Both the position numbers and the translations under genes were made by a program. The notes under the pieces are model-generated. The model ran no database searches, was not told where the DNA came from, and saw only the letters and a list, made by a program, of their open reading frames with translations. From Hyalangium gracile (GTDB lineage Bacteria > Myxococcota > Myxococcia > Myxococcales > Myxococcaceae), in contig NZ_JAHXBG010000011.1 of the NCBI RefSeq assembly GCF_020103725.1, positions 62,001 to 126,000 on the forward strand: a stretch of DNA of 64,000 bases. The letters are read 5' to 3'. Of this stretch, positions 1 to 64,000 are shown piece by piece. The first letter of the stretch is position 1. Each line of letters starts with the position of its first letter.

Positions 1-294
1 CAGCCACCGGGTGCCCTGGTGCTCGCTGGTCAGCGTCCGGGCCTGGGCCGTGTCCAGCAGCAGGTGCCGGCCCTGATCGTCGATGGCCGTCCCGGGCGCC
101 ACGGTGACCACGGCGCCGCTGCTCGTCACCTCCAGCCCCCAGGCGATGCCCGACACGTGGAGCAGCCGGTCATGCCGGCGCTGCCGGTCGATGTGGTACT
201 TCTGCTCGTCGATGAAGTCCTGCTCGGACAGGTACTGGTTGTTGAAGTAGCGCGGCCGCTGGGTGACGTAGTCTGGCTGGTTGTAGTCCGCCAT
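1..294 (-). CDS. eCIS-associated tail protein, N-terminal part (cut by left edge)
   Basis: Reading starts at ATG 294 with GGAG seven bases upstream and stays open to base 1, giving 98 residues with no stop, so the C-terminus lies outside the window. The visible part has the pattern RYFNNQYLSEQDFIDEQ followed by a His/Arg-rich stretch and a GLEV motif near residue 55. I recall similar N-termini in uncharacterised proteins encoded in contractile-tail loci, but I cannot name a function. It lies 12 bases downstream of the P2-I-like tail gene on the same strand and is probably the next gene of the operon. A baseplate or fibre-type structural role is inference. Confidence 0.7.
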   Translation of the reverse strand, partial: MADYNQPDYVTQRPRYFNNQYLSEQDFIDEQKYHIDRQRRHDRLLHVSGIAWGLEVTSSGAVVTVAPGTAIDDQGRHLLLDTAQARTLTSEHQGTRWL

Positions 295-306
295 GGTGCA
301 GCTCCT

Positions 307-948
307 CTAGAGCTTGACGTTCAGGGTGCCCGAGCCGAGCACCGTGTTCTTCCCCACCGTCAGGCGGTTCGGGCCTTCGGTGACGATCTGCATCTGTGGA
401 TACCGGATCGCGAGCCCATAGAAGGTGTGCGCCGGCTTCTCCTGCTCGATGATGGCCTGGGCGATGCGGAACCTGCGCGCCAGCAGCGTCGCGTCGCGCT
501 CGGCCACCGAGAACGACACCCGGAAGTAGTAGGGGGTGTTGTCGTCCTCGTGGATCTCGATGTCCGTCTCCGAGCCCAGGTAGATGCGCAGCATCTCCTT
601 GAGCCCCGCGGGGGTGCCGCGCAGCCGGTACAGCGCGGGGATGCGGCGGATGAACCGGCGGCGCGTCTCCTCGTCCCAGTCGTCCCGCAGGCTGGTGGCG
701 ACCCAGCCCGCCAGCCAGGGCAGGAACTCCGCGGGGGCGCGCTCGTCCTCGCGCTCTCCGTCCCCTCCGGGCTGGAAGTAGGTGTGGATGCGATCCAGGA
801 TCTGCTCGACGGCTTGCGGCTCCTGGGCCAGGTCCAACCCGCCCAGGATGCGCTCGAAGGCGAGCAGGAAGCGCCCCAGGAACGGCTCGGCCTGGAAGAC
901 CGCGGGCAGGTGCTGGAGGTAGCGGCTCACGGGTTCGTTCGAAGCCAT
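307..948 (-). CDS. Phage tail protein I-like baseplate component (TIGR02242-type)
   Basis: 213 residues starting MASNEPVSRYLQHLPAVFQ, typical of the P2 gpI-like tail domain found in phage-tail-like loci. The motifs FLGRFLLAFERILGGLD, a FLPWLAGWVA core and RFIRRIPALYRLRGTPAGLK are seen directly; family members join the baseplate wedge. The ATG lies inside the 3' end of the upstream baseplate gene (overlap 927-948), which suggests translational coupling. A structural role in the injection-system baseplate is inferred from family and operon position. No signal peptide or membrane segment is present, as expected for a particle assembled in the cytoplasm. Confidence 0.85.
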   Translation of the reverse strand: MASNEPVSRYLQHLPAVFQAEPFLGRFLLAFERILGGLDLAQEPQAVEQILDRIHTYFQPGGDGEREDERAPAEFLPWLAGWVATSLRDDWDEETRRRFIRRIPALYRLRGTPAGLKEMLRIYLGSETDIEIHEDDNTPYYFRVSFSVAERDATLLARRFRIAQAIIEQEKPAHTFYGLAIRYPQMQIVTEGPNRLTVGKNTVLGSGTLNVKL

Positions 949-2600
949 TGGCCCCCCACGAAGTCGAAGGTCTTGAAGGTCAGCGTCCCCAGCGCGGGCA
1001 GCTCGTGCGAGAACAGGCGGAGGGAGCCATCGGCCAGGCGCCGTGTGGTGTCGTTCGTGACGCCGAGCACCACGCCGTGAGCTGTCCCGCCTCCCTCCAC
1101 GGACTCGCCGTCGGTGCCCACGAAGTCGACGCCGGGCACGCCGCTCAGCACCTCATACACCTCGGAGAGGTAGATGCTGCGTCCGAAGGGCCAGCCCTTG
1201 CCGTCCCTGCCACCCGTCAGGGGGTGCAGGTAGCGCTGCAGGGCAAAGGACGCATCCTGGATGACGGTCTGGGGCAGGGCGTCCGAGCGCAGGTAGAGCT
1301 CCGCGCTGAGGTTCACCTGCACGGAGGCCGGCGCCAGGACGTGGTGCTTCGTGGTGAGAAGGCGGCGCTCATCGAGGAAGGCGTGGAGCGCGTTCAGCAG
1401 GGCGCTCGGGGCCGCGAGCGGCAGGGTGGCATCACGCCACGAGGTGCCCTGGCCCTGGCCGTCCTGTCCCCCGGACTTGAGGTTGCGCACGACGTTGCCG
1501 GGAGGGCCGTCGTCGCAGGGGAAGCAGGCGACGAGGGCGTCATCGTCTCCGCGCGGCAGGCGCTTGAGATCGTCGGCGAGCTGCCCCACCGTCCGCGCCA
1601 TGCGCCACAGGCACACGTCGCTGATGAAGCCGCTGAAGGAGTACACCTTGCCATCCCGAGCGTCGGTGCTGGGGCCGCCGAGCCGCAGGGGCAGAGGCGC
1701 CGCGCTCAGGGGGATGGCGCCCTGCAGGGCCGCCTCGCCGACCACCCGCCCGCTGAGGTGGAGGCGGAAGGTGGCGCCGTCCTCCATGTGGGTGCGGGTG
1801 ATGGAGATGTGGGTCCAGGTTCCCTCCTGGATCAGGCCCGGCTGCGAGGACAGCTGCCGGACTCCGGCCAGGGAGAAGGACAGGCTCCCATCCGGCTCCA
1901 GCACCAGCGCGCTCCCCTCCAGGCCGCCCCGGGAGAACAGCATCTGGCGCCCCTTGCCCAGGTCCAGCGGGTGGATCCACGCGGAGAAGGTGGTGTCCTC
2001 CGAGAACTCATCCCCGTAGAGGCCGAGCGCGACGAAGGCCGTCTCTCCGCCAAACGTGAGCAGGAAGGCGGGCTCGGGAGGCGCGGGCACCAGGCCGGCT
2101 CGTCCCCAGGCCCAGCGCGCGGGCCAGGGCGCATCCGGCACCACCACCAGGCTCATGTGGCCGAGGGCCGTGTCCGAGGCGGACTTCAGCAGGTTGCGCT
2201 CCGCCACGCAGTGCGCCCGGCGGACGCGGACTCCGGCCCCCTTCCAGTCCTCGAGGACCAGGTGCTCGAAGTCCTCGCACGTGACGGCGCGGTAGCGCTC
2301 CCGCAGCTCCCGCACGGTGTCGCGCATGGCCGTCTCCAGCGCGTCCGCCCCCGTGTTCACCGGGCGCTCCCAGCCGGGCCCGTTGAGCAGCTCCAGGAAG
2401 GTCCAGTAGCTGCGCTCGGGCACCTGATCCAGTCGGTACACCGTCATCTCCGTCAGCCAGGCGAACATCTCCAGGAGCGAGATGCCCGGGTCGGAGGGGT
2501 TGTGGTCCGTCCACCCAGGGGACAGCATGGGGATGAGGGCGCGGGCCTCCTCCACCAGCTGGGCATAGGTGAGATCATCGAGCTGCGGCAGCTTGAGCAC
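927..2600 (-). CDS. eCIS baseplate protein (Afp12-like) with inserted LamG-like domain
   Basis: 557 residues. The N-terminus (about 1-170) has the baseplate pattern NPSDPGISLLEMFAWLTEM and LDQVPERSYWTFLELL, and the C-terminus (about 385-557) has the matching baseplate module (RYLHPLTGGRDGKGWPFGRS). Between them, about residues 175-375, lies a jelly-roll-like LamG/concanavalin A-type segment: TTFSAWIHP, an LVLEPDGSLSFSL strand, GTWTHISITR and an FSGFISDVCLWRMA end motif, all typical of that fold. GTG at 2600 follows GAGG and sits three bases after the upstream stop. Baseplate wedge function is from family; glycan or surface binding by the insert is inference. Confidence 0.85.
   Translation of the reverse strand: MLKLPQLDDLTYAQLVEEARALIPMLSPGWTDHNPSDPGISLLEMFAWLTEMTVYRLDQVPERSYWTFLELLNGPGWERPVNTGADALETAMRDTVRELRERYRAVTCEDFEHLVLEDWKGAGVRVRRAHCVAERNLLKSASDTALGHMSLVVVPDAPWPARWAWGRAGLVPAPPEPAFLLTFGGETAFVALGLYGDEFSEDTTFSAWIHPLDLGKGRQMLFSRGGLEGSALVLEPDGSLSFSLAGVRQLSSQPGLIQEGTWTHISITRTHMEDGATFRLHLSGRVVGEAALQGAIPLSAAPLPLRLGGPSTDARDGKVYSFSGFISDVCLWRMARTVGQLADDLKRLPRGDDDALVACFPCDDGPPGNVVRNLKSGGQDGQGQGTSWRDATLPLAAPSALLNALHAFLDERRLLTTKHHVLAPASVQVNLSAELYLRSDALPQTVIQDASFALQRYLHPLTGGRDGKGWPFGRSIYLSEVYEVLSGVPGVDFVGTDGESVEGGGTAHGVVLGVTNDTTRRLADGSLRLFSHELPALGTLTFKTFDFVGGQWLRTNP
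1475..2075 (-). other. LamG/ConA-like domain coding segment inside the baseplate gene
   Basis: Approximate limits of the insert in the Afp12-like protein. It encodes alternating beta strands with the signature GTWTHISITR and ends with SGFISDVCLWRMA. The flanking baseplate halves would read as one standard protein without it. Domain boundaries are estimated by eye to within about 15 residues. Confidence 0.65.
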
Positions 2601-2603
2601 CGG

Positions 2604-5600
2604 TCAGTCCTCCCGGTTCTTCAGGGTTACGGAGATGTTCTCGGCCCGCGAGTAGATGAGCACGGCCTGTGGGAGCGTCCCCTGGGGCGCGTTCACGGAC
2701 ACGGAGAGTGAGTCGATCCGATCCACGCCCTCCTGCTTCATGAGCAGCGCGTACAGATCCGAGCGGTGCGGCCAGCGGCCGAAGTCCCAGCCCTCGCCGG
2801 AGTCGCCTCCGTGGAGCGGGTGGAGATAGCGCGCGAGCGCCTGCTGGATCTGCTCGCGGACGGCCTCCGAGGCCTCGAGCGACTCGGGGATCACGGAGAC
2901 GGTCACGTGGACCTCGGCCCAGGCCGGGCCGCACACCTCGAGCCGGGCCGCTGGCGGGCACCGGTCGCGCACGTAGGTCTCCACTCGATCCAGCAGCTCC
3001 CGGCTCGGGACGGGCTGGGGGTCGGCGCTGGAGGGGATGATCACCACCAGCACCTGCCCCTCGCGCTCCACCATGTTCCTGTCGGGAGCGATCTGATCGG
3101 CGGGCTGGAACGAGGGGGTGATGACCTGGACGCGCGCCACGTCGGGCGAGGCCTCCCGGGCCAGATCCGCGAAGTCATCCACCGTCACGGCTAGGCCCCG
3201 GTGGCGCAGGGTGCGGGAGCTGCGCTCCTTGAGGCGCTCCAGCTCCTCCAGGTCCGCGCCGCCCGAGGCGGCGTCCGGGTTGATGGCCCCGTCCACGTAC
3301 GGCACCGTGCTCTTCATCTGGGTGAGGGCCCTGGCCGGCACGTTGCCGCGTGCCCCGCCTCCGGAGCGGTACCAGGCCAGGCGGATGCCGTCGCGCCCCA
3401 CGGGGGGAATCCGCCCCTGCCGGCCGTTGCCGAAGCGCACCTCCCCGGTCTGGTGATCGATGACGTAGTGGCGATCCCTGGGCTGCGAGGCTCGCAGATC
3501 GGGCACGGCATGCCAGCGCACCCACACCTCGTGAGTCTCGCCCCGCTCGTCCAGCGTCGTGGTGACGGCGTCAGGGCCCTCGAGCGCCTCGAGCTCCGCC
3601 TGCTCCTGGGGCTCCGGCAGGGAGGGCTCGCGTACCTCTAGGCGGGGGCCGGGAAGCACGGGCGTCCGCGTGGCGGTGAACACCTGATCCGGCTCGCCGT
3701 TGCTCGAGCCCAGCACCTCGCGCGTGGCCGTGGTGGCATGGCTGGCCCAGACGGTGTTGGTCAGCACGCGACGCAGGCGCACGCGCTCGCGGAGGCCTCC
3801 CTTCAGCCAGCGGACGCGCAGCCAGCAGCGCACCTGGCCGAACTCTCGGCTGGCCGTGAAGTCCGCCGGGCCGATGAAGCGCAGCTGCCCGCTGCGACTG
3901 AGCGCCTGCGTCTCGTCCTCGGCTCGGAGCGCGGCCCAGCCGTTCGCACCCCGGTACTCCCACTCGAGCTGGAGCGGCTCCTCGGCCTCGGGCGGCTCCA
4001 CTCCCTGGGTGAGCGCGGGCGCGAGCACCTCCTCCGGGCGAGGCAGCGCCACCTCCAGGTGGAGCAGCGTCGGGCGGTTCGCGAAGGCCTGGTCGAAACC
4101 CAGATAGAGCGACGGCCCCGGATCCGCGCTGAGGACGAAGGGCGTGACGGGGGAGCCCATCGTCACGAGCCGGGCCGTGCAGTCCTCGTAGGTGCCGTCG
4201 TTCAGCAGGAAGCACGCCTCGAGGGCGCGGCTCACCGTGGATGTGTAGCTGAGCTTCAGCGATTGGATCGAGGGCGGCTGGTAGGTGGCGGGCAACACCT
4301 TCGGCACCTGGCCGTCGGTGTAGACGACCTTCTGGTCCTCTCCGTAGTGGCCCCCCACGAGCCGCACGCGCAGCCAGCGGTTGCGTCGGCCGCCCACCTC
4401 CGTCTCGCCGAGCTGCTGGGGCAGGTTGAACTCGATCTCCTTGCCCACGTTCGTGCCGGTCGGCTGCACCGTGAAGGCCTGGCTGCGATCCACGAAGCTG
4501 GCTCCGGCGTCCGTGCTGCCGCTCTTGGTGGACTCGCCGAGCTTCTGCCAGGTGCTGCCGTTCCAGAGCTCCCAGACGAGCTTAAGCGTGTCGGGGGGCG
4601 TCGGGTTCATCGGCAGCAGGGAGGGCGTCAGCGTCAGGGAGACGGTGACCTTGCGCCCGGGCTGGGAGAACACGTCGCTGCTGGCCACGGCGAACGTGTC
4701 GTTGAAGCGGGGCCGCTCGCCCAGCGGATAGAAGTCCTTGCTGATGTCCAGCGGGGCGGTGTTGAAGAGCGCCACGTCCGGTGCCACGCCGTCGCGCTTC
4801 AGCTCGACGCTCGCGGAGACGGACGTGAGGATGGGCAGGGCCGCGGGTGTGTCTCCGCTCAGCGGTATCCGAGTCAGCTGGCCTCGGACCCAGCGGGCGG
4901 AGCGACCGTTGATCTCCCGGACGGCCGGGGCCGCCGGGAGGTTCAGCTGCCACGAGGCGCCATTCTTCTGGGGGGTGAGCGCCTGCCACGTCGCCCCATC
5001 CCAGAAGGACCAGACCATGTCCACCGTGGGCGCCGTCTGCCACTGCAGCGTCAGCCACCGCCGCTGGACGCCGAGCCTCGTGAAGAGGGAGTCGCAGGCC
5101 AGGAACAGGGAGTGCTCCACGGCGTCGTGGGCGACGAACGCCTGGAACTCCGTGGCGGTGCCGCCGGGGAGGGGCGTGCGGTCGCTGGCGCGATCGATCA
5201 GGAAGGCGGCGGGGGGAGTCGCCGAGTCCCACTCGCGCCGCCGCTCGCGGACGATGAGCGAAGTCAGCCTGGCCCGCGTCAGGACGAGCGCACGCTCCGT
5301 CGCGAAGACGATCTCCTCGCCACCGTCGGGCGCCGACGTCGCCGCCACCTGGGTGCCCGCCGGCACGCTGGCCTCGGCCTTGGCGCCCTCCGCCAGCTGG
5401 AAGGACAGCGCGGCCCGGGCGGGGCGGGGCGGCAGCCGCTGCGCGCCCAGCAGATCCAGGAACGCCAGGTGGTGCTTCTCGGGCACCTGGTTGAGGCGAC
5501 CGATCACGTGGCTCATCATCCGCGCGAAGATGCGGATCAGCGCCGAGCCGGGGTCCTGCCCGTTGGGAGCGGGGCGCCAGCCCGAGTAGGTGCCAGCGAG

Positions 5601-5669
5601 CTCCTCGAGCTGGGCGACGAGGTCGCCGTAGGTTCGCGAGTCGAGCTTGGGCGGGGTGAGGGGGGCCAT
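2604..5669 (-). CDS. eCIS baseplate J-like protein (Afp11-like, TIGR02243-type)
   Basis: 1021 residues, the size expected for the large baseplate protein of contractile injection systems. It starts MAPLTPPKLDSRTYGDLVAQ and continues with GSALIRIFARMMSHVIGRLNQVPEKHHLAFLDLLG in its first 90 residues, the hallmark of this family. The region around residues 735-830 (HYVIDHQTGEVRFGNGRQG, then ARALTQMKSTVPYVDGAINP) and the C-terminal RYLHPLHGGDSGEGWDFGR match the J-like core. It probably forms the baseplate wedge that triggers contraction. The ATG at 5669 is six bases from the upstream stop, and the stop is three bases before the GTG of the next gene, so the genes are tightly linked. Confidence 0.9.
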   Translation of the reverse strand: MAPLTPPKLDSRTYGDLVAQLEELAGTYSGWRPAPNGQDPGSALIRIFARMMSHVIGRLNQVPEKHHLAFLDLLGAQRLPPRPARAALSFQLAEGAKAEASVPAGTQVAATSAPDGGEEIVFATERALVLTRARLTSLIVRERRREWDSATPPAAFLIDRASDRTPLPGGTATEFQAFVAHDAVEHSLFLACDSLFTRLGVQRRWLTLQWQTAPTVDMVWSFWDGATWQALTPQKNGASWQLNLPAAPAVREINGRSARWVRGQLTRIPLSGDTPAALPILTSVSASVELKRDGVAPDVALFNTAPLDISKDFYPLGERPRFNDTFAVASSDVFSQPGRKVTVSLTLTPSLLPMNPTPPDTLKLVWELWNGSTWQKLGESTKSGSTDAGASFVDRSQAFTVQPTGTNVGKEIEFNLPQQLGETEVGGRRNRWLRVRLVGGHYGEDQKVVYTDGQVPKVLPATYQPPSIQSLKLSYTSTVSRALEACFLLNDGTYEDCTARLVTMGSPVTPFVLSADPGPSLYLGFDQAFANRPTLLHLEVALPRPEEVLAPALTQGVEPPEAEEPLQLEWEYRGANGWAALRAEDETQALSRSGQLRFIGPADFTASREFGQVRCWLRVRWLKGGLRERVRLRRVLTNTVWASHATTATREVLGSSNGEPDQVFTATRTPVLPGPRLEVREPSLPEPQEQAELEALEGPDAVTTTLDERGETHEVWVRWHAVPDLRASQPRDRHYVIDHQTGEVRFGNGRQGRIPPVGRDGIRLAWYRSGGGARGNVPARALTQMKSTVPYVDGAINPDAASGGADLEELERLKERSSRTLRHRGLAVTVDDFADLAREASPDVARVQVITPSFQPADQIAPDRNMVEREGQVLVVIIPSSADPQPVPSRELLDRVETYVRDRCPPAARLEVCGPAWAEVHVTVSVIPESLEASEAVREQIQQALARYLHPLHGGDSGEGWDFGRWPHRSDLYALLMKQEGVDRIDSLSVSVNAPQGTLPQAVLIYSRAENISVTLKNRED

Positions 5670-5675
5670 CGCGCG

Positions 5676-6062
5676 TCAGCTCACGTAGAAGGGGTAGACG
5701 AAGTTGAAGCGGCTGTTGGTGCTGCGCACCGCGTAGGTGATGGTGATGAGGAGCCGGCCGGGCTCTTCCTCGTCGGGCTGCACGTCCACGCCGAGCAGAT
5801 CGATGCGGGGCTCCCACAGGGTCAGCGCCTGGGTCACCTCGCTGGCCACCCGGCCCATCGTCCCCGCGCCGATGTTCTCGAAGACGAGCGCGTGGATGCC
5901 GCAGCCGAAGTCCGGGCGCATCACCCGCTCGCCGGGCGCGGTGGAGAGGATGAGCCAGAGCGACTGGCGGATCTTCGCCTCCTCCTGGCTCGTCGCGACC
6001 TGTCCCGAGGCGTCGAGGCCTACCGGGAAGCTCCAGCCTGATCCAAGGAAGTCTCCAGCCAT
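5676..6062 (-). CDS. GPW/gp25 family baseplate protein (Afp9-like)
   Basis: 128 residues from ATG 6062. The gp25 signature EEAKIRQSLWLILSTAPGER followed by MRPDFGCGIHALVFEN is clear, then a C-terminal strand-rich part (ITITYAVRSTNSRFNFVYPFYV). Gp25 proteins nucleate the sheath on the baseplate. I chose ATG 6062 over ATG 6068 because GGAGG lies six bases before 6062, while 6068 directly abuts it. The gene lies between the PAAR-like tip and the J-like protein, the usual order in eCIS loci. Confidence 0.9.
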   Translation of the reverse strand: MAGDFLGSGWSFPVGLDASGQVATSQEEAKIRQSLWLILSTAPGERVMRPDFGCGIHALVFENIGAGTMGRVASEVTQALTLWEPRIDLLGVDVQPDEEEPGRLLITITYAVRSTNSRFNFVYPFYVS

Positions 6063-6072
6063 GGGCATCCTC

Positions 6073-6411
6073 CTATTGGGCCTTCACGCGCTGCTGCGTG
6101 GGCGCGATCTGGAGCGGGGTTCCGGTGGGGGTGCACGTCGCCTGACTGTTCTCCAGGAGCACCGCCTGTCCCATCACCTTGACCCGCTGGGTGGCGGTGG
6201 GGGGCGTGAACATGCCCGTCACGCAGGGGAAGGGCGTGGGCGAGGGCGCTGTCGGGAGCTGGTTGGTGCAGCCAGCGACGGAGTAGGGCGCGGCCGCGGC
6301 CACCACCGCCATGCCCTGCACCTTGACGCGCGGCAGCGGCGAGGTGGGCTGGGCGGTGCCACCATGGACGCACTTCACCTGCGCGCTCTGCACGAGCAGA
6401 TAGCCGGGCAT
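6073..6411 (-). CDS. PAAR-like spike tip protein (Afp10-like)
   Basis: 112 residues, rich in Pro, Val, Gly and Thr, with two short repeats ending RVKVQGMAV and RVKVMGQAV, each followed by small residues and Cys/Thr. Four cysteines (in VKCVHGG, AGCTNQ, FPCVTG and ATCTPTG) could bind a metal, as in PAAR tips. The gene directly follows the VgrG-like hub, and its ATG shares bases with the hub stop (TGATG), so the two are probably co-translated. The product should cap the spike and may carry or receive effectors. Function is assigned from composition and position, not from a sharply conserved motif. Confidence 0.7.
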   Translation of the reverse strand: MPGYLLVQSAQVKCVHGGTAQPTSPLPRVKVQGMAVVAAAAPYSVAGCTNQLPTAPSPTPFPCVTGMFTPPTATQRVKVMGQAVLLENSQATCTPTGTPLQIAPTQQRVKAQ

Positions 6412-8153
6412 CACACCACCTCCAGGGCGCCATCGTTGACGGTGACCTTCGAGCCCTTGATCGACACCTCACCGGCCGGGCTCTCGAGCGCCACGGACTG
6501 TCGGGCCTTGATCGAGAGGTTGGCGCAGTCCACGGCCAGATCCCCCTGGCTCTTCAAGGTCATGTTCCCCTGGCTCTGCACGGAGATCTCCCCCTGGGCC
6601 TGGATGGTGAGGTCCTTGTCCACCTGGATGCTCATGGAGTTGTTCTTCGAGTCGATGAGGATGAGGTTCTTGCCCGTCTTGTCGCTGAGGATGACCTTCT
6701 CCTCGCCCTGGGTGTCGTCCAGGGTGAAGGTGTGGCCGCTGCGGGACTTGAGGACGCGCAGGTTGTTCTTGCCGTCGTCGTTGGGGGCTGGCGGCTTGTT
6801 CTGGCCGTTCCAGACCGAGCCGACGACGTAGGGAGCGGTGACGTCGCCGTGCTCGAACATGACGAGCACCTCGTCCTCCACCTCGGGGGGCAGGTAGAAG
6901 CCCCGCTCGCCGCCGGCCATGGGCGTGGCCACCCGGGCCCAGCCGCTCTCGAACTTCTCGTCCAGCCACGGGAGCGCGAGCTTGACGCGTCCCAGGCCGT
7001 CCGGATCCTGGGTGTTCGTCACCCGGCCGGTGACGACGCCATGGATGCGGCTGGAGCTCCCGGGGGACGCGGCCAGCTCCTCCGTCGTCTCCGGATCCTC
7101 GGTGCCTCGCGTACCGCCCTGCACGCTGAAGTTCGTGCGGTAGCCTCCCTTGCGCGAGAACGCGTGCGTGGCCGAGGTGACCTGGTAGAGGCCGCTGAAG
7201 CGCTTGCCCACGCCCTCGATGCGGACGACCTCGCCGGCCTGCACGCCAGGAGTGCCGAAGCAGCTCCCCGAGCCGGTGACGGCGCTGGAGAAGAGGCGCT
7301 CCAGCTCCGCCTGGGCGAAGGCGTCCGCCTCGGACTTCTGGCTCACGGCCTGGTGGGTGATGACGCGCACCTGACTGCCGTACAGCTTGTCGCTGCTCAG
7401 CGTCCCCACGCTCTTCCCCAGGCTGTTGGCCTTGGCCATCCCCACCACCTCCTTGGCCTGGGTCACGTCCATGCCGCGCACCTCCACCGAGCTGACGAGG
7501 GAGGCCGCGGAGATGCGGGGGGTGAACTCGAGCAGCCCCGAGTCCAGCGCGAGCGTCAGGGTGGAGGAGGCCGAGCTCTCCCGGTGCCGGAAGTGGAGCT
7601 TCTTGCCGTTGATGGACAGCTCGCAGCCGCTCTCGCGGGCCAGCAGGTGGAGGAAGGCCAGATCCGACTGGTTGTTCTGCACCACCATCGGCCGCTTGAA
7701 GGTGACGCCCTTCACCTCGGCCTTGAGCCCGTTCTCCTGGGCGATCAGCTTGGCGATGTCCGCGTGGGACTTGTCCTGGAAGGTCCGGGTCTTCTGTCCT
7801 CGCGCCATGGCGTGGCGGGCATCCAGCCCCGTCACCACCAGGCTCGGCGGCTGCCCGGCGGAGGCCGTCAGCTCCAGGTCGGTGATCTCTCCGAAGAGCA
7901 GCGAGGTGAGCGCGCCGGAGTAGCCCATCTTGATCTCCACCTTGTTGCCCACGGCGAAGAGATCGTCGTCCACCCAGGTGTGCTCGAGCCGATCCATGTC
8001 CCAGGTGAGCAGGCGCAGCGTGAAGCGGCCGGACTTGCCCAGGGTCTGCTCGACGGTGACCTCGAGCAGATCCTCGTCGGCCTCCGAGGGCAGGAGGGCG
8101 TTGTTGATGGTCACCTGCAGCGCGGGAATCGAGGACGGGTCTAGCAGGGGCAT
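6411..8153 (-). CDS. VgrG/gpD-like spike hub protein (Afp8-like)
   Basis: 580 residues in the expected order. Residues about 1-350 form the phage late-control gpD-like hub (VEQTLGKSGRFTLRL, FGEITDLELT, QNNQSDLAFLHLLARESGC). Residues about 370-455 form a gp5-like OB domain (GVVTGRVTNTQDPDGLGRVK, ERGFYLPPEVEDEVLVMFEHGD, APYVVGSVWN). The C-terminus is a beta-helix of repeats such as LTIQAQGEISVQSQGN. It forms the trimeric spike below the tube. GAGAGG lies six bases before ATG 8153. The LysM protein gene is just upstream and the PAAR tip overlaps downstream. Confidence 0.93.
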   Translation of the reverse strand: MPLLDPSSIPALQVTINNALLPSEADEDLLEVTVEQTLGKSGRFTLRLLTWDMDRLEHTWVDDDLFAVGNKVEIKMGYSGALTSLLFGEITDLELTASAGQPPSLVVTGLDARHAMARGQKTRTFQDKSHADIAKLIAQENGLKAEVKGVTFKRPMVVQNNQSDLAFLHLLARESGCELSINGKKLHFRHRESSASSTLTLALDSGLLEFTPRISAASLVSSVEVRGMDVTQAKEVVGMAKANSLGKSVGTLSSDKLYGSQVRVITHQAVSQKSEADAFAQAELERLFSSAVTGSGSCFGTPGVQAGEVVRIEGVGKRFSGLYQVTSATHAFSRKGGYRTNFSVQGGTRGTEDPETTEELAASPGSSSRIHGVVTGRVTNTQDPDGLGRVKLALPWLDEKFESGWARVATPMAGGERGFYLPPEVEDEVLVMFEHGDVTAPYVVGSVWNGQNKPPAPNDDGKNNLRVLKSRSGHTFTLDDTQGEEKVILSDKTGKNLILIDSKNNSMSIQVDKDLTIQAQGEISVQSQGNMTLKSQGDLAVDCANLSIKARQSVALESPAGEVSIKGSKVTVNDGALEVV

Positions 8154-8163
8154 GGGTCGCCTC

Positions 8164-8940
8164 TCACTTGCGCAGCGGGGGGATGGTGAGGACGCGGCCG
8201 GGCTCCAGCCGGCGGGGATCCTCGATGCCGTTGGCGCGGGCGATGGCGCGCCACTGCGAGGTGTCGCTGTACTCCTCGTGGGCGATGCTGCTCAGGGTGT
8301 CTCCGCGGCGCACGATGCGCTTCTTGGCCACGTCCGCCGAGTGCAGCTCGCGCGCCCGCATCTCCTGGGCGGTGGGGACGTGCTGGAAGGTGCAGGACAG
8401 GGTGGCCCGTACCGGCGTCCCATCCGCCATGAAGTGGGTGAAGGTCTGGTTCAGGTGGGTGAGCACGCCCCGCAGCAGCAGGTACTGGCCCCACATGAGC
8501 TTGCAGAAGGGCGGCCGGTGCAGCTCGCGGTTCACCCGCGCCAGCTCCACCACCTGGTCCGTGTACTTGACGACGTCCGTTGCGCTGGGGGCCCGGGGCA
8601 GCCCCACGGGGACCAGCGCCGAGGTCAGTGCCTTGCCGAGGCCACCCAGGGCTCCGCTCGAGGGCGCTCCCTCGTAGGTGTCGAAGAAGAGATCGAGGCT
8701 CAGCGTCGCCGGCTCGCTGGTCTCGAACTCGAAGACGTGCCGCAGGCCGGCCTGCGCGAGGATGGGGGAGACCTTCCACGCGACGTTCTGCTCGTAGCGC
8801 AGCTCGCTGGGGTTGAAGAGGGCGTGGATCTCCCCCGCGTAGACGTCGGACTGCCGCGTCTCGTGGAGGATCTTCAGCTTCTGCAGGGAGCCACTGCTGA
8901 GCAGGGACGCGGCGGGAGACGAGAGGCGTTGGATGGTCAT
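8164..8940 (-). CDS. LysM-containing baseplate hub protein (Afp7-like)
   Basis: 258 residues. Residues 1-195 resemble the hub-associated Afp7/Pvc7-type protein (HALFNPSELRYEQNVAW, LSLDLFFDTYEG, LTHLNQTFTHFMADGTPV). The C-terminus, about residues 205-256, is a LysM domain (RRGDTLSSIAHEEYSDTSQW, IEDPRRLEPGRVLTIP). In related systems this protein locks tube to spike. The start ATG overlaps the stop of the Pro-rich gene upstream (ATGA). No signal peptide is seen, which argues against a secreted cell-wall protein and for a particle subunit. Confidence 0.88.
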   Translation of the reverse strand: MTIQRLSSPAASLLSSGSLQKLKILHETRQSDVYAGEIHALFNPSELRYEQNVAWKVSPILAQAGLRHVFEFETSEPATLSLDLFFDTYEGAPSSGALGGLGKALTSALVPVGLPRAPSATDVVKYTDQVVELARVNRELHRPPFCKLMWGQYLLLRGVLTHLNQTFTHFMADGTPVRATLSCTFQHVPTAQEMRARELHSADVAKKRIVRRGDTLSSIAHEEYSDTSQWRAIARANGIEDPRRLEPGRVLTIPPLRK

Positions 8941-10232
8941 CGCGGCAGTCCTCTCCGGATCCGATCCTCCGCGAGCTGACGCATCAGCTTGCGCTGGACC
9001 TTGTCGACCAGATCATCGATGTCGATCTCCCTCCGAGTGGCGCCCTGGCTCGCTCCCTGCTCGTCACCCACGCCGCGCGCCACGGGACGCCGCGTCACGG
9101 TGGGCGATGGAGAAGGGCCCTGGAGCTGCGCTCCCGGGACGATGGGAGCAGGGCTGATGCCAGGCGACGCGCTCGGAGGTCGTGGCATGAAAGTGGGCCC
9201 CGGTGCCGAGGGGAGCGTGTGGCCTGGGCTGGCCGGAGAGCCGCCCGCGGGACTTGCCGCGTGCACCAGCGGAGCCCCCGTGCCTGTCCAGCCCGCTCCA
9301 CCGCCCCCCGCCGGCTGAGGTGGCACTCGGGGCATCTGGCGCGCGGGCTCGGAGCGAGCCGCCTCGGGCCGTGCCTCCTGCGTGTGTGGGAGCGCCGGCT
9401 CGGCCCTGGGCGCGGAGGCGTGCGTTCCACCCGTCGAAGGAGACGGAGCCCCGGTGGGGGCCGCGTGCACTCTCGGGGCAGGCGAGGGACTCGGGCTCTG
9501 GAGGGGCTGGACGGTCGGAAGCGGTGCTCCTCTTCGCATGGGCTCCGGGCGGCTCGGCGTGGGGCCATCGTCCACGGGCCGCACCACGGGCCGCGAGCTG
9601 GAGGCGGAGGGGCTCGAGAGCTGGACGGACGGTGGGGGCTCGCGCTGCTGGCGCATCTCCGGCACGGCAGGGGACGCTGCTGCTGGGATGGGGGAGGGGG
9701 CGGGTGGACGAGCCGTCGGGGCTCGGGGCGCTTCTGGCGCGGGAGGAGGCGCTGTGCCGAGCTGCTGCACGAGGGGCGTGGACACCGAGGCCCGAGGCGC
9801 CTGCGGCCTCGCATCACCTTCGGCACGCGCGCCGCCCTCCGCAGGTGCCTGGGCTCGCCTGGCCTGGACGAGTGGCAGGGCCTGGGCGGGGTTGGGACGT
9901 GAGGCCCGCGGTGGGGCCTCGTGAGGTTGCGACTCTTCAGCCGACGCCGAGCCTGTCTCCTCCGCGGGCGCGGCCCACACGGCGTGCACCACGGGCACCT
10001 GGCCCTGCCGGAAACCCTCGCGGATGCCATGGCGCTGCGCCAGATAGCCCAGCAGCGGCAGGCGGCCTCCCATGGCCTCCACTCCCGCCACGATGCGCCG
10101 CGACAGCCACAGCGGCACGAGCCCCGGCTGATCCCGACGGCTCAGCAGCCGGCGGAGCAGCTTCGGGTCCAGCACCTGTTGCCAGGGGCTCTTGGGCGCG
10201 GGAGGCGGTTGCATGGGGAGTGGCTCGGCCAT
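8937..10232 (-). CDS. Pro-rich, largely disordered eCIS structural/adaptor protein
   Basis: 431 residues in three parts. An N-terminal folded segment (about 1-80) carries LLRRLLSRRDQPGLVPLWLS and a GGRLPLLGYLAQRHGIREGF motif. A long low-complexity linker (about 80-395) is rich in Pro, Ala, Ser and Arg. A short helical end follows (DIDDLVDKVQRKLMRQLAED). The same end type, an acidic stretch followed by a basic amphipathic helix, is familiar to me from uncharacterised proteins in eCIS operons. It is coupled to the LysM gene (ATGA) and begins 9 bases after the tube gene stop. Function is unknown; a tether, ruler or cargo adaptor are possibilities. Confidence 0.75.
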   Translation of the reverse strand: MAEPLPMQPPPAPKSPWQQVLDPKLLRRLLSRRDQPGLVPLWLSRRIVAGVEAMGGRLPLLGYLAQRHGIREGFRQGQVPVVHAVWAAPAEETGSASAEESQPHEAPPRASRPNPAQALPLVQARRAQAPAEGGARAEGDARPQAPRASVSTPLVQQLGTAPPPAPEAPRAPTARPPAPSPIPAAASPAVPEMRQQREPPPSVQLSSPSASSSRPVVRPVDDGPTPSRPEPMRRGAPLPTVQPLQSPSPSPAPRVHAAPTGAPSPSTGGTHASAPRAEPALPHTQEARPEAARSEPARQMPRVPPQPAGGGGAGWTGTGAPLVHAASPAGGSPASPGHTLPSAPGPTFMPRPPSASPGISPAPIVPGAQLQGPSPSPTVTRRPVARGVGDEQGASQGATRREIDIDDLVDKVQRKLMRQLAEDRIRRGLPR

Positions 10233-10241
10233 CGCTCCGGC

Positions 10242-10775
10242 TCACTTCAGGAGGTTGTAGGCGCCGTGCCCCGCGGACAGGAGCGCGCTCAGCAGGGGCC
10301 GCGAGATGCCACGGTGGATCAGCTCGACCCGCTCGATGGCCACCTGTGAGTCCTCGGCCGCGTTGAAGGCCGGCCCGGACCACTTCACCGGCAGGGCGTC
10401 CCGGAAGTCCCACCACATGACGGGGATCCGCTGCGCGTCCAGCAGCATGAGGGTGCCGCTCTTGCGCTGGATGACGCCGCGGCTCGTCTGGTCGTACCAC
10501 CGCCACAGCGTGTCGATGGACGTCAGCCCGTGGGTGAGGACCAGGTTGGGGTACGACGTCCGCTTCAGCACCTTGTGCGTGTAGCCGTTGACGCCTCCCT
10601 CGGCTCGCTCCTCCACCTCGATGCTGCTCTCCAGCCCCTCCACCTGGCTGAAGCCTCCCGTCAGCAGTCCATCCAGCTCCACCAGGAAGTTGCAGCCCAG
10701 GTATGGGTCCAGCCGCTTGCCCATCGCGCCGGTGGTCAGCGCGAAGGCGGCATTCATGCCGACGGGAATCCTCAT
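10242..10775 (-). CDS. eCIS tail tube protein, second paralog (T4 gp19-like)
   Basis: 177 residues with the gp19-like tube fold: CNFLVELDGLLTGGFSQVEG near the N-terminus, TLMLLDAQRIPVMWWDFRDA, then LPVKWSGPAFNAAEDSQVAI and VELIHRGI. The same landmarks occur in the tube gene at 11335-11775, but this copy has a longer N-terminus and an added C-terminal tail (about 160-177). GGAG lies six bases before ATG 10775. In Afp/PVC systems extra tube paralogs form the first rings between baseplate and tube; that role is inferred here. Confidence 0.88.
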   Translation of the reverse strand: MRIPVGMNAAFALTTGAMGKRLDPYLGCNFLVELDGLLTGGFSQVEGLESSIEVEERAEGGVNGYTHKVLKRTSYPNLVLTHGLTSIDTLWRWYDQTSRGVIQRKSGTLMLLDAQRIPVMWWDFRDALPVKWSGPAFNAAEDSQVAIERVELIHRGISRPLLSALLSAGHGAYNLLK

Positions 10776-10791
10776 GCCGTGCTCCTCAGCT

Positions 10792-10962
10792 CTACCGGCC
10801 GCGCCCGGCCAGCTCGTTGATCCGCTCGTTCATGCGAGACACCTGCGCGACCCAGCGCTGGCGCTCGCGGTGGTCCAGCGCCATCACCTGTTCGTAGGGC
10901 CAGCCCAGGTAGTGGGACAGGTACGCTACCTCCTCGAACAACCTCTCCGAGGGGTAGCTCAC
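10792..10962 (-). CDS. Small DUF6760-like eCIS protein
   Basis: 56 residues from a GTG whose bases overlap the upstream stop (GTGA), giving VSYPSERLFEEVAYLSHYLG followed by LDHRERQRWVAQVSRMNERI. This pattern, a short acidic-aromatic start followed by an HRER..WV helix, is the one I associate with the DUF6760 family of short proteins next to tube genes in contractile injection systems. A longer reading from 11016 adds only shadow sequence of the neighbouring gene. Its role is not established; a tail-assembly chaperone partner is plausible from position between two tube genes. Confidence 0.75.
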   Translation of the reverse strand: MSYPSERLFEEVAYLSHYLGWPYEQVMALDHRERQRWVAQVSRMNERINELAGRGR

Positions 10963-11327
10963 GATTCCCCCACGGGGCTTGCCTCCACCTCGAACTCCCC
11001 CTGACAGTGCGGGCATGCCACCCGCAGCCGGGCGTGGCCGCTCTCGTTGATGCGCCGGTAGAAGTCCTGCAGGTAGAGCAGGTCCCCCGAGAGCAGGTTC
11101 TCGATCGTCTTCGGGTTGATGAACTCCAGGCTCCCCAGTCGGGTGATCACCCGGGCCAGCAGGATGATGACCAGGTAGCCGGGGTTGGACTGGACGCGCG
11201 GATCCTTGAGCGGGGCGATCTCGTCCAGCGCCGTGGACAGGCGCATGGTGCCCTCTCGGTGGACGGTGCCCGTCTCATCCCGGAAGCCGAACGGCAAGGT
11301 GAAGGGAAACTCGGTCGTGGCGGTCAT
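10959..11327 (-). CDS. Phage tail assembly-type protein with CPHC motif
   Basis: 122 residues from ATG 11327, preceded by GAGG. The central part (NPGYLVIILLARVITRLGSL, then FINPKTIENLLSGDLLYLQD) resembles tail-assembly chaperone-like proteins encoded beside tube genes. The C-terminus has a single CPHC pair, half of a zinc-ribbon, so metal binding would need a partner or dimer. It starts seven bases after the main tube gene and its stop overlaps the GTG of the DUF6760-like gene. Function is inferred from synteny with tail loci; no enzymatic motif is visible. Confidence 0.7.
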   Translation of the reverse strand: MTATTEFPFTLPFGFRDETGTVHREGTMRLSTALDEIAPLKDPRVQSNPGYLVIILLARVITRLGSLEFINPKTIENLLSGDLLYLQDFYRRINESGHARLRVACPHCQGEFEVEASPVGES

Positions 11328-11334
11328 GAGGCCT

Positions 11335-11775
11335 CTACCACTTCTGCACTTCAATGCCCTCGTGGGTCAGCTCGAGTGTCTCGATGGCGAACTCGTCCGC
11401 GACCGCGTCCAGGCCGGGGCCGGACCACTTGCTGGGCCAGGCGTTGCGCACGTTCCAGCGGATCATCTCCGCGCCCGTGTCGTCCCTCAGGATGATGGAG
11501 ATGGTGCGGCGCACCGGCGTGCCCTTCATCACCCCCTCGCGCCAGTCCCACAGCGCCCGGTCATCGGTGACGCCGCGCTTGAGGGTGATGGTGGAGAACG
11601 AGAGCAGGCCGGGGATCTGTCGGTGGGCGAGCGTCGGATCCGTGCCCTCGCGGTACTTGCCGACGCCGGTGCTGCTGTCCAGGCCCGCGCACTCCTTGAA
11701 GCCCATGCGGGTGATGCCGTCGAGCTCCACGGCGAAGTTGTAGCTGCCAAAGGGATCCTTGCGCTCCATTGCCAT
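11335..11775 (-). CDS. eCIS tail tube protein, main paralog (T4 gp19-like)
   Basis: 146 residues, the usual size of Hcp/gp19-like inner tube subunits. Landmarks are GSYNFAVELDGITRMGFKEC at the N-terminus, LAHRQIPGLLSFSTITLKRG, RRTISIILRDDTGAEMIRW and NAWPSKWSGPGLDAVADEFA, ending in LELTHEGIEV. GGAG lies seven bases before ATG 11775. It follows the second sheath gene on the same strand. Compact length and position directly after the sheaths suggest it is the main tube subunit, with the longer paralog at 10242-10775 as adaptor ring. Confidence 0.92.
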   Translation of the reverse strand: MAMERKDPFGSYNFAVELDGITRMGFKECAGLDSSTGVGKYREGTDPTLAHRQIPGLLSFSTITLKRGVTDDRALWDWREGVMKGTPVRRTISIILRDDTGAEMIRWNVRNAWPSKWSGPGLDAVADEFAIETLELTHEGIEVQKW

Positions 11776-11806
11776 GCGTGTGCTCCTTGAAGAGAGGTGA
11801 GGGCGG

Positions 11807-12973
11807 TCAGCCCGGCGTCACCACCGCCGTGCCGGTCGCGTCGTGGATGAGGTGGACGACGATGAACTCGCGGGGCGTGGCCGGCGCCAGCCCGATCTCG
11901 ACGACGAGCCGCCCCTGGTCCCGGACCTCGGGCGGGTTGTTCTCGGCGTCGCACTTCACGTAGAAGGCCTCCTCCGGCGTGGCGCCCTGCAGGGCCCCCG
12001 AGCGGAAGAGCTCCTCGAGGTGCCCGCTCAGCTCGCGCCGCACCCGCACCCACAGCTGCAGATCGTTGGACTCGAACGCGGCCCACGACAGGGCGTGCAC
12101 CAGCCAGCGGCGCAGGGTGAGGAACAGCCGCCGCACGTTGATGTAGCGCCAGTCCTTCTCCGCGCTCAGGGTGCGCGCGCCGAAGGCCCGGAGGCCCCGG
12201 CCGGGCAGGGCGCGCAGGCCGTTGATGCCCTGCGTGTTGAGCTCGCCGGGGCGGACCAGGGAGCGCTCCACGTCGAGCGCGCCCTCGATCAGCTCGTTGG
12301 CCGGTGCCTTGAAGACGCCAGCGCGCCGGTCGGTCCGCGCGTACGTGCCGGCCAGGTGGCCGCAGGGGGGGACGAAGGCCTGGCCCGGCCCGTCGCTCCG
12401 GGCCACCTGGATCCAGGGGTAGTACAGGGCGCCCATGCCGTGGAGCTCCGGCTCGCCCCCGAGCCAGGAGAGGATGGCGGCCTTGTGGGAGAGCAGCGGA
12501 TCTCCCGTGAGCGACTCGCCCTCGTACACGCGCGCCGGCGAGTCGAGGAGGGCGAAGCAGTCCCCGCGCTCGCCGCAGAACCGCAGCAGCTGGGCCTGGG
12601 CGGCGGCGAGCTCGGCCGGGGTGGCCGCGGGGGGCAGCAGGCCTGGGCCGCAGAGCAGGTCCACCTCCTCCACGTCCTTCAGCGAGGCGAGTCCCTGCTC
12701 CAGCGTCCTGCCTTCTCCCAGCGGCACCACCCAGCACTGCTCGCCGCCGTTCTCGAAGAAGCCTCGTACCGCGCAGGCGAGGAAGAGCGGAGGCGTGCCG
12801 GTGCCCCACTTCACCTCGAGCTGGCCCGGGCGGATGAGGACCATCGGCTCGGGCAGCGGGGCGTCCGCCGTGTAGGCCAGGAAGGCGGGCACACCGGTGC
12901 GCAGGAGCTCGGGCGGAAGTCGCTCCTCGACCGGGCCGATGTGCACTCCGGGTGTTGAGTCTTGCATCGACAT
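11807..12973 (-). CDS. eCIS tail sheath protein, second paralog
   Basis: About 388 residues from ATG 12973; GTG 12982 and ATG 12967 are in-frame alternatives, the last having GAGG seven bases upstream. The N-terminus STPGVHIGPVEE is the sheath start motif, and the C-terminal domain (NVRRLFLTLRRWLVHALSW, RSGALQGATPEEAFYVKCDA, a VEIGLAPATPREFIVVHL end) is closely shared with the first sheath at 13016-14155. The middle region differs strongly. Paralogous sheaths are normal in eCIS and often have separate positions along the tail. It lies between the first sheath and the tube gene. Confidence 0.9.
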   Translation of the reverse strand: MSMQDSTPGVHIGPVEERLPPELLRTGVPAFLAYTADAPLPEPMVLIRPGQLEVKWGTGTPPLFLACAVRGFFENGGEQCWVVPLGEGRTLEQGLASLKDVEEVDLLCGPGLLPPAATPAELAAAQAQLLRFCGERGDCFALLDSPARVYEGESLTGDPLLSHKAAILSWLGGEPELHGMGALYYPWIQVARSDGPGQAFVPPCGHLAGTYARTDRRAGVFKAPANELIEGALDVERSLVRPGELNTQGINGLRALPGRGLRAFGARTLSAEKDWRYINVRRLFLTLRRWLVHALSWAAFESNDLQLWVRVRRELSGHLEELFRSGALQGATPEEAFYVKCDAENNPPEVRDQGRLVVEIGLAPATPREFIVVHLIHDATGTAVVTPG

Positions 12974-13015
12974 GCCTCGCACCTGCCGACGTGGGGATGA
13001 CCGGGCGTCCGCGTG

Positions 13016-14155
13016 CTAGCTCGTCGGCCCCGACCACTGGCCGATGCGGAAGATGACGAACTCGGCGGGCTTGGTGATGGCGACGCCGATCTCGGTGATG
13101 ACGCGGCCCACGTCCCGCTCCGCGGGCGGGTTGTTCTCGGCGTCGCACTTCACGTAGAAGGCCTCCTCCGGCGTGGCGCCGAACAGCGCCCCGGTGCTCC
13201 ACACCTGGTTGAGGAAGGCCGTCGTGTTGCGGGTGATGCGCGCCCAGAGATCGTGGTTGTTGGGCTCGAAGACGGCCCACTGCAGGCCGACATCGATCGA
13301 GTCCCGCAGGTAGCAGAAGAGGCGGCGGACGTTGATGTAGCGGAAGTCCGCCTCGGTGCTGCCGGCACGGGTGCGCGCGCCCCACACCTTGATGGTGCCG
13401 TCCAGGTTCCGGATGCAGTTGATGCCCTCCGGGTTCAGGCCGTCCTGCAGGCTGGTGCTGATGGCCCACCGCAGGCCCACCGCGCCGCGCACCGCCTCGT
13501 TGGCGGGCGCCTTGTGGACTCCGCGCGAGCCGTCCACGCGGGCGTAGATGCCGGCGATGTGGCCGGAGGGGGGCATGTACGCGAGCCCCTTGGAGGCCGG
13601 ATCGAAGACCTGGATCCACGGGTAGTAGCAGGCGGCGTAGCTCGACTTGCCGGGGAGGGTGTCTCCCTTCGTCGGCAGCTCGGACGGGGGCACGTCCAGG
13701 GGCCCGTCGAACAAGGCGATCCGGTCGTTCATCCTCGCGGCGTGAGAGATGAGCTTGTCCAGGGTGGCCTTGTCGGTGATGCCAGGCGCGGCCACCATGG
13801 AGATCTCTCCAATGGCCTCGAAGAGCAGGAGCGCCGCGTCCACGTCCGCCGTGGTCGCGGCGTGGGCCACGTAGCAGCGGGTGCCGCCGTTGTTGAAGAA
13901 CCCGTAGACGGCGTGCGCCAGCTGGTTGTGCTCCACCACGTCGGAGAAGTCGCCGAACCGGGTCTTGAACTCCGTGAAGTTGGTGCAGAGCACCGCGCCG
14001 GTGGGAGTGACGAGGTTCGTCCCGTCCGGATTCTTCAGGGTGGCATCGTTGTAGACGCCGATGAAGCCGGCGGTACTGGTGCCGGCGCCTTCGATGGGCA
14101 TCGCGCCCGAAGGCACCTGCTCCACGTAGACTCCTGGCGACTTGTAGTCGGGCAT
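13016..14155 (-). CDS. eCIS tail sheath protein, first paralog
   Basis: 379 residues starting MPDYKSPGVYVEQVPSG, the canonical contractile sheath N-terminus. The middle contains YVAHAATTADVDAALLLFE and a YPWIQVFDPASKG segment, and the C-terminus has FRYINVRRLFCYLRDSIDVG, ATPEEAFYVKCDAENNPPAE and an ITEIGVAITKPAEFVIFRI end. The sheath contracts to drive the tube. GGAG lies six bases before ATG 14155. Its length matches short eCIS sheaths and it lacks inserted decoration domains. Confidence 0.94.
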   Translation of the reverse strand: MPDYKSPGVYVEQVPSGAMPIEGAGTSTAGFIGVYNDATLKNPDGTNLVTPTGAVLCTNFTEFKTRFGDFSDVVEHNQLAHAVYGFFNNGGTRCYVAHAATTADVDAALLLFEAIGEISMVAAPGITDKATLDKLISHAARMNDRIALFDGPLDVPPSELPTKGDTLPGKSSYAACYYPWIQVFDPASKGLAYMPPSGHIAGIYARVDGSRGVHKAPANEAVRGAVGLRWAISTSLQDGLNPEGINCIRNLDGTIKVWGARTRAGSTEADFRYINVRRLFCYLRDSIDVGLQWAVFEPNNHDLWARITRNTTAFLNQVWSTGALFGATPEEAFYVKCDAENNPPAERDVGRVITEIGVAITKPAEFVIFRIGQWSGPTS

Positions 14156-14195
14156 GCGTGCTCCTCCGTGTGCTCCTCAGGTTCTCGTTCCGCGC

Positions 14196-15080
14196 TCAGG
14201 GGGTGGTCCCCCCGCTGGGCAGCGGACGCTCCAGCAGGACATCCAGTCTCTTCACTCCACCTTGCTCCAGGCCGGCCGAGAGCTGCGCCGGCGAGAATCC
14301 TCGGGCGGACACCTGGAGCGTGCGTGTCCCCGTCTCGATGCCATGCAGCAGGAAGCGGCCCTCCGCGTCCGTGAGGGCGCTCTCCCCGCTGCCCATCACG
14401 CGCACCCGCGCCATGGCCACGGGGGCCGAGCCGTCCGCCTCATCCGCTCCGCTGATCACTCCCTCGATGGCCGTGGGCGGCAGGGCGAGGGTGGCGAGCG
14501 GGAAGGGACTGCGCTGCGAGGAGGCCTCAAGCTGCAGCGACACCGTGCCATAGCGGGTGCCGGAGCCGGGCAGTCGCGCGGCCAGCGTGTACGAGCCATC
14601 GGGCAGGTCCACGAAGCGGAAGGTGCCGTCGGCGGAGGAGCGCGTGAGCTCTGGCCGCTGGGCGCTGGAGGTGCGCTGGGAGGCCGCCAGCCACGAGCGC
14701 CATGCCTCGGGCCCGTCCGTGAGGACAATCTCGGCGCCCGCCACGGCCTTGCGTGTCCGAGCATCGATCACGCGCCCGGCGATGCTCAGGCGGTGGGTGC
14801 GTGTGGCGACTCGCACGAAGCCCGCCGTCCCGGTCCGCGCCTGCTGGGGCAGCGCTCCCGCCGAAGTGGGGGCGCTCTCATTGGCGGGAGCGCTCACGCT
14901 GGTCGCTACGCTCTTTCGAGTGCCCGGAGAGGCCGGCTCGGGGCTCGGCTCGGCCGGTGGGGCGGCCAGCGTGGCCTGAGCGCTCTTCGACGACTTCTTG
15001 GTGGTGCTCTTCGTGGACTTCTCGGTGGTGCTCTTCGTGGATCCGCTCGATGACGAGGACTTCTTGGTCTTGGTCGTCAT
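14196..15080 (-). CDS. Ser/Thr/Lys-rich protein with carboxypeptidase-regulatory-like beta domains
   Basis: 294 residues from ATG 15080, which overlaps the stop of the DUF4255 gene (ATGA). Residues 1-100 are low complexity, with runs of Lys, Ser and Thr. Residues about 105-200 (LSIAGRVIDARTRKAVAGAE, GTFRFVDLPDGSYTLAARLP) and about 215-285 (AIEGVISGADEADGSAPVAM, DAEGRFLLHGIETGTRTLQV) are two CarboxypepD_reg/SdrD-B-like beta-sandwich repeats. No signal peptide is visible, so within this operon it probably decorates or binds the particle rather than being an exported surface protein. That role is inference. It lies between the terminator protein and the first sheath. Confidence 0.8.
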   Translation of the reverse strand: MTTKTKKSSSSSGSTKSTTEKSTKSTTKKSSKSAQATLAAPPAEPSPEPASPGTRKSVATSVSAPANESAPTSAGALPQQARTGTAGFVRVATRTHRLSIAGRVIDARTRKAVAGAEIVLTDGPEAWRSWLAASQRTSSAQRPELTRSSADGTFRFVDLPDGSYTLAARLPGSGTRYGTVSLQLEASSQRSPFPLATLALPPTAIEGVISGADEADGSAPVAMARVRVMGSGESALTDAEGRFLLHGIETGTRTLQVSARGFSPAQLSAGLEQGGVKRLDVLLERPLPSGGTTP

Positions 15081-15628
15081 GAGGACTGGACCTGTCTGAC
15101 GACGTTGCCCAGCTCCTCGGGGGAACGGACGTCGACGCTGAGGGTCAGTACGTAATGGAGCGCGGCGCGGGGCTTGCCTTTCAGCGCGTGCCACATCTCG
15201 AAGCCGTGCTGGCGACCCGGGGGCTGCAGGGTCAAGGCGCGCACGGGTGGCTCCTGGTCCTTCAGGCTCCCCTGGAGGACCTCCGTGGGCAGGCGGCGGT
15301 AGCGCAGCAGCACCTGGAGGACGGCGCCCAGCAGCCGGTGCTCGTACAGCTCGGGGTTCTGCACCCCATCTCGCGCGCACACGGTGACCAGGTAGTGGCA
15401 GTCCACCCGGGCTGGCGCGTAGCGCTTGATGACGGAGCCGTCGTCCTGTCGCTCCAGCTGCGGCTCGAAGCTGCGCAGCTCCCGGTTCTCGGCCAGCTCG
15501 AAGAGGAACAGGTTGACCGCTGGCAGCAGCAGCGACTGCGGTGGGAATGACTCGTCCGGCGTCAGGAAGCTCACGGAGACGGGGTACTCACCGCTGACGA
15601 ACTCCTCGGGGAGCTCTCGCTTGAGCAA
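15077..15628 (-). CDS. DUF4255 / Pvc16-like tail terminator protein
   Basis: 183 residues from TTG 15628. The family start LLKRELPEEF is followed by FPPQSLLLPAVNLFLFELAE, RVDCHYLVTVCARD and LGAVLQVLLRYRRLP, matching Pvc16_N/DUF4255 proteins that cap the sheath-tube end. The homologous reading continues upstream without a stop for 11 more residues (ILHDLDRTLET), which also fits the family, but no ATG, GTG or TTG exists there; the likeliest natural start is ATT at 15661. It is the first gene of the operon in view, with a candidate promoter about 90 bases upstream. Confidence 0.88.
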   Translation of the reverse strand: MLKRELPEEFVSGEYPVSVSFLTPDESFPPQSLLLPAVNLFLFELAENRELRSFEPQLERQDDGSVIKRYAPARVDCHYLVTVCARDGVQNPELYEHRLLGAVLQVLLRYRRLPTEVLQGSLKDQEPPVRALTLQPPGRQHGFEMWHALKGKPRAALHYVLTLSVDVRSPEELGNVVRQVQSS

Positions 15629-15747
15629 AGTCTCGAGCGTCCTGTCCAGGTCGTGAAGAATGGCCGCACCCCGTTGTCCCCGACTGGGCCCTGCTTGCTG
15701 CCACGACGAATGCTTGAGCGCTCATGGTCCGTGCGACCGAGCGCTGT

Positions 15748-15760
15748 TGTCAATGTGACA
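15748..15760 (-). promoter_or_regulatory. Candidate promoter/operator element for the eCIS operon
   Basis: The plus-strand bases TGTCAATGTGACA form a 5-3-5 inverted repeat. On the minus strand the same bases contain a perfect TTGACA (15753-15748) about 90 bases before the first operon gene. No good -10 box stands 16-18 bases further on, so this may be a regulator site or an alternative-sigma promoter rather than a housekeeping promoter. Confidence 0.3.
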
Positions 15761-15847
15761 GTTTGGCGGTCGAGTAGGAGGGACTCATCAGGTCGCCTCT
15801 CCGCGCAGCGAAGAGGTGACGTCGCGAGACAGGCGCGAGACCGAGCC

Positions 15848-16798
15848 CTAGGGGGCGAACTCCGCGGGAAGTCCGAAGCGCGGAAAGAGCGTCTGGGTGT
15901 CGAGGAAGGAGTTCACGGCGGTGATGCGGTCGTCCGACAGCTCGAGCACGATCAGCGCCCACGGCTGGTGGCTTCCCCCCGGTCCACCAGGCCGGTACTG
16001 CCCGAACGCGGGGGTGCCGCAGGCCGAGGTCGGCACCAGCCGGGACCCCCGGCAGCCCGAGCCCTTCCCCGACATCCATGCGCGGATCGACTCGTGACCG
16101 CGGAGCCACAGCGAGAAGGGTGGCATCGAGAGGGTCGCGTCCTGGTGGAGCAGCTGGGTGAGCGCGTCCAAGTCGTACCGCTCGAAGGCATGGACGTAGC
16201 GGTTGAGCAGCGTGGACTGGGTGTCGGACAGCGGCGCGCGGGGCTGGCTGAGATCGTGCGTGGCGAGCGTCGCGCGGGCCCGCTGAAGCGCGCTGTTGAC
16301 GGCGGCCACCGACGTGTCGAGGCTGTCCGCGACCTCGGCGGCGGACCAGCCGAGGACCTCGGTCAGGATCAGCACCGCGCGCTGCCGGGGAGGCAGGTGC
16401 TGGAGGGCCGCCACGAACGCGAGGCGGATGCTCTGGCGCAGGATCAGCAGCTCGGACGGATCGGAGTCCGAGGGCAGGGCGTGCGCGTCGGGGATGGGCT
16501 CGATCCAGTGCGAGTGCGGCAGCTGGGTGAGCGGGTCATCGACCGAGCCGACAGGCCCCATCTCCATGGGACGTGCTCGGCGCGAGCGCTCGCTCAGCAT
16601 GTCGAGGCACACCCGGGTGGCGATGCGATAGAGCCAGGTGCGCATGGACGCCCGCTCCTCGAAGCGGTCCATGCTCCTCCACGCACGCACCATCGTCTCC
16701 TGGACGGCGTCGTCAGCCTCGGCGGCCGAGCCCAGCATGCGGTAGCAGTGGCCGGTCAGCGCGGTGCGGTGTTCCTCGAGGTTGTAGTCGGTGGCCAT
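15848..16798 (-). CDS. ECF sigma factor with C-terminal SnoaL-like domain (SigX5/SigG type)
   Basis: 316 residues from ATG 16798. Region 2 (about 10-80) has [20 protein letters not shown] and [18 protein letters not shown]; region 4 (about 130-185) has [20 protein letters not shown] and [16 protein letters not shown]. The C-terminal 130 residues form a SnoaL/NTF2-like domain with the [20 protein letters not shown] and [14 protein letters not shown] motifs typical of TIGR02960-like sigma factors, where the extra domain replaces an anti-sigma factor as the control element. No anti-sigma gene is adjacent. It lies 186 bases upstream of the eCIS operon on the same strand; a regulatory link is possible but unproven. 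Confidence 0.9.
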
Positions 16799-16818
16799 CG
16801 CAGCCCCATGTATCAACT

Positions 16819-16844
16819 CCCCTACCCATTGCGAAGGGTAGGGG
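16819..16844 (-). terminator. Perfect 9-bp hairpin between EF-G and the sigma gene
   Basis: CCCCTACCC at 16819-16827 pairs with GGGTAGGGG at 16836-16844 across an 8-base loop. There is no U tract. It lies just after a second hairpin and about 20 bases before the sigma factor start, so it could either end EF-G transcripts or lie in the sigma gene leader. Confidence 0.45.
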
Positions 16845-16846
16845 CG

Positions 16847-16880
16847 AGGGCCCCGGGACACGGCTGGCTCCCGGGGCCCT
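16847..16880 (-). terminator. Strong hairpin downstream of EF-G
   Basis: AGGGCCCCGGGA (16847-16858) pairs perfectly with TCCCGGGGCCCT (16869-16880), a 12-bp GC stem with a 10-base loop, starting six bases after the EF-G stop codon. It lacks a U run on the minus strand, so termination may be weak or factor-assisted. Confidence 0.6.
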
Positions 16881-16886
16881 GTTCTT

Positions 16887-18995
16887 CTACTGCTGTGCCG
16901 CCACCACCACTGACTCCTGCATCGCGTCAGGCACCGGCTCGTAGGTGGCCAGCCGCAGGGTGGCCATGGCGCGGCCCTGCGTGCGGCCTCGCAGGCTGGT
17001 CACGTAGCCGAAGAGGTGGGCCATGGGCACCTGCGCGGAGACGTTCCGCACCGCTCCATGTCCCTCCATTCCCCGCACACGCCCCCGCCGGGAGGACAGA
17101 TCCCCGAGCACGTCCCCGAGGAACTCCTCCGGCGTGGTGACCTCCACGTCCATCACGGGCTCCAGCAACCGCACGCCCGCGCGCCGCGCCGCCTCCTGGA
17201 AGGCCAGGGAGCCGGCCATGGTGAACGCCTGGGGAGAGGAGTCCCGCACGTGCGTGCTCCCATCCACCAGTCGCACCTCCACGTCCACCACCGGGTAGCC
17301 CGCCAGCACGCCCCGCTGCATGGCGCCCGCCACGCCCTTCTCGATGGCGGGGATGAACTCCTTCGGGATGACGCCGCTGTGCGTGTCATCCACGAAGACG
17401 AGCCCCGAGCCTCGCGGCCCGGGCCCCACCTCCATCACCACGTGGGCGTACTGCCCCGGCCCCCCGGTCTGTCGCACGTGGCGGTACTCCTGGCGGACCT
17501 TCTGGCGCAGCGTCTCGCGGTAGGCCACCTTGGGCTGGCCCACGCGCGCCTCCACGCCGTACTCGGTCCTCAGGCGATCCACCACGATCTCCAGGTGCAG
17601 CTCTCCCATGCCGGACAGCAGCTGCTGCCCGGTCTCCGGGTCCACCTCCACGCGCAGCGAGGGGTCCTCCGCCGCCAGCCGCGTCAGTCCGTCCTCCATC
17701 TTCTGCTGCTCTCCTCGAGAGCGCGCCTCGACGGCCAGCTGGATGACCGGCTCGGGGAAGTGCAGCGACTCCAGCACCACGGGCGCCTCCAGCGAGCACA
17801 GGGTGTCGCCGGTGCGCACGCCGCGCAGGTTCAGCGCCGCGCAGATGTCGCCGGCGTGCACCTCGTCCACCTCCTCGCGCTTGTTGGCATGCATGAACAT
17901 CAGTCGCCCCACGCGCTCGCGGCGCTGTTGGCGGGTGTTGAGCAGGGCCATGCCCGTGCGCAACGTGCCCGAGTACACACGCAGGAAGACGACGCTCCCC
18001 ACGTTCTTGTCGTGCATCAGCTTGAAGACGAGCGCGCACACGGCTTCCTCATCGTTCGCCGGACGGGTGACGAGCACCTGGGTGTCCGGAGTCACGCCCT
18101 CCACCGCCGGCAGGTCCGACGGCGCGGGCAGGTAGTTGACCACTGCGTCCAACAGCATCTGCACACCCTTCTTCTTGAAGGCCGCCCCGCAGAGCACCGG
18201 CACCAGCTTGCGCTGGAGGGTGCCCGAGCGGAGCGCGTGCTCCAGCTCCTCCTCCGTGATGTCCGCCACCTGTCCGTCCACGTACTTTTGCAGCACGGTG
18301 CCATCCACCTCCGCGCACGCCTCGATGAGGCGCTGGCGCAGGGCCTCCGCCTCCGCCCGCAGCGGCTCGGGGATCTCCCGCGCCTGGGAGGGCTCTCCCG
18401 ACGCCTCGTCGAAGAAGAAGGCCCTCATGCGCGGCAGGTCCACGACGCCGCTGAACTCCGTGCCGGCCCCGATGGGCAGCTGCACCGGCACCGGGTTCGC
18501 ATCCAGCCGCTCGCGGATGGACCGCACGCTCATGGCGAAGTCCGCGCCCACCTTGTCCATCTTGTTGAGGAAGGCGATGCGCGGCACGCCGTGCCGGTTG
18601 GCCTGGTGCCACACCGTCTCGGACTGAGGCTCCACGCCCTGGCTGGCGTCGAACACCGCCACCGCCCCATCCAGCACGCGCAGGGAGCGCTCCACCTCGA
18701 TGGTGAAGTCCACGTGTCCCGGCGTGTCCAGGATGTTGATGCGGTGCGGGGTGCCCGCGAAGGGCCCGCGCATCGGCTTCCAGAAGGCGGTGGTGGCCGC
18801 CGAGGTGATGGTGATGCCGCGCTGCTTCTCCTGCACCATCCAGTCCATCTCGGTGGAGCCCGCGTGCACCTCGCCCATGGCGTGGATGCGACCGGTGAAG
18901 AAGAGGATGCGCTCGGTGAGCGTGGTCTTGCCCGCGTCGATGTGGGCCATGATGCCGATGTTGCGGTAGCGGTCGATGCGTGTCGTGCGAGACAT
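16887..18995 (-). CDS. fusA: Translation elongation factor G
   Basis: 702 residues from ATG 18995, normal for EF-G. The GTPase motifs are visible: AHIDAGKTT (17-25), [18 protein letters not shown] and NKMD. Domains II-V follow, including [35 protein letters not shown] of domain IV, and an [20 protein letters not shown] end. It catalyses GTP-driven translocation on the ribosome. The gene stands alone, without rpsL, rpsG or tuf beside it, so it may be one of several EF-G paralogs, as myxobacteria often have; that is inference. A long leader with a candidate small ORF lies upstream and two hairpins lie downstream. Confidence 0.95.
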
Positions 18996-19155
18996 AAAGA
19001 CTTCCCATTCCCGTCGGGTGAGCCCACCCGCGGGTCGAAAGACAGACACTGGTTGATGAGGAATGAAGCCGCGGCGGCTCGCGGGGACACACGCATGCCC
19101 GGGAGCGACCCCTGGGGATGCTCAGGTCAGCGCGAGGACACACGAAGGCCGGGGA

Positions 19156-19234
19156 TGATCAGGGCGGAACCAGGCCCGCTCGGCGCACGGGAACCAGCCA
19201 ACCCGCGCGCCAGGGACCTCGGTCCGCCTGATCA
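19156..19234 (-). promoter_or_regulatory. Imperfect long inverted repeat in the EF-G leader
   Basis: On the minus strand TGATCAGGCGGACC (19234-19221) can pair with GGTTCCGCCCTGATCA (19171-19156); eight pairs are perfect (TGATCAGG/CCTGATCA), then about six more with bulges. The first three bases of the left arm are the stop codon of the candidate leader ORF. The 49-base loop is GC-rich and could fold further. Confidence 0.35.
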
Positions 19235-19336
19235 AATGTCGAGCAGCACCTTGTTGCGGGAGCCCAGACGCACGTCCGCCATCGGCGCGAGCACGCGCAC
19301 GGAAGGCACACCGAGAATGGTGGAGACGGGCCTCAT
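19232..19336 (-). CDS. Candidate 34-residue leader peptide upstream of EF-G
   Basis: ATG 19336 to TGA 19232 encodes a peptide beginning MRPVSTILGVPSVRVLAP and ending SRNKVLLDI. Codon choice is coding-like, with G or C at most third positions. The start lies only about three bases after the predicted transcription start of the promoter at 19346-19373, so it would be leaderless; no Shine-Dalgarno is present. It lies about 240 bases upstream of EF-G. I recognise no family. It could be a translation-sensing leader or chance. Confidence 0.35.
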   Translation of the reverse strand: MRPVSTILGVPSVRVLAPMADVRLGSRNKVLLDI

Positions 19337-19345
19337 GACCCGGGC

Positions 19346-19373
19346 AATCTACGACAAGGGCTTGCTTTGTCAA
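19346..19373 (-). promoter_or_regulatory. Candidate sigma70-type promoter for the EF-G transcript
   Basis: On the minus strand TTGACA (19373-19368) and TAGATT (19351-19346) are separated by 16 bases, a perfect -35 and a 4/6 -10. The surrounding bases are less GC-rich than the flanks. Transcription would start near 19339 and give a leader of about 345 bases before EF-G. Confidence 0.5.
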
Positions 19374-19519
19374 CCCCATGTCTGTGATTGCCGCGAATGT
19401 GTCACGAAGGGCGCGGGCCCGGCTGCGCGGCTCCCCGCGCGTCACAAACCGGTCCTCCGGCCTCCACCCGCAGGCACCGCGAGGCGTCGAGCTCCTCGCC
19501 CCTGACCGAGGAGGGCCTC

Positions 19520-19852
19520 ATGAAGCGCCTGAAGCCGCTCGTTGCCTGCTGCCTGCTGGGACTCGTGAGCCTCGCTGGCTGCGGCGGGAAGGACACCGAG
19601 CAGGGCACCGGGCCTCAGCAATCCCCGTCGCCCCAGACCGAGCAGGCGGTGGGGCCTGGGGGGCTTCCCGGGACGGCGCCCTCAACCCGTCAGCAGCCCA
19701 TCTGCCGCAACCTGAAGGAGGGAGACCCCGGGTACCCGGGCTGGACCTACTGCTGTGACAACGAGGACATGACCCGGAGCTACTGGACGGGGGCCAACGC
19801 CAACCGGAGTGGCACCTGGGACGGGAGCTGCTCCTCCTGGGGTATCCGGTAG
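19520..19852 (+). CDS. Small Cys-rich lipoprotein of unknown function
   Basis: 110 residues from ATG 19520, preceded by GAGGAGGG. The signal peptide MKRLKPLVACCLLGLVSLAG ends in a lipobox (LAGC, Cys 21). After a Gln/Pro/Thr-rich linker the mature part contains ICRNLKEGDPGYPGWTYCCD and ends TWDGSCSSWGIR, with four cysteines that could form two disulfides. It should be anchored to a membrane leaflet in the envelope. I do not recognise the family; its spacing to neighbours suggests a single-gene unit. Confidence 0.8.
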   Translation: MKRLKPLVACCLLGLVSLAGCGGKDTEQGTGPQQSPSPQTEQAVGPGGLPGTAPSTRQQPICRNLKEGDPGYPGWTYCCDNEDMTRSYWTGANANRSGTWDGSCSSWGIR

Positions 19853-19950
19853 CACGTCGCGGGGGTGGCGGGCGGGGGGCCTTCTCCGGGTGTTCGGGCA
19901 CCCAGGCCAGGCGTCTGGCCCGCGAGGGACACCGGGTGAACCCCCGAGGC

Positions 19951-21090
19951 ATGCCCAGAACCTTCTGGAACGGGGGGCGGGGTGCTAGGGTCCTGACCTC
20001 TCGTGAGGTCAGGGTCCTGGACAAAGCAACACTCGACAAGCTGCTGACGGTGGGCGTGCAGAACGGCGCCTCGGACATCCACTTCCGCCCCGGCGATCCG
20101 CCCATCTACCGCGTCAACGGCGTCCTGCGCCCGTTGCGCATGGAGAAGCTGGCGCCGGAGCACACGCGTGAGGTGGCGCTCCACCTCATGCACGATCCGG
20201 TGGCTCGGAGCCAGATCGAGTCCATCCAGGAGCACGACACCTCGTACGGCCTGGCCGGGGTGGCCCGCTTCCGCGTGAACATCTACCGGCAGCGCGGCAC
20301 GCTGGCGATCATCCTCCGCATCATCCCGGCCAACGTGCCCACCATCGAAGGGCTGGGCCTGCCGGAGGTCCTCAAGACGATTGCCAGCCAGGACCGCGGC
20401 CTGGTGCTGGTGACGGGGGCCACGGGCTCGGGCAAGAGCTCCACGCTGGCGGCGATGATCGACCACATCAACCGCAACGAGAGCCTGCACATCCTCACCA
20501 TCGAGGACCCGATCGAGTTCATCTACAAGAACGTCAAGTCCTCCATCTCCCAGCGGGAGATCGGTCCGGACACGAGCAGCTTCGCCATGGCGCTGCGCGC
20601 GGCGCTCCGGCAGGACCCGGACGTCATCCTCGTGGGCGAGATGCGCGACACGGAGACGATCGACATCGCGCTCAAGGCCTCGGAGACGGGCCACCTGGTG
20701 CTCTCCACCGTGCACACGACGGACGCCTCGCGCACCATCAACCGCCTCGTCTCGGTGTTCAACGCCGAGGAGCAGACGATGGTGCGGATGCGTCTGGCCG
20801 ACAGCCTCAAGGCCACCATCTCCCAGCGCCTGCTGCCCCGCGGCGACAACAAGGGGCGCGCGGTGGCGCTGGAGATCATGGTCCAGACGAAGACCATCCA
20901 GGAGTACATCCGCGAGGACCGCGCCAACGAGCTGAAGGACGTCATCGAGAAGGGCCGCGACACCTACGGCATGCAGTCCTTCGATCAGCACCTGAGCCAG
21001 CTGTACAAGTCGGGCGTCATCACCCTGGAGACGGCTCAGGGCGCGGCCACCAACCCGGCGGACTTCGCGCGCGCGCTCGAGTTCGAGTGA
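19951..21090 (+). CDS. PilT/PilU-family type IV pilus retraction-type ATPase
   Basis: About 379 residues. The order is N-terminal domain (NGASDIHFRPGDPPIYRVNG), Walker A GATGSGKSST, an Asp box HILTIEDPIEFIY, Walker B-like RQDPDVILVGEMRD and His box HLVLSTVHTTDASRT. These place it in the PilT branch, which powers pilus retraction at the inner membrane. The true start is uncertain: ATG 19951 and GTG 19936 are in frame, but homologous sequence begins only near VLDKATLDKLL, where a CTG at 20017 with GAGG eight bases upstream is possible. Whether this copy serves gliding motility or another pilus-like machine cannot be told from the window, since no pil genes are adjacent. Confidence 0.9.
   Translation: MPRTFWNGGRGARVLTSREVRVLDKATLDKLLTVGVQNGASDIHFRPGDPPIYRVNGVLRPLRMEKLAPEHTREVALHLMHDPVARSQIESIQEHDTSYGLAGVARFRVNIYRQRGTLAIILRIIPANVPTIEGLGLPEVLKTIASQDRGLVLVTGATGSGKSSTLAAMIDHINRNESLHILTIEDPIEFIYKNVKSSISQREIGPDTSSFAMALRAALRQDPDVILVGEMRDTETIDIALKASETGHLVLSTVHTTDASRTINRLVSVFNAEEQTMVRMRLADSLKATISQRLLPRGDNKGRAVALEIMVQTKTIQEYIREDRANELKDVIEKGRDTYGMQSFDQHLSQLYKSGVITLETAQGAATNPADFARALEFE
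19992..20013. repeat. Perfect inverted repeat across the putative PilT-like gene start
   Basis: CCTGACCTC (19992-20000) and GAGGTCAGG (20005-20013) form a 9-bp hairpin with a TCGT loop. A direct repeat AGGGTCCTG flanks it (19987-19995 and 20011-20019). The right arm contains the only convincing Shine-Dalgarno-like sequence near the conserved protein start. Confidence 0.6.
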
Positions 21091-21091
21091 C

Positions 21092-21970
21092 TCAGGTCTC
21101 CTGGGCCCGTGCTCGCACTTCCGCCGCGAACAGCTCCGCGGCGGGCGTGCGTGGCGCGCCCTTGCGCCACAGCAGCGCCGCGAGCTCCGACCGGGGAGCA
21201 GGGGAGAGCCGCTTCACCACGAGCCGCTCGGCGTCGGCCAGCCGCGGCTCGGGCAGCATCGTGACGGCGAGCCCCGCGCGCACGATGGCCAGCACGGTGC
21301 CGACCGCGTTCGACTCGAGCGCGATGCGGGGTGCCAGCCTCATCGCGGAGAACCAGGCATCCACGCGCGCTCGCACCCGTAGGCCGCGCGAGAGCAGCGC
21401 GAACGGCTCGTCCGTGAGCTGTCGCGTCCCCACGGACTCCGCTCCCGCCAGGGGGTGACCCCGCGCGACGACGAGGGCCAGCCTGCTGTCGAAGACGGGC
21501 TCCGCGTCCAGGTCCGGCAGGCGTGCCGGTGCGTACGCCAGCCCCACGTCCAGCTTGCCGTCCGTCAGCCGCCGCTCCACCCGGCGCACGATCGCCTCCT
21601 CGGCGCTCAGCGCCAGGCCCGGGTGCCTGCGCAGCACGGCGGCGAGCGCTGGCACCACGACGCCGCGCATGCTGGGGGGATAGCCCACCCGCAGCGCTCC
21701 CGAGGTGAGCCCGCGCAGCGCGCCCACCGCCACCCGTCCCGCATCCACGTCCTCCAGCGCGCGCGAGGCGTACGTGCGGAACAGCTCTCCCGCCTGCGTC
21801 AGGCGCACGCCGCCGCGGGCGCGCTCGAAGAGCGGCGCTCCGAGCTCCTCCTCGAGCTGGCGGATCTGCTGCGACAGCGTGGGCTGCGAGACGTGGAGGC
21901 GCCGCGCGGCGCGGCCGAAGTGCAGCGCGTCGGCGACGGCGGAGAAGTAGCGGAGGTGGCGCAGTTCCAT
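21092..21970 (-). CDS. LysR-family transcriptional regulator
   Basis: 292 residues from ATG 21970. The N-terminal helix-turn-helix is canonical: MELRHLRYFSAVADALHFGR, then LHVSQPTLSQQIRQLEEELG and LFERARGGVRLTQAG. The effector domain (about 90-290) has the two-lobe pattern with LRVGYPPSMRGVV and LDVGLAYAPARLPDL. It is divergent from the TPP enzyme/aldehyde dehydrogenase pair, the standard arrangement for a LysR activator and its target, with a T-N11-A palindrome 10 bases before its own start. The inducer is unknown. A longer minus-strand reading to 24982 is a shadow of the genes opposite. Confidence 0.93.
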   Translation of the reverse strand: MELRHLRYFSAVADALHFGRAARRLHVSQPTLSQQIRQLEEELGAPLFERARGGVRLTQAGELFRTYASRALEDVDAGRVAVGALRGLTSGALRVGYPPSMRGVVVPALAAVLRRHPGLALSAEEAIVRRVERRLTDGKLDVGLAYAPARLPDLDAEPVFDSRLALVVARGHPLAGAESVGTRQLTDEPFALLSRGLRVRARVDAWFSAMRLAPRIALESNAVGTVLAIVRAGLAVTMLPEPRLADAERLVVKRLSPAPRSELAALLWRKGAPRTPAAELFAAEVRARAQET

Positions 21971-21979
21971 CCCGCCATC

Positions 21980-21994
21980 ATAGGCAATGCCTAT
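21980..21994. promoter_or_regulatory. LysR-type T-N11-A operator
   Basis: ATAGGCAATGCCTAT is a perfect 6-3-6 inverted repeat and contains the T-N11-A core expected for LysR regulators. It lies in the 99-base divergent region, 10 bases from the regulator start, well placed for autoregulation and activation of 22070-25180. Confidence 0.65.
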
Positions 21995-22015
21995 CGAGTC
22001 GATGGGAACAAACGA

Positions 22016-22043
22016 ATGTACGAATCGATGCCCGCGCGTACAT
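22016..22043. promoter_or_regulatory. Second inverted repeat in the LysR/TPP-enzyme divergent region
   Basis: ATGTACG (22016-22022) and CGTACAT (22037-22043) are perfect 7-base arms separated by 14 bases, 27 bases upstream of the TPP-enzyme start. It may be a secondary regulator contact site near the promoter. Confidence 0.4.
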
Positions 22044-22069
22044 CTTGTCCCATCCCCGAGGAGGGACTC

Positions 22070-23707
22070 ATGAAGGCAGCGGACCTGTTCGTCAAAGCGC
22101 TCGAGGCAGAGGGTGTGCGTTGCGTCTTCGGACTTCCAGGCGAGGAGAACCTGGACCTGCTCGAGTCGATGCGGGCCGCGGGCATGCGCCTCGTCGTCAC
22201 CCGCCACGAGCAGGCCGCGGGCTTCATGGCCGCCACGTGGGGGCGGCTCACCGGACGCGCGGGCGTGTGCCTCTCGACGCTGGGGCCGGGCGCCACCAAC
22301 CTCGTCACGGCCGCGGCGTACGCGCAGCTCGGCGGCATGCCCATGGTGATGCTCACCGGGCAGAAGCCCATCAAGGCCAGCAAGCAGGGCCACTTCCAGA
22401 TCGTCGACGTCGTGGGGATGATGCGGCCGCTCACCAAGTCCACCCGCACGCTCGTCTCCGCGGAGCATGTGCCCTCGGCGGTGCGCGAGGCCTTCCGCCG
22501 CGCCGAGGAGGAGCGCCCCGGCGCCACGCACCTGGAGCTGCCCGAGGACGTGGCGCGGGAGTCCACCGAAGCGCCCCCCATCTCGCCAGGCCCCGCGCGT
22601 CGACCCGTGGCGGACGAGGCGTCCATCGCCCAGGCTGTCGAGGCCATCGCCTCCGCCCGGCGCCCGCTGCTCATGATTGGCGCGGGCGCCAACCGCAAGC
22701 TCACCTCGGAGATGCTCCGCGTCCTCGTGGACCGGGTGGGGATTCCCTTCTTCAGCACCCAGATGGGCAAGGGGGTGGTGGATGAGACGCACCCACTCTG
22801 GATGGGCACCGCCGCGCTCTCCGACGGGGACTTCGTCCACCGCGCCATCGAGGCCTCGGACTGCATCGTCAACGTGGGCCATGACGTCATCGAGAAGCCG
22901 CCCTTCGTCATGCGGGATGGCCGCCGCACGGTGGTCCACCTGAACTTCTCGTCGGCCGAGGTGGATCCCGTGTACTTCCCCCAGGTGCAGGTGATCGGCG
23001 ACATCGCCAACGCCGTGTGGCGCATCTCGGAGGGAGTCGCTCCCCGGGCGCACTGGGACTTCGCGCCCTTCGAGCGGGCGCGCGCGGGGCTGGACGCGCA
23101 GCTGGCCCGAGGCATCGACGATGACCGCTTCCCCCTCTATCCCGCTCGGCTCGTCGCCGAGGTGCGGCGCGCCATGCCGGACGATGGCGTCGTGTGCCTG
23201 GACAACGGCATGTACAAGCTCTGGTTCGCTCGCTACTACCGCTGCCGGAGGCCCAACACGCTGCTGCTCGACAATGCGCTCGCGACCATGGGGGCGGGGC
23301 TGCCTTCCGCCATCGCTGCCAAGCTGGTCCACCCGCGACGCAAGGTGCTCGCCGTCTGTGGAGATGGAGGCTTCATGATGAACTCGCAGGAGCTGGAGAC
23401 GGCGGTGCGCCTGCGGCTGGACCTGACGGTCGTCGTGGTGCGTGACGACGGCTACGGGATGATTCGCTGGAAGCAGGGGGCCATGGGGCTGCCGGACTTC
23501 GGGATGCAGCTGGGCAACCCGGACTTCGTCCGCTACGCGGAGGCTTACGGCGCGCACGGGCACCGTCCGACGAGCGCCACCGAGTTCGGCGCCACGCTCG
23601 CCCGCTGCCTGGAGTCGGGCGGCGTGCACGTCATCGACCTGCCCATCGACTATTCGGACAACACTCGCGCGCTGGGCGCGGGTGACGAGCAAGGCATCGC
23701 GCACTGA
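22070..23707 (+). CDS. Thiamine-diphosphate-dependent enzyme, acetolactate synthase large subunit-like
   Basis: 545 residues with GAGGAGGG before ATG 22070. The N-terminal domain carries FGLPGEENLDLL and the catalytic Glu (RHEQAAGF, E47), then STLGPGATNLV. The central domain begins near ARRPLLMIGAGANRK. The C-terminal domain binds the cofactor (GDGGFMMNSQEL ... RDDGYGMIRWKQ). Acetolactate synthase makes acetolactate from pyruvate, but no small subunit is nearby and the downstream partner is an aldehyde dehydrogenase, so a decarboxylase or carboligase acting on another 2-oxo acid is equally possible. It is divergent from a LysR regulator and probably co-transcribed with the dehydrogenase. Confidence 0.88.
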   Translation: MKAADLFVKALEAEGVRCVFGLPGEENLDLLESMRAAGMRLVVTRHEQAAGFMAATWGRLTGRAGVCLSTLGPGATNLVTAAAYAQLGGMPMVMLTGQKPIKASKQGHFQIVDVVGMMRPLTKSTRTLVSAEHVPSAVREAFRRAEEERPGATHLELPEDVARESTEAPPISPGPARRPVADEASIAQAVEAIASARRPLLMIGAGANRKLTSEMLRVLVDRVGIPFFSTQMGKGVVDETHPLWMGTAALSDGDFVHRAIEASDCIVNVGHDVIEKPPFVMRDGRRTVVHLNFSSAEVDPVYFPQVQVIGDIANAVWRISEGVAPRAHWDFAPFERARAGLDAQLARGIDDDRFPLYPARLVAEVRRAMPDDGVVCLDNGMYKLWFARYYRCRRPNTLLLDNALATMGAGLPSAIAAKLVHPRRKVLAVCGDGGFMMNSQELETAVRLRLDLTVVVVRDDGYGMIRWKQGAMGLPDFGMQLGNPDFVRYAEAYGAHGHRPTSATEFGATLARCLESGGVHVIDLPIDYSDNTRALGAGDEQGIAH

Positions 23708-23740
23708 GCTGTGAGGACCCGAGAGGAAGTGAGGGACACC

Positions 23741-25180
23741 ATGCTGGCTGAACGCTACCCCTATTACCTGGCCAACCGCCCGCGACAGCCCAACGCGGAG
23801 CTGGCCGTGACCGACAAGTACTCGGGCGAGATCGTGACGCACGTGGCGCTCGCGGATGCCCGGGCGGTGGAGGAGGCCATCGCCGCCGCGGTGCGCGCGA
23901 CCGGTCCGATGCGCCGCCTGGCGCCGTACGCCCGGCAGGAGGTGCTCGAGCACTGCGTGCGCCGCTTTCGTGAGCGGGCCGAGGAGTTCGCGCTCGTCCT
24001 CTGCATCGAGGCGGGCAAGCCGCTCCGCGACGCGCGCGGTGAAGTCTCGCGGCTGATCGAGACGTTCAAGGCGGCGGCCGAGGAGGCCGTGCGGGGCGGG
24101 GGAGAGGTGCTGAACCTGGAGGTGTCGAAGCGCTCGGCGGGCTACCGCGGCTTCACCCAGCGGGTGCCCGTGGGCCCGTGCTCGTTCATCACCCCGTTCA
24201 ACTTCCCGCTCAACCTGGTGGCGCACAAGGTGGCGCCCGCCATCGCCGCCGGCTGCCCGTTCGTGCTCAAGCCGTCGGACCGCACCCCCGTGAGCGCCAT
24301 GCTCATGGCCGAGGTGCTCGCCGAGACGGACCTGCCCGAGGGAGCCTTCTCGGTCCTCCCGACGCGGCTCGAGGACGTGGGGCCGTTCATCGAGGATGAC
24401 CGGCTCAAGCTGCTCTCGTTCACCGGCTCGGAGAAGGTGGGGTGGGAGCTCAAGGCGCGCGCCGGCCGCAAGAAGGTGGTCCTGGAGCTGGGCGGCAACG
24501 CGGCCTGCGTCGTGGACCGGGACCAGGCCGATCGCCTGGACTTCATCGCGGACCGCGTGGCCCTGGGTGCCTTCTTCCAGGCCGGGCAGAGCTGCATCTC
24601 GGTCCAGCGCGTCCTCGCGCATGAGCAGGTGTATGACTCGCTGCGTGACCGGCTCGTCGCCCGAGCGCGCGCGCTGCGCACGGGCAATCCCCGGGATGAG
24701 GCCACCACGCTGGGGCCCATGATCGACGAGCCCGCCGCGCGGCGGCTGGAGGGCTGGATCCAGCGCGCGGTGGGGCGGGGCGCGCGTGTCCTGTGTGGAG
24801 GAGGACGGCGCGGCTCGCTGCTCGAGGCCACGGTGCTGGAGGGCGTGCCCGCCGACGAGCCGCTGAGCGCGGAGGAGGCGTTCGGTCCGGTCGTCCTGCT
24901 GCAGCGCTTCGGAGCGTTCGACGAGGCACTCCGCGCCGTGAATGACGGGCGCTACGGGCTGCAGGCCGGCGTCTTCACCCACGATCTGTCACGGGCGATG
25001 CAGGCGTGGGACGAGCTGGAGGTGGGAGGCGTCGTCGTGGGAGACGTGCCGAGCTTCCGCGTCGACACGATGCCCTACGGCGGCGTGAAGGGCTCGGGGC
25101 TGGGACGGGAGGGCGTGAAGTACGCCATCGAGGACATGACCGAGCTGCGGCTGCTCGTCCTGCGTCCTTCGTCCAGCTGA
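23741..25180 (+). CDS. NAD(P)-dependent aldehyde dehydrogenase
   Basis: 479 residues from ATG 23741, which has GAGG six bases upstream; an upstream GTG at 23711 is less likely. Family residues are present: Asn154 in FITPFNFPLNL, Glu249 in VLELGGN, catalytic Cys285 in AGQSCISVQR, and the EEAFGPVVLLQRF and MPYGGVKGSGLGREG motifs. It oxidises an aldehyde to an acid in the cytoplasm. It lies 33 bases after the TPP enzyme; a shared pathway in which the first enzyme makes an aldehyde that this one oxidises is an attractive inference. The substrate is unknown. Confidence 0.92.
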   Translation: MLAERYPYYLANRPRQPNAELAVTDKYSGEIVTHVALADARAVEEAIAAAVRATGPMRRLAPYARQEVLEHCVRRFRERAEEFALVLCIEAGKPLRDARGEVSRLIETFKAAAEEAVRGGGEVLNLEVSKRSAGYRGFTQRVPVGPCSFITPFNFPLNLVAHKVAPAIAAGCPFVLKPSDRTPVSAMLMAEVLAETDLPEGAFSVLPTRLEDVGPFIEDDRLKLLSFTGSEKVGWELKARAGRKKVVLELGGNAACVVDRDQADRLDFIADRVALGAFFQAGQSCISVQRVLAHEQVYDSLRDRLVARARALRTGNPRDEATTLGPMIDEPAARRLEGWIQRAVGRGARVLCGGGRRGSLLEATVLEGVPADEPLSAEEAFGPVVLLQRFGAFDEALRAVNDGRYGLQAGVFTHDLSRAMQAWDELEVGGVVVGDVPSFRVDTMPYGGVKGSGLGREGVKYAIEDMTELRLLVLRPSSS

Positions 25181-25197
25181 GTGTTCACCGCTCCAGC

Positions 25198-25246
25198 ACC
25201 GGGAGGGGCCTGACTGTCCTTCAGCGCAACGTCAGGTCCCGGGAGC
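25198..25246 (+). terminator. Imperfect hairpin after the aldehyde dehydrogenase
   Basis: CCGGGA-GGGG-CCTGAC on the left can pair with GTCAGG-T-CCCGG on the right, a bulged stem beginning about 18 bases after the stop codon. No clear U run follows. It is a plausible but weak terminator. Confidence 0.3.
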
Positions 25247-25320
25247 GTGGCGGGCCTTCGGGCCTGTGGCCATTGGGTAGCGCTCCACTCGTTGCTCGAG
25301 GACACCTCTGAAACCGCACG

Positions 25321-25651
25321 ATGGAGGTGGGGCCCGACGGGTGGCTCTACATCTCCGTTGGCAGCAGCTGCAACGCCTGCGACGAGACGAACAAGGAGCA
25401 CGCCACGCTGCTGCGGGCGAAGCTGGATGGCTCGGATCGGGAGATCTTCGCTCGTGGCCAGGCCCACAGCGCGCCTCCGCTTCGACGGCGGGCAGCCGAG
25501 GGACTTCGAGGACTTCATGACGGGTTTCCTGCTGGAGAACGGCAAGGCCCAGTTCGGCAGGCCCGCCGGCCTGGCTCAGCTGCCGGATGGCTCGCTGCTG
25601 ATGGGAGATGACTCCAATGGGGTCATCTACCGCGTGACCTACGGTGGGTGA
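25321..25651 (+). pseudogene. Remnant of a PQQ-dependent sugar (sorbosone-type) dehydrogenase
   Basis: Two fragments of one beta-propeller enzyme lie in different frames. Frame one (25321 to about 25460) reads VGPDGWLYISVGSSCNACDE and LLRAKLDGSDREIFARG. Frame two (about 25470-25651) reads RFDGGQPRDFEDFMTGFLLE and GSLLMGDDSNGVIYRVTY to a TGA. In intact family members these stretches are separated by well over 100 residues and preceded by a long N-terminal part; both are missing. The locus therefore has a 5' truncation, an internal deletion and a frameshift, and cannot make a working periplasmic dehydrogenase. Family identification rests on recognised motifs. Confidence 0.75.
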
Positions 25652-25822
25652 GCCCGCTCCGCACCGGTCCGACTCCTTCCAAGGGCGGACACATGGAGAG
25701 GGCCCGCGGGGCGTGCATGGCGGGCTCGGAGGGCGTAAAGGGTCGAGGAGGCGACGTCTCCGCGGGCCTCTGGCGCTCGCGGTGGCAGTCGTGCTTTCGC
25801 TTTACCCCATCCTCATGCGTGA

Positions 25823-28636
25823 TTGCCTGGCGTGCGTACCCCGACCGATCGCTACCTTCCTCCCGACCATGACGCCTTCGTCGCCTCCGAGCCGAAGACG
25901 GGGCGCATCATCGTCATCGCTCCCACGCGGGCCGCGTGCGAGACCATCGAGCTCGCCATCGGGCTCCACATCGAGACCTACCTGGAGAAGCACCACGGGC
26001 CACGGGTGCGCGAGCTGGCCCGCTCGGGCAAGGGCTTCGGCATCGTGGCGGGGACCGGGACCGGCAAGACGCTCGCCATCCGGCTCATCGCCGAGGAGAT
26101 CGTCGGCACGCCCAGCGGAACCCCGCTCCGCATCGGGGTGGTGAACCGCGAGCGCGAGGCGACTCCCGAGCTGCCCTCCTGGAACGTCATCATCGTGACG
26201 ACCGGCATCGCGCGGCGCTGGTTCCAGAACGGCGACATCCTCCCGCACGACACGCTCATCATCGACGAGATCCATCAGACGTCGGCGGAGCTCGAGCTCT
26301 GCCTCGCGCTCGGCAAGCGCGTGGGCTGCCGCTACATCTGGCTCTCGGCCACGGTCGATCCGACGCTCTACGCGCGGTACCTGAACAGCGCCGACGTGCT
26401 CGAGGTTCAGGCCTTCGATCCGAAGAAGGTGGCCACGGTGGTGGTCGAGCCCAAGCCACCCCTCGCGTTCCTGGATGAGCCGTTCCTCCGCGCCGTGACG
26501 CGTGAGGAGCGCGGCGTGGGCATCTTCCTCCCCACGCGCGCGGCGGTCGAGGAGGTGGCCTCGTACGTGGGCACCCGCTGGCCGCACATCCACTCGGCCT
26601 ACTACCACGGCGGAGAGCCCATCCGTGCCATCCGCCCCTTCCTCGAGGGGAACGAGCCCAAGCCCTACCTCCTGGCCATGACCGCCGCCGGGCAGAGCGC
26701 GCTCAACGTGCAGGGGCTCGACACGGTCGTCATCGACGACACGCGCTTCGCCAACGTCGTCGAGCGCGGCCGCAACGTGCTCACACGCCAGCACCTCGGC
26801 AACAACGAGCTGCTCCAGATGGCCGGGCGCGTGCACGGGCGCGTGGAGGGTGGGCGCGTCTTCATCCTCAGCGACCGAGCGATCGACTTCTTCAAGCTCC
26901 GCCCCACGGAGCCCGAGTTCCAGCTCGCGGGTGACTCGGAGCGGGTGGCGCTCACCGCGGCCGCGCTCGGGGTTCGCGCCGACGAGCTGGACCTCCCCGT
27001 GCCCCTCGATCGCATCGCTTACCGCCGCGCGTTCCAGCGACTGCAGGCGCGCAACATCGTCGACGCGCAGGGGAAGCTCTCTCAGTACGGGCGCGCGGTG
27101 GAGGCGCTCCCGGTGGAGCGCACGTGGGCGGAGCTGATCGTCAACGCCGACGATGGTCTGCTCCCGTACCTCGCCGTGTGCAGCGCCATCGAGTCGCTCC
27201 ACCGCATGACGCGCGAGGAGCGCAACCTGGATGACGTGCTGGTGCCCGGCAGCGACCACCTCACCGCCTACAACCTCTACGCCGATGCGTACCGGGCGGC
27301 GGGCTACGTGGGCGAGGTGTACGGGCTGCCGCGCCATCTGTTCCAGACGGAGAAGATCGAGCGCTGGGCCGAGCGCCGGGGCGTCCTGGTGAAGGCCATC
27401 GAGGACGCGGCGCTGGCGATGGCGAGCGTCTACCGAAGCGTGGGCGTCAGCCTGCCCTCACGCATGCCGTTCGCGGGGGACCGGGTGCTCCGCCGCTTCG
27501 CCGACCTGCTCGCGCGCTTCATGCCCTTCGATCTCGTCATCGACGAGCAGACGTCCTGGGGGGAGGAGGCGCGCGTCTCGAAGACGAGCGTGTGTGGGAG
27601 CTTCGGCGCGGTCGCCGGGACGCTCCGCTACTTCGCCGACCGCTACGGCTCCACGCATGCGGCCATCGAGGGGACCCAGGTCCCGCTCGAGTTGCTGCGC
27701 CGGTACGCGCGCCGCACCGGCGCGGGGCTGGCCTACGACTCGTTCCACCGATCCCTCGTGTTCGAGCGGCGCCTGGAGCACTCCGGCTTCGAGCTGGATC
27801 ATGAGGTCGAGGTGCTCCGCGCGTGGGGGCCGGAGCTGGCCGAAGCCGCGCGGCGAGCGCTCGCCGAGGCACTGGCCCGAGGGGAGGCGCGGCACGCGGC
27901 GGTGCGCCGCAACCAGCAGGGCATCGACGAGATACGCGAGGTGTGGCGTCGCTCGGGCGGACGCACGGCGAAGCTGGGGGAGCAGGAGCTGACGGCCCTC
28001 TACGAGGCCCAGCTCGAGGGTGTCACCACGATGGACGAGTTCCAGGAGCGCCCGCTGGGGCTCGACCTGGACGCGCTCGTGCCTCGCCAGGTACGCCGGG
28101 AGCTCCTGGCCTTGCCCAGCGCGGTGCTCATCCGCGATCAAGAGGTGGAGCTGGGCTACGAGGTGGAGCAGGACGAGACGGGAAAGCCGTTCGGTGTCGT
28201 GCGCCTCCACCTGCCGGAGAAGATGGCCCGCAGCCTCGTGGAAGAGGAGCTCCCCGTCCTCGACCGGCCGATGCGCTTCGGTGTCAATCGGGGCCGGCGT
28301 GGCGCCGTGCGCGGCGACACGCTGCTCGAGCTGCAGGAGGTGCTCGACATGCCGTGGATGCCCGAGGAGCTCGAGGCCGCGCGAGAGGGCCGCAGGAGCG
28401 AGAGCGGGCGCCCGGCGATGCAGCACGGGCGCTACCCTCGCAAGGAGGGGACTCCGTCCCGTCGGGCTGGGGGACATGGGACCCGGACGCCCCGAGGCGG
28501 TGGTGACCGGCGAGGCGGAAGCCACGGCGGCAGGGGAGGGCGCGACGGCTCGGGTGGCGGACGGGGGCGAGGCGGCACGGGCGGGCGCGGTGGACGGACA
28601 GGAGGAGGCAAGGGCGGAAGGCGCCCGAGGCGCTGA
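25823..28636 (+). CDS. DEIH-box (DEAH-like) helicase with RGG-rich C-terminal tail
   Basis: 937 residues from TTG 25823 (GTG 25832 is the next in-frame start). Helicase core: Walker A AGTGTGKTLAIRLIAEEI, DEIH in TLIIDEIHQTSAELE, motif III WLSATVDPT, and motif VI-like NNELLQMAGRVHGRVEGG. The core resembles HrpA/HrpB-type RNA helicases without their standard C-terminal domain. Residues about 420-840 are not assignable by eye. The last 90 residues are an RGG/RG-rich tail (GGRGGRDGSGGGRGRGGTGG), a typical RNA-binding feature that is uncommon on bacterial helicases. It probably remodels RNA or ribonucleoprotein; the substrate is unknown. It stands alone upstream of a TPR gene. Confidence 0.85.
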   Translation: MPGVRTPTDRYLPPDHDAFVASEPKTGRIIVIAPTRAACETIELAIGLHIETYLEKHHGPRVRELARSGKGFGIVAGTGTGKTLAIRLIAEEIVGTPSGTPLRIGVVNREREATPELPSWNVIIVTTGIARRWFQNGDILPHDTLIIDEIHQTSAELELCLALGKRVGCRYIWLSATVDPTLYARYLNSADVLEVQAFDPKKVATVVVEPKPPLAFLDEPFLRAVTREERGVGIFLPTRAAVEEVASYVGTRWPHIHSAYYHGGEPIRAIRPFLEGNEPKPYLLAMTAAGQSALNVQGLDTVVIDDTRFANVVERGRNVLTRQHLGNNELLQMAGRVHGRVEGGRVFILSDRAIDFFKLRPTEPEFQLAGDSERVALTAAALGVRADELDLPVPLDRIAYRRAFQRLQARNIVDAQGKLSQYGRAVEALPVERTWAELIVNADDGLLPYLAVCSAIESLHRMTREERNLDDVLVPGSDHLTAYNLYADAYRAAGYVGEVYGLPRHLFQTEKIERWAERRGVLVKAIEDAALAMASVYRSVGVSLPSRMPFAGDRVLRRFADLLARFMPFDLVIDEQTSWGEEARVSKTSVCGSFGAVAGTLRYFADRYGSTHAAIEGTQVPLELLRRYARRTGAGLAYDSFHRSLVFERRLEHSGFELDHEVEVLRAWGPELAEAARRALAEALARGEARHAAVRRNQQGIDEIREVWRRSGGRTAKLGEQELTALYEAQLEGVTTMDEFQERPLGLDLDALVPRQVRRELLALPSAVLIRDQEVELGYEVEQDETGKPFGVVRLHLPEKMARSLVEEELPVLDRPMRFGVNRGRRGAVRGDTLLELQEVLDMPWMPEELEAAREGRRSESGRPAMQHGRYPRKEGTPSRRAGGHGTRTPRGGGDRRGGSHGGRGGRDGSGGGRGRGGTGGRGGRTGGGKGGRRPRR

Positions 28637-28695
28637 GGAGCAACGCGCCTCACGCCTTCCGCGGAGCAGGGCCGCGGCCGTGGCATGCTCTCGCC

Positions 28696-30180
28696 ATGGG
28701 CTTCTTCGATCGCCTCTTCGGCCGTGCTGCTCCCCCCGCTCCCAGTTCTCCCGACGCACTGCGAGAGCGCCTGTTCGACGCCGTCCAGTCGGGAGATGGA
28801 GCGGCGCTTGCCAGGCTCTGCACGGAGCATGAGGCGGCGATCCTCGAGCACTTCCCGTCCTGGCAGAACGTCCCTGAGGAGATCCGCCGCGATCGAACCC
28901 GGCTCCAGCGCTACGGACAGGGCCTCGTCAGCATCGCGCGGTACTTCGCGGAGACGCGGAGCCGTCCCGAGCTGCTCCAGCGCTTGATGGGCCCTCCTGC
29001 CGAGAATCCCATCATGCGCTGGGAGAAGGTCCTGGCTCGCTCCGAGGAGCTCATGGGCGGACTGGACTTCGAGGGAGCGCTGGCCTTGCTGACTCCGGAG
29101 GAAGAGCGGATCCGCGGCATCTCGGGCGGAAGCGCCGAGTCCATTCGGGCGATGACTCTCGGCCAGATGGCCACCTGTCACTTCCAGAGTGGCCGCCCCG
29201 AGGTCGCGATCCCGCTCTATCGACAGGCCCTCGAGCTCTGCCGGAAGGCCCAGGATGAGGAGGGCATCGCCGCCTATCTGGGCAGCCTCTTCGAGGTGCT
29301 GCGCTACCTGGGGAGTGGAGCCGAAGCCGCGGCGGTCGCGGCCGAGTACTCCCAGGTGCTGGAGCGCTCCGGGCAGGCCGCGCAGGCACGCCGCTTCCGG
29401 AAGATCTCGGACATCGTCCGGGCCGGCGAGCCGCTCAACCGGGTCGTGGCCGAGTTCCAGGGCACGCCCTTCGAGCTCGACGAGCTCCCGGCTCTCATCG
29501 ACGGGCCGGTTCGGTTCATCTTCTGCCGCAACCGCCTGGGCCTCGCCCGCGCCATGTCCCTGGTCGAGCGAGGCCGCGAGCTCGGGTCGCAGAACCGCTT
29601 CGAGGAGGCGCTCCCGCTGTTTCGCGAGGCGAGCCAGATCGATCCCCACGCCCCCGAGCCCCTCTATGACGAGGCCGTCACGCTGCTCTCCCTCGAGCGC
29701 GCGGGCGAGGCCATGGCCCGATATGACCAGGTCGAAGCGCTCGCTCCGGGATGGTTCCACTGTCGCGCCGAGCGCTGGCTGGCCTCCGGGATCGCTGCCG
29801 GGCGCATTCCCCAGTCGGCCTTCAGTCTCCTTCGCATGCTCGAGAACCCGGGCGTCGACGTCCATCAGAGGGTTCAGCTCGCCACCCAGGGGATCAGTGA
29901 AGCTCCCCGGGTGCCCGCCTTCCACCTCCAGCTGACGCGGGATCTCGCGAGGCTCGGCCGGGAAACAGAGGCCCGACAGGTGCTCGCCGAGGGACTGGAA
30001 GTGGCCGAGGAGCCCGACATCCGCTCACGGTTGCTGGTGGAGTCCGCGCGCCAGGAGGCGCCCTCTCCCGTGCGCGACCGGAAGCTTCACGAGGCCATGG
30101 CGCCCGGCGGCAATCTGGTCGCGGCGGCCACGGCGGTGGTGATGCTGCGCGTGGGGCAAGGCCAGGGGTTGCTGCACTGA
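28696..30180 (+). CDS. Tetratricopeptide-repeat protein
   Basis: 494 residues starting MGFFDRLFGR. TPR-type helices are visible around residues 160-190 (ATCHFQSGRPEVAIPLYRQA), 195-230 and 295-350 (GRELGSQNRFEEALPLFREA, EPLYDEAVTLLSLERAGEAM), and again near 405-430. There is no signal peptide or membrane segment, so the protein is probably cytoplasmic and acts as an interaction scaffold. No partner can be named. It starts 60 bases after the helicase, on the same strand. Confidence 0.85.
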   Translation: MGFFDRLFGRAAPPAPSSPDALRERLFDAVQSGDGAALARLCTEHEAAILEHFPSWQNVPEEIRRDRTRLQRYGQGLVSIARYFAETRSRPELLQRLMGPPAENPIMRWEKVLARSEELMGGLDFEGALALLTPEEERIRGISGGSAESIRAMTLGQMATCHFQSGRPEVAIPLYRQALELCRKAQDEEGIAAYLGSLFEVLRYLGSGAEAAAVAAEYSQVLERSGQAAQARRFRKISDIVRAGEPLNRVVAEFQGTPFELDELPALIDGPVRFIFCRNRLGLARAMSLVERGRELGSQNRFEEALPLFREASQIDPHAPEPLYDEAVTLLSLERAGEAMARYDQVEALAPGWFHCRAERWLASGIAAGRIPQSAFSLLRMLENPGVDVHQRVQLATQGISEAPRVPAFHLQLTRDLARLGRETEARQVLAEGLEVAEEPDIRSRLLVESARQEAPSPVRDRKLHEAMAPGGNLVAAATAVVMLRVGQGQGLLH

Positions 30181-30265
30181 GCCTCGGGTCGAGAGCCCTC
30201 CAGGCGGCACGGGCCACGGCGAGGGCCTTGAATCCCCGCTCCGGAAGTGCGCGAATCCATGCCCT

Positions 30266-31609
30266 ATGAGCCGCGAACCTGACTCCAGGGAGAAGTCGCT
30301 CGAGGAGCGCCTCGCACGCGTGCACGACGTGCTCGCGCGCGCGGACGAGGCTGAACCCGCCAAGGGGCAGGCGCTCGCGGAGGCTCCCAAGCCCTCATGG
30401 GCGCTCGCGATCGGCTCGGGTGCGCTCGCCACGATACTCATCATGATCGCGGTCGTGGGCGGCCAGTGGGTGCTCCTGGCTCCGGCCATCATCTTCGCCA
30501 TTGCAGCCTTCCGCTCCGTCGCCGGCGCCAGCAAGAGCCCCATGAGCCAGGAGTCCTCCGCCTCCAAGCCAGGCCTGACGGCTCAGGAAGACACGCGGAG
30601 TCCCCGCATCGGCATGGGCGCCACCGTCGCGTCCGACGTGATCCTCGAGCCGGGCGCTGTCATCGAGATGGGCGCGACGGTCGGCTCGGGGGCGACGATC
30701 CGCTCGGGCGCCGTCATACGCATGGGCGCCACCGTGATGTCGAACGCCGTCATCGAGCCCCGCGCCATCGTGTCCTGGGGCGCGACGGTTCATGCGGGGG
30801 CGGTCATCGGTAACGATGCCGTCGTCGGCGCGGGGGCTGACGTCATGGCCGGCGCTCATGTGCCGCCGCATACCTCGATGCTTCCAGGCTCCACCTATCA
30901 CTCGCCCGCGGGGCGGGGTGAGGCTCTCCCGGCGGCCGCCGCGAAGCCGCAGGCCGCCGCGAAGCCACGGACCGAGACACCCGTCGATCCCCGTCAGGCC
31001 CGCATCGATGCCATCTGCGATCGCCTGGAGACCGAGCTGCGCGATGCTCCCGAGAGCGTGCGCTCGTTCCTCGGCACCAACTCCGGCACGATCGCGACGC
31101 TGCGGCGCACCTGCCATGATCTCCTGCGGCGCGAGCGCGCCCTGCGCGACGAGGCGTCCAGTGAGGCGCTCTCCCGGCTCGACTCCGAGAAGGCGGTCCT
31201 GGAGTCGCGCATCGCCAGCACCAAGGACGAGCCCGTGCGCCGCTCGCTTCGGGGCGCCGTGGCGGCCATCGAGGAGCAGAAGCGCCAGCGTGAGCTCCTC
31301 CGGCGCAACGCGGACCGGCTCGACGCGGAGTTCACGCGGTTCTCCTGGACGCTCGAGGGGATGGTCGCCCAGATGGTGCGTCTGCGCAGCGCGGCCCCTC
31401 AGCCGGGGGCCGTCGCGGATCCGGAGCTCGAGAAGAGCCTCCACCAGCTGCACCGGGAGATCGACGCGATCGCCGACGCACTGGAGCATGTCTCCTCGGG
31501 AGCGGAAGAGCCCGCCTCCTCGCCGATGCCTGCCATCGATGAGTCCGTGGCCGGCCCGTCCGATGAGGAGAGGGAGCGCGCCGGCCGTCCTCGCCAGCGT
31601 GACCGTTGA
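30266..31609 (+). CDS. Membrane-anchored hexapeptide beta-helix protein with coiled coil
   Basis: 447 residues in four parts. A charged N-terminal helix (1-40) is followed by two membrane spans (about 44-66 and 68-88, including ATILIMIAVVGGQWVLLAPA). A left-handed beta-helix of hexapeptide-like repeats (about 112-205) follows, with MGATV, SGATI, SGAVI and AGAVI rungs. The C-terminal 230 residues are charged and helical (ARIDAICDRLETELRDAPES, RRSLRGAVAAIEEQKRQREL). Hexapeptide helices are usual in acyltransferases, but the catalytic His pattern is not seen, so a structural or scaffolding role resembling bactofilins is a possible alternative. Family not recognised. Confidence 0.78.
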   Translation: MSREPDSREKSLEERLARVHDVLARADEAEPAKGQALAEAPKPSWALAIGSGALATILIMIAVVGGQWVLLAPAIIFAIAAFRSVAGASKSPMSQESSASKPGLTAQEDTRSPRIGMGATVASDVILEPGAVIEMGATVGSGATIRSGAVIRMGATVMSNAVIEPRAIVSWGATVHAGAVIGNDAVVGAGADVMAGAHVPPHTSMLPGSTYHSPAGRGEALPAAAAKPQAAAKPRTETPVDPRQARIDAICDRLETELRDAPESVRSFLGTNSGTIATLRRTCHDLLRRERALRDEASSEALSRLDSEKAVLESRIASTKDEPVRRSLRGAVAAIEEQKRQRELLRRNADRLDAEFTRFSWTLEGMVAQMVRLRSAAPQPGAVADPELEKSLHQLHREIDAIADALEHVSSGAEEPASSPMPAIDESVAGPSDEERERAGRPRQRDR

Positions 31610-31659
31610 AGGAGAAGTCCAGGCGAAGCCGCACCGCCTCGGCTATATGAAGCCGGGCC

Positions 31660-32628
31660 ATGAGAGCGGTTCGTTACCACCAGACGGGTGGGCCAGAAGT
31701 GCTGCGTCTCGAGGAGGCGCCGGAGCCTGTGCCCGGACCGGGCGAGGTCCAGCTCCGCGTTCACGCGGCAGGGGTGAACTTCGCGGACACGGAGCGGCGT
31801 CGTGGGCTCTATGACGCCCAGGTGCCGCTGCCTCGGATCCTCGGGAGCGAGGCCGCGGGGGTCGTCTCGGCGGTGGGGCCCGGTGTGGACCCGGCCCTCG
31901 TGGGACGACGGGCCGTCACACTGACGACGGGCAGCTATGCCGAGCTGGTGAAGGCTCCGGCGAGCAGCCTGGTGGCGCTGCCCGACAACGTGTCCTTCGA
32001 GACCGCGGCCGCGGTGCCGGTGCAGGGGCTGACGGCGTACCACCTGCTCCGCACGGTCGGCCAGGTCCGCGAAGGACAGTCCGTGCTCGTCCATGCCGCG
32101 GCTGGAGGCGTGGGCGTGCTGGCGGTGCAGCTCGCGAAGGCCGCCGGGGCGCGCGTCCTCGGCACGGTGTCGAGCGAGACCAAGGCCCAGCTCGTCCAGG
32201 AGCTGGGCGCGGATGACGTCATCCGCTACGACCATGAGGACGTGGTGGCGGAGGTCCACCGGCGCACGGGAGGGCAGGGCGTGGACCTGGTGCTGGATGC
32301 CGTGGGCGCGAGCACGTGGGCAGGGAGCCTGCAGGTGCTGGCGCCTTTCGGTCATCTGGTGAGCTACGGCTCGGCGAGTGGTTCACCGCCACCCGTCGAT
32401 GTGGAGGCCCTCTTCGCGAAGTCCCTGAAGGTCAGCGCGTACTGGCTGCACACGCCGCATCCGCCCGGCGCGCACCATCAGGCCCTGGAGTCGCTTGTTC
32501 GCGACGTCTCGGAGGGAAGGCTCCGCATCCTCATCGGGCTGAAGCTCCCGCTGGCCGAAGCCGCCGAGGCGCACCGTCGCCTGGAAGGCCGGGAGACGGT
32601 GGGCAAGGTGGTGCTGACGGTGCGGTGA
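31660..32628 (+). CDS. Quinone oxidoreductase-like medium-chain dehydrogenase/reductase
   Basis: 322 residues. It starts MRAVRYHQTGGPEVLRLEEA, has the MDR pattern GVNFADTERRRGLY and GSEAAGVVSAVGPGVDP, the AVPVQGLTAYHLL stretch, the nucleotide-binding loop HAAAGGVGVLAVQLAKAAGA and an end EGRETVGKVVLTV. Cysteine ligands for structural or catalytic zinc are absent, as in the Qor branch. It probably reduces quinones or enones with NADPH in the cytoplasm. No functional link to neighbours is evident. Confidence 0.92.
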   Translation: MRAVRYHQTGGPEVLRLEEAPEPVPGPGEVQLRVHAAGVNFADTERRRGLYDAQVPLPRILGSEAAGVVSAVGPGVDPALVGRRAVTLTTGSYAELVKAPASSLVALPDNVSFETAAAVPVQGLTAYHLLRTVGQVREGQSVLVHAAAGGVGVLAVQLAKAAGARVLGTVSSETKAQLVQELGADDVIRYDHEDVVAEVHRRTGGQGVDLVLDAVGASTWAGSLQVLAPFGHLVSYGSASGSPPPVDVEALFAKSLKVSAYWLHTPHPPGAHHQALESLVRDVSEGRLRILIGLKLPLAEAAEAHRRLEGRETVGKVVLTVR

Positions 32629-32636
32629 GCCGGCGA

Positions 32637-34475
32637 TCAGCGCGAGCCCGCAAGGCGCCCGCTCTGGGGGGCTCGGGGCGGCTTGCCCGGGCTCGCCGTC
32701 CTGGCGCCAGCCATGGGCAGCCCCGGGTAGCGGGTGACCGTTCCCTCTCGCGGCCCGGGGAGCGGATCTCCCACGCCGGTCTCCAGCGCGGGCTCTCCCG
32801 GAGGAATCTCGCGGTGGACCTGGGCGGCGGGCTCCAGGATGGCGTCGCGTCCACGCACGTAGCTCTGCTCGCGCACGATCAGCCGGTACGCCTTGTCCAG
32901 CTGGAGGGCTCGCGCGGGGCTCGGCAGGAGCAGGGTGGAGATGTCGGTGCGCAGTGCCTCGGTGGCCTCGGGACGGAGCGCGCCGTCCGCGGTGAAGAAG
33001 CGCTCGAGCACCTCGGTGTTCGCGCGGAGCTCGTCACCGGCGCCATTGTGCTCCAGGTAGTAGGCGTATTCGCCACGGCCGTCCGCGCGCACGGGCTCCC
33101 GCTGCCCCTCGAGTCCGCGCTGGGACGCGTGGAACCACCCGGCCCGGAACTCGGAGGCGGGCAGCTTGCGGCCGAAGGAGAAGACGCTGTCATCCGTCGC
33201 GCCCACGCCCGAGTGGCAGCCGATGCAGAACGCATGCTCCTCGCGGGTCTGCGGCCGGAGCTGGCCCTGGGCGTCCTCGATGAAGCCCTGGAGGCGCCAG
33301 CCCACGCCGTTGCCCAGCCCCTGCTCGGACGGGCCTCCGATGCCGCGCGTCTTGTCCGGGGACTGCTCCGCCTCGAAGGCCTCGCGCCCGGCGGCCTGCA
33401 TGAGCGTGCCGTAGCTGACCCAGCCCTTCTTCACCATGTAGCGCAGCTCCTTCAGCCGCGCCGCCATGCGGGGCTTGCCGTCCACCACGTCCAGGTAGCG
33501 CACGGTGTGCGCGAACTCCGTCCCCTCCGGGAAGAGGCCTGCCGCCAGGTGGAGCGAGCCCTCCTGCTGCATCAGGCGCGCGCGGCCTACCCAGCTCATG
33601 GTGCGCTGGGGCGGCGCCCACGTGAACTTCACCTGCCGCGCCGTCCCCATCCGTCCATCCCCGTCGAGATCGACGCCCAGGCGCGCCTCCGGCGTCGGGG
33701 AGATGGCAACGTCCCTGCGTGCCACCAGCGACTCGAGGATGGCGAGGTTGAGGGCGTAGAGGTCGAGGTCCGCCTTGCCGCTCTCGTCCTGCCGGAACGC
33801 CTCCGGGAGGCGGATCAGCACATCCCCGAAGGAGCCGTTGGTGGGCCAGAACGTCCCAGGGAAGGGGTAGTACGCGAACGTCCGCCAGCCCGTGAGGCTC
33901 CCGTCGGGCAGGTGGTCGAAGCCGCGCTCATCGAAGGAGAAGGCGACGTCCGGCGTCCACCCGCCCCAGCGGCCGTCATGATCGAGATCCCACTCCGCCG
34001 GAACCTTCTGGAGCGTCCGAGCCAGGAGCGGCGTGCCATCCGGAGCCAGGTAGTTGCCCTGGCGGACGTAGGCGAGGATCTCCTCGTCCGAGGTGGCCGC
34101 GATGGCCGCGCGCCGGTCCACGAAGAGGTTGGTCCACGGGTTGCGCCGCGCCAGCGCGGGGAAGGCGAAGTCGAGCTGCACGGCGGCATCGTCGATGTAA
34201 TTGGGCGGAATGGAGCCCTGGTGGCACACGAAGCACGGGTTGTGCGTGCGCCCCTTCTCGTCCTTCGTCTTCGTGTAGCACTGCGGCGGGATGTACGGCG
34301 TGCGGTGCGAGAGTTCCTCGGTCCGTAGCTCGTTCCTCCGCTCCAGGTGCGCAAGCCCCGCGTCCTGGGGAGAAGCTCCGGGGGCTCCCGCGTCCGCGAC
34401 CTTGGACTCCGAGCCACGGCACGCGCAGGCGAACAGGAAGATCAGCAGTGGCAGCAGGGCAGGGCGCGGCGACAT
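32637..34475 (-). CDS. Diheme cytochrome c-like lipoprotein
   Basis: 612 residues from ATG 34475, chosen over ATG 34523 because it yields a compact signal sequence with LLPLLIFLFAC at the lipid-Cys position. Two CxxCH heme sites are visible: CFVCH at residues 81-85 and CIGCH at about 417-421. Between them lie conserved-looking blocks (IPPNYIDDAAVQLDFAF, ATSDEEILAYVRQGNYLAPD, WDLDHDGRWGGWTPDVAFSF). It is probably an envelope c-type cytochrome acting in electron transfer or oxidation of an unknown substrate. The gene follows a PhoX-like gene on the same strand, with a terminator between. Confidence 0.85.
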   Translation of the reverse strand: MSPRPALLPLLIFLFACACRGSESKVADAGAPGASPQDAGLAHLERRNELRTEELSHRTPYIPPQCYTKTKDEKGRTHNPCFVCHQGSIPPNYIDDAAVQLDFAFPALARRNPWTNLFVDRRAAIAATSDEEILAYVRQGNYLAPDGTPLLARTLQKVPAEWDLDHDGRWGGWTPDVAFSFDERGFDHLPDGSLTGWRTFAYYPFPGTFWPTNGSFGDVLIRLPEAFRQDESGKADLDLYALNLAILESLVARRDVAISPTPEARLGVDLDGDGRMGTARQVKFTWAPPQRTMSWVGRARLMQQEGSLHLAAGLFPEGTEFAHTVRYLDVVDGKPRMAARLKELRYMVKKGWVSYGTLMQAAGREAFEAEQSPDKTRGIGGPSEQGLGNGVGWRLQGFIEDAQGQLRPQTREEHAFCIGCHSGVGATDDSVFSFGRKLPASEFRAGWFHASQRGLEGQREPVRADGRGEYAYYLEHNGAGDELRANTEVLERFFTADGALRPEATEALRTDISTLLLPSPARALQLDKAYRLIVREQSYVRGRDAILEPAAQVHREIPPGEPALETGVGDPLPGPREGTVTRYPGLPMAGARTASPGKPPRAPQSGRLAGSR

Positions 34476-34498
34476 CAGCGGGAGTGGCTCCGGCGGGT

Positions 34499-34521
34499 GC
34501 CGCGGAGGCAGCCTCCGCGGC
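34499..34521. repeat. Perfect 11-bp palindrome upstream of the diheme lipoprotein
   Basis: GCCGCGGAGGC (34499-34509) and GCCTCCGCGGC (34511-34521) are perfect arms around a single central A. It lies 24-46 bases before the chosen start, in the leader RNA or promoter, and overlaps the alternative ATG at 34523. It may be an operator or a cruciform. Confidence 0.55.
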
Positions 34522-34544
34522 ATCGTGGTCTCGACAGGAAGAGC

Positions 34545-34575
34545 GCCCGGACCGCCTCGGGGAGACGGTCCGGGC
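34545..34575 (-). terminator. Terminator hairpin after the PhoX-like gene
   Basis: GCCCGGACCG (34545-34554) pairs perfectly with CGGTCCGGGC (34566-34575) over an 11-base loop, eight bases after the stop codon. On the minus strand CTCTTCCTGT follows, modestly T-rich, so intrinsic termination is plausible. Confidence 0.7.
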
Positions 34576-34583
34576 CCAGGTGA

Positions 34584-36569
34584 TTACTTCAGCGGCGGGA
34601 ACGGTCCGAAGACGCCCACCCAGCTGTCGCGGCCGGTCGCCTCGGGATCGTTGACGTGGCTGGCGTCCGTCTCTCCGTACGGGTGCTGCACGACGCCCAG
34701 CAGGTAGCCGTGGCCAGCCAGGTCCGGGTACCAATAGGGCGAGGTGGTCTCGGCGCCGTAGGGCGTGGTCATGATGCGCGTCAGCTTCCCGGTCAGGATG
34801 TTGTACGACCAGATGGCATCGTTCTGGTGACCGCTGGTGTCCTCGCCGATGACCAGCGTGTGGTAGCCGGGCAGGAACGTCACGTTGTCCGGGCTGGCGA
34901 TGCCGCTCACGCTGCAGGTGTTGCCCGCGTACGGGCTGTTCGCCGCGTAGGTGGTCGGCTGGCCCATGATCACCGGGTACCAGTTGAGGGGCGCGTACTG
35001 CGTCACCACGTTGCCAGAGGCGTCCGTCCAGGGACCGGCGTTCAGCGCGAACACTCCGCCGCACAGGTTGGGCGCGACGCTGATGTGGTCATCGCCGCCC
35101 GGCTGGCTGGTCATGCCCTTGGAGATCTCCGTCAGCGCGATGTAGACCGTGCGCGCGTCGGGATCGTACGTGAGGCCCTCTTCCTTGTTCAGCTCGGTGG
35201 TGGCGCCGAGCAGGGCCGCGTAGCGCCGCGTCTCCAGACGCGAGGCCGCCAGCTCCATGCCGGGCTTGAGCTTGAGGCACTCGATCTTCTCCGAGTTCGC
35301 GCCGCGGACCGCCTTGAAGCCCGCCGTCTGGCAGCTCCCATCGGTGTAGGGGGGCTCCGCCTCGAAGATGTCGGCGAAGGTGATGCGCGGAGCATTGCCC
35401 GGCGGGTGGATCAGCGCGCGGACCTGGTCGTTCGTCGCGTGGCCCAGGCTGATCCACTCGATGTCGGCGGTGAACGTCGCCGAGCCCGGGGGCGTCGTCT
35501 GGTAGACGCGCATCGCGTACAGCGTGCCGGCGCTCAGGTCCCTGGGCGCGTCGGTGATGAACATGTAGAGGCCCACGTTCGCGCCGTCATCGGTGAGCAG
35601 CACCGTCCGGTTGTCCGGCATGACGTAGGGGACCTCGAGCGAGCCACGCCCCGCCGCGTAGTGCTTCTTCAGCGAGGCATTGCCGTTCGCGTCCAGGGTG
35701 ATCTCCACCGGGTAGCCGGCGAAGTAGGGCGAGTACGCCGACAGGAAGTCCTGGAAGTTGCCGTCGGGGACGCCGTCCGAGTTGGCGTCGGTGAGGTCCA
35801 CGTTGAAGTACTGGGCGGCCAGCTTGAACTCGGGGAACGTGGGAGAGGTGGCCTTGGCCTTGAGGTCCGCCCAGCTCGTGCGCTCCTGGACGAAGCGGGC
35901 GTCCGGCGGGAACTCCTCGGAGGCCAAGTGCGTGCCCCACGGGGACTTCGTGCCGGCGCAGGAGTACCAGAAGCCGTCGATGGGCGAGGTGTCGAGCGCC
36001 TTCGTCGCCGTCGCCGACAGCGCGCCGTTCGCATCCTTGGAGATGCTCGTCACGTACATGCCCGCCGGGATCGACTCGGTCGAGTTGTACATGAAGATCT
36101 TCCCACCCGCCTCCAGGAACGAGGTGTTGTCGTGGGTGTTGGTGACGACGATCTCGCCCGCCTCGTCGCGCAGCGGCTTGCCGGACGCGGACAGGAGCAC
36201 CCCCAGGCAGGTGGAGGGGCTGTTGACCAGATCGCACTTGCGCTCGGGGCGCGAGGGATCCTGGCGACTCCGCAGGAGCGTCGTGAAGCTGATGGGGACG
36301 TCGACGCCGTTCACCTTGGCGGAGGTGGAGGCGCGTACCGTGTTCTTCTCCGCGTTGGTGCGGGGGAAGCCTACTTCCGCGAACTCGATCGATCTCGGCT
36401 TGCCTGGCTCGCCCGTGGGGCCCGCCGGGCCAGCGGGACCAGGGGTACCCGGCTCACCGGCCTCGCCATCCTTGCCCGTGGGGCCCTGATCGCCAGTACA
36501 TGAAGTGAGAGCAAGGGTGCCGGCCAGCAGCACGGCCGAGGCCGAGCGACCCGTTCGAAACTTGGTCAT
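34584..36569 (-). CDS. PhoX/DUF839-like lipoprotein with collagen-like linker
   Basis: 661 residues from ATG 36569. A signal peptide ends in the lipobox LTSC (Cys24). Residues 26-58 form a collagen-like stretch of Gly-X-Y triplets (GDQGPTGKDGEAGEPG ...). The rest is a large beta-propeller-like catalytic domain with PhoX-type landmarks: TRRYAALLGATTELNKEEGL, YDPDARTVYIALTEISKGM, IASPDNVTFLPGYHTLVIGE and DAIWSYNILTGKLTRI. PhoX enzymes are secreted calcium/iron alkaline phosphatases; activity here is inferred from the fold. It is encoded directly upstream of the diheme lipoprotein. GAGG lies about 10 bases before the start. Confidence 0.85.
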   Translation of the reverse strand: MTKFRTGRSASAVLLAGTLALTSCTGDQGPTGKDGEAGEPGTPGPAGPAGPTGEPGKPRSIEFAEVGFPRTNAEKNTVRASTSAKVNGVDVPISFTTLLRSRQDPSRPERKCDLVNSPSTCLGVLLSASGKPLRDEAGEIVVTNTHDNTSFLEAGGKIFMYNSTESIPAGMYVTSISKDANGALSATATKALDTSPIDGFWYSCAGTKSPWGTHLASEEFPPDARFVQERTSWADLKAKATSPTFPEFKLAAQYFNVDLTDANSDGVPDGNFQDFLSAYSPYFAGYPVEITLDANGNASLKKHYAAGRGSLEVPYVMPDNRTVLLTDDGANVGLYMFITDAPRDLSAGTLYAMRVYQTTPPGSATFTADIEWISLGHATNDQVRALIHPPGNAPRITFADIFEAEPPYTDGSCQTAGFKAVRGANSEKIECLKLKPGMELAASRLETRRYAALLGATTELNKEEGLTYDPDARTVYIALTEISKGMTSQPGGDDHISVAPNLCGGVFALNAGPWTDASGNVVTQYAPLNWYPVIMGQPTTYAANSPYAGNTCSVSGIASPDNVTFLPGYHTLVIGEDTSGHQNDAIWSYNILTGKLTRIMTTPYGAETTSPYWYPDLAGHGYLLGVVQHPYGETDASHVNDPEATGRDSWVGVFGPFPPLK

Positions 36570-36822
36570 GTGGTGTTTTCCTCTTCCAGGGGAGGGAGCC
36601 GGGAGGATACCCGGTAGCGCTGACTTTCTGGATCCCTCGTGGCGCTTCCTGGGCGTTCTCGTCACGTGTTCGTGAAGGAGTCCACGAGGGGCGGATTTCA
36701 CCTGGGTGACGCGCCATGACAAGGCCGGGCTTTCAGGCCGGAGGAGCCAGCACGCGGAGCGGGCAATCGGCCACACGAGATGGCTTCCATTCCCCCGCCT
36801 CCCTGCTACAACGGGCCCCGCT

Positions 36823-37545
36823 ATGGGACGCATCTTCGAGACACGCAAGGCGACGATGTTCGCCCGCTGGAACAAGATGGCCAAGGTGTTCACGCGCATC
36901 AGCAAGGACATTGCGATCGCGGTGAAGGCATCCGGGCCCAACCCCGACACGAACTCGGCGCTGCGCCGCGCCATCCAGAACGCGCGCGCGGCCAACATGC
37001 CGAAGGACAAGGTCGAGAGCGCCATCAAGCGCGCCAGCGGCCACGAGGCCGAGAACTACGACGTCGTCCTCTACGAGGGCTACGGGCCGCACGGCATCGC
37101 CGTGCTGGTGGAGACCGCCACCAACAACGTGGTGCGCACCGTGGCCAACGTGCGCATGCACTTCAACAAGTATGGCGGCAGCCTGGGCACCACGGGCAGC
37201 GTGGCCTTCCAGTTCAAGCGCATGGGCGTCTTCCGCTTGAACCCCGAGGGTGTGGACGCGGAGGCGCTGGAGCTGGACCTCATCGACCACGGGCTCGAGG
37301 AGATGGGCGAGAGCACCGGCGAGAAGGGCGAGAAGCAGCTCGTCATCCGCTGCGCCTTCAACGACTTCGGGCAGCTGCAGTCGGCCATCGAGGCCCGCGG
37401 CCTCACGGTCCTGTCCGCGGACTCGGAGTACGTGGCGCAGAACCTCATCGAGCTGCCAGAGGAGCAGGCCAACGAGGTGCTCAAGCTGGTCGACTCGCTC
37501 GAGCAGGACGAAGACGTGCAGCGTGTCTTCTACAACCTGGGCTGA
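36823..37545 (+). CDS. yebC: YebC/PmpR family protein (TACO1-like)
   Basis: 240 residues from ATG 36823. The family start [20 protein letters not shown] is followed by [20 protein letters not shown] and [16 protein letters not shown], then [20 protein letters not shown] and [17 protein letters not shown], all characteristic. The protein is long described as a DNA-binding regulator; work on the family also supports a role in translation at difficult peptide stretches, and the sequence alone does not decide. It is cytoplasmic and a single-gene unit here, with a bidirectional-type hairpin downstream. Earlier in-frame starts add non-homologous sequence. Confidence 0.94.
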
Positions 37546-37561
37546 CCGCGCCGCGCACGAC

Positions 37562-37594
37562 GGCGCCCCCCACGGGACACGGGAAGGGGGCGCC
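37562..37594. terminator. Convergent terminator between yebC and a small lipoprotein gene
   Basis: GGCGCCCCC (37562-37570) pairs perfectly with GGGGGCGCC (37586-37594) over a 15-base loop. It lies 17 bases after the yebC stop and 12 bases from the stop of the convergent gene, so it can serve both strands. Confidence 0.65.
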
Positions 37595-37605
37595 GGAGCG
37601 CCGGG

Positions 37606-37962
37606 CTAGTAGCAGCCCGGCGGGGGATAGATGGCGTTCAGGCAGGTGCCGCCGCCGCCGCCGCCGCCACCGCCGCCGCCACCACCGCACGTGTACCCGT
37701 TCCGCTGCTGGTAGGCACCTCGCTGCACGCCGTACTTGGTGACGGTGCCGTCGCAGTTGCAGTCCTCACGCCCCTGCTCGACGGCGTAGGTGTTGTTGGT
37801 GTACCAGGTGCGCGTCCACGTGCTGGAGCCCGTGCAGGCCCAGAGGAGCGCCTGCTCCTGGGAGTCGAGGGTCTCCTGAGCGGTCTCTTCCTCGGGGACT
37901 CCACCGCAGGCGGTGATGAGCAGGGCGGCGACGCACATCCTTGCTGCGCGCTTCATGAGCAT
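37606..37962 (-). CDS. Small lipoprotein with poly-glycine tract
   Basis: 118 residues from ATG 37962, with GGAGG eight bases upstream. The signal sequence KRAARMCVAALLITAC gives a lipid Cys. The mature part has QEQALLWACTGSSTWTRTWY, then GREDCNCDGTVTKYGVQRGA, a run of 13 glycines and a short Cys-containing tail ending NAIYPPPGCY. The DCNCDG motif could bind a metal. The poly-Gly run is encoded by near-identical GGC/GGT triplets and could vary in length by slippage. The family is unknown; it is an envelope protein by its signal. Confidence 0.78.
   Translation of the reverse strand: MLMKRAARMCVAALLITACGGVPEEETAQETLDSQEQALLWACTGSSTWTRTWYTNNTYAVEQGREDCNCDGTVTKYGVQRGAYQQRNGYTCGGGGGGGGGGGGGTCLNAIYPPPGCY
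37645..37687. repeat. (GCC/ACC)n triplet microsatellite coding poly-Gly
   Basis: A run of GCC triplets interrupted by ACC, read on the minus strand as GGC/GGT glycine codons within the small lipoprotein. In-frame copy-number change would alter linker length without disrupting the protein. Limits are approximate by a few bases. Confidence 0.75.
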
Positions 37963-38001
37963 GGACTCTTCCTCCAGGTGAAATGAGCGGGACTGCACGT
38001 C

Positions 38002-40053
38002 CTACCTATCACGAGTCGCGAGCCTGCGCCCGAGCAGCCCCAGGAGCATCAGGCCCAGCAGCAGCGGCACACCCGCTCCGCCTCCCGAGGCACAGCCCCA
38101 GCCGAGCGGAGAGCCAGGCTCCGTCGGGTCCGGTTCGCCGTCCCCATCCGGGCCCGCGTCGCCCGTGCCGCCGCCACCGTCGCCGGTGCCGCCGTCCGCC
38201 TCGGTGCCTCCATCACCGTCGCCCGTGCCGCCGTCCGCCTCGGTGCCGCCGTCACCTTCCTGGCTACCTCCGTCGGGCTCGCCGGTGCCGCCATCCGGGA
38301 GCGTGATCATCACCCCATTCGAGCGCTCCACCGTGGTGATGCCATAGATGTTCCGGGCCCGGACGGTGGCGTAGTACCGGGTGCCCACGTTCAGGGTCAG
38401 CCCCGGCTGGGTCCTGGCGCTAGCGGTTCCGACCGAGGTGAAGGGCAGCAGCAGCTCCGGGGCCTCGAAGGTGCCGAGCGCCCACTCGTACTGGATGACC
38501 TGCGCCCCGTCCGAGAACGGGGTCCAGTTCGCGGAGAGGGTGGTGGTGGAGGTCTGCTCCTGGAGCTCCATGGAGGGATCGAGGCCATCACTCACCACGC
38601 CCGCCACGGGCGGAGTGATGTCCGCGAGATCCAGGGCCGCGAGGTACCCATCCGTGGGAGTGCTGGGGGTCGAGTCGTAGGCGGGATCCCTCGCCATGGG
38701 AAACCCGCCGTCCGAGGAGGTTTGCATGGCCACCAGGAGCTGGCTCTGTGGCACGAACACCATCCCCGTGGAGATGTCCGCGCCATTGCCACCGAAGTAG
38801 GAGATCCAGCCTTCGCCTCCCGCGGCGGGCAGCGCGGCCACGAAGCCCTCTCGCAAGCCCGTCCCGGACTCGATCGAGGTGTCGACCGAGACGGAGTTGT
38901 TCGCCAGAAGGTTGTCCGAGGCCGTCGTTCCGACGATGTAGGTGGTGCTGCTGGTGTCGAAGGCGATGTCCACCGCCTCATCGTCGGCCCCGCCTCCGAC
39001 CACGCGGTTTTCGAGCAGTGCGCCGTCGAGGGTCAGCCAGGTGACGAGGGCGTTCCTGCCCCCGGGGACTGGCGGTGGGCTGAGGCCGGTGGAGTTCGTG
39101 TGGCCCGCGATGACGATCCTTCGAGGTGACAGCGGCATCACCTTGATGGCCTTGCCCTCGTCGAGGTTCGCGCCTCCGACGTAGGTCACCCACTCCAGAC
39201 CACCGAGGTCCGTGTCGAACCGAGCCACGAACGCATCGCTGGCGCCGCCGCGATACGGGCGCAGGGGAGGGGGCGTGGTGGAGATCGGATTGGAGCTGGT
39301 CGTCCCCACCACGAGCAGCTTGCCGGCCTCCTCCGTGAGGCCGAAGAGCTGATCCTTCCCCGAGCCGCCGATGAGCTTGGGGCCCCAGGAGAACACGTCG
39401 GGGTTGGCGGTGTTCAGCTTGATGACGAAGCCATCTCCCGTCGCGGCCGAGGGGCCACCGAGGAAGTTGGTGGAGTCCGTGTGCCCCACGACATAGAGGG
39501 CAGTGCCCACGAGGGCGACTCCGGTGACGACGTCGTTGCGGTCTCCCCCCAGGTACATGAACCACTCGCAGGTTCCGTCGTACTTCACCTTGGCGATGAA
39601 GCCGTCTTCCATGCCCCGGTGCGGCGTCCTGTACGTCGAGGTGCATCCCGTGACGGTCGTCGACAGGGTGGAGCCCACGATGTAGGCCTCACCCTGGCTG
39701 CTGACCGCGACGGCCGTGGCCGTGTCGGTGCCGCCGCCTCCGTACACCTGCTTGAACACCCCCCGGCCATCGCTGTCGAAGCGGGCGAGGAAGAAGTTCT
39801 GGCTCGACAGCGAGCCCGGCGTGGCATTCGGCTCGAGGCTGGCCGAGCGGGTGTTGCCGACGACCACGGTCTCTCCACCACTCAACTGCGCCATGGCCGA
39901 GATGAGATCGGCGTCCGTGCCGCCGAAGTAGGTGGCCCAGCGCACGCTGGCGGCCTTGGGCTGAGCGTCCGCGGCCAGCGGCAGGGTGGTGGCCCCAAGC
40001 AACACGAGCGCGGCGGCCGTCAGTGCGGCCCCGCGCGACAGGTGAAAGGACAC
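38002..40053 (-). CDS. Secreted beta-propeller (SBBP-like) protein with MYXO-CTERM-like anchor
   Basis: 683 residues. A signal peptide ends near LPLAADAQP. About 15 repeats of the SBBP/NHL-like type follow (VRWATYFGGTDADLISAMA, NFFLARFDSDGRGVFKQVYG, VYGGGGTDTATAVAVSSQGE). An FnIII-like domain lies around residues 490-585 (ADITPPVAGVVSDGL onward), then a Gly/Asp/Thr-rich linker of DGGTGDG-like repeats. The C-terminus GWGCASGGG plus a hydrophobic span plus Arg-rich end resembles the MYXO-CTERM sorting signal, so the protein is probably surface-anchored. Function is unknown; adhesion or cell-surface interaction is typical of such architecture. Confidence 0.82.
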   Translation of the reverse strand: MSFHLSRGAALTAAALVLLGATTLPLAADAQPKAASVRWATYFGGTDADLISAMAQLSGGETVVVGNTRSASLEPNATPGSLSSQNFFLARFDSDGRGVFKQVYGGGGTDTATAVAVSSQGEAYIVGSTLSTTVTGCTSTYRTPHRGMEDGFIAKVKYDGTCEWFMYLGGDRNDVVTGVALVGTALYVVGHTDSTNFLGGPSAATGDGFVIKLNTANPDVFSWGPKLIGGSGKDQLFGLTEEAGKLLVVGTTSSNPISTTPPPLRPYRGGASDAFVARFDTDLGGLEWVTYVGGANLDEGKAIKVMPLSPRRIVIAGHTNSTGLSPPPVPGGRNALVTWLTLDGALLENRVVGGGADDEAVDIAFDTSSTTYIVGTTASDNLLANNSVSVDTSIESGTGLREGFVAALPAAGGEGWISYFGGNGADISTGMVFVPQSQLLVAMQTSSDGGFPMARDPAYDSTPSTPTDGYLAALDLADITPPVAGVVSDGLDPSMELQEQTSTTTLSANWTPFSDGAQVIQYEWALGTFEAPELLLPFTSVGTASARTQPGLTLNVGTRYYATVRARNIYGITTVERSNGVMITLPDGGTGEPDGGSQEGDGGTEADGGTGDGDGGTEADGGTGDGGGGTGDAGPDGDGEPDPTEPGSPLGWGCASGGGAGVPLLLGLMLLGLLGRRLATRDR

Positions 40054-40075
40054 GGTTGTGATCCCCCTCGAACGG

Positions 40076-40954
40076 TTACAACAGATCGAACCCCACGCCC
40101 GCCGAGCTCGTCAGGACGAAGGAGCGGTACTGGTTCGAGTCCTCGACCTTGAGATACTCCGCCCCCACGTCCAGCAGGAGGGTGATGCGGCTGGCCGGAG
40201 CCAGGCGCAGGCCGGCCACCGCGCCGCCACCATAGGCGCTCGCGCCCGGCACCGCCGTGCCTCGCAGCGCCAGGCGCGGCTGCACCGTGCCAGCGCCCAG
40301 CAGCAGGCCCACCTCCGCCCCGAAGCCAGGGTTGTCACCCATCAGCACGCGGGCGTTCAGATCCATCGCGCCGAGCCCCACCGTCAGGGCGCCACCCACG
40401 CCGGCTCCCTTGCCCAGCGGATCCACGAAGCCGAAGAGCTCCGGCCGCAGCTGCACCGGCTTCGCCTCCTCGTCCTCGGTGGGAGTGTCCTCGGGCGGGT
40501 TCTTGCGCGCCTCCTCCTGCTCGCGCGCCAGTCGCTCGGCCTCCAGGCGCTGGCGCTCGGCCTCCTGACGCTGGCGCTCTTCCTCCAGGCGCTTGTTCTC
40601 CACCGCCTGGCGCTGCTCCTCCACGCCCTTGCGCGCCTTCTCGGCCAGCGCCACGAAGTCGGGAGGGAAGAGGATGGGGTCCACCTGGAGCGCGGGTGCC
40701 GTCAGCGCCAGCTCCTCGAGCTGGATGCGAGCGGCCTCCTCCGCGCCGGAGGCATGCAGCGCCGCCGCGAGGTACAGCCGCGCCTTGACGCGGTCCTCCT
40801 TGGAGAGCCTGGAAGAGCGCAGCTCCTCCTCGAGGGCCTTGCGCGCCCGCGCATAGTCTCCGCGCTCGTACAGCGCGACACCGCGCAGCTCGGCGTGCGC
40901 TGGCGGCGCCGCGAACAGCACCCAGCCTACGGACAGCAGAACGATCACTCGCAT
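40076..40954 (-). CDS. Periplasmic/outer-membrane protein with TPR-like and coiled-coil regions
   Basis: 292 residues with a signal peptide (MRVIVLLSVGWVLFAAPPAH). Residues about 23-85 are TPR-like (ALYERGDYARARKALEEEL, RLYLAAALHASGAEEAARI). Residues about 105-150 are an E/Q/R-rich coiled coil. The last 110 residues alternate Gly-rich strands (GFGAEVGLLLGAGTVQPRLA) and end in a hydrophobic/aromatic-type strand, suggesting an outer-membrane barrel or beta domain. It starts 14 bases after the kinase gene on the same strand, so the two are probably co-expressed; a functional link is inferred from that only. Confidence 0.8.
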   Translation of the reverse strand: MRVIVLLSVGWVLFAAPPAHAELRGVALYERGDYARARKALEEELRSSRLSKEDRVKARLYLAAALHASGAEEAARIQLEELALTAPALQVDPILFPPDFVALAEKARKGVEEQRQAVENKRLEEERQRQEAERQRLEAERLAREQEEARKNPPEDTPTEDEEAKPVQLRPELFGFVDPLGKGAGVGGALTVGLGAMDLNARVLMGDNPGFGAEVGLLLGAGTVQPRLALRGTAVPGASAYGGGAVAGLRLAPASRITLLLDVGAEYLKVEDSNQYRSFVLTSSAGVGFDLL

Positions 40955-40968
40955 GGAGACTCGACGGC

Positions 40969-42966
40969 TCAGGGACCAGTCACGGGCTGGAACTTCACGT
41001 TGTGCTCCAACGTCGCGCCCGACTTGATGTCGATGGTGGCTTGATAGGGCTGCAGGCTCGGGTTGGAGACGAGCAGCAGCGTGTGCCGGCCCGGGGGCAG
41101 CTCGAGGTCATTGGTGGGAGGCACCCGACCGCGCTCCTTCCCATCCACGTAGATCATCGCCCAGCCGCGGATGTTGATGTGCAGGATGCCCGGCTTCCCG
41201 CTCTCCGTCGCCTTGCCGCTGGTGGGACGTGAGTTGGAGTTGCGGCCCGTCTGGGACATGCCCAGGCGATCCGGGGTCTTCTTCTGCGGAGGCTCGACCA
41301 CGGGCTCGGTCGGCTGAGCGATGCGGAGCGTGCCCGCGTCCTCGGGAGGCTGCGCCGGCGGCTCGCTTGTGGGCGGCACCACCGCCAGCGACGGAGGCGG
41401 CTTCACCTCCTCGGCGGCGGGAGGGGGCTTGATGGGCTCGGGCCTGCTCGGATCAGGCGTCAGCTCGGTGACGGGGACGGGGACGGGAGTCTCCTCGCGG
41501 CCCATGCTCCAGAGGCCCAGGCCAGCGAGCGCCAGCAGCACCACCGCGCCCACGGCGAGCCGCGGCAGGCGGTTTGCGCGAATGGTGGGGACGCGCTCGG
41601 TGCTCGCAGGAGACTGGCGCGTCGGACGGACGGAGAGCTCCTCATCGGCCTCGAGCGACAGCACCGTGTCGCTGCGGGGCGGCGCCGCCGGAGCCGTGAG
41701 CGTCTCGGGCGAGGCCCGCGAGCTCCGCGGCGCGGGCGCACCCTGCGACAGCGCCAGGCGCTCGCTGGTGCTCAGGCTCGGCATCTCGTCGGTGGGCTTC
41801 TCACCCTTCGGGGCCGGCTCCAGGCGCGTGGCGCCCTCGGCCAGCTGCTTGCTGATGGCCTTCAGCTCCCGGCGCACCGCGTCCGCGGAGGCGGGCCGCT
41901 CCGAAGGCGTCTTCGCCAGCAGCCGCAGCACCAGCTTGTCCAGCGCCGGGTGCAGGTCCACATAGGTGGAAGGCGCGGGTGGACGCGACTGCACGTGCTG
42001 GATGGCGATGGCCATGCCCGACGGGCCCTCGAAGGGCAGGCGCCGCGTGAGCATCTCGAAGGCGATCACGCCCACCGCGTACAGGTCCGTGTGCGGCCCC
42101 ACCGCCTGACCGGTGGCCTGCTCCGGCGCCATGTACTCGGGCGTGCCGACGATCATGCTGGCGCGCGTCTGCGGAGTGGTGCCGTGGGGCACCTCGCTGC
42201 GCTTGGCCAGGCCGAAGTCCAGCACCTTCACGCACTCGGCCCCGCTGGAGTCACGCACCACGAAGATGTTGCCCGGCTTGAGGTCGCGGTGGATGACGCC
42301 CGTGGCGTGCGCGGCGGCGAGCGCCCCCAGCAGCTCGTCCATGAGCGCGATGACCTCGAGCTCCAGCATGGGGGCGCGCTGAGCGATGATCTCGTCGAGC
42401 GGCGAGCCCTCCAGGTACTCCATCACCAGGTACTGGCCCACGTGCGGGATGGTGCCGAACCCGAACACGTCGATGATGCCGCGGTGGCGGATGGCGCTGG
42501 CCGCGCGGGCCTCGGCGATCAGATCGCGCGCGCCGCCGCCCTCGGAGAACTCCGGGCGCAGGATCTTGATGGCCACCTTGCGGCCGATGATGGGGTGCTC
42601 GCCCTCGTAGACGATGCCCATGCCGCCCGCGCCGATGCGGCGCTTGACGACGAAGTCTCCGAGCGTCTTGCCCACCAGCACGTCGCGCGACACCGTGGCT
42701 TCCCACGAGCCCTCGTCCACGGACTCCATCTCCTCGACGGGAGCGGGCGTCAGCTGCGGCCTGGGCGCGGCGGCCTTGGCGTTGGCGCGAGGAGCCATCG
42801 ACTCGCGACGCACGGTGGCCTCCTCCCCGAAGGGGTTCTCCGCCACGCCGCGCGCACCGTCTCGGGGACAGACCGCGGTCCCGGGGGGCAGCATGGCTCC
42901 GCACTGAGAGCACTTCATCAGGCCGCGCATCGAGTGATTCATCGCTTTCGGCACCGAGACGGACAT
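40969..42966 (-). CDS. Membrane Ser/Thr protein kinase with zinc-ribbon start and PEGA tail
   Basis: 665 residues from ATG 42966. A zinc ribbon lies at about 16-40 (MKCSQCGAMLPPGTAVCPRD). The kinase domain is about 105-370: GAGGMGIVYEGEHPIIGRKV, the catalytic HRDLKPGNIF, DFG in VKVLDFGLAKRS, and GTPEYMAPEQATG. A Pro/Ser-rich linker follows, then a membrane span near 525-545 (AVGAVVLLALAGLGLW). A periplasmic PEGA domain ends the protein (GWAMIYVDGKERGRVPPTND). It should phosphorylate cytoplasmic targets in response to envelope state; substrates are unknown. Longer starts to 43113 lack homology. The gene heads a likely two-gene unit with 40076-40954. Confidence 0.93.
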   Translation of the reverse strand: MSVSVPKAMNHSMRGLMKCSQCGAMLPPGTAVCPRDGARGVAENPFGEEATVRRESMAPRANAKAAAPRPQLTPAPVEEMESVDEGSWEATVSRDVLVGKTLGDFVVKRRIGAGGMGIVYEGEHPIIGRKVAIKILRPEFSEGGGARDLIAEARAASAIRHRGIIDVFGFGTIPHVGQYLVMEYLEGSPLDEIIAQRAPMLELEVIALMDELLGALAAAHATGVIHRDLKPGNIFVVRDSSGAECVKVLDFGLAKRSEVPHGTTPQTRASMIVGTPEYMAPEQATGQAVGPHTDLYAVGVIAFEMLTRRLPFEGPSGMAIAIQHVQSRPPAPSTYVDLHPALDKLVLRLLAKTPSERPASADAVRRELKAISKQLAEGATRLEPAPKGEKPTDEMPSLSTSERLALSQGAPAPRSSRASPETLTAPAAPPRSDTVLSLEADEELSVRPTRQSPASTERVPTIRANRLPRLAVGAVVLLALAGLGLWSMGREETPVPVPVTELTPDPSRPEPIKPPPAAEEVKPPPSLAVVPPTSEPPAQPPEDAGTLRIAQPTEPVVEPPQKKTPDRLGMSQTGRNSNSRPTSGKATESGKPGILHINIRGWAMIYVDGKERGRVPPTNDLELPPGRHTLLLVSNPSLQPYQATIDIKSGATLEHNVKFQPVTGP

Positions 42967-43303
42967 GGAGGCCCCCAGCCGTTTGGGCTCAGGTCCCACT
43001 GGAATCCGACCCTTCCAGCGGAGCGAAATCTTCCGACGAATATCGCACAGCGTGATCAAGACGAACAGCAGCCCCTCACGATCTTTCCGGCGTGCGAAGT
43101 CTCCGCCCGCCATGCATGCTCGCCTGCTGGTGTCAACGGTTTAGAGCGGACGTGGGAACTAAGTGATGGGTGGTGAACAGAACCCTCCGTGCGGCTCGCT
43201 CTCCCCGGACGGGATCCCGGCGTGAAAAGCCGGTCGCGACCCCACTGTTTGCTGCCCCCAGGACCCACGTAACGGTCCGGGTCCTTGTCAATTTGAACCC
43301 GGA

Positions 43304-43324
43304 AGTTCTCAGTTCTTGAGAACT
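43304..43324. promoter_or_regulatory. Inverted repeat, candidate operator
   Basis: AGTTCTCA (43304-43311) and TGAGAACT (43317-43324) are perfect 8-base arms with a 5-base spacer. The spacing is typical of a dimeric repressor site. It lies between the kinase and the biosynthetic cluster. Confidence 0.4.
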
Positions 43325-43549
43325 CTTCGCTTGCGACGGACATGGGGGCTCCAGTCATGGGCGGCGCCCGATTCCTGATCCCGCGACGCGGTGTGCCAGC
43401 GGCATGTCGTGGATGACCCGAGACGTTGGATCGGGGGCCTTTGGGAGAGCTACCGAGACTGCGGCCGCTCACATCCCTTTACCCCCGGAATTCCATCAGC
43501 GATTTCGTCTTTGTTTACTATTTTTACTAACAGTCCATGTCCATCCGGG

Positions 43550-43569
43550 TATGCTGATTTGTCAGCATA
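43550..43569. promoter_or_regulatory. Inverted repeat upstream of the acyl carrier protein gene
   Basis: TATGCTGA (43550-43557) and TCAGCATA (43562-43569) are perfect 8-base arms around TTTG, 141 bases before the carrier protein start, in the AT-rich section. It is a candidate regulator site or a leader hairpin of the cluster transcript. Confidence 0.45.
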
Positions 43570-43709
43570 TAGGCCCGAATGTGGGCTCAAGTGGCCCTTC
43601 CATGGATTGCGGAGAAGGTCGCATACTCAATGGAAACAGGCCAAACTCTTCTTCAAGCCGTTCCATTTCTTTCGAAGTTTAAAAAATCCAGAATGGGAGG
43701 GAGTCGATC

Positions 43710-44018
43710 ATGAATCAGGGTAGCCGTGAGCAAGAGGTGTTCCAAAGGATCCAGGAGCACCTGAAAGCGGTGGATCCCCAACTGGATCTCAGTGCGATTG
43801 CCCCTGGCGCCTCGCTGAGTCAGCAGCTGGGCCTGGACTCGCTGCGGCTGGCTACCCTGTTTGATCGCATCCGCCAGGACAACGCTGGCATCAACCTGCT
43901 CCCCTGGTTCATGAACGCGGCGCGTCAAGGTGGTGACTCGCTGGAGAGCCTGGTCACCTTCATGGTGAAGGCAGGCGAGCAGCAGCAACAGCAGCAGTCG
44001 CAGCAGCGGGCACCCTGA
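43710..44018 (+). CDS. Acyl carrier protein
   Basis: 102 residues with GGGAGGGAG before ATG 43710. The phosphopantetheine site is GLDSLR, with Ser44 as attachment residue; helices around it fit an ACP (FQRIQEHLKAVDPQLD, LATLFDRIRQD). The C-terminus is a Gln-rich run encoded by CAG/CAA triplets. ACPs carry acyl chains as thioesters. As first gene of a cluster with a fatty acyl-AMP ligase and a type III PKS, it probably carries the fatty starter unit. A 197-base gap separates it from the PKS gene. Confidence 0.88.
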   Translation: MNQGSREQEVFQRIQEHLKAVDPQLDLSAIAPGASLSQQLGLDSLRLATLFDRIRQDNAGINLLPWFMNAARQGGDSLESLVTFMVKAGEQQQQQQSQQRAP

Positions 44019-44215
44019 GTCCGAGAGACTGTACTGCCCGTCTCTGAAGCCCGCGGGTTCGTCTCTCCATGGCCTCGGCTCGGCCCAGCCGGGGGGACTG
44101 CTCCTTCGCACGAACTACTTCCGCCCGATTCCCGCTCGCGAGGAGCGTGACAGTCCGTCCTCGCCGTCGTCTCGGAGTCCTTTCGCTCCCCATCCGGTAT
44201 CCAGAGAGGTCCCCC

Positions 44216-45268
44216 ATGCCCAGCCAGAAGCTGCCCACCGTGCTGAAGATCGAGTCAGCGGCTCCCCCCCAGGTCTACTCCCAGGAGGAGCTGTTCAACA
44301 CCTTCTTCAAGCAGCTGTACGAGAGCATTCCCCAGGCCGAGGAGCTGTTCCGGTCCACGCGCGTCAAGCAGCGGCACCTGTGCTGGGGGCCGCAGGAGGC
44401 GTTCGCCAACGGCTCGCCGCCCACCAGCGAGCGCATGCGGCGCTGGGAGCGCACGGTGCACGAGCTGGGGCTGCAGTCGCTGCCACCGCTGCTGCAGAGC
44501 GTGGATCGCGAGCGCGTGGGCAGCTTCGTGATGGCCAGCTGCACGGGCTACGCGGGGCCCACGCCGGAGATGATGCTGGCGCGCGCGATGGGGCTGCGCA
44601 AGGACCTGCGCCGCACGATGATCGGACACATGGGCTGCTACGCGGCCTTCAACACGCTGAAGGTGGCGGTGGACGCGCTGGCGGCGCGCCCCGATGAGCT
44701 GGTGCTGGTGAACTGCACGGAGCTGTGCGGGCTCCACGTGCGGCCGGAGGTGACCAAGGAGCAGGTCGTGGTCCACTCGCTCTTCGGTGACGCGAGCGCC
44801 TCGCTGCTGCTCTCCAACGAGGAGCCCGGGGCGGGCCCGCAGATCATCCGGACGCACACGGAGACGCACTACGAGACGCACGAGGCGATGACGTGGACGG
44901 TGCTGGATGACGGCTTCCGGATGACGCTGTCGTCGTACGTGCCCTTCATCCTCTCGGAGGCGGTGATCCCGTTCCTGGAGCGGCTGCTGGGGCCCTCGGG
45001 GCTGCGGGTGGAGGACGTGAAGCACTGGGGCATCCACCCGGGCGGGCCGAAGATCGTCGACTTCGTCGCCAGGCGGCTCGCGCTCTCCGAGCAGCAGCAG
45101 CGCGCGTCGTGGGAGGTGCTGGCGAACTACGGCAACTGCTCCTCGTCGACGATCCTGCTCATCCTCAAGAACATCCTCGAGGTGGACCGCCCCAAGCCCG
45201 GCGAGTACGGAGTGTTCATGGCCTTCGGGCCGGGGCTCACCATGGAGTCGATGCTGATCCGCTTCTGA
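44216..45268 (+). CDS. Type III polyketide synthase (chalcone synthase-like)
   Basis: 350 residues from ATG 44216 (GAGAGG upstream). The catalytic triad is visible: Cys141 in IGHMGCYAAFN, His274 in WGIHPGGPKIVD and Asn307 in ANYGNCSSST, plus the AFGPGLTMES loop. Such enzymes extend an acyl starter with malonyl-CoA and cyclise the product to resorcinols, pyrones or related aromatics. With an adjacent ACP and acyl-AMP ligase the starter is probably a fatty acyl-ACP, which would give an alkylresorcinol or alkylpyrone. The exact product is not predictable here. Confidence 0.93.
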   Translation: MPSQKLPTVLKIESAAPPQVYSQEELFNTFFKQLYESIPQAEELFRSTRVKQRHLCWGPQEAFANGSPPTSERMRRWERTVHELGLQSLPPLLQSVDRERVGSFVMASCTGYAGPTPEMMLARAMGLRKDLRRTMIGHMGCYAAFNTLKVAVDALAARPDELVLVNCTELCGLHVRPEVTKEQVVVHSLFGDASASLLLSNEEPGAGPQIIRTHTETHYETHEAMTWTVLDDGFRMTLSSYVPFILSEAVIPFLERLLGPSGLRVEDVKHWGIHPGGPKIVDFVARRLALSEQQQRASWEVLANYGNCSSSTILLILKNILEVDRPKPGEYGVFMAFGPGLTMESMLIRF

Positions 45269-45283
45269 GCGCGGGGACTGCCC

Positions 45284-47086
45284 ATGACGATCTCCAGCCC
45301 TCACCTGATCTCCGGCCCCACGCTCAACTTCGGTCCTGGCATGGGCGTCCACCCCGCGCGACGGCACTTCACGCCGAGCCACACCTTCACTCCGCTCACG
45401 CGCTACACCAGCGTGGCGGACATCCTGATGGAGCGCGCGCGGAGGGATCCGAACCGGGAGACGTTCTTCCTGGTGGACATCGAGGACAAGCTGACCTCGG
45501 TGACCAACGCGGGCATGCTGGCGCTGGCGCAGCAGGCCGCCTCGGCGCTGTCCCGGCGGGGAGTGAAGCGCGGGGATCGCGTCTTCATCTGCTTCGACAC
45601 GGGCCCCGCGCAGCTGTGCGCCTTCTTCGGCTGCAGCCTGCTGGGCGCGGTGCCGGTGATGGCGGAGCCGCCGCTGGGGTTCGCGCGCATGCTGAGCTGG
45701 CAGGAGCGGGCGCGCAAGCTGACGGCGGACGCGGAGGTGAAGGCCTTCATCGTGGAGGAGGGCCTGCGCGAGCTGGCCGAGCCGGTGGCCGCCGAGCGAG
45801 GCGGGCTGCCCATCATGGGGCCCACGGAGCTGATGGAGCCCGGCGAGCCGGTGGACGTGCCCGCGCTGAGGCCGGACGAGCTGGCGTTCATCCAGTTCTC
45901 CTCGGGCACCACGTCGGATGCCAAGGGCGTGATGGTGACGCACGGGGCGCTGATGACGAACGCGACGCGCATCGCCGAGGCGACGCGCACGCAGCCCCAC
46001 CACCTGAACATGGCGTGGCTGCCGCTCTACCACGACATGGGACTGGTGGGGACGCTCATCACCCCGATGATCCGGGATCTGCAGGTGGCGCTGATGCCGC
46101 CGCTGAGCTTCGTGATGAAGCCGCAGCGCTGGCTGTGGGCGATCCACTACTTCAAGGCGGCGCTGAGCCAGGCGCCGAACTTCGCCTACCTCCTGTGCGT
46201 CAACAAGATCCCCGACGAGGAGCTGCGGGGGCTGAACCTGAGCTTCTGGCGCCTGGCCTTCTCGGGGGCCGAGTTCATCGACCACAGGACGCTGGAGAAG
46301 TTCCAGCAGCGCTTCGCGCAGTACGGGTTCCGAGCCACCACGCACTTCCCGGTGTACGGGATGGCGGAGTCCGTGCTGGCCGCCACGTTCCCGGATCCGG
46401 ACGCCGAGCCGTACCTGGACGTCATCTCGCGCGAGCGTCTGTACGAGGACGGCGAGGCCGTCCCGGTAGCGCCGGAGGATCCGAACGCGATGGTGCTGGT
46501 GGGCGTCGGCCGGCCGTTCCCCGGGCACGAGCTGCGGATCGTCGACGCGGACGGAGCGCCGCTTCCGGAGCGCCGTCAGGGGCAGGTGCTGCTCAAGGGG
46601 CCGTCGCTGGCCGCGGGCTACGTGAACCAGCCGAAGCTGACCGCCGAGTCGTTCCGGGACGGCTGGCTGTGGACGGGAGACCTGGGCTACGTGGCGGACG
46701 GAGAGCTCTTCATCTCCGGGCGCATGAAGGAGCTCATCATCAAGGGAGGCCGCAACTACCACCCGTTCGCCTTCGAGACCGCGGCGGCGCAGGTGAAGGG
46801 CTGCCGCGCCGGCAGCGTGGTGGCGTTCGGGGCGCCGGATCCGACTGCTGGCACCGAGCACGTCGTCATCGTCTTCGAGACGAACGTGGAGGATGCGGCC
46901 GAGGTCTCCGCGCTCTGCAAGCAGGTGGAGAAGGCAGTCTACGACGCGACGGGGCTGCGGCCGGATCGGGTGCTGCCGGCTCCGCCCAGGACGCTGCCGA
47001 AGACGAGCAGCGGCAAGCTGCAGCGCGGTCGGGTCCGGGACATGGTGCTGGCCGGCAACCTGCCTTCGGTGCCACCCAAGGAGTGA
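45284..47086 (+). CDS. Fatty acyl-AMP ligase (FAAL)
   Basis: 600 residues, the usual FAAL size. The adenylation motifs are IQFSSGTTSDAKGVMVTHG, the FAAL-type LPLYHDMGLVGTLI, FPVYGMAESVLAATF, a GWLWTGDLGYVADGELFISG block and C-terminal Lys in PKTSSGKLQRG. The family activates fatty acids as acyl-AMP and passes them to an ACP rather than to CoA; absence of CoA use is family knowledge, not seen. It starts 15 bases after the PKS gene and should load the ACP encoded at 43710. Confidence 0.93.
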   Translation: MTISSPHLISGPTLNFGPGMGVHPARRHFTPSHTFTPLTRYTSVADILMERARRDPNRETFFLVDIEDKLTSVTNAGMLALAQQAASALSRRGVKRGDRVFICFDTGPAQLCAFFGCSLLGAVPVMAEPPLGFARMLSWQERARKLTADAEVKAFIVEEGLRELAEPVAAERGGLPIMGPTELMEPGEPVDVPALRPDELAFIQFSSGTTSDAKGVMVTHGALMTNATRIAEATRTQPHHLNMAWLPLYHDMGLVGTLITPMIRDLQVALMPPLSFVMKPQRWLWAIHYFKAALSQAPNFAYLLCVNKIPDEELRGLNLSFWRLAFSGAEFIDHRTLEKFQQRFAQYGFRATTHFPVYGMAESVLAATFPDPDAEPYLDVISRERLYEDGEAVPVAPEDPNAMVLVGVGRPFPGHELRIVDADGAPLPERRQGQVLLKGPSLAAGYVNQPKLTAESFRDGWLWTGDLGYVADGELFISGRMKELIIKGGRNYHPFAFETAAAQVKGCRAGSVVAFGAPDPTAGTEHVVIVFETNVEDAAEVSALCKQVEKAVYDATGLRPDRVLPAPPRTLPKTSSGKLQRGRVRDMVLAGNLPSVPPKE

Positions 47087-47094
47087 CTTCCCAG

Positions 47095-48660
47095 ATGGTA
47101 CCGGTGGCGATCGTGGGGGCGGGCCCGGTGGGCCTCACCCTGGCCAATCTCCTGGGGCTCCGGGGCATCCAGACCGTGGTCCTCGAGCGCAACGCGGGGA
47201 CGGTGGAGGAGGCCCGGGCCGTCAGCCTGGACGACGAGGCGCTGCGCATCCTCGCCGCCACGGGCCTGCTGGACACGCTCTCGGCGGACATGATCCTGGG
47301 GGCGAGGGCCACCTACTACGACAGTGACGGCGGCATCCTGTTCGAGGTCGAGCCGACCCAGCCCGCCTTCGGCTATCCGCTCATCTCCTTGTTCCTGCAG
47401 CCCAGGCTCGAGGCGGGGCTCGCCGAGGGCACCAGGCGCTTCGAGCACGTGCAGGTGAGGTTCCGCCACTCGGTGGATCGCCTCACCCCCGAGGCCGACG
47501 GCGTCGTGCTCGAGGGCTACGACGCGGACCATCGCCGCTTCTCGCTGAAGGCGAGCTACGTGGTCGGCTGTGATGGGGGGCGCAGCACGGTGCGCTCGGA
47601 GACGGGCATCCAGATGGTGGGCTCCACGTACAAGGAGCGCTGGCTGGTGCTGGATGCCGCCGGGTACACGTACGGCGAGCCTCGGGTCCGGTTCTTCTGC
47701 GATCCCGCGCGCCCGACCGTCTCCGTGCCGATACCTCACGGGTGCCACCGCTGGGAGTTCCTGCTCCAGCCCCACGAGACGGATGAGGAGATGCTGGCGC
47801 CGGAGAAGCTCGACGCGCTGCTGCGCCGACACATCGATCCGCGCTCCATCCAGATCCTGCGCAAGGTCGTCTACACGTTCCACGCGCGGCGGGCGGGGCG
47901 CTTCCGCAAGGGCCGGATCCTCCTCGCGGGGGACGCGGCCCACCTCATGCCTCCGTTTGGCGGGCAGGGCATGTGCTCGGGCCTGCGGGATGCGCACAAC
48001 CTGAGCTGGAAGCTGGACGCGGTGCTCCAGGGGCGTGCGTCGGACAAGCTGCTGGACACCTATGAGGCGGAGCGCTCCCGGCACGTGCGCGAGATGACGC
48101 TGGGGTCGACGCTCCTGGGGCAGATCGTGATGGCGCGCAACCGGGCGGGAGTGAGCCTGCGCGACGCCTTCTTCAAGATGCTCTCGCTCAGCCCGGAGAC
48201 CCGGCTCTTCGTGCGTGAGGCGCGCTTCAAGCCCCCGCCGCAGATCCAGGCGGGCCTGCTCTGGCGCCACCTGGAGCGAGGGCCCTGGACCGGGGTGATG
48301 CTCCCCCAGCCACGGGTGCGGACCGCGAGCGGGGAGGTGCTGCTGCTCGATCAGGTGCTGGGACCGGACTTCACGCTCCTGGGGCTGAACGCGGATCCGT
48401 CCTTCGCCCTGCCTGCCCAGCTCCTGGCGCGCTGGACGCGGCTCGCGCTGCGTCAGCTCAGCGTCGTGCGGCCCTCCAGCCGGAGCCAGCTCCGGGCCAA
48501 CGAGGTGGTCGACGTGGATGGCGTGTTCTCCTCGGCGACGGGCGAGAAGGCCTCCGGCTTCTGCCTGCTGCGCCCGGACCGGTACGTCGCCGCGCACTTC
48601 CACGCGGACCAGGCTCCGCTCGTATCGGAGTTCCTCGAGCGCTCCTTCCAGTCCGCCTGA
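47095..48660 (+). CDS. FAD-dependent aromatic monooxygenase (MhpA/PheA type)
   Basis: 521 residues from ATG 47095. FAD motifs are VAIVGAGPVGLTLANLLGLR (N-terminal GxGxxG), GCDGGRSTVRSETG (DG motif) and LLAGDAAHLMPPFGGQGMCS (GD motif); the C-terminal third resembles the thioredoxin-like end of phenol hydroxylases (LRPDRYVAAHF). It hydroxylates aromatic rings with NAD(P)H and O2. In this cluster it probably oxidises the PKS product, for example a resorcinol to a hydroquinone or quinone. It begins nine bases after the ligase. Confidence 0.9.
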   Translation: MVPVAIVGAGPVGLTLANLLGLRGIQTVVLERNAGTVEEARAVSLDDEALRILAATGLLDTLSADMILGARATYYDSDGGILFEVEPTQPAFGYPLISLFLQPRLEAGLAEGTRRFEHVQVRFRHSVDRLTPEADGVVLEGYDADHRRFSLKASYVVGCDGGRSTVRSETGIQMVGSTYKERWLVLDAAGYTYGEPRVRFFCDPARPTVSVPIPHGCHRWEFLLQPHETDEEMLAPEKLDALLRRHIDPRSIQILRKVVYTFHARRAGRFRKGRILLAGDAAHLMPPFGGQGMCSGLRDAHNLSWKLDAVLQGRASDKLLDTYEAERSRHVREMTLGSTLLGQIVMARNRAGVSLRDAFFKMLSLSPETRLFVREARFKPPPQIQAGLLWRHLERGPWTGVMLPQPRVRTASGEVLLLDQVLGPDFTLLGLNADPSFALPAQLLARWTRLALRQLSVVRPSSRSQLRANEVVDVDGVFSSATGEKASGFCLLRPDRYVAAHFHADQAPLVSEFLERSFQSA

Positions 48661-48712
48661 GCTTCTGTTTCGCGCTGCCTGGCGGGCCGCTAGGATGAGC
48701 CGGGGTGCGCGG

Positions 48713-49798
48713 ATGACGGATGCAGACCTTCTGAAGGAAGCGGAGCGGCTCCAGGTGTTGTTGGCGGAGCACGCCGCGAAGCACGATCGAGACACCACCT
48801 TCTCCGAGGAGGGGAGGGAGGCCATCGTCCGGTCGCCGTTGAACACGGCGCTGCTGGATGGCGCCTCCTGGCTCACCTTCGGGCGGATTGTCGCCGCCCT
48901 GTCGCGGGGAGATGCCTCCTTCGGCACGGCGTGGCTGATGCACCAGGGCGCGGCGGCCGCCCTGCGGGCCCTGCCAGAGCCCGCGCTGGTCTCCTCCTTC
49001 GAGGCCGAGTTCCGCAAGGGCGCCTGGTTCGGCAACGCCCTGGGCGAGCCCACCAGCGGCAACCAGTTCCTGTCGCCCCAGCAGCAGGCCCGCCGCGTGG
49101 AGGGAGGCTGGCGCCTCAGCGGGGCCAAGCGCTTCGTCTCGGGAGGCGAGCACGCGAGGTACCTGCTCACCAATGCCCTCTGTGACGGGGTGCCCGGCTT
49201 CTTCCTCATCGACAAGGATGAGTCCATCCGCGTGGAGGAGATCTGGGATCCCATGGGCATGCGCGCCACGCGCAGCCAGCTGATGCACTTCCAGGACACG
49301 CTCCTGCCGGAGTCCCGCCGGCTGCGGTTGGATCCCTCCGCGCCCAACGCCATCGCCGTGGGCCTGCCGTGGATCTCCGTGGGCATCGCCGAGGCGTCCC
49401 TGGACTTCGCCATCCGCTACGCCAAGGAGCGCCGGCTGCCCCCGGAGAACCGGCCCATCGCCGAGCTCCAGTGGGTCCAGTTCTCGGTGGCGGACATGAG
49501 CACCCGCCTGGAGGCCGCGCGCTCGCTGGCCATGCGCTCGGCCACCGCCACCGATCAGCGCGCGCCGGATGCCCCCGTTCTGCAGATGCAGGCCAAGTCC
49601 GTCGCCAACGAGGCGGCCGTGGCCATCAGCACCGCGGCGCTGGAGATCGCCGGAGGCTCGGGCTACCTGCGCAGCCGCCCCATCGAGCGCTACGTCCGGG
49701 ACGCCATGAGCGGGCCGCTGATGGCCTGGTCCTCCGCCGTCGTCCGCGACTTCGTCGGCAAGTCGCTCCTCGGGCTGCTGGGACCGCCTCCGGGCTGA
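48713..49798 (+). CDS. Acyl-CoA dehydrogenase-like flavoprotein
   Basis: 361 residues from ATG 48713; ATG 48695 is an alternative, and neither has a strong ribosome site. Family pattern: FGNALGEPTSGNQFL, GGWRLSGAKRFVSGGEHARY, FLIDKDESIRVEEIWDPMG, ATRSQLMHFQDTLLP and a C-terminal helical bundle (NEAAVAISTAALEIAGGSGY, SRPIERYVRDAMSGPLMAWS). The usual catalytic Glu cannot be placed with confidence. Close relatives include both dehydrogenases and flavin-dependent monooxygenases, so it may desaturate or hydroxylate the acyl chain or the ring. It closes the cluster, in the same direction. Confidence 0.88.
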   Translation: MTDADLLKEAERLQVLLAEHAAKHDRDTTFSEEGREAIVRSPLNTALLDGASWLTFGRIVAALSRGDASFGTAWLMHQGAAAALRALPEPALVSSFEAEFRKGAWFGNALGEPTSGNQFLSPQQQARRVEGGWRLSGAKRFVSGGEHARYLLTNALCDGVPGFFLIDKDESIRVEEIWDPMGMRATRSQLMHFQDTLLPESRRLRLDPSAPNAIAVGLPWISVGIAEASLDFAIRYAKERRLPPENRPIAELQWVQFSVADMSTRLEAARSLAMRSATATDQRAPDAPVLQMQAKSVANEAAVAISTAALEIAGGSGYLRSRPIERYVRDAMSGPLMAWSSAVVRDFVGKSLLGLLGPPPG

Positions 49799-49802
49799 GC
49801 CC

Positions 49803-51158
49803 TCAGGCGCGCGTGACGGGCAGGCGGATGGTGAAGGTGGTGCCCTGGCCGGGCGCGCTCTCGACCTCGATGCGGCCCTGGTGCCGGGCGATGATGCTCT
49901 GGCTGACGGACAGGCCCAGCCCGGTGCCCTGGCCTCGGGGCTTGGTGGTGAAGAAGGGGGTGAAGAGCCGGGAGAGCGTCTCCGGCGCCATGCCCTTGCC
50001 CGTGTCCGCGATGCGCACCACCACCTCGTTGCCCTCGTGCCGGGTGCGGACGCGAATCTCGCCCGTCGTCTCGATGGCCTGGGCCGCGTTGATGAGCAGG
50101 TTGGTGAAGACCTGGGAGAGCTGCGTCGGGTGGCAGCGGATCATCGGCAGCGGACCGAGATCCCGCTCCACCGTGCACTTGTACTTGAGCTCGTTCCACA
50201 CCATGCGCAGCGTGGACTCCAGCTCCGTGTTCACGTCCGCCAGCTGTGCCTCGCCCGAGTCATCCCGAGCGAACATCCTCAGGCTCTGGACGATCTCCTT
50301 GATGCGCCGCGCGCCCTCCATGGACTCCTGGAGCAGGGCGGGCATGTCATCGACGATCGAGGCCGCGTCCTCCTTCTTCCACAGCGCCTCGATCCGGGCG
50401 AGCACGGCCTCCCGGGCCGCCAGAGGCATGGAGCCCTGGGCGACGAGCAGCTCCTGCTGCAGGTGCAGCAGCGGCGTGAGGGCCGAGACGTACTGACAGA
50501 GCGTGCTCAGGTTGCTCAGCACATAGCTCATGGGGTTGCTGACCTCGTGCGCGACGCCGGCGGCCATCTGTCCGATGGAGGCCAGCTTCTCGGCCTGGAT
50601 GAGCTGCATCTGCCGCTCCTCCAGCTCCCGGGTCGTCTGGAGCAGCTTCTCGGTGCGGCTCTGCACCAGCTCCTCCAGGTGCGCGCGGTGGCGCCGCAGC
50701 TCCTCATCCTGCTGGCGCAGCCGCTCCTCTGCCCGCTTGCGCTCGGTGATGTTGCGCACGATGCACACGGCCTCTTCCGGCCCGCTGCGGATGATGCGCG
50801 TCTCGTAGTGCTGGAGCCTGCCCCCTACCTCCAGCTCGTACTCGAAGACCTCCAGCGTGCCCTCGAGGATGGCCCGCCGCAGGCCCGCGAGCATCCGCTC
50901 GATGAGGGCCGCAGGGATGGGCATCTGGCGGATGTTGGTGCCGAGCAGGGCGGCCGGAGGGACCAGCAGCTCCTCGGGGCTGTTGACGATGAAGTCGAGG
51001 TAGGTGCCATCCAGGCTCTGCCGGAAGATGAGATCCGGCAAGGCGTGGAGCAGGGCATTCAGGCGCTCCTCGCTGCGCCGCGAGGCACGCGCGGCCTCCG
51101 TGTCGGCCTCGGCCCCCTCGAGGGAGCCCCGCTCCGCGGTGGTGGGCAGGTTCGACAT
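49803..51158 (-). CDS. Soluble PAS-domain sensor histidine kinase
   Basis: 451 residues. A PAS domain lies at about 28-145 (LNALLHALPDLIFRQSLDGT, YETRIIRSGPEEAVCIVRNI). A coiled coil (about 145-195) leads to the dimerisation region with phospho-His in GVAHEVSNPMSYVL, then the ATPase domain (NLLINAAQAIETTGEIRVRT, ADTGKGMAPETLSRLF, GTGLGLSVSQSIIARH). There is no membrane span, so sensing is cytoplasmic, and no receiver domain or partner regulator is adjacent. It converges on the biosynthetic cluster end, four bases from it. Confidence 0.93.
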   Translation of the reverse strand: MSNLPTTAERGSLEGAEADTEAARASRRSEERLNALLHALPDLIFRQSLDGTYLDFIVNSPEELLVPPAALLGTNIRQMPIPAALIERMLAGLRRAILEGTLEVFEYELEVGGRLQHYETRIIRSGPEEAVCIVRNITERKRAEERLRQQDEELRRHRAHLEELVQSRTEKLLQTTRELEERQMQLIQAEKLASIGQMAAGVAHEVSNPMSYVLSNLSTLCQYVSALTPLLHLQQELLVAQGSMPLAAREAVLARIEALWKKEDAASIVDDMPALLQESMEGARRIKEIVQSLRMFARDDSGEAQLADVNTELESTLRMVWNELKYKCTVERDLGPLPMIRCHPTQLSQVFTNLLINAAQAIETTGEIRVRTRHEGNEVVVRIADTGKGMAPETLSRLFTPFFTTKPRGQGTGLGLSVSQSIIARHQGRIEVESAPGQGTTFTIRLPVTRA

Positions 51159-51196
51159 CCAGAGGGCCTCGGACTTTCCGCTTCAGGAGCGCCACT

Positions 51197-51215
51197 CCCG
51201 CCGCAAGGGGGCGGG
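51197..51215 (-). terminator. Short hairpin after the first 97-residue paralog gene
   Basis: CCCGCC (51197-51202) pairs with GGCGGG (51210-51215) over a 7-base loop, 24 bases past the stop. It is weak and has no strong U run. Confidence 0.3.
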
Positions 51216-51238
51216 CCTGGGCGAGAACCCCCGGCGTC

Positions 51239-51532
51239 TCAGGACTGCAGTTCGAGCGACAGCGACTGGCCTGCCTCGAACTGGGGGGCCTGGCGCAGCC
51301 GCTCCAGCACCTGCTCGTGGCAGCGCAAGGTGACCATTGGAAGGGATCCCGGCTCGCTCACCCACTTGACCGCGTCCATCAGCCGGTGGGACTGCAAATA
51401 GTTCAGCACCCGCTCACGAAACTGCAGGCTCTCGTTGCGCCCCGCCTCGTAGAGAGCTCGACGATCACGCTGGGGCAAAGGGCGGTACGGCTTCTGCTCT
51501 TCCCGCGGCATGACGATCGCCTCAATCCACAT
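51239..51532 (-). CDS. Small conserved protein, tandem paralog A
   Basis: 97 residues from ATG 51532, with GGAGG nine bases upstream. It reads MWIEAIVMPREE, a basic middle (RALYEAGRNESLQFRERVLN), then VKWVSEPGSLPMVTLRCHEQ and a FEAGQSLSLELQS end. About three quarters of residues match paralog B at 51802-52095. The alternation of predicted strands and helices, ending in a P-V-T-strand plus helix, faintly recalls the I9 protease-propeptide fold, but this is weak. The family is not recognised; no signal peptide, so probably cytoplasmic. Confidence 0.78.
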   Translation of the reverse strand: MWIEAIVMPREEQKPYRPLPQRDRRALYEAGRNESLQFRERVLNYLQSHRLMDAVKWVSEPGSLPMVTLRCHEQVLERLRQAPQFEAGQSLSLELQS

Positions 51533-51776
51533 TCCCTGCACCCTCCGGTTTGCGCATCCGAAAGTAGCAAGGGCCGTCGTGGATGCATCCCGCTCGCGTT
51601 GCATTCACCCGCCGAATGGTTGCGTGCGAACGCCACGAGGGGCCAAATCCCGAGGGGATGGGAGTTCAGGAAAAACCTGCAAGCCTCCGACGAAGGCTCG
51701 TAAGTCCTTGGGCCGACTGGGGTTTCAGGGGGTAGACCGAAAACGCGATTCCGGTCGTTCAAGATGGAAGAGCGAA

Positions 51777-51798
51777 GCCCGCGGACGCCACCGCGGGC
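51777..51798 (-). terminator. Hairpin terminator after paralog B
   Basis: GCCCGCGG (51777-51784) pairs perfectly with CCGCGGGC (51791-51798) over a 6-base loop, three bases beyond the stop. On the minus strand it is followed by TTCGCTCTTCCATCTTG, moderately T-rich. Confidence 0.6.
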
Positions 51799-51801
51799 GG
51801 C

Positions 51802-52095
51802 TCAGGACTGCAGCTCGAGGGAGAGAGACTTGCCTGCCTCGAACTCAGGGGCCTTGCGAAGCCGCTCCAGAACGCGCTCCTGACAGCGCAGCGTGACCAT
51901 GGGAAGCGAACCCGGCTCGCTCACCCACTTGACCGCGTTCATGAGCTGATTGGCCTGCAGGAAGTTGAGCACCGTGGCTCGGAACTCCAGGCTCTCGTCG
52001 CGGCCGGCGTTGTACAGGGCGCGGCGGTCAAGCCGACGCGAGGGGCGGTAGGGCCTGGACTCCTCACGGGGCATGACGATTGCCTCGATCCACAT
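51802..52095 (-). CDS. Small conserved protein, tandem paralog B
   Basis: 97 residues from ATG 52095, with GGAGG seven bases upstream. It has the same length and layout as paralog A: MWIEAIVMPREE, RALYNAGRDESLEFRATVLN, then the invariant block AVKWVSEPGSLPMVTLRC and FEAGKSLSLELQS. Differences cluster in residues 13-60, while the last 35 residues are nearly identical. Own terminator and own leader suggest separate transcription, so the pair is a duplication with independent control rather than an operon. Function unknown. Confidence 0.78.
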   Translation of the reverse strand: MWIEAIVMPREESRPYRPSRRLDRRALYNAGRDESLEFRATVLNFLQANQLMNAVKWVSEPGSLPMVTLRCQERVLERLRKAPEFEAGKSLSLELQS

Positions 52096-52439
52096 GGTGC
52101 GGCCTCCGCGTGAGTGACAAGAAAACGGGCTACAGCAGATCATCGTGAGCCCTGTTCAGTAGTTGCGTCCAGATGCAAAACGACATGACGCGAAGAATCC
52201 TGAAACTTTTGCGTAGTAGGGCCTAAGGCCGCGCCAGATCAGGGGATTTTCCGCGTCCGCGCCTGGGTTGGCGGGCTGCGTCGAGGCCTCGAAGACGCGG
52301 GGTTGTCGCGACTCGGGGGGATTCCTTTTCTTTGAGAAGAGAATTTCCGAAGCGGTGGACCTGGCGTGGCGTGCGGGCAACGGCCAACCTGTGGCGTCCC
52401 ACAATCCGCTATGGTGGCGCGCCGTCCTGGAGGATCCGA
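52096..52439. other. Divergent intergenic region
   Basis: These 344 bases separate paralog B (minus) from a secreted-protein gene (plus). The left part has a run of lower-GC sequence around 52150-52220 that should hold the paralog B promoter. I see no clear -35/-10 pair, no RNA gene and no repeat. Confidence 0.45.
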
Positions 52440-53240
52440 ATGCGCCGCTTCACCCAGACCGCGGCCCTGTCGTTGGGGCTGCTGCTCGCGATGTCGTCCG
52501 TGGCCCGCGCCGATGGGCTCGGCACCATTCCCTATGGGGACAACTGCTGGGGCTCGGGCACGGACGCGGACCGGGACGGGCTCAACGACGACTGCGAGTA
52601 CCAGCTGGCGTACTGGTTCATGCCGCAGCTGTGGTTCGACAGCGGCGAGAGCGGCTTCAACCGGCGGCCGTACTACTCGGTGAAGAGCGTGAGCTTCTCC
52701 ACGCGCACGGTGCGGATCTTCTACCTGGACACCTTCTTTGACGACACCGGCGTGACGACGGGGCACGACGGCGATCCCGAGTTCCAGCTCTTCGAGCTCC
52801 ACTACTCGGGCGGCCGCTGGTACCTGGACTGGGCCTACCTGTCCGCGCACCGCAAGAGCAGCTGTGACTCGTCGGCGTGGTACTCGCACGATCAGCTCGA
52901 GTACAGCACCGCGAGCGACGCGCGGAACGGGCCTCGCGGGTGGCCCACGCTCTACGTCGCCGAGGACAAGCACGCGACGTACAACAACCTGAGCACCTGT
53001 GACAGCGGCTGCTTCCTCCAGGACTACTGCAGCCGCACCACGTCCCAGTTCCTGGATACCTCGGCGAAGCTCGTGTCCCGGAACGTGGGCTCGACGACCG
53101 TGCAGCTCATCAACTCGATCGTCCTCAACGGGAAGACCGAGCGCCTGCTCGATGATGCGCCGTTCAAGGGCTGGGATGATCAGTGGTACCGGCCCAACTC
53201 CGAGGGCTATGGCCGTCACCTGATCGAATTCGGGTTCTAG
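52440..53240 (+). CDS. Secreted protein of Vps62/DUF946-like type
   Basis: 266 residues from ATG 52440, preceded by GGAGG at six bases. The signal peptide [20 protein letters not shown] ends near ARA. The mature part starts [20 protein letters not shown], a calcium-loop-like [12 protein letters not shown] follows, and then an aromatic-rich beta domain ([50 protein letters not shown]) resembling Vps62-related proteins. Several cysteines could form disulfides. It is probably exported to periplasm or beyond; function is unknown. The next gene begins six bases later. Confidence 0.78.
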
Positions 53241-53246
53241 CGGTCC

Positions 53247-54500
53247 GTGGCCAGCGCGCGTGGGCGCTCGTGGGCGCGAGGGGGATTGCTGGTCGCCGCC
53301 GGGCTGGTCGCGTTCGCGATCGCCTTGTGGCCAAAGGGGGAGGGGGGCTCGCCGCCCGTGCCTCCGGTGAGCGTGCGGAGTGAGGCCCCCGAGGCGGTTC
53401 AGCCTCCTCCAGTGCCGGCGCCCGTCGCTCGGCCGCCGCCGGACTCCGTGGCCACCTCCGAGCGGTCCTCCTGGGAGGTGCTCGCGGCGGCGCTTCATGA
53501 AGAGATGGTGCCGCTGGCCTCCAGCGTCGTGGTCGAGGCCATCGAGCGGGATCGCCCCTGGGTCTGCCAGGGCGAGCCAACGGCCTTGTCCGCGCGCCTC
53601 GGAGGAGTGCCGGAGCCAGGTGCGGTCTATCGGTGGGTCTGGCTCACCGGCCCTGGCAGCGCGGAGCTTCACCCCGGGCCGACGGTCCAATGGAAGGCTC
53701 CGGAGACGCCCGGCACATACGCGGTTCGCTTCCAGGTCTGCCGCGATCTCGGAGGGCGCCGCGTGGGAGTGCTGGCCGAGCGCCTCGTCGAGATCGACGT
53801 GCGCCCGTGCGGCGCGGGAGAGCGTCAGTCGCAAGAGCCTCTGCGCCTCACCGTCACCCAGCGCCGGCAAGGCACCTTCCTGCTGCAGGCGCTCTCCCAG
53901 ACGGGGGCCCGGATCGACTCGTACCGGTGGGACTTCGGCGACGGCACCACCGGGACGACGACCGAGCCTCGGGTCGAGCACTCCTTTCCCCTCCAGCACC
54001 TGGGGCCCCACGACACCCGGAGCTTCACGGTGAGGGTCGAGGCCTTCGTCTCTCAGGGGCCTCCGCTCACGGCGATGGCGTTCGTGCTCACCCGCGGCTC
54101 GCCTCCGAACGACGAGCCTTCTCCGGTCGAGCTGGAGGTCTCCCGCTGGAGCGCCCAGCCCGACGGAGGCTGGCGCAGCGACGTGGTGGTTCGAGAGCTC
54201 TCGCCCGACATCACCTGGGACCGGGTCGAGCGCGTCACCCGGTACTGGGATGGAGGCGTGGAGGTCGCCACGCGGAAGTGGAGCGAGGGGCTCCACGTGG
54301 AGGAGCGGCTCGAGCAGGGCGGGTTTCGGGGCTACACCGTGGTGAGCCCCGCCGAGTCAGCTCCTGGCATCAAGCAGATCCTCGACTTCCTGTACGGCTA
54401 CGACTCCGCGGGCCAGGAGGTGGTCATCTCCTGGAGCCCCTACAAGAGCGACGCGCCTCCGGTTCCTCCGGAGGCCTCGGAGCCGCTGCCTGCGAAGTAG
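53247..54500 (+). CDS. Membrane-anchored PKD-domain protein
   Basis: 417 residues from GTG 53247. A single N-terminal hydrophobic span (GGLLVAAGLVAFAIALW) is followed by a Pro-rich linker (about 30-75), an Ig-like segment with WVCQGEPTALSARL, and a PKD-type domain with YRWDFGDGTTGTTTEPRVEH near 220. The C-terminal 120 residues are unassigned. It should face the periplasm or outside. It is probably co-transcribed with the upstream secreted protein, six bases away. Confidence 0.8.
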   Translation: MASARGRSWARGGLLVAAGLVAFAIALWPKGEGGSPPVPPVSVRSEAPEAVQPPPVPAPVARPPPDSVATSERSSWEVLAAALHEEMVPLASSVVVEAIERDRPWVCQGEPTALSARLGGVPEPGAVYRWVWLTGPGSAELHPGPTVQWKAPETPGTYAVRFQVCRDLGGRRVGVLAERLVEIDVRPCGAGERQSQEPLRLTVTQRRQGTFLLQALSQTGARIDSYRWDFGDGTTGTTTEPRVEHSFPLQHLGPHDTRSFTVRVEAFVSQGPPLTAMAFVLTRGSPPNDEPSPVELEVSRWSAQPDGGWRSDVVVRELSPDITWDRVERVTRYWDGGVEVATRKWSEGLHVEERLEQGGFRGYTVVSPAESAPGIKQILDFLYGYDSAGQEVVISWSPYKSDAPPVPPEASEPLPAK

Positions 54501-54513
54501 CCGCCAGGGCCGG

Positions 54514-56448
54514 TCAGTCGTCGGCGGAGGGCAGGCGGTTGACCTTGATGAAGCTCGGGTTCACCGGCGAGTGGTAGACGCGGTGGGTGGCCTTCACGAA
54601 GTCGCTCTCCTTGGCCTCGAAGATGTTCGGGACGAAGGTCTGCGGGTTCCGGTCGATGAAGGGGAACCAGGAGGACTGCACCTGGATCATCACCCTGTGC
54701 CCGCGCTGGAAGGTGTGGAACACGTCGTTGATGACGAAGCGGACCTGGGTGGGCTCGCCGGGCTTGAACGGCTTGGGCTGGGAGTAGCTCTCGCGGAAGC
54801 GGCCACGGAACGGCTCGCCGCGCACGAGGGTCTGCTGCGCGCCCCGGTTCTGCTTGCCAGCCTCGGCATCGGCCTTGGTCCAGCCCGGCATCTTGCCCGG
54901 GTTGACGTCGATGAGCTTGACCACCCAGTCCGCATCGGTGCCGGTGGTGGAGACCCAGAGGTTGGCCTCCAGCGGCCCCGCCAGCGTCAGATCCTGCTCG
55001 AGCGGCTCGGTCTGGTACACGAGGACGTCCGGCCTGCGTGAGGCGAAGCGCTGGTCCTCCGTCATGTAGTTCTTGGGCCACACCGGCGTGATCTCCGCCG
55101 TCATGGGCACGGGCCGGGCCGGATCGCTGATGAACTCATCGAAGAGCGCGCCTCCCGAGCTGCTCGGCGGCGTGAAGGTGAGGCCCTCCTTGGGCTGGAA
55201 GTAGAGGCGCGCCTCGCGGACCTCCTTGGGCGGCCAGGCGTCGAAGCGGCGCCAGCGGTTGGTGCCGGTCTCGAAGACCATGGCCTCGGGCAGATCGGGC
55301 TTCTGGCCCCCCTTGAGGTGGTGCTTGAAGAAGGCGAGCGACACCTCCAGATAGGTGTTGCTCGTGCTGAAGCCGAAGTCCGCGTCCCCGAGCGAGATGC
55401 CCTCCGTGCGCTGCCAGCCCCCGTGAGACCAGGGGCCCATCATCAGCATGTTCGAGATGCCGGGGTTCTGCTTCTCGATGGTGCTGTAGGTCCGCAGCGG
55501 CCCATAGAGATCCTCGGTGTCGAACCAGCCACCCACCGTGAGCACGGCCGCCTTGATGTTGCGCAGGTGCGGCAGGATGTTCCTCGCCTTCCAGTAGTCG
55601 TCGTAGTTGGGGTGGGCGGTGAGCTCGTTCCAGAAGGCGATCTCGCCCTTGAAGTGGCGCGCGTTGACGTTGCTCAGCGGGCCCAGCTCCAGGAAGAACT
55701 GGTAGCCGTCCGGCGTGCCGTGCTCGAAGCGCTCCCAGTCCTCGCTGGAAGTGGGTTTGGGGCGGGCCTTGCCGAATGACGAGAAGAAGTTGAACGCCAG
55801 CACCAGGTTGAAGGCTCCATGCCGGTGCATGTCATCCCAGAACCAGTCCGCGATGGGCGCCTGCGGTGACACCGCCTTGAGCGCCGGGTGCGAGTCGATG
55901 GCGCCCGCCGAGCTGTAGTACCCCGGGTAGGAGATGCCATACAGCCCCACGCGGCCGTTGTTGCCGGGCACGTTCTTCACCAGCCACTCGATGGTGTCGT
56001 ACGCGTCGGTGGTCTCGTCGATGTCCTTGGGCCCCCGCTTCGTCGTCAGGGTCGGGCGCACGTTCACGAACTCGCCCTCCGACATGTGCTCGCCGCGCAC
56101 GTCCTGGAAGGCGAAGATGAAGCCCTCCTTCTCATAGGCGGCGCTCGGGCCCAGCCCGCCCTTGTACCGGTACGCTCCATACGGGGCGACCGTGTAGGGC
56201 GTGCGCTGCAGCAGGATGGGGAAGCGCTTCGTCGCCGTCGCGTCGTTCGGAACGTAGACGGAGGTGAACAGGCGCACGCCATCCCTCATGGGGATGCGGT
56301 ACTCGAACTTGGTGTAGTGCGAGCGGATGAACTCGGCGCGCTCGGCCGCCGGGTCCGGCTTCGGGGGCTGGGCGGGAGCCTGGGCCCAGACCGGGCCCGT
56401 GAGGACCAGCAGCGAGAGGACTGCCAGACAGCGGGACATCAGGCGCAT
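54514..56448 (-). CDS. Secreted S15-family (CocE/NonD, X-Pro dipeptidase-like) hydrolase
   Basis: 644 residues from ATG 56448 (GGAG five bases upstream; ATGs at 56469 and 56439 are alternatives). The signal peptide ends LTGPVWAQA. The hydrolase domain has RDGVRLFTSVYVPNDA, QDVRGEHMSEGEFVNV, the nucleophile motif GLYGISYPGYYSS and a late MGPWSHGGW that supplies the His. The C-terminal beta domain (from about 420) has EPLEQDLTLAGPLEANLWVS and RVMIQVQSSWFPFIDRNPQT. The family cleaves acyl-amide or ester bonds; the substrate is unknown. A longer minus-strand frame to 59508 is antisense shadow. Confidence 0.9.
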   Translation of the reverse strand: MRLMSRCLAVLSLLVLTGPVWAQAPAQPPKPDPAAERAEFIRSHYTKFEYRIPMRDGVRLFTSVYVPNDATATKRFPILLQRTPYTVAPYGAYRYKGGLGPSAAYEKEGFIFAFQDVRGEHMSEGEFVNVRPTLTTKRGPKDIDETTDAYDTIEWLVKNVPGNNGRVGLYGISYPGYYSSAGAIDSHPALKAVSPQAPIADWFWDDMHRHGAFNLVLAFNFFSSFGKARPKPTSSEDWERFEHGTPDGYQFFLELGPLSNVNARHFKGEIAFWNELTAHPNYDDYWKARNILPHLRNIKAAVLTVGGWFDTEDLYGPLRTYSTIEKQNPGISNMLMMGPWSHGGWQRTEGISLGDADFGFSTSNTYLEVSLAFFKHHLKGGQKPDLPEAMVFETGTNRWRRFDAWPPKEVREARLYFQPKEGLTFTPPSSSGGALFDEFISDPARPVPMTAEITPVWPKNYMTEDQRFASRRPDVLVYQTEPLEQDLTLAGPLEANLWVSTTGTDADWVVKLIDVNPGKMPGWTKADAEAGKQNRGAQQTLVRGEPFRGRFRESYSQPKPFKPGEPTQVRFVINDVFHTFQRGHRVMIQVQSSWFPFIDRNPQTFVPNIFEAKESDFVKATHRVYHSPVNPSFIKVNRLPSADD

Positions 56449-56649
56449 GTCGTCTCCATGATTCAGCATGAGGTCAGGGGATACCTCGGGCCGAGGGCTC
56501 ACGGAACAGGCAATCCCGCGACTGAGTCCCGTGAAGGGGCCCCCCCTGCACAGCAGGACCCGAATTCCGGTAAAGGAGAGGACGCGGATGTCCGCCTCCG
56601 TGAGGTGCGCTCCTGAGAGGCACCGCCCGCGCAACAGGGGGTCTTCCTG

Positions 56650-58875
56650 GTGTCTTCGTCCGGCTTCAATCTGTCCCGCTCGCGGTGGCTGCTCGTCGCG
56701 GTGCTGGCGCTGTCCATGGCCTGTGAGCGCAGCCAGCCTCCCGCGCCGCCGCCTCCTCCTCCCGTGGTCGCGAAGGCCAGCACCCCGGCTCCGGAGCCCG
56801 AGGATCCCATCTTCCCAGAGGCCCCGCCGCCTCCTCCGCCCGCTCCGCCCGCCCCGCCGCCCGAGCCCCCGAAGGCCACGGGCGATCTGGCCGCCATCCG
56901 TGGCGGTGGAACGCTCCGCGTGCTCGTGGAGGGCACGGACGAGGACTTCCTGCCGCGCCAGGGCATGCCCAAGGCGCAGGACCGGGCCCTGCTGGAGCGC
57001 TTCGCCGAGAAGCAGGGGCTCGCCGTGGAGTTCATCCAGGCGCCGGCCTTCGACCAGCTCATCCCCATGCTGCGCGAGGGCCGGGGGGATCTCATCGCCG
57101 CCGACCTGACGGTGACGCCCGCCCGCGCCAAGGAGATCGCCTTCACCCGCCCGCTCCGGGTGGTGAGCGAGTTCGTCGTCGGCAAGCGCGGCGCGGCGGA
57201 GCTGCCTCGGAAGCCGGAGCAGCTCGCGGGCCGCACCGTCCATGTGCGCGAGAGCAACTCCTTCGTCGACTCGCTCCGGGAGCTGGCCCAGGGCAAGGCT
57301 TCCGGGCTCGTCATCGCGCCGGTGCCCGAGTCCACCGAGACCGAGGAGATCGTCTATCAGGTGTCTCGTGGCGAGCTTCCTCTCACGGTGGCCGACAGCC
57401 ACCTGCTCACCGCCATCGAGGCCTACAACCCGGACGTGGAGCGGCTCTTCCCCATCGCCGAGGGCCGGCAGATCGCCTGGGCCGTCCGCCAGGAGAACCC
57501 CGGGCTGAAGCTCGCCCTGGACTCCTTCATCACCGAGCACGTCCTCACCGAGTACGCCTCCGAGCGCTTCACGGGCGATCTCGCGGCCATCCGCAAGCGC
57601 GGCGTGCTGCGCGTCCTCACCCGGAACAACCCCATCACCTACTTCCTGCACCGGGGCGAGCAGTACGGCTTCGACTTCGAGCTGGCCCGGGCCGCCGCCG
57701 AGGAGATGGGCGTGCGGCTGGAGATCGTCGTGCCCCCCTCGCGCGATCTGCTCATCCCCTGGCTCAACGAGGGCAGGGGAGACGTCATCGCCGCCTCGCT
57801 CACCGTCACGCCCGAGCGCTCGGCGGAGGTGGCCTTCTCGCGCCCCTACCTCTTCGTGGAGGAGGTGCTCGTGCAGCGCGCCAGCGGACCCAAGCTGGCT
57901 TCGCTCGCCGAGCTGAAGGGCCAGAAGATCCACGTCCGCGCCTCCTCCAGCTACCACTCCACGCTGCTCGCGCTCCAGAAGACCCATGGGCCCTTCGAGA
58001 TCGTCCAGGAGCCGGAGGACCTCGAGACGGAGGCGCTGCTCGACCGGGTGGCCGAGGGCGAGATCCCCTTCACCGTCGCCGACAGCCACCTGCTCACCGC
58101 CGAGCAGTCCTACCGGGACGGGCTCGAGGCCGCGTTCCCGCTCCCCGTGGAGGGCGCTCCCGCGAGCAAGGAGGGCTCCCGGGGCATCGCCTTCGCCGTG
58201 CGCAAGGACGCGACGAAGCTGCGCGGCTTCCTGGATGGCTTCGTGAAGAAGATGTACCGCGGCACCCTCTACAACATGTGGCGCAAGCGCTACTTCGAGA
58301 ACTCGCGCCGCGTCACCGAGGCCAAGGTGGAGCGCGTGGAGGTGTCCGGCACCCTGTCGCCGTATGACTCGATCTTCCAGTCGTACTCGTCCCGCTACGG
58401 CATGGACTGGCGGCTGATGGCCGCGCAGGCGTACCAGGAGAGCCGCTTCAACCCCAAGCTCAAGAGCTGGGTCGGCGCCATCGGCCTGTTCCAGGTGATG
58501 CCCGCCACCGGCCGCCAGCTCGGGTTCCGCAAGCTGGAGGACCCCGATGAGGGGACGCACGCGGGCGTCATGTACATGCAGCAGCTCGTGAACCGCTTCG
58601 AGCCCGGCATCCCCTTCAAGCACCGGCTGCGCTTCGCGCTGGCCTCCTACAACGCCGGCTACGGCCATGTGCAGGACGCGCGGCGCATCGCCAGGGAGAA
58701 GGGGTGGAACCCGGACAAGTGGTTCGGGCACGTGGAGAAGGCCATGCTCCTGCTCGAGCGGCCCCAGTACTACCGCCGCGCCCGCTACGGCTACTGCCGT
58801 GGCTCCGAGCCGGTGAAGTACGTCTCGGAGATCCAGAACCGCTACGTCAGCTACGTCGATCTGATCCCTCACTGA
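56650..58875 (+). CDS. MltF-like lytic transglycosylase lipoprotein with duplicated binding domain
   Basis: 741 residues from GTG 56650. The signal sequence ends in a lipobox-like ALSMACERS, then a Pro-rich linker. Two family-3 solute-binding domains follow: about 75-300 (GGGTLRVLVEGTDEDFL, LTVTPARAKEIAFTRPL) and about 312-545 (KRGVLRVLTRNNPITYF, LTVTPERSAEVAFSRPY), both ending with ADSHLLTA. The SLT domain is at about 565-715, with catalytic Glu in AAQAYQESRFNPKLKS, GLFQVMPATGRQLG and ASYNAGYGHVQDARR. It cuts peptidoglycan glycan chains in the periplasm. Usual MltF has one binding domain, so the duplication is notable. Confidence 0.93.
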   Translation: MSSSGFNLSRSRWLLVAVLALSMACERSQPPAPPPPPPVVAKASTPAPEPEDPIFPEAPPPPPPAPPAPPPEPPKATGDLAAIRGGGTLRVLVEGTDEDFLPRQGMPKAQDRALLERFAEKQGLAVEFIQAPAFDQLIPMLREGRGDLIAADLTVTPARAKEIAFTRPLRVVSEFVVGKRGAAELPRKPEQLAGRTVHVRESNSFVDSLRELAQGKASGLVIAPVPESTETEEIVYQVSRGELPLTVADSHLLTAIEAYNPDVERLFPIAEGRQIAWAVRQENPGLKLALDSFITEHVLTEYASERFTGDLAAIRKRGVLRVLTRNNPITYFLHRGEQYGFDFELARAAAEEMGVRLEIVVPPSRDLLIPWLNEGRGDVIAASLTVTPERSAEVAFSRPYLFVEEVLVQRASGPKLASLAELKGQKIHVRASSSYHSTLLALQKTHGPFEIVQEPEDLETEALLDRVAEGEIPFTVADSHLLTAEQSYRDGLEAAFPLPVEGAPASKEGSRGIAFAVRKDATKLRGFLDGFVKKMYRGTLYNMWRKRYFENSRRVTEAKVERVEVSGTLSPYDSIFQSYSSRYGMDWRLMAAQAYQESRFNPKLKSWVGAIGLFQVMPATGRQLGFRKLEDPDEGTHAGVMYMQQLVNRFEPGIPFKHRLRFALASYNAGYGHVQDARRIAREKGWNPDKWFGHVEKAMLLLERPQYYRRARYGYCRGSEPVKYVSEIQNRYVSYVDLIPH

Positions 58876-59733
58876 ATGACCGAGCCCCTCACCTCGAAAG
58901 GCCCCACCGCGCGGGACCAGGAGCGCCACGCGGCGGAGGCCCCACCGCCTCAGCGGACGCTGCTCCAGCCCGGAGCGGAGGTGCTGGCGATGCTCGTGCG
59001 TCGGGGTTTCCAGCCCTCCCTGGCCACCCTGGATCTCCCTTTCCCTCCCGACGTGGACGGCGCCCTCGCCGAGCGCCTGGCGGAGCGGCTCAGCCACTAC
59101 GCCTTCCGGCTCTTCCTTCGCGGCGCCATCCTCCGGCGTGGGAGCTTCCTCCCCGAGGAGGCCTCGAAGTACGTGGAGGCCGCTCGAGCCACCGAGATGG
59201 TCGAGGAGCTGGTGGAGCTGGGGCTCGCCGTGCGTGAGGAAGGCGGGCGCTACCGGCTGCTGCACCCGGTCCGCACCTTCGGAGGCACGCTGGAGTGGTA
59301 CGTGGCTCGCGAGCTGCGGGGACGCCTGGGCTTCGACGTGGCGGTGGGCGTGAAGTTCCACGCTCCCGAGGTGGGCGGAGACCTCGACGTGGTGGCCGCC
59401 GCCGAGGGCCGGCTCCTCTATCTGGAGATGAAGTCCTCGCCCCCCAAGCACCTGGCGCCGGACGAGGTGGCCGCGTTCTTCCGACGCGTCCGGGCGCTGC
59501 GGCCCCACCTGGCGATCTTCGTCATGGACACGGCCCTGCGCCTCTCCGACAAGGTCCTGCCCCTGCTCCAGGCCGAGCTGAGCGCTCCCGCTCCAGAGCC
59601 CCGCCGCGTGCTGCGCGAGGTGTGGGCCCTGACTCCGTACCTTTATGTAGTGAACGCGAAGCAGGACCTGATGACCAACGTAGGCATCGCCATCGCCGAA
59701 GGATGGCGTGCGCTCTCTCCTCCTCCTCCCTAG
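58876..59733 (+). CDS. PD-(D/E)XK-like nuclease-fold protein of unknown role
   Basis: 285 residues, starting at the ATG that directly follows the upstream TGA. The N-terminal half is helical with a winged-helix-like stretch (EMVEELVELGLAVREEGGRY). Residues about 165-190 read GGDLDVVAAAEGRLLYLEMK, the spacing of a PD-(D/E)XK active site (Asp, then Glu-x-Lys). The rest is helical and conserved-looking. No signal peptide is seen. It might be a DNA-processing enzyme, but the fold also occurs in non-nuclease proteins. Neighbours give no hint beyond probable co-transcription with the transglycosylase. Confidence 0.72.
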   Translation: MTEPLTSKGPTARDQERHAAEAPPPQRTLLQPGAEVLAMLVRRGFQPSLATLDLPFPPDVDGALAERLAERLSHYAFRLFLRGAILRRGSFLPEEASKYVEAARATEMVEELVELGLAVREEGGRYRLLHPVRTFGGTLEWYVARELRGRLGFDVAVGVKFHAPEVGGDLDVVAAAEGRLLYLEMKSSPPKHLAPDEVAAFFRRVRALRPHLAIFVMDTALRLSDKVLPLLQAELSAPAPEPRRVLREVWALTPYLYVVNAKQDLMTNVGIAIAEGWRALSPPPP

Positions 59734-59796
59734 GTTTCCGCCCTGGAGTAGGGTGCGCCGTCCGGTCAGTCGGGGCCGGCACAGGGGGAGTCAGCC

Positions 59797-60204
59797 ATGG
59801 AATTCCACAGGGGTCGTCTGTTCGATCACGTTCACTTGAAGGTCCGCGATATCGAGGCGAGCAAGCGCTTCTACCGGGCCGTCTTCGAAGCGCTGGGCAT
59901 TCCCTTCGGTGGAGAGCGCCCGGGCGCGTTCTGGGCCGATGAGTTCTACGTCAGCGCGGAGGAGCCGGTGACCCAGAAGATGCACCTGGCCTTCCAGGCC
60001 AAGGACCGGGAGACGGTGCACCGCTTCCACGCCGCCGCGCTCGCGGGAGGAGGGCGCGACAACGGCGGACCGGGCGAGCGCCACTACCACCCGGGCTACT
60101 ACGCCGCCTTCGCGCTCGACCCGGATGGCAACAACATCGAGGCCGTCTTCCACGGGCCCTCGCGGCGCTCGGCGGAGTCCATCGTCGTGACTCCCGGGGG
60201 CTGA
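59797..60204 (+). CDS. VOC-superfamily (glyoxalase/dioxygenase-like) protein
   Basis: 135 residues. The VOC fold pattern is FDHVHLKVRDIEASKRFYRA at the N-terminus and YYAAFALDPDGNNIEAVFHG at the C-terminus, with His and Glu at usual metal positions (H in DHVHL, E in NNIEAVF). The middle contains an unusual Gly/His-rich loop (GGGRDNGGPGERHYHPGYYA). It binds a metal and a small substrate such as an aldehyde, aromatic or antibiotic; which is unknown. It is a single-gene unit facing a histidine kinase. Confidence 0.9.
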   Translation: MEFHRGRLFDHVHLKVRDIEASKRFYRAVFEALGIPFGGERPGAFWADEFYVSAEEPVTQKMHLAFQAKDRETVHRFHAAALAGGGRDNGGPGERHYHPGYYAAFALDPDGNNIEAVFHGPSRRSAESIVVTPGG

Positions 60205-60234
60205 GCCCCGCGCACGAAGTCCCTCGGGCTCCGC

Positions 60235-62253
60235 TCAGGCGCGGGGCCCGGGGTTGGGCGGCGCCTGGGCGATCAGCGTGCGGATGTGCTCGGGATCGAA
60301 GGGCTTGTCGATGCGCGGGAAGGGCACCGTCTGAAGGAAGGTGCGCGCGCGCTCCGTGAAGCTGCCGCCCGTCATGAAGACGAACCGGTCCAGGCAGTCC
60401 TTCTGGCGGGACGCCAACGCCTCGTACACGTCCATGCCCGTGAGGTCCGCCATCATCAGATCGCAGAAGATGCGATCGAAGGCGTCGTCCTTCTCCAGCA
60501 GCGCCAGCGCCTCCCGCCCGCTCTGCACCACCACCACCTCGTGCGAGCGGCCGATGATGCGCTTGAACACCGCGGCGATGCCCGGCTCGTCGTCGATGAC
60601 CAGCACCCGCTTGGGACGGGACGCTCGCGCCGCCGACATGGGCGTCAGCAGCGGCGCCGGCTGCGTGCTCGTCGGCAGCACCACCCGGAACGTGCTCCCC
60701 ACGCCCGGCCGGCTCGTGGCGCTCATCTCCCCCTTCATGCTCTGCACCAGCCCCAGGCAGATGGACAGCCCCAGCCCCATGCCGTCGCCCACGTTCCGCG
60801 TGGTGAAGAAGGGCTGGAAGGCGCGCTCCAGCACCTCCGGCGTCATGCCGCGGCCCGTGTCGCTCACCTCCACCACCACCCGCCCGTTCTCCATCCGCGT
60901 GGTGATGGTGATGCGGTGGCGCGCCACGTCCCCCTCGGGGATGGCCTGCGCGGCGTTCATCAGCAGGTTGAGGAACACCTGCCCCAGCTTGGCCTCGTTG
61001 CCCAGCACCGTCGGCACCGGGTTGTAGCGCCGGTCCACCTGCGCCCGGTGGCGGATGTGCGGCATGGCCATGGAGATGCTGAACTCCAGCGCCTCGCGCA
61101 CGTCCACAGGCCCCAGCAGCGACTCGTCCGCCCGCGCGAAGCGCTTCAGGTCCGTGAGGATGGCCCGGATGCGCTCGGCCCCCGCGCGCGCGTCCTTCAG
61201 CGCCTCGAGCGGCTCCTGGAGCACCTCCGTGTCCGGCAGTGGCTCCGACAGCCCTCCCAGGTACTCCATGGCGAAGTGCAGGTTGCCGATCACGAAGGAC
61301 AGCGGGTTGTTGATCTCGTGCCCCACGCCCGCCGCGAACTGCCCGGCCACCGCCAGCTTCTCCGACTGCACGAGCTTCTCCTGCGCCGCGAGCAGCTCCT
61401 TCGCGCGGTGCTGCGCCAGCGCCTCCGCCTCCAGGCGCAGCGAGTATTCCCGGGCCAGCAGCGCGTCGCGCTCGGCCTCCAGCTTCTTCTGCTCGCCGAT
61501 CTCCCGGAAGAAGGCGGACATGCCCTGCCCCGAGGGATAGGCGTGCACCTCGAACCAGCGGTTCGGCGGCAGCTGGACCTCGAAGTGCGCGGGGACCCGC
61601 TCCGCCATGATGCGGCGGAAGGCCTGATCCCGCGGCGGCGCCGTCAGCAGCGGGAGCATCTGCCACAGGCTGCGACCCAGCATCTGCTCGCGCGACGTGC
61701 CGGAGATCTCCTCGGTGCGCTCGTTGACGTAGGTGAAGTTCCAGTTCGCGTCCACCGAGAAGAAGGCACCCGGGTTTCCCTCCAGGATCTCCACCATGCG
61801 GTTGCGCGTCTGCTGCAGCGCCTCCTCGGTCCGCCGCGAGGAGCTGATGTCCCGAAAGCGCGCGATGAGGAAGCCCCGGAGCTTCATCGCCGTACAGTGG
61901 AGCCAGCCCTCGCCCCGGCTGTCCGCACGGGCCGCGGACAGCTCCGCCGTGACGGACTGGCCCGACGCCTCCGCCGCGCAGAGCACCGCCAGCCAGCCCA
62001 CCGCGTCACGCTCCGGCAGGAGCTTGCGGAGCCGCTGTCCGCTCAGCCCCCCCGGGGTGGGGCCCAGGATGGACTCGGCGGCCGGGTTGGAGTGGATGCA
62101 CTCGAAGTCCGTGATCGTCCCCTCGGGGTCGCGCAGGGGCGACAGGAACAGGCTGCCCTCGGGAGAGACGCGCTCGGCCTCCATGAGCGCGCGCAACAGC
62201 GTGGTGTCCTCGATGGTGTCCGACGCGAGCTGTGGTTTGGTTGAGGCGGACAT
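60235..62253 (-). CDS. Hybrid sensor histidine kinase with two PAS domains and a C-terminal receiver
   Basis: 672 residues from ATG 62253. Two PAS-like domains (about 25-140, with DFECIHSNPAAESILGPTP; about 150-265, with NFTYVNERTEEISGTSREQM) lead to a coiled coil, a phospho-His in GVGHEINNPLSFVIGN, an ATPase domain (NLLMNAAQAIPEGDVARHRI, DTGRGMTPEVLERAFQPFFT) and a receiver domain (about 545-665) with phospho-Asp in FCDLMMADLTGM and Lys in RIDKPF. There is no membrane span. It is an orphan phosphorelay protein; its output partner is not adjacent. Confidence 0.94.
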   Translation of the reverse strand: MSASTKPQLASDTIEDTTLLRALMEAERVSPEGSLFLSPLRDPEGTITDFECIHSNPAAESILGPTPGGLSGQRLRKLLPERDAVGWLAVLCAAEASGQSVTAELSAARADSRGEGWLHCTAMKLRGFLIARFRDISSSRRTEEALQQTRNRMVEILEGNPGAFFSVDANWNFTYVNERTEEISGTSREQMLGRSLWQMLPLLTAPPRDQAFRRIMAERVPAHFEVQLPPNRWFEVHAYPSGQGMSAFFREIGEQKKLEAERDALLAREYSLRLEAEALAQHRAKELLAAQEKLVQSEKLAVAGQFAAGVGHEINNPLSFVIGNLHFAMEYLGGLSEPLPDTEVLQEPLEALKDARAGAERIRAILTDLKRFARADESLLGPVDVREALEFSISMAMPHIRHRAQVDRRYNPVPTVLGNEAKLGQVFLNLLMNAAQAIPEGDVARHRITITTRMENGRVVVEVSDTGRGMTPEVLERAFQPFFTTRNVGDGMGLGLSICLGLVQSMKGEMSATSRPGVGSTFRVVLPTSTQPAPLLTPMSAARASRPKRVLVIDDEPGIAAVFKRIIGRSHEVVVVQSGREALALLEKDDAFDRIFCDLMMADLTGMDVYEALASRQKDCLDRFVFMTGGSFTERARTFLQTVPFPRIDKPFDPEHIRTLIAQAPPNPGPRA

Positions 62254-62572
62254 CACGGTTCTCCAGCCGAGAGGATACGGTCCCCGGACGGTCGGGTGGA
62301 CCCCTTGGCCTGAACACTGCTCCCCATTGGAGGAGCCTACTCCACCCACGGCACGCTGGGATGCTCGAAACCCAGACATCCAGGCAGGAGAGCGAGGGAA
62401 ATCATTAGAAGAGATGTGAGTATTTCTCCGAGTGAAGTAGGAGGGCTCCAGGGACGCTGGGGCCTCAAAGCAGAGAGGGCCCCCAGGTCTTCCCCGGGAG
62501 CCCTCTCTTGGACTGGCGTCACCGCACCCGGCCACGCTGACCGGTCAGGTCAGCGCGGGAGGCGGATGTTCC
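62254..62572. other. Intergenic region between hybrid kinase and exoprotein gene
   Basis: These 319 bases hold the terminator of the exoprotein gene (62472-62508) on the right and should hold the kinase promoter on the left. The stretch 62390-62450 is less GC-rich. I see no RNA gene; an in-frame extension of the kinase through it has non-coding composition. Confidence 0.5.
62472..62508 (-). terminator. Hairpin terminator of the FnIII exoprotein gene
   Basis: AGAGAGGGC (62472-62480) and GCCCTCTCT (62500-62508) pair perfectly over a 19-base loop, 65 bases after the stop. TGCTTTGAG follows on the minus strand. Confidence 0.55.
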
Positions 62573-64000
62573 TCAGCGGTCCGCCCGGCGGCCCTGCGTC
62601 GCCCGGGTCGGCGTGGACTTCGTGGGCGTGGACTTCGCCAGCGGCGCGGAGACCGTGAAGACCAGGTCGTCGCGGTCGTTGTAGCTGCCCGAGACGCAGG
62701 TGCCCGCCGAGCCACCATACCGGAAGCCGGCGCGGAGGGCCTGCTGGCCGGTGGCCGAGGCGTTCAGCGTGAAGGTGTGGCTGAAGGTGTAGAAGCCGCG
62801 CGTGGAGGGGCAGGCCAGCGACGTGGCCAGCGCCGTCCAGGTGGGCGAGGCCGCCGTGGGGTTCGTCGCGTAGTACAGGTCCAGCCTGTCCGTGGAGTCA
62901 TAGCACCACACCCTCACGTCCACCTTCACCTGCTTGCCCGGGGCGAGGGTGCCCTCGTCCGTGCTCTTCAGGCTGATCTGCTCGAGGCTCTCGTCCGTCT
63001 GGTAGGTGCCGGAGTTGCCATCGGCGCAGGTGCTGCCCAGGGTGTTGGGCCGGTTGGTCTCGTTGCCGCTGGTCATCGTGCCACGGCCCTTGATGGCGGT
63101 GGTGCCGGTGTCACAGCCGCACGCGGCGGTGCAGCTCGGGACCTTGAGCGTGGCGTTGTAGGTGGCCACCTGCGGCGTGCAGAGGTTCGCCGTGGTGAAG
63201 CTGGAGGCGCCGCTGTAGGTGCCCGCGCCGCAGGTGTCCTTGGCGCGCGCCCGCCAGTAGTAGGTGGTGTTGGCGTTCAGCGCCGGGGAGACGGCCCAGG
63301 TGCTGGCCGCCGCCGCCGTGTTGGCCGCCACCACGTTGGTGAAGGCCGAGTCGGTGGCCACCTGCACCTCGTAGGCGGAGGCGCCGGTGACGTCCGTCCA
63401 GTCCAGGGTCGCCGTGGCCGAGACGCCGGTGGCGCCGTTGGCGGGGGCGGACAGGGTGGGCGCCGCGAGCACCGTGCAGCCGCGCGTGGTGAAGCTGCGG
63501 GCCGAGGACCAGGCGCTGGCGCCGCCGCAGCTGTTGGCCGCGCGCACACGCCAGTAGAAGGTGGAGTTGGCGGCCAGGGCCGGCGCCGCCGTCCAGGTGC
63601 TGGCCGTCAGCCCGGAGGCCGAGGCCACCACGCTGGCGAAGGCCGAGTCGCTGGCCACCTGCACGTCGTAGGTGGCGCCCGACACGTCCGCCCAGTCGAG
63701 CACCGCGGCGAAGTCCACGCCGGTGGCGCCGCTGGCCGGGCTGGCCAGGGCCGGAGCGGAGGGCGCGGTGCAGGACGGCGTCGCGCAGACGCAGGTGCTG
63801 GCCTCGCCGTAGCAGGCGGCGTTCGAGGCGGCGCCGACGATCGAGTAGCAGTACTGCCGGCCGTTGGCGACCTCGCTGTCGGTGTAGGTGGTGCCCGTCA
63901 CCGTGGCGACCTTGGCCTTGCCGAAGTTGCAGCCGGCGAAGCCCTCGGTCTTCATCACCCAGTACTGCGAGGCGCCGCTGGTGGTCGTCCAGCTCAGGGA
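62573..64000 (-). CDS. C-terminal part of an FnIII-rich secreted protein (cut by right edge)
   Basis: 476 residues are visible; the frame is open to base 64000 (reading SLSWTTTSGASQYWVMKTEG at the edge), so the start lies outside. Three FnIII-like domains follow one another at about 1-65, 80-165 and 170-260; the latter two share patterns such as STFYWRVRAANSCGG and TTYYWRARAKDTCGAG, with WADVSGATYDVQVASDSAF. A C-terminal beta domain (about 280-460) has GKQVKVDVRVWCYDSTDRLD and ends in a Lys/Thr/Arg-rich tail. Regular cysteine pairs and the absence of membrane spans suggest export. A catalytic domain, perhaps a protease, probably lies upstream. Confidence 0.8.
   Translation of the reverse strand, partial: SLSWTTTSGASQYWVMKTEGFAGCNFGKAKVATVTGTTYTDSEVANGRQYCYSIVGAASNAACYGEASTCVCATPSCTAPSAPALASPASGATGVDFAAVLDWADVSGATYDVQVASDSAFASVVASASGLTASTWTAAPALAANSTFYWRVRAANSCGGASAWSSARSFTTRGCTVLAAPTLSAPANGATGVSATATLDWTDVTGASAYEVQVATDSAFTNVVAANTAAAASTWAVSPALNANTTYYWRARAKDTCGAGTYSGASSFTTANLCTPQVATYNATLKVPSCTAACGCDTGTTAIKGRGTMTSGNETNRPNTLGSTCADGNSGTYQTDESLEQISLKSTDEGTLAPGKQVKVDVRVWCYDSTDRLDLYYATNPTAASPTWTALATSLACPSTRGFYTFSHTFTLNASATGQQALRAGFRYGGSAGTCVSGSYNDRDDLVFTVSAPLAKSTPTKSTPTRATQGRRADR

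Follow-up and report, generated by a model that had tools for sequence, protein, structure and literature searches.

A compact gene cluster of Hyalangium gracile, with its own carrier protein and type III polyketide synthase, for a probable oxidised phenolic lipid

Five intact open reading frames on the + strand occupy positions 43710-49798 of the window (the whole 64,000-nucleotide stretch of DNA analysed here, from the soil myxobacterium H. gracile). We consider it probable that they form a phenolic-lipid operon, in which a type III polyketide synthase (PKS) is fed by an acyl carrier protein (ACP) and the ring is then hydroxylated; the last gene, P0005, may act on ring or chain. The compact five-gene cluster of fatty acyl-AMP ligase (FAAL), ACP and type III PKS described in the initial annotation was confirmed, its intact reading frames being supported by Pfam. 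The genes and their flanks are as follows.

40969-43113, - strand: left flank, Ser/Thr protein kinase
43710-44018, + strand: P0001, ACP of a Pro-Trp-motif subfamily (102 aa; GLDSL with Ser44)
44216-45268, + strand: P0002, type III PKS (350 aa; Cys141, His274, Asn307; Trp227 at the cyclisation position)
45284-47086, + strand: P0003, FAAL with the FAAL insertion (600 aa)
47095-48660, + strand: P0004, group A flavin monooxygenase, MhpA-type (521 aa)
48713-49798, + strand: P0005, flavoprotein of acyl-CoA-dehydrogenase (ACAD) fold without the usual catalytic Glu (361 aa; alternative start at 48695)
49803-51158, - strand: right flank, histidine kinase; in five congeners, too, it is a neighbour of the ACAD-like gene

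The gaps between P0001 and P0005 are, in order, 197, 15, 8 and 52 bp. The first is unusually wide, since by our own gene calls the ACP and PKS genes overlap by 4 bp in 10 of 13 related triads; this spacing speaks against the operon reading. No sigma-70 promoter-like site was found in 43050-49900, which is a weak test because just 0.4 sites are expected there by chance. Rfam and tRNA scans of the whole window gave no matches. The absence of a methyltransferase nearby, also claimed earlier, was right as far as tested: Pfam detected none in 17 of the 19 genes called in 36823-60204 (the other two, both small, lie at 37606-37938 and 51802-52095). A phage origin was rejected, as no relative of P0005 or P0002 was confirmed in viral contigs by a search that detects close relatives only. 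A plasmid origin was rejected as well. The 177 plasmid records that match P0002 are all below 60% identity; among the ten matches shown, the top one has 35% over 97% of the query and the others at most 44% over 67%.

The predicted passage of a fatty starter from the FAAL through the ACP to the PKS was supported, at the level of sequence, by the FAAL insertion and by the distribution of the ACP. P0003 matched the Pfam AMP-binding domain with 187.9 bits, and its best relatives of solved structure are FAAL-type. The FAAL-specific insertion after the YGMAE motif is 26-28 residues longer than in three AMP-ligase ORFs of the same genome, comparators that are presumed to be CoA-type, and 18 residues longer than in a fourth AMP-ligase of this genome (L214). 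P0001 scored 20.6 bits against PP-binding (PF00550), 0.2 under the cut-off of 20.8. Its AlphaFold model (pLDDT 88.9) consists of four helices, with the phosphopantetheine Ser44 at the start of helix 44-57, which corresponds to helix II. The PDB folds nearest to the model are mostly ACPs, the best at an E value of 0.04 and none reaching 0.001.

P0001 shares 26-39% identity with the remaining sequences of the alignment used as an ACP profile. A search of 145 genomes with this profile, scoring at most 35 candidates per genome, gave 18 matches, of which 15 were strong (E 2.4e-22 or better); the three weaker ones (E 4e-9 to 2e-7) all occur in one other genus. Fourteen of the strong matches lie directly 5' of a PKS of P0002's clade and one lies elsewhere. 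Since 11 of these 14 ACPs were already members of the profile, the telling point is that a single strong match was found away from a clade PKS. Strong relatives of P0001 thus occur almost only beside P0002's PKS clade.

P0002 carries both Chal_sti_synt domains (PF00195 and PF02797) above the Pfam cut-off, and its catalytic triad is complete in the alignment. The nearest relative, among the 80 matches listed of 554 confirmed in contigs, is from Microbispora (59%); with 80 of 554 listed, we give no totals over all species. The PKS tree separated the window clade from an FtpA/SrsA-like clade with supports of 100/98 and 100/100, where the latter name is our inference, the Myxococcus xanthus FtpA and Streptomyces griseus SrsA sequences being outside the tree. 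P0002 is 30-32% identical to five aligned FtpA-like PKSs. The gene set ACP-PKS-FAAL is present in the window and at 13 of 19 other full-length clade places of the host order. Among the matches listed from outside this order, Microbispora and two Mycobacterium records have a FAAL-like gene near their clade PKS.

Among the hits shown, P0003 and P0002 stay under every NCBIfam cut-off, a point against the phenolic-lipid reading; P0003 reached 404.6 bits at best against 600. The best NCBIfam match of P0002 is DpgA (NF042429), which might indicate that P0002 works on malonyl-CoA alone, the FAAL and ACP belonging to a different pathway. Its score of 173.5 bits is far below the cut-off of 425, on which DpgA identity was ruled out; the ACP subfamily is bound to P0002's PKS clade, and no DpgB-D-like gene was seen among 17 Pfam-scanned window proteins. 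We regard such a pathway as very improbable.

The mode of ring closure is less clear. Trp227 of P0002 aligns with Trp230 of PKS11, a position described as favouring resorcinol in ArsB. As PKS11 is described as an alkylpyrone synthase despite this Trp, Trp227 favours a resorcinol without being decisive. P0002 might instead lactonise its chain to an alkylpyrone, with P0004 oxidising the pyrone or the chain. Alkylpyrones have been reported from the myxobacterial type III PKS cluster BGC0001831, and together with PKS11 itself and the Leu that a paralogue in the same genome carries at the Trp227 position, this lends the pyrone some weight; Trp227 and the phenol-hydroxylase type of P0004 argue against it. 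We judge the pyrone rather unlikely. Five of eight PKS18 tunnel residues, taken from a published list, could be mapped on P0002. Only two of them are kept, Cys205 (Cys171 in P0002) and His221 (His187), while Ser143, Asn208 and Ala209 are replaced by Cys109, His174 and Val175; like the indecisive Trp227, this weakens the phenolic-lipid reading.

The evidence for ring hydroxylation came from P0004. It matched FAD_binding_3 (PF01494) with 223.4 bits, passed the MhpA equivalog cut-off (NF004831; 557.5 vs 546 bits) and has its closest relatives among phenol-hydroxylase-type and polyketide hydroxylases. An mhp catabolic operon was rejected, the neighbours being a FAAL and an ACAD-like gene. Against SrsC-like genes P0004 scored about 50 bits at most; "SrsC-like" is our own label, from the place of such a gene beside a PKS in Streptomyces globisporus. 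The four-gene order ACP-PKS-FAAL-monooxygenase recurs in one Myxococcota MAG among the matches listed (IP29b_bin.34; monooxygenase 41%), the one other clade PKS with a P0004-like neighbour, and this rarity counts against the preferred reading. Such a gene was beside none of the 19 other clade PKS places of the host order; at one of these the contig ends on that side, and at two others weak matches of 39-40 bits belong to a neighbouring FtpA-like cluster. Hydroxylation and oxidation of ring or chain had been predicted earlier. Ring hydroxylation by P0004 appears plausible from its sequence and from the MAG cluster, whereas a dehydrogenase role of the ACAD-like gene as a specific part of the cluster was not supported.

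P0005 scored above the Pfam cut-offs for Acyl-CoA_dh_1, 2 and M, and its fold matched 1ws9 with a Foldseek E value of 5.7e-16; the ACAD-fold monooxygenases 5z8t, XiaF and TdsC are also among the best matches. The GEGT site, which we take to be the catalytic-Glu position of acyl-CoA dehydrogenases, reads MAWS in all 20 aligned sequences. At the position tentatively taken for the alternative catalytic site of the isovaleryl-CoA dehydrogenase type, in alignments that included ACADs of this genome, no Glu was seen. The missing Glu of the GEGT site makes alpha,beta-dehydrogenation by P0005 doubtful, and a classical acyl-CoA dehydrogenase identity is disfavoured by the sequence. Of the two flavin oxidases proposed initially, both genes exist and P0005 has the ACAD fold, but it lacks the usual catalytic residue.

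The history of P0005 seems to differ from that of the other four genes. Besides that of H. gracile, 21 of the 145 genomes carry a homologue of it, the full-length ones being 75-84% identical. Within about 10 kb of such a homologue no P0002-like gene was found at any of the 19 places examined, contig ends allowing, and a clade PKS is absent from the other two genomes. Five congeners (G077-G081) keep the ACAD-like gene and the histidine kinase together without the four cluster genes, and their DNA similarity to the window stops 1-9 bp before the start of the ACAD-like gene. In the sixth (G082), the end of the Ser/Thr kinase match lies 166 bp ahead of the stretch matching the window from 51231 onwards. 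In five of six congeners the ACAD-like gene is thus resident at this site, and its reading as a cluster-specific dehydrogenase was not supported.

The cluster might consist of ACP, PKS, FAAL and monooxygenase, with the ACAD-like gene an extraneous neighbour. The distribution of the homologues and the five congeners argue for this. On the other side, P0005 lies on the same strand 52 bp past P0004, and the promoter scan, weak as it is, placed no start between them. Four congeners also carry a FAAL-like AMP-ligase (33-35% identical to P0003) in one gene run with the ACAD-like gene; in three it immediately precedes that gene, and in the fourth two genes separate them. A 501-aa ORF of Microbispora encodes an in-frame fusion of a PW-type ACP with a domain of ACAD fold, also without the Glu. 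We put an extraneous P0005 somewhat short of an even chance. P0005 may have been recruited locally as the last oxidation gene and is possibly co-transcribed with the cluster.

The same fusion, which lies in the cluster that holds the closest PKS relative, and the same FAAL-like neighbours would also suit a product with an oxidised tail, the ring being formed last. In lipopeptide clusters, FAAL-ACAD-ACP sets are thought to tailor acyl chains; HxcO/HcmO are a further literature case on this side. The usual Glu is, however, absent from P0005, although the GEGT column also has no Glu in seven further ACADs encoded in this genome, which fall in the other half of the tree. P0004 is closest to hydroxylases of phenols and polyketides, and the MAG cluster has the same monooxygenase without an ACAD match above 80 bits. 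The Microbispora domain, moreover, was not accepted as a P0005 orthologue: its identity is 30%, and in the tree it joins three proteins of the H. gracile genome, two of them HsaA-like (support 93/80), although its best match among the ACADs compared from this genome is P0005 (125 vs 110 bits). We hold an oxidised tail to be unlikely.

The phenolic-lipid reading was then set against known systems. The M. xanthus FtpA cluster, also myxobacterial, reportedly has an ACP too beside its FAAL and type III PKS, so that the whole FtpA-type set is present in the window. FAAL and type III PKS were published for FtpA, which gives an alkylresorcylic acid (Hayashi 2011), and a citing paper states that M. 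xanthus oxidises the FtpA product to alkylquinones. The alkylpyrone cluster BGC0001831 (Hug 2019) may be the same locus. A departure from known phenolic-lipid logic, as supposed at first, could not be upheld: loading of the ACP by the FAAL and feeding of acyl-ACP to the PKS are likely for the window, but not new. Nor does a flavoprotein make the difference, as many FtpA-like clusters have one after the FAAL. An SrsC-like flavoprotein lies within 5 kb of at least 43 of 66 FtpA/SrsA-like PKS places, a lower bound owing to contig ends and with some loci repeating one genome; the same count set apart 41 places by their better score with P0002, some of them distant and outside the clade of the tree. 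No SrsC-like gene lies within 5 kb of the FtpA-like cluster in the H. gracile genome or in two others (L113 and L122). The basic recipe is known from FtpA, but the window has a PKS of another clade, an ACP of another subfamily and an MhpA-type, not SrsC-like, flavoprotein.

The srsABC cluster of S. griseus (PKS, methyltransferase and monooxygenase) likewise pairs a flavin hydroxylase with its type III PKS. According to a 2021 publication, srsC was the sole further stand-alone hydroxylase known next to such a PKS. The window differs in its hydroxylase family, in having no methyltransferase and in the added FAAL and ACP. Archangium-type clusters share the ACP subfamily, PKS clade and ACP-PKS-FAAL order, but continue with small secreted proteins that by eye resemble metalloproteases, have O-methyltransferase, UbiA and FAD_binding_4 genes upstream, and lack an MhpA-type monooxygenase. 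The Archangium alkylpyrone cluster is reported to contain a duplication (PMC12766979), and the duplicated part would correspond to P0002's clade. The MAG cluster differs in the gene that follows, a Methyltransf_11-type methyltransferase. Microbispora hainanensis DSM 45428 shares the FAAL-like ligase, PW-type ACP and ACAD fold besides its PKS; it differs in the fusion, in a class-III aminotransferase (Pfam), in methyltransferase, carboxylase and MMPL-like genes (by eye or tblastn) and in having no MhpA-type monooxygenase match.

The following pathway is proposed. P0003 would activate a free long-chain fatty acid as acyl-AMP and load it onto P0001. P0002 would extend the acyl group from P0001 with malonyl units, probably three, and cyclise the chain by aldol condensation, giving an alkylresorcylic acid or alkylresorcinol; use of acyl-ACP has been reported for ArsB/C and germicidin synthase. 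P0004 would then hydroxylate the ring, possibly followed by oxidation to a hydroxy-alkylquinone. P0005, the older gene of the site and perhaps now read from the same operon, might act on ring or chain. The length of the chain, how many extensions it undergoes, the product, the order of the steps and co-transcription are all inferred. Alkylresorcinol, pyrone and quinone are indistinguishable from sequence; the likeliest product seems to be a hydroxylated form of an alkylresorcinol or alkylresorcylic acid, perhaps a quinone.

A more far-reaching idea, which we hold to be quite unlikely, is that ACPs with a Pro-Trp helix III serve both as acyl donor to their own PKS clade and as a platform on which a Glu-less ACAD-fold flavoprotein oxidises the chain before the ring is made. 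The present results suggest that type III PKS pathways fed by an ACP occur in two or more clades, each with a different carrier protein, in Myxococcota and Actinomycetota. Recognition of acyl-ACP was described as unresolved for germicidin synthase in a 2016 review. Being small and apparently specific, the ACP-PKS pair could reveal how a type III PKS recognises acyl-ACP. The cluster of H. gracile would follow a recipe known from a relative with enzymes of a different branch, and its product is probably an oxidised fat-tailed phenol.

The interval 43710-49798 was filled by five intact genes on the + strand, in exact agreement with the boundaries that the initial annotation had proposed for a FAAL-ACP-type III PKS cluster with two flavin oxidases:

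43710-44018, + strand, ACP (P0001)
44216-45268, + strand, type III PKS (P0002)
45284-47086, + strand, FAAL (P0003)
47095-48660, + strand, MhpA-type FAD monooxygenase (P0004)
48713-49798, + strand, ACAD-like flavoprotein (P0005)

Both flanking genes are on the opposite strand. The window is G000:C11:62001-126000 of a source genome that comprises 11.7 Mb in 81 contigs. Elsewhere in the window, a - strand gene run at 1-15628 resembles, by eye, a phage-tail-like contractile injection system, with a sheath-like start MPDYKSPGVYVEQ at 13016-14155.

P0002 has Cys141, His274 and Asn307. In the order (145 genomes), P0002 has 19 other full-length relatives (46-57% identity), one of them within the source genome, and beyond these a broken copy in genome G118. 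A search of the phylum (195 genomes, E 1e-75) returned the same 20 PKS places, including that of the window. Among the matches listed, the nearest PKS was that of Microbispora hainanensis (59%), and the clade in the tree also takes in two Mycobacterium records and a Myxococcota MAG (L096). This clade (support 100/98) is separate from a second one (support 100/100), which we labelled FtpA/SrsA-like although neither the FtpA nor the SrsA sequence was in the tree. The latter contains the PKSs of the common myxobacterial PKS-ACP-FAAL clusters and of Streptomyces globisporus, and within it the FtpA-like PKS of the source genome is the sister of that of Hyalangium versicolor. Two members of the P0002 clade are unusual: in L052 (G121:C133:8498-9538) the active-site Cys is replaced by Ser, and L053 (G118:C1:551081-552128) reads as two overlapping pieces, and is therefore broken or misassembled.

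PKS11 and PKS18 were among the best solved-structure matches of P0002, and Trp227 of P0002 was aligned with Trp230 of PKS11. A Trp at this position (Trp281 in ArsB) is described as favouring resorcinol formation. The paralogue L033 of the source genome has Leu there. The alignment of Trp227 is, however, only suggestive of a resorcinol product, because PKS11, with the aligned Trp, is itself an alkylpyrone synthase by its description.

The ACP-PKS-FAAL triad was found at 13 of the 19 other full-length places of the order; the remaining six are without ACP or FAAL. P0001 is predicted to be a four-helix bundle, with a PWxxxAxxxGxD motif in helix III, of which Trp66, Ala70, Gly74 and Asp76 are invariant and Pro65 nearly invariant in 13 aligned ACPs. 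A profile of this subfamily matched 18 places in the 145 genomes (15 strong, three weak), and 14 of the strong ones lie directly 5' of a clade PKS. Since 11 of these 14 had been built into the profile by choice, the finding is rather that almost nothing similar occurs elsewhere in these genomes. The fifteenth is an orphan in the source genome (L199, G000:C4:256040-256312); its phosphopantetheine site is apparently degenerate, and the PKS search of the 145 genomes gave no type III PKS match on its contig. P0003 fell below every NCBIfam cut-off; it has the FAAL-specific insertion, by which it exceeds three presumed CoA-type ligases (L217-L219) by 26-28 residues.

Other triads have different neighbours. 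The second triad of the source genome (L033, G000:C18:48683-49723) is followed by an O-methyltransferase (Pfam) and adjoins tryptophan biosynthesis genes, identified by eye. Archangium-type clusters (L037, L041, L045 and similar) have an O-methyltransferase, a UbiA-family protein with a HAD part and a FAD_binding_4 protein upstream (Pfam, run on L045), and by eye also a short-chain dehydrogenase and a chemoreceptor-like gene.

P0004 scored above the cut-off of the MhpA-type model. No P0004-like gene above 100 bits was present at the loci of the 19 other clade PKSs of the order, the contig of one of which (L044) ends on that side. At L096 an ACP-PKS-FAAL-monooxygenase set, its monooxygenase 41% identical to P0004, is followed by a methyltransferase. 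For the best ten relatives of P0004 in the order after the window's own (40-44%), the type III PKS listed for the same genome is either on a different contig or some 4 Mb away.

The model of P0005 has the acyl-CoA dehydrogenase fold, which is common to ACAD-fold monooxygenases. The GEGT glutamate position, which we take to be the usual catalytic site of acyl-CoA dehydrogenases, reads MAWS in all 20 aligned sequences. In a tree with the ACADs of the source genome, P0005 groups (98/93) with a Microbispora domain and three of these source-genome proteins, of which the two tested were both HsaA-like; no member of this group has the Glu. Loss of dehydrogenation is nevertheless not proved, because seven ACADs of the source genome that fall in the tree's other half have no Glu at that column either.

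Whether P0005 belongs to the cluster was weighed from its distribution. Homologues were found in 21 other genomes of the order (E 1e-40); at none of 19 places examined did a P0002-like gene lie beside them, and a clade PKS is absent from the remaining two genomes. Five of the six congeners carry the P0005 gene beside the histidine kinase without the other four genes, and DNA similarity to the window ends 1-9 bp before the P0005 gene. In the sixth (G082), 166 bp separate the DNA matching 40078-43106 from that matching 51231-51998, so that this site lacks everything from the ACP through the histidine kinase; the ACAD-like gene of G082 is located on a different contig. These distributions count against P0005 as a cluster gene. 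On the other hand, four congeners have a FAAL-like ligase (33-35% identity) in the same gene run as the ACAD-like gene, and the cluster of the Microbispora PKS contains an in-frame ACP-ACAD ORF of 501 aa (L094, 6773-8278), both of which count for a link. One congener run (L092, G077, 9527-17412, - strand) comprises an AMP-ligase with a C-terminal PP-binding domain, a class-III aminotransferase, a second ACAD and the P0005 homologue.

In the proposed pathway, P0003 would load a fatty acid onto P0001, P0002 would take the acyl group, extend it with malonyl-CoA and cyclise it, and P0004 would hydroxylate the ring. P0005 may come from a neighbouring gene that was recruited, may act as an oxygenase on the ring or the chain, or may be a bystander. 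Published accounts of FAAL-ACAD-ACP sets and of HxcO/HcmO suggest that flavoproteins of these kinds work on acyl chains while these are bound to a carrier.

The participation of a FAAL in a type III PKS pathway has already been published for FtpA of Myxococcus xanthus. Alkylpyrone clusters are described as conserved in Myxococcota and as showing a duplication in Archangium (PMC12766979). A description of the exact five-gene set was not found in the portions consulted of the open-licence PMC literature. At 43 of 66 FtpA/SrsA-like PKS places a flavoprotein that we labelled SrsC-like lies within 5 kb, and a FAAL is near 24 of the 66; the FtpA-like cluster of the source genome (L034) has a FAAL and no SrsC-like gene within 5 kb. 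The window cluster would work like the FtpA type with a step of the SrsC type added, but by the clade of its PKS, the subfamily of its ACP and the family of its monooxygenase it is a member of neither the FtpA nor the Srs type.
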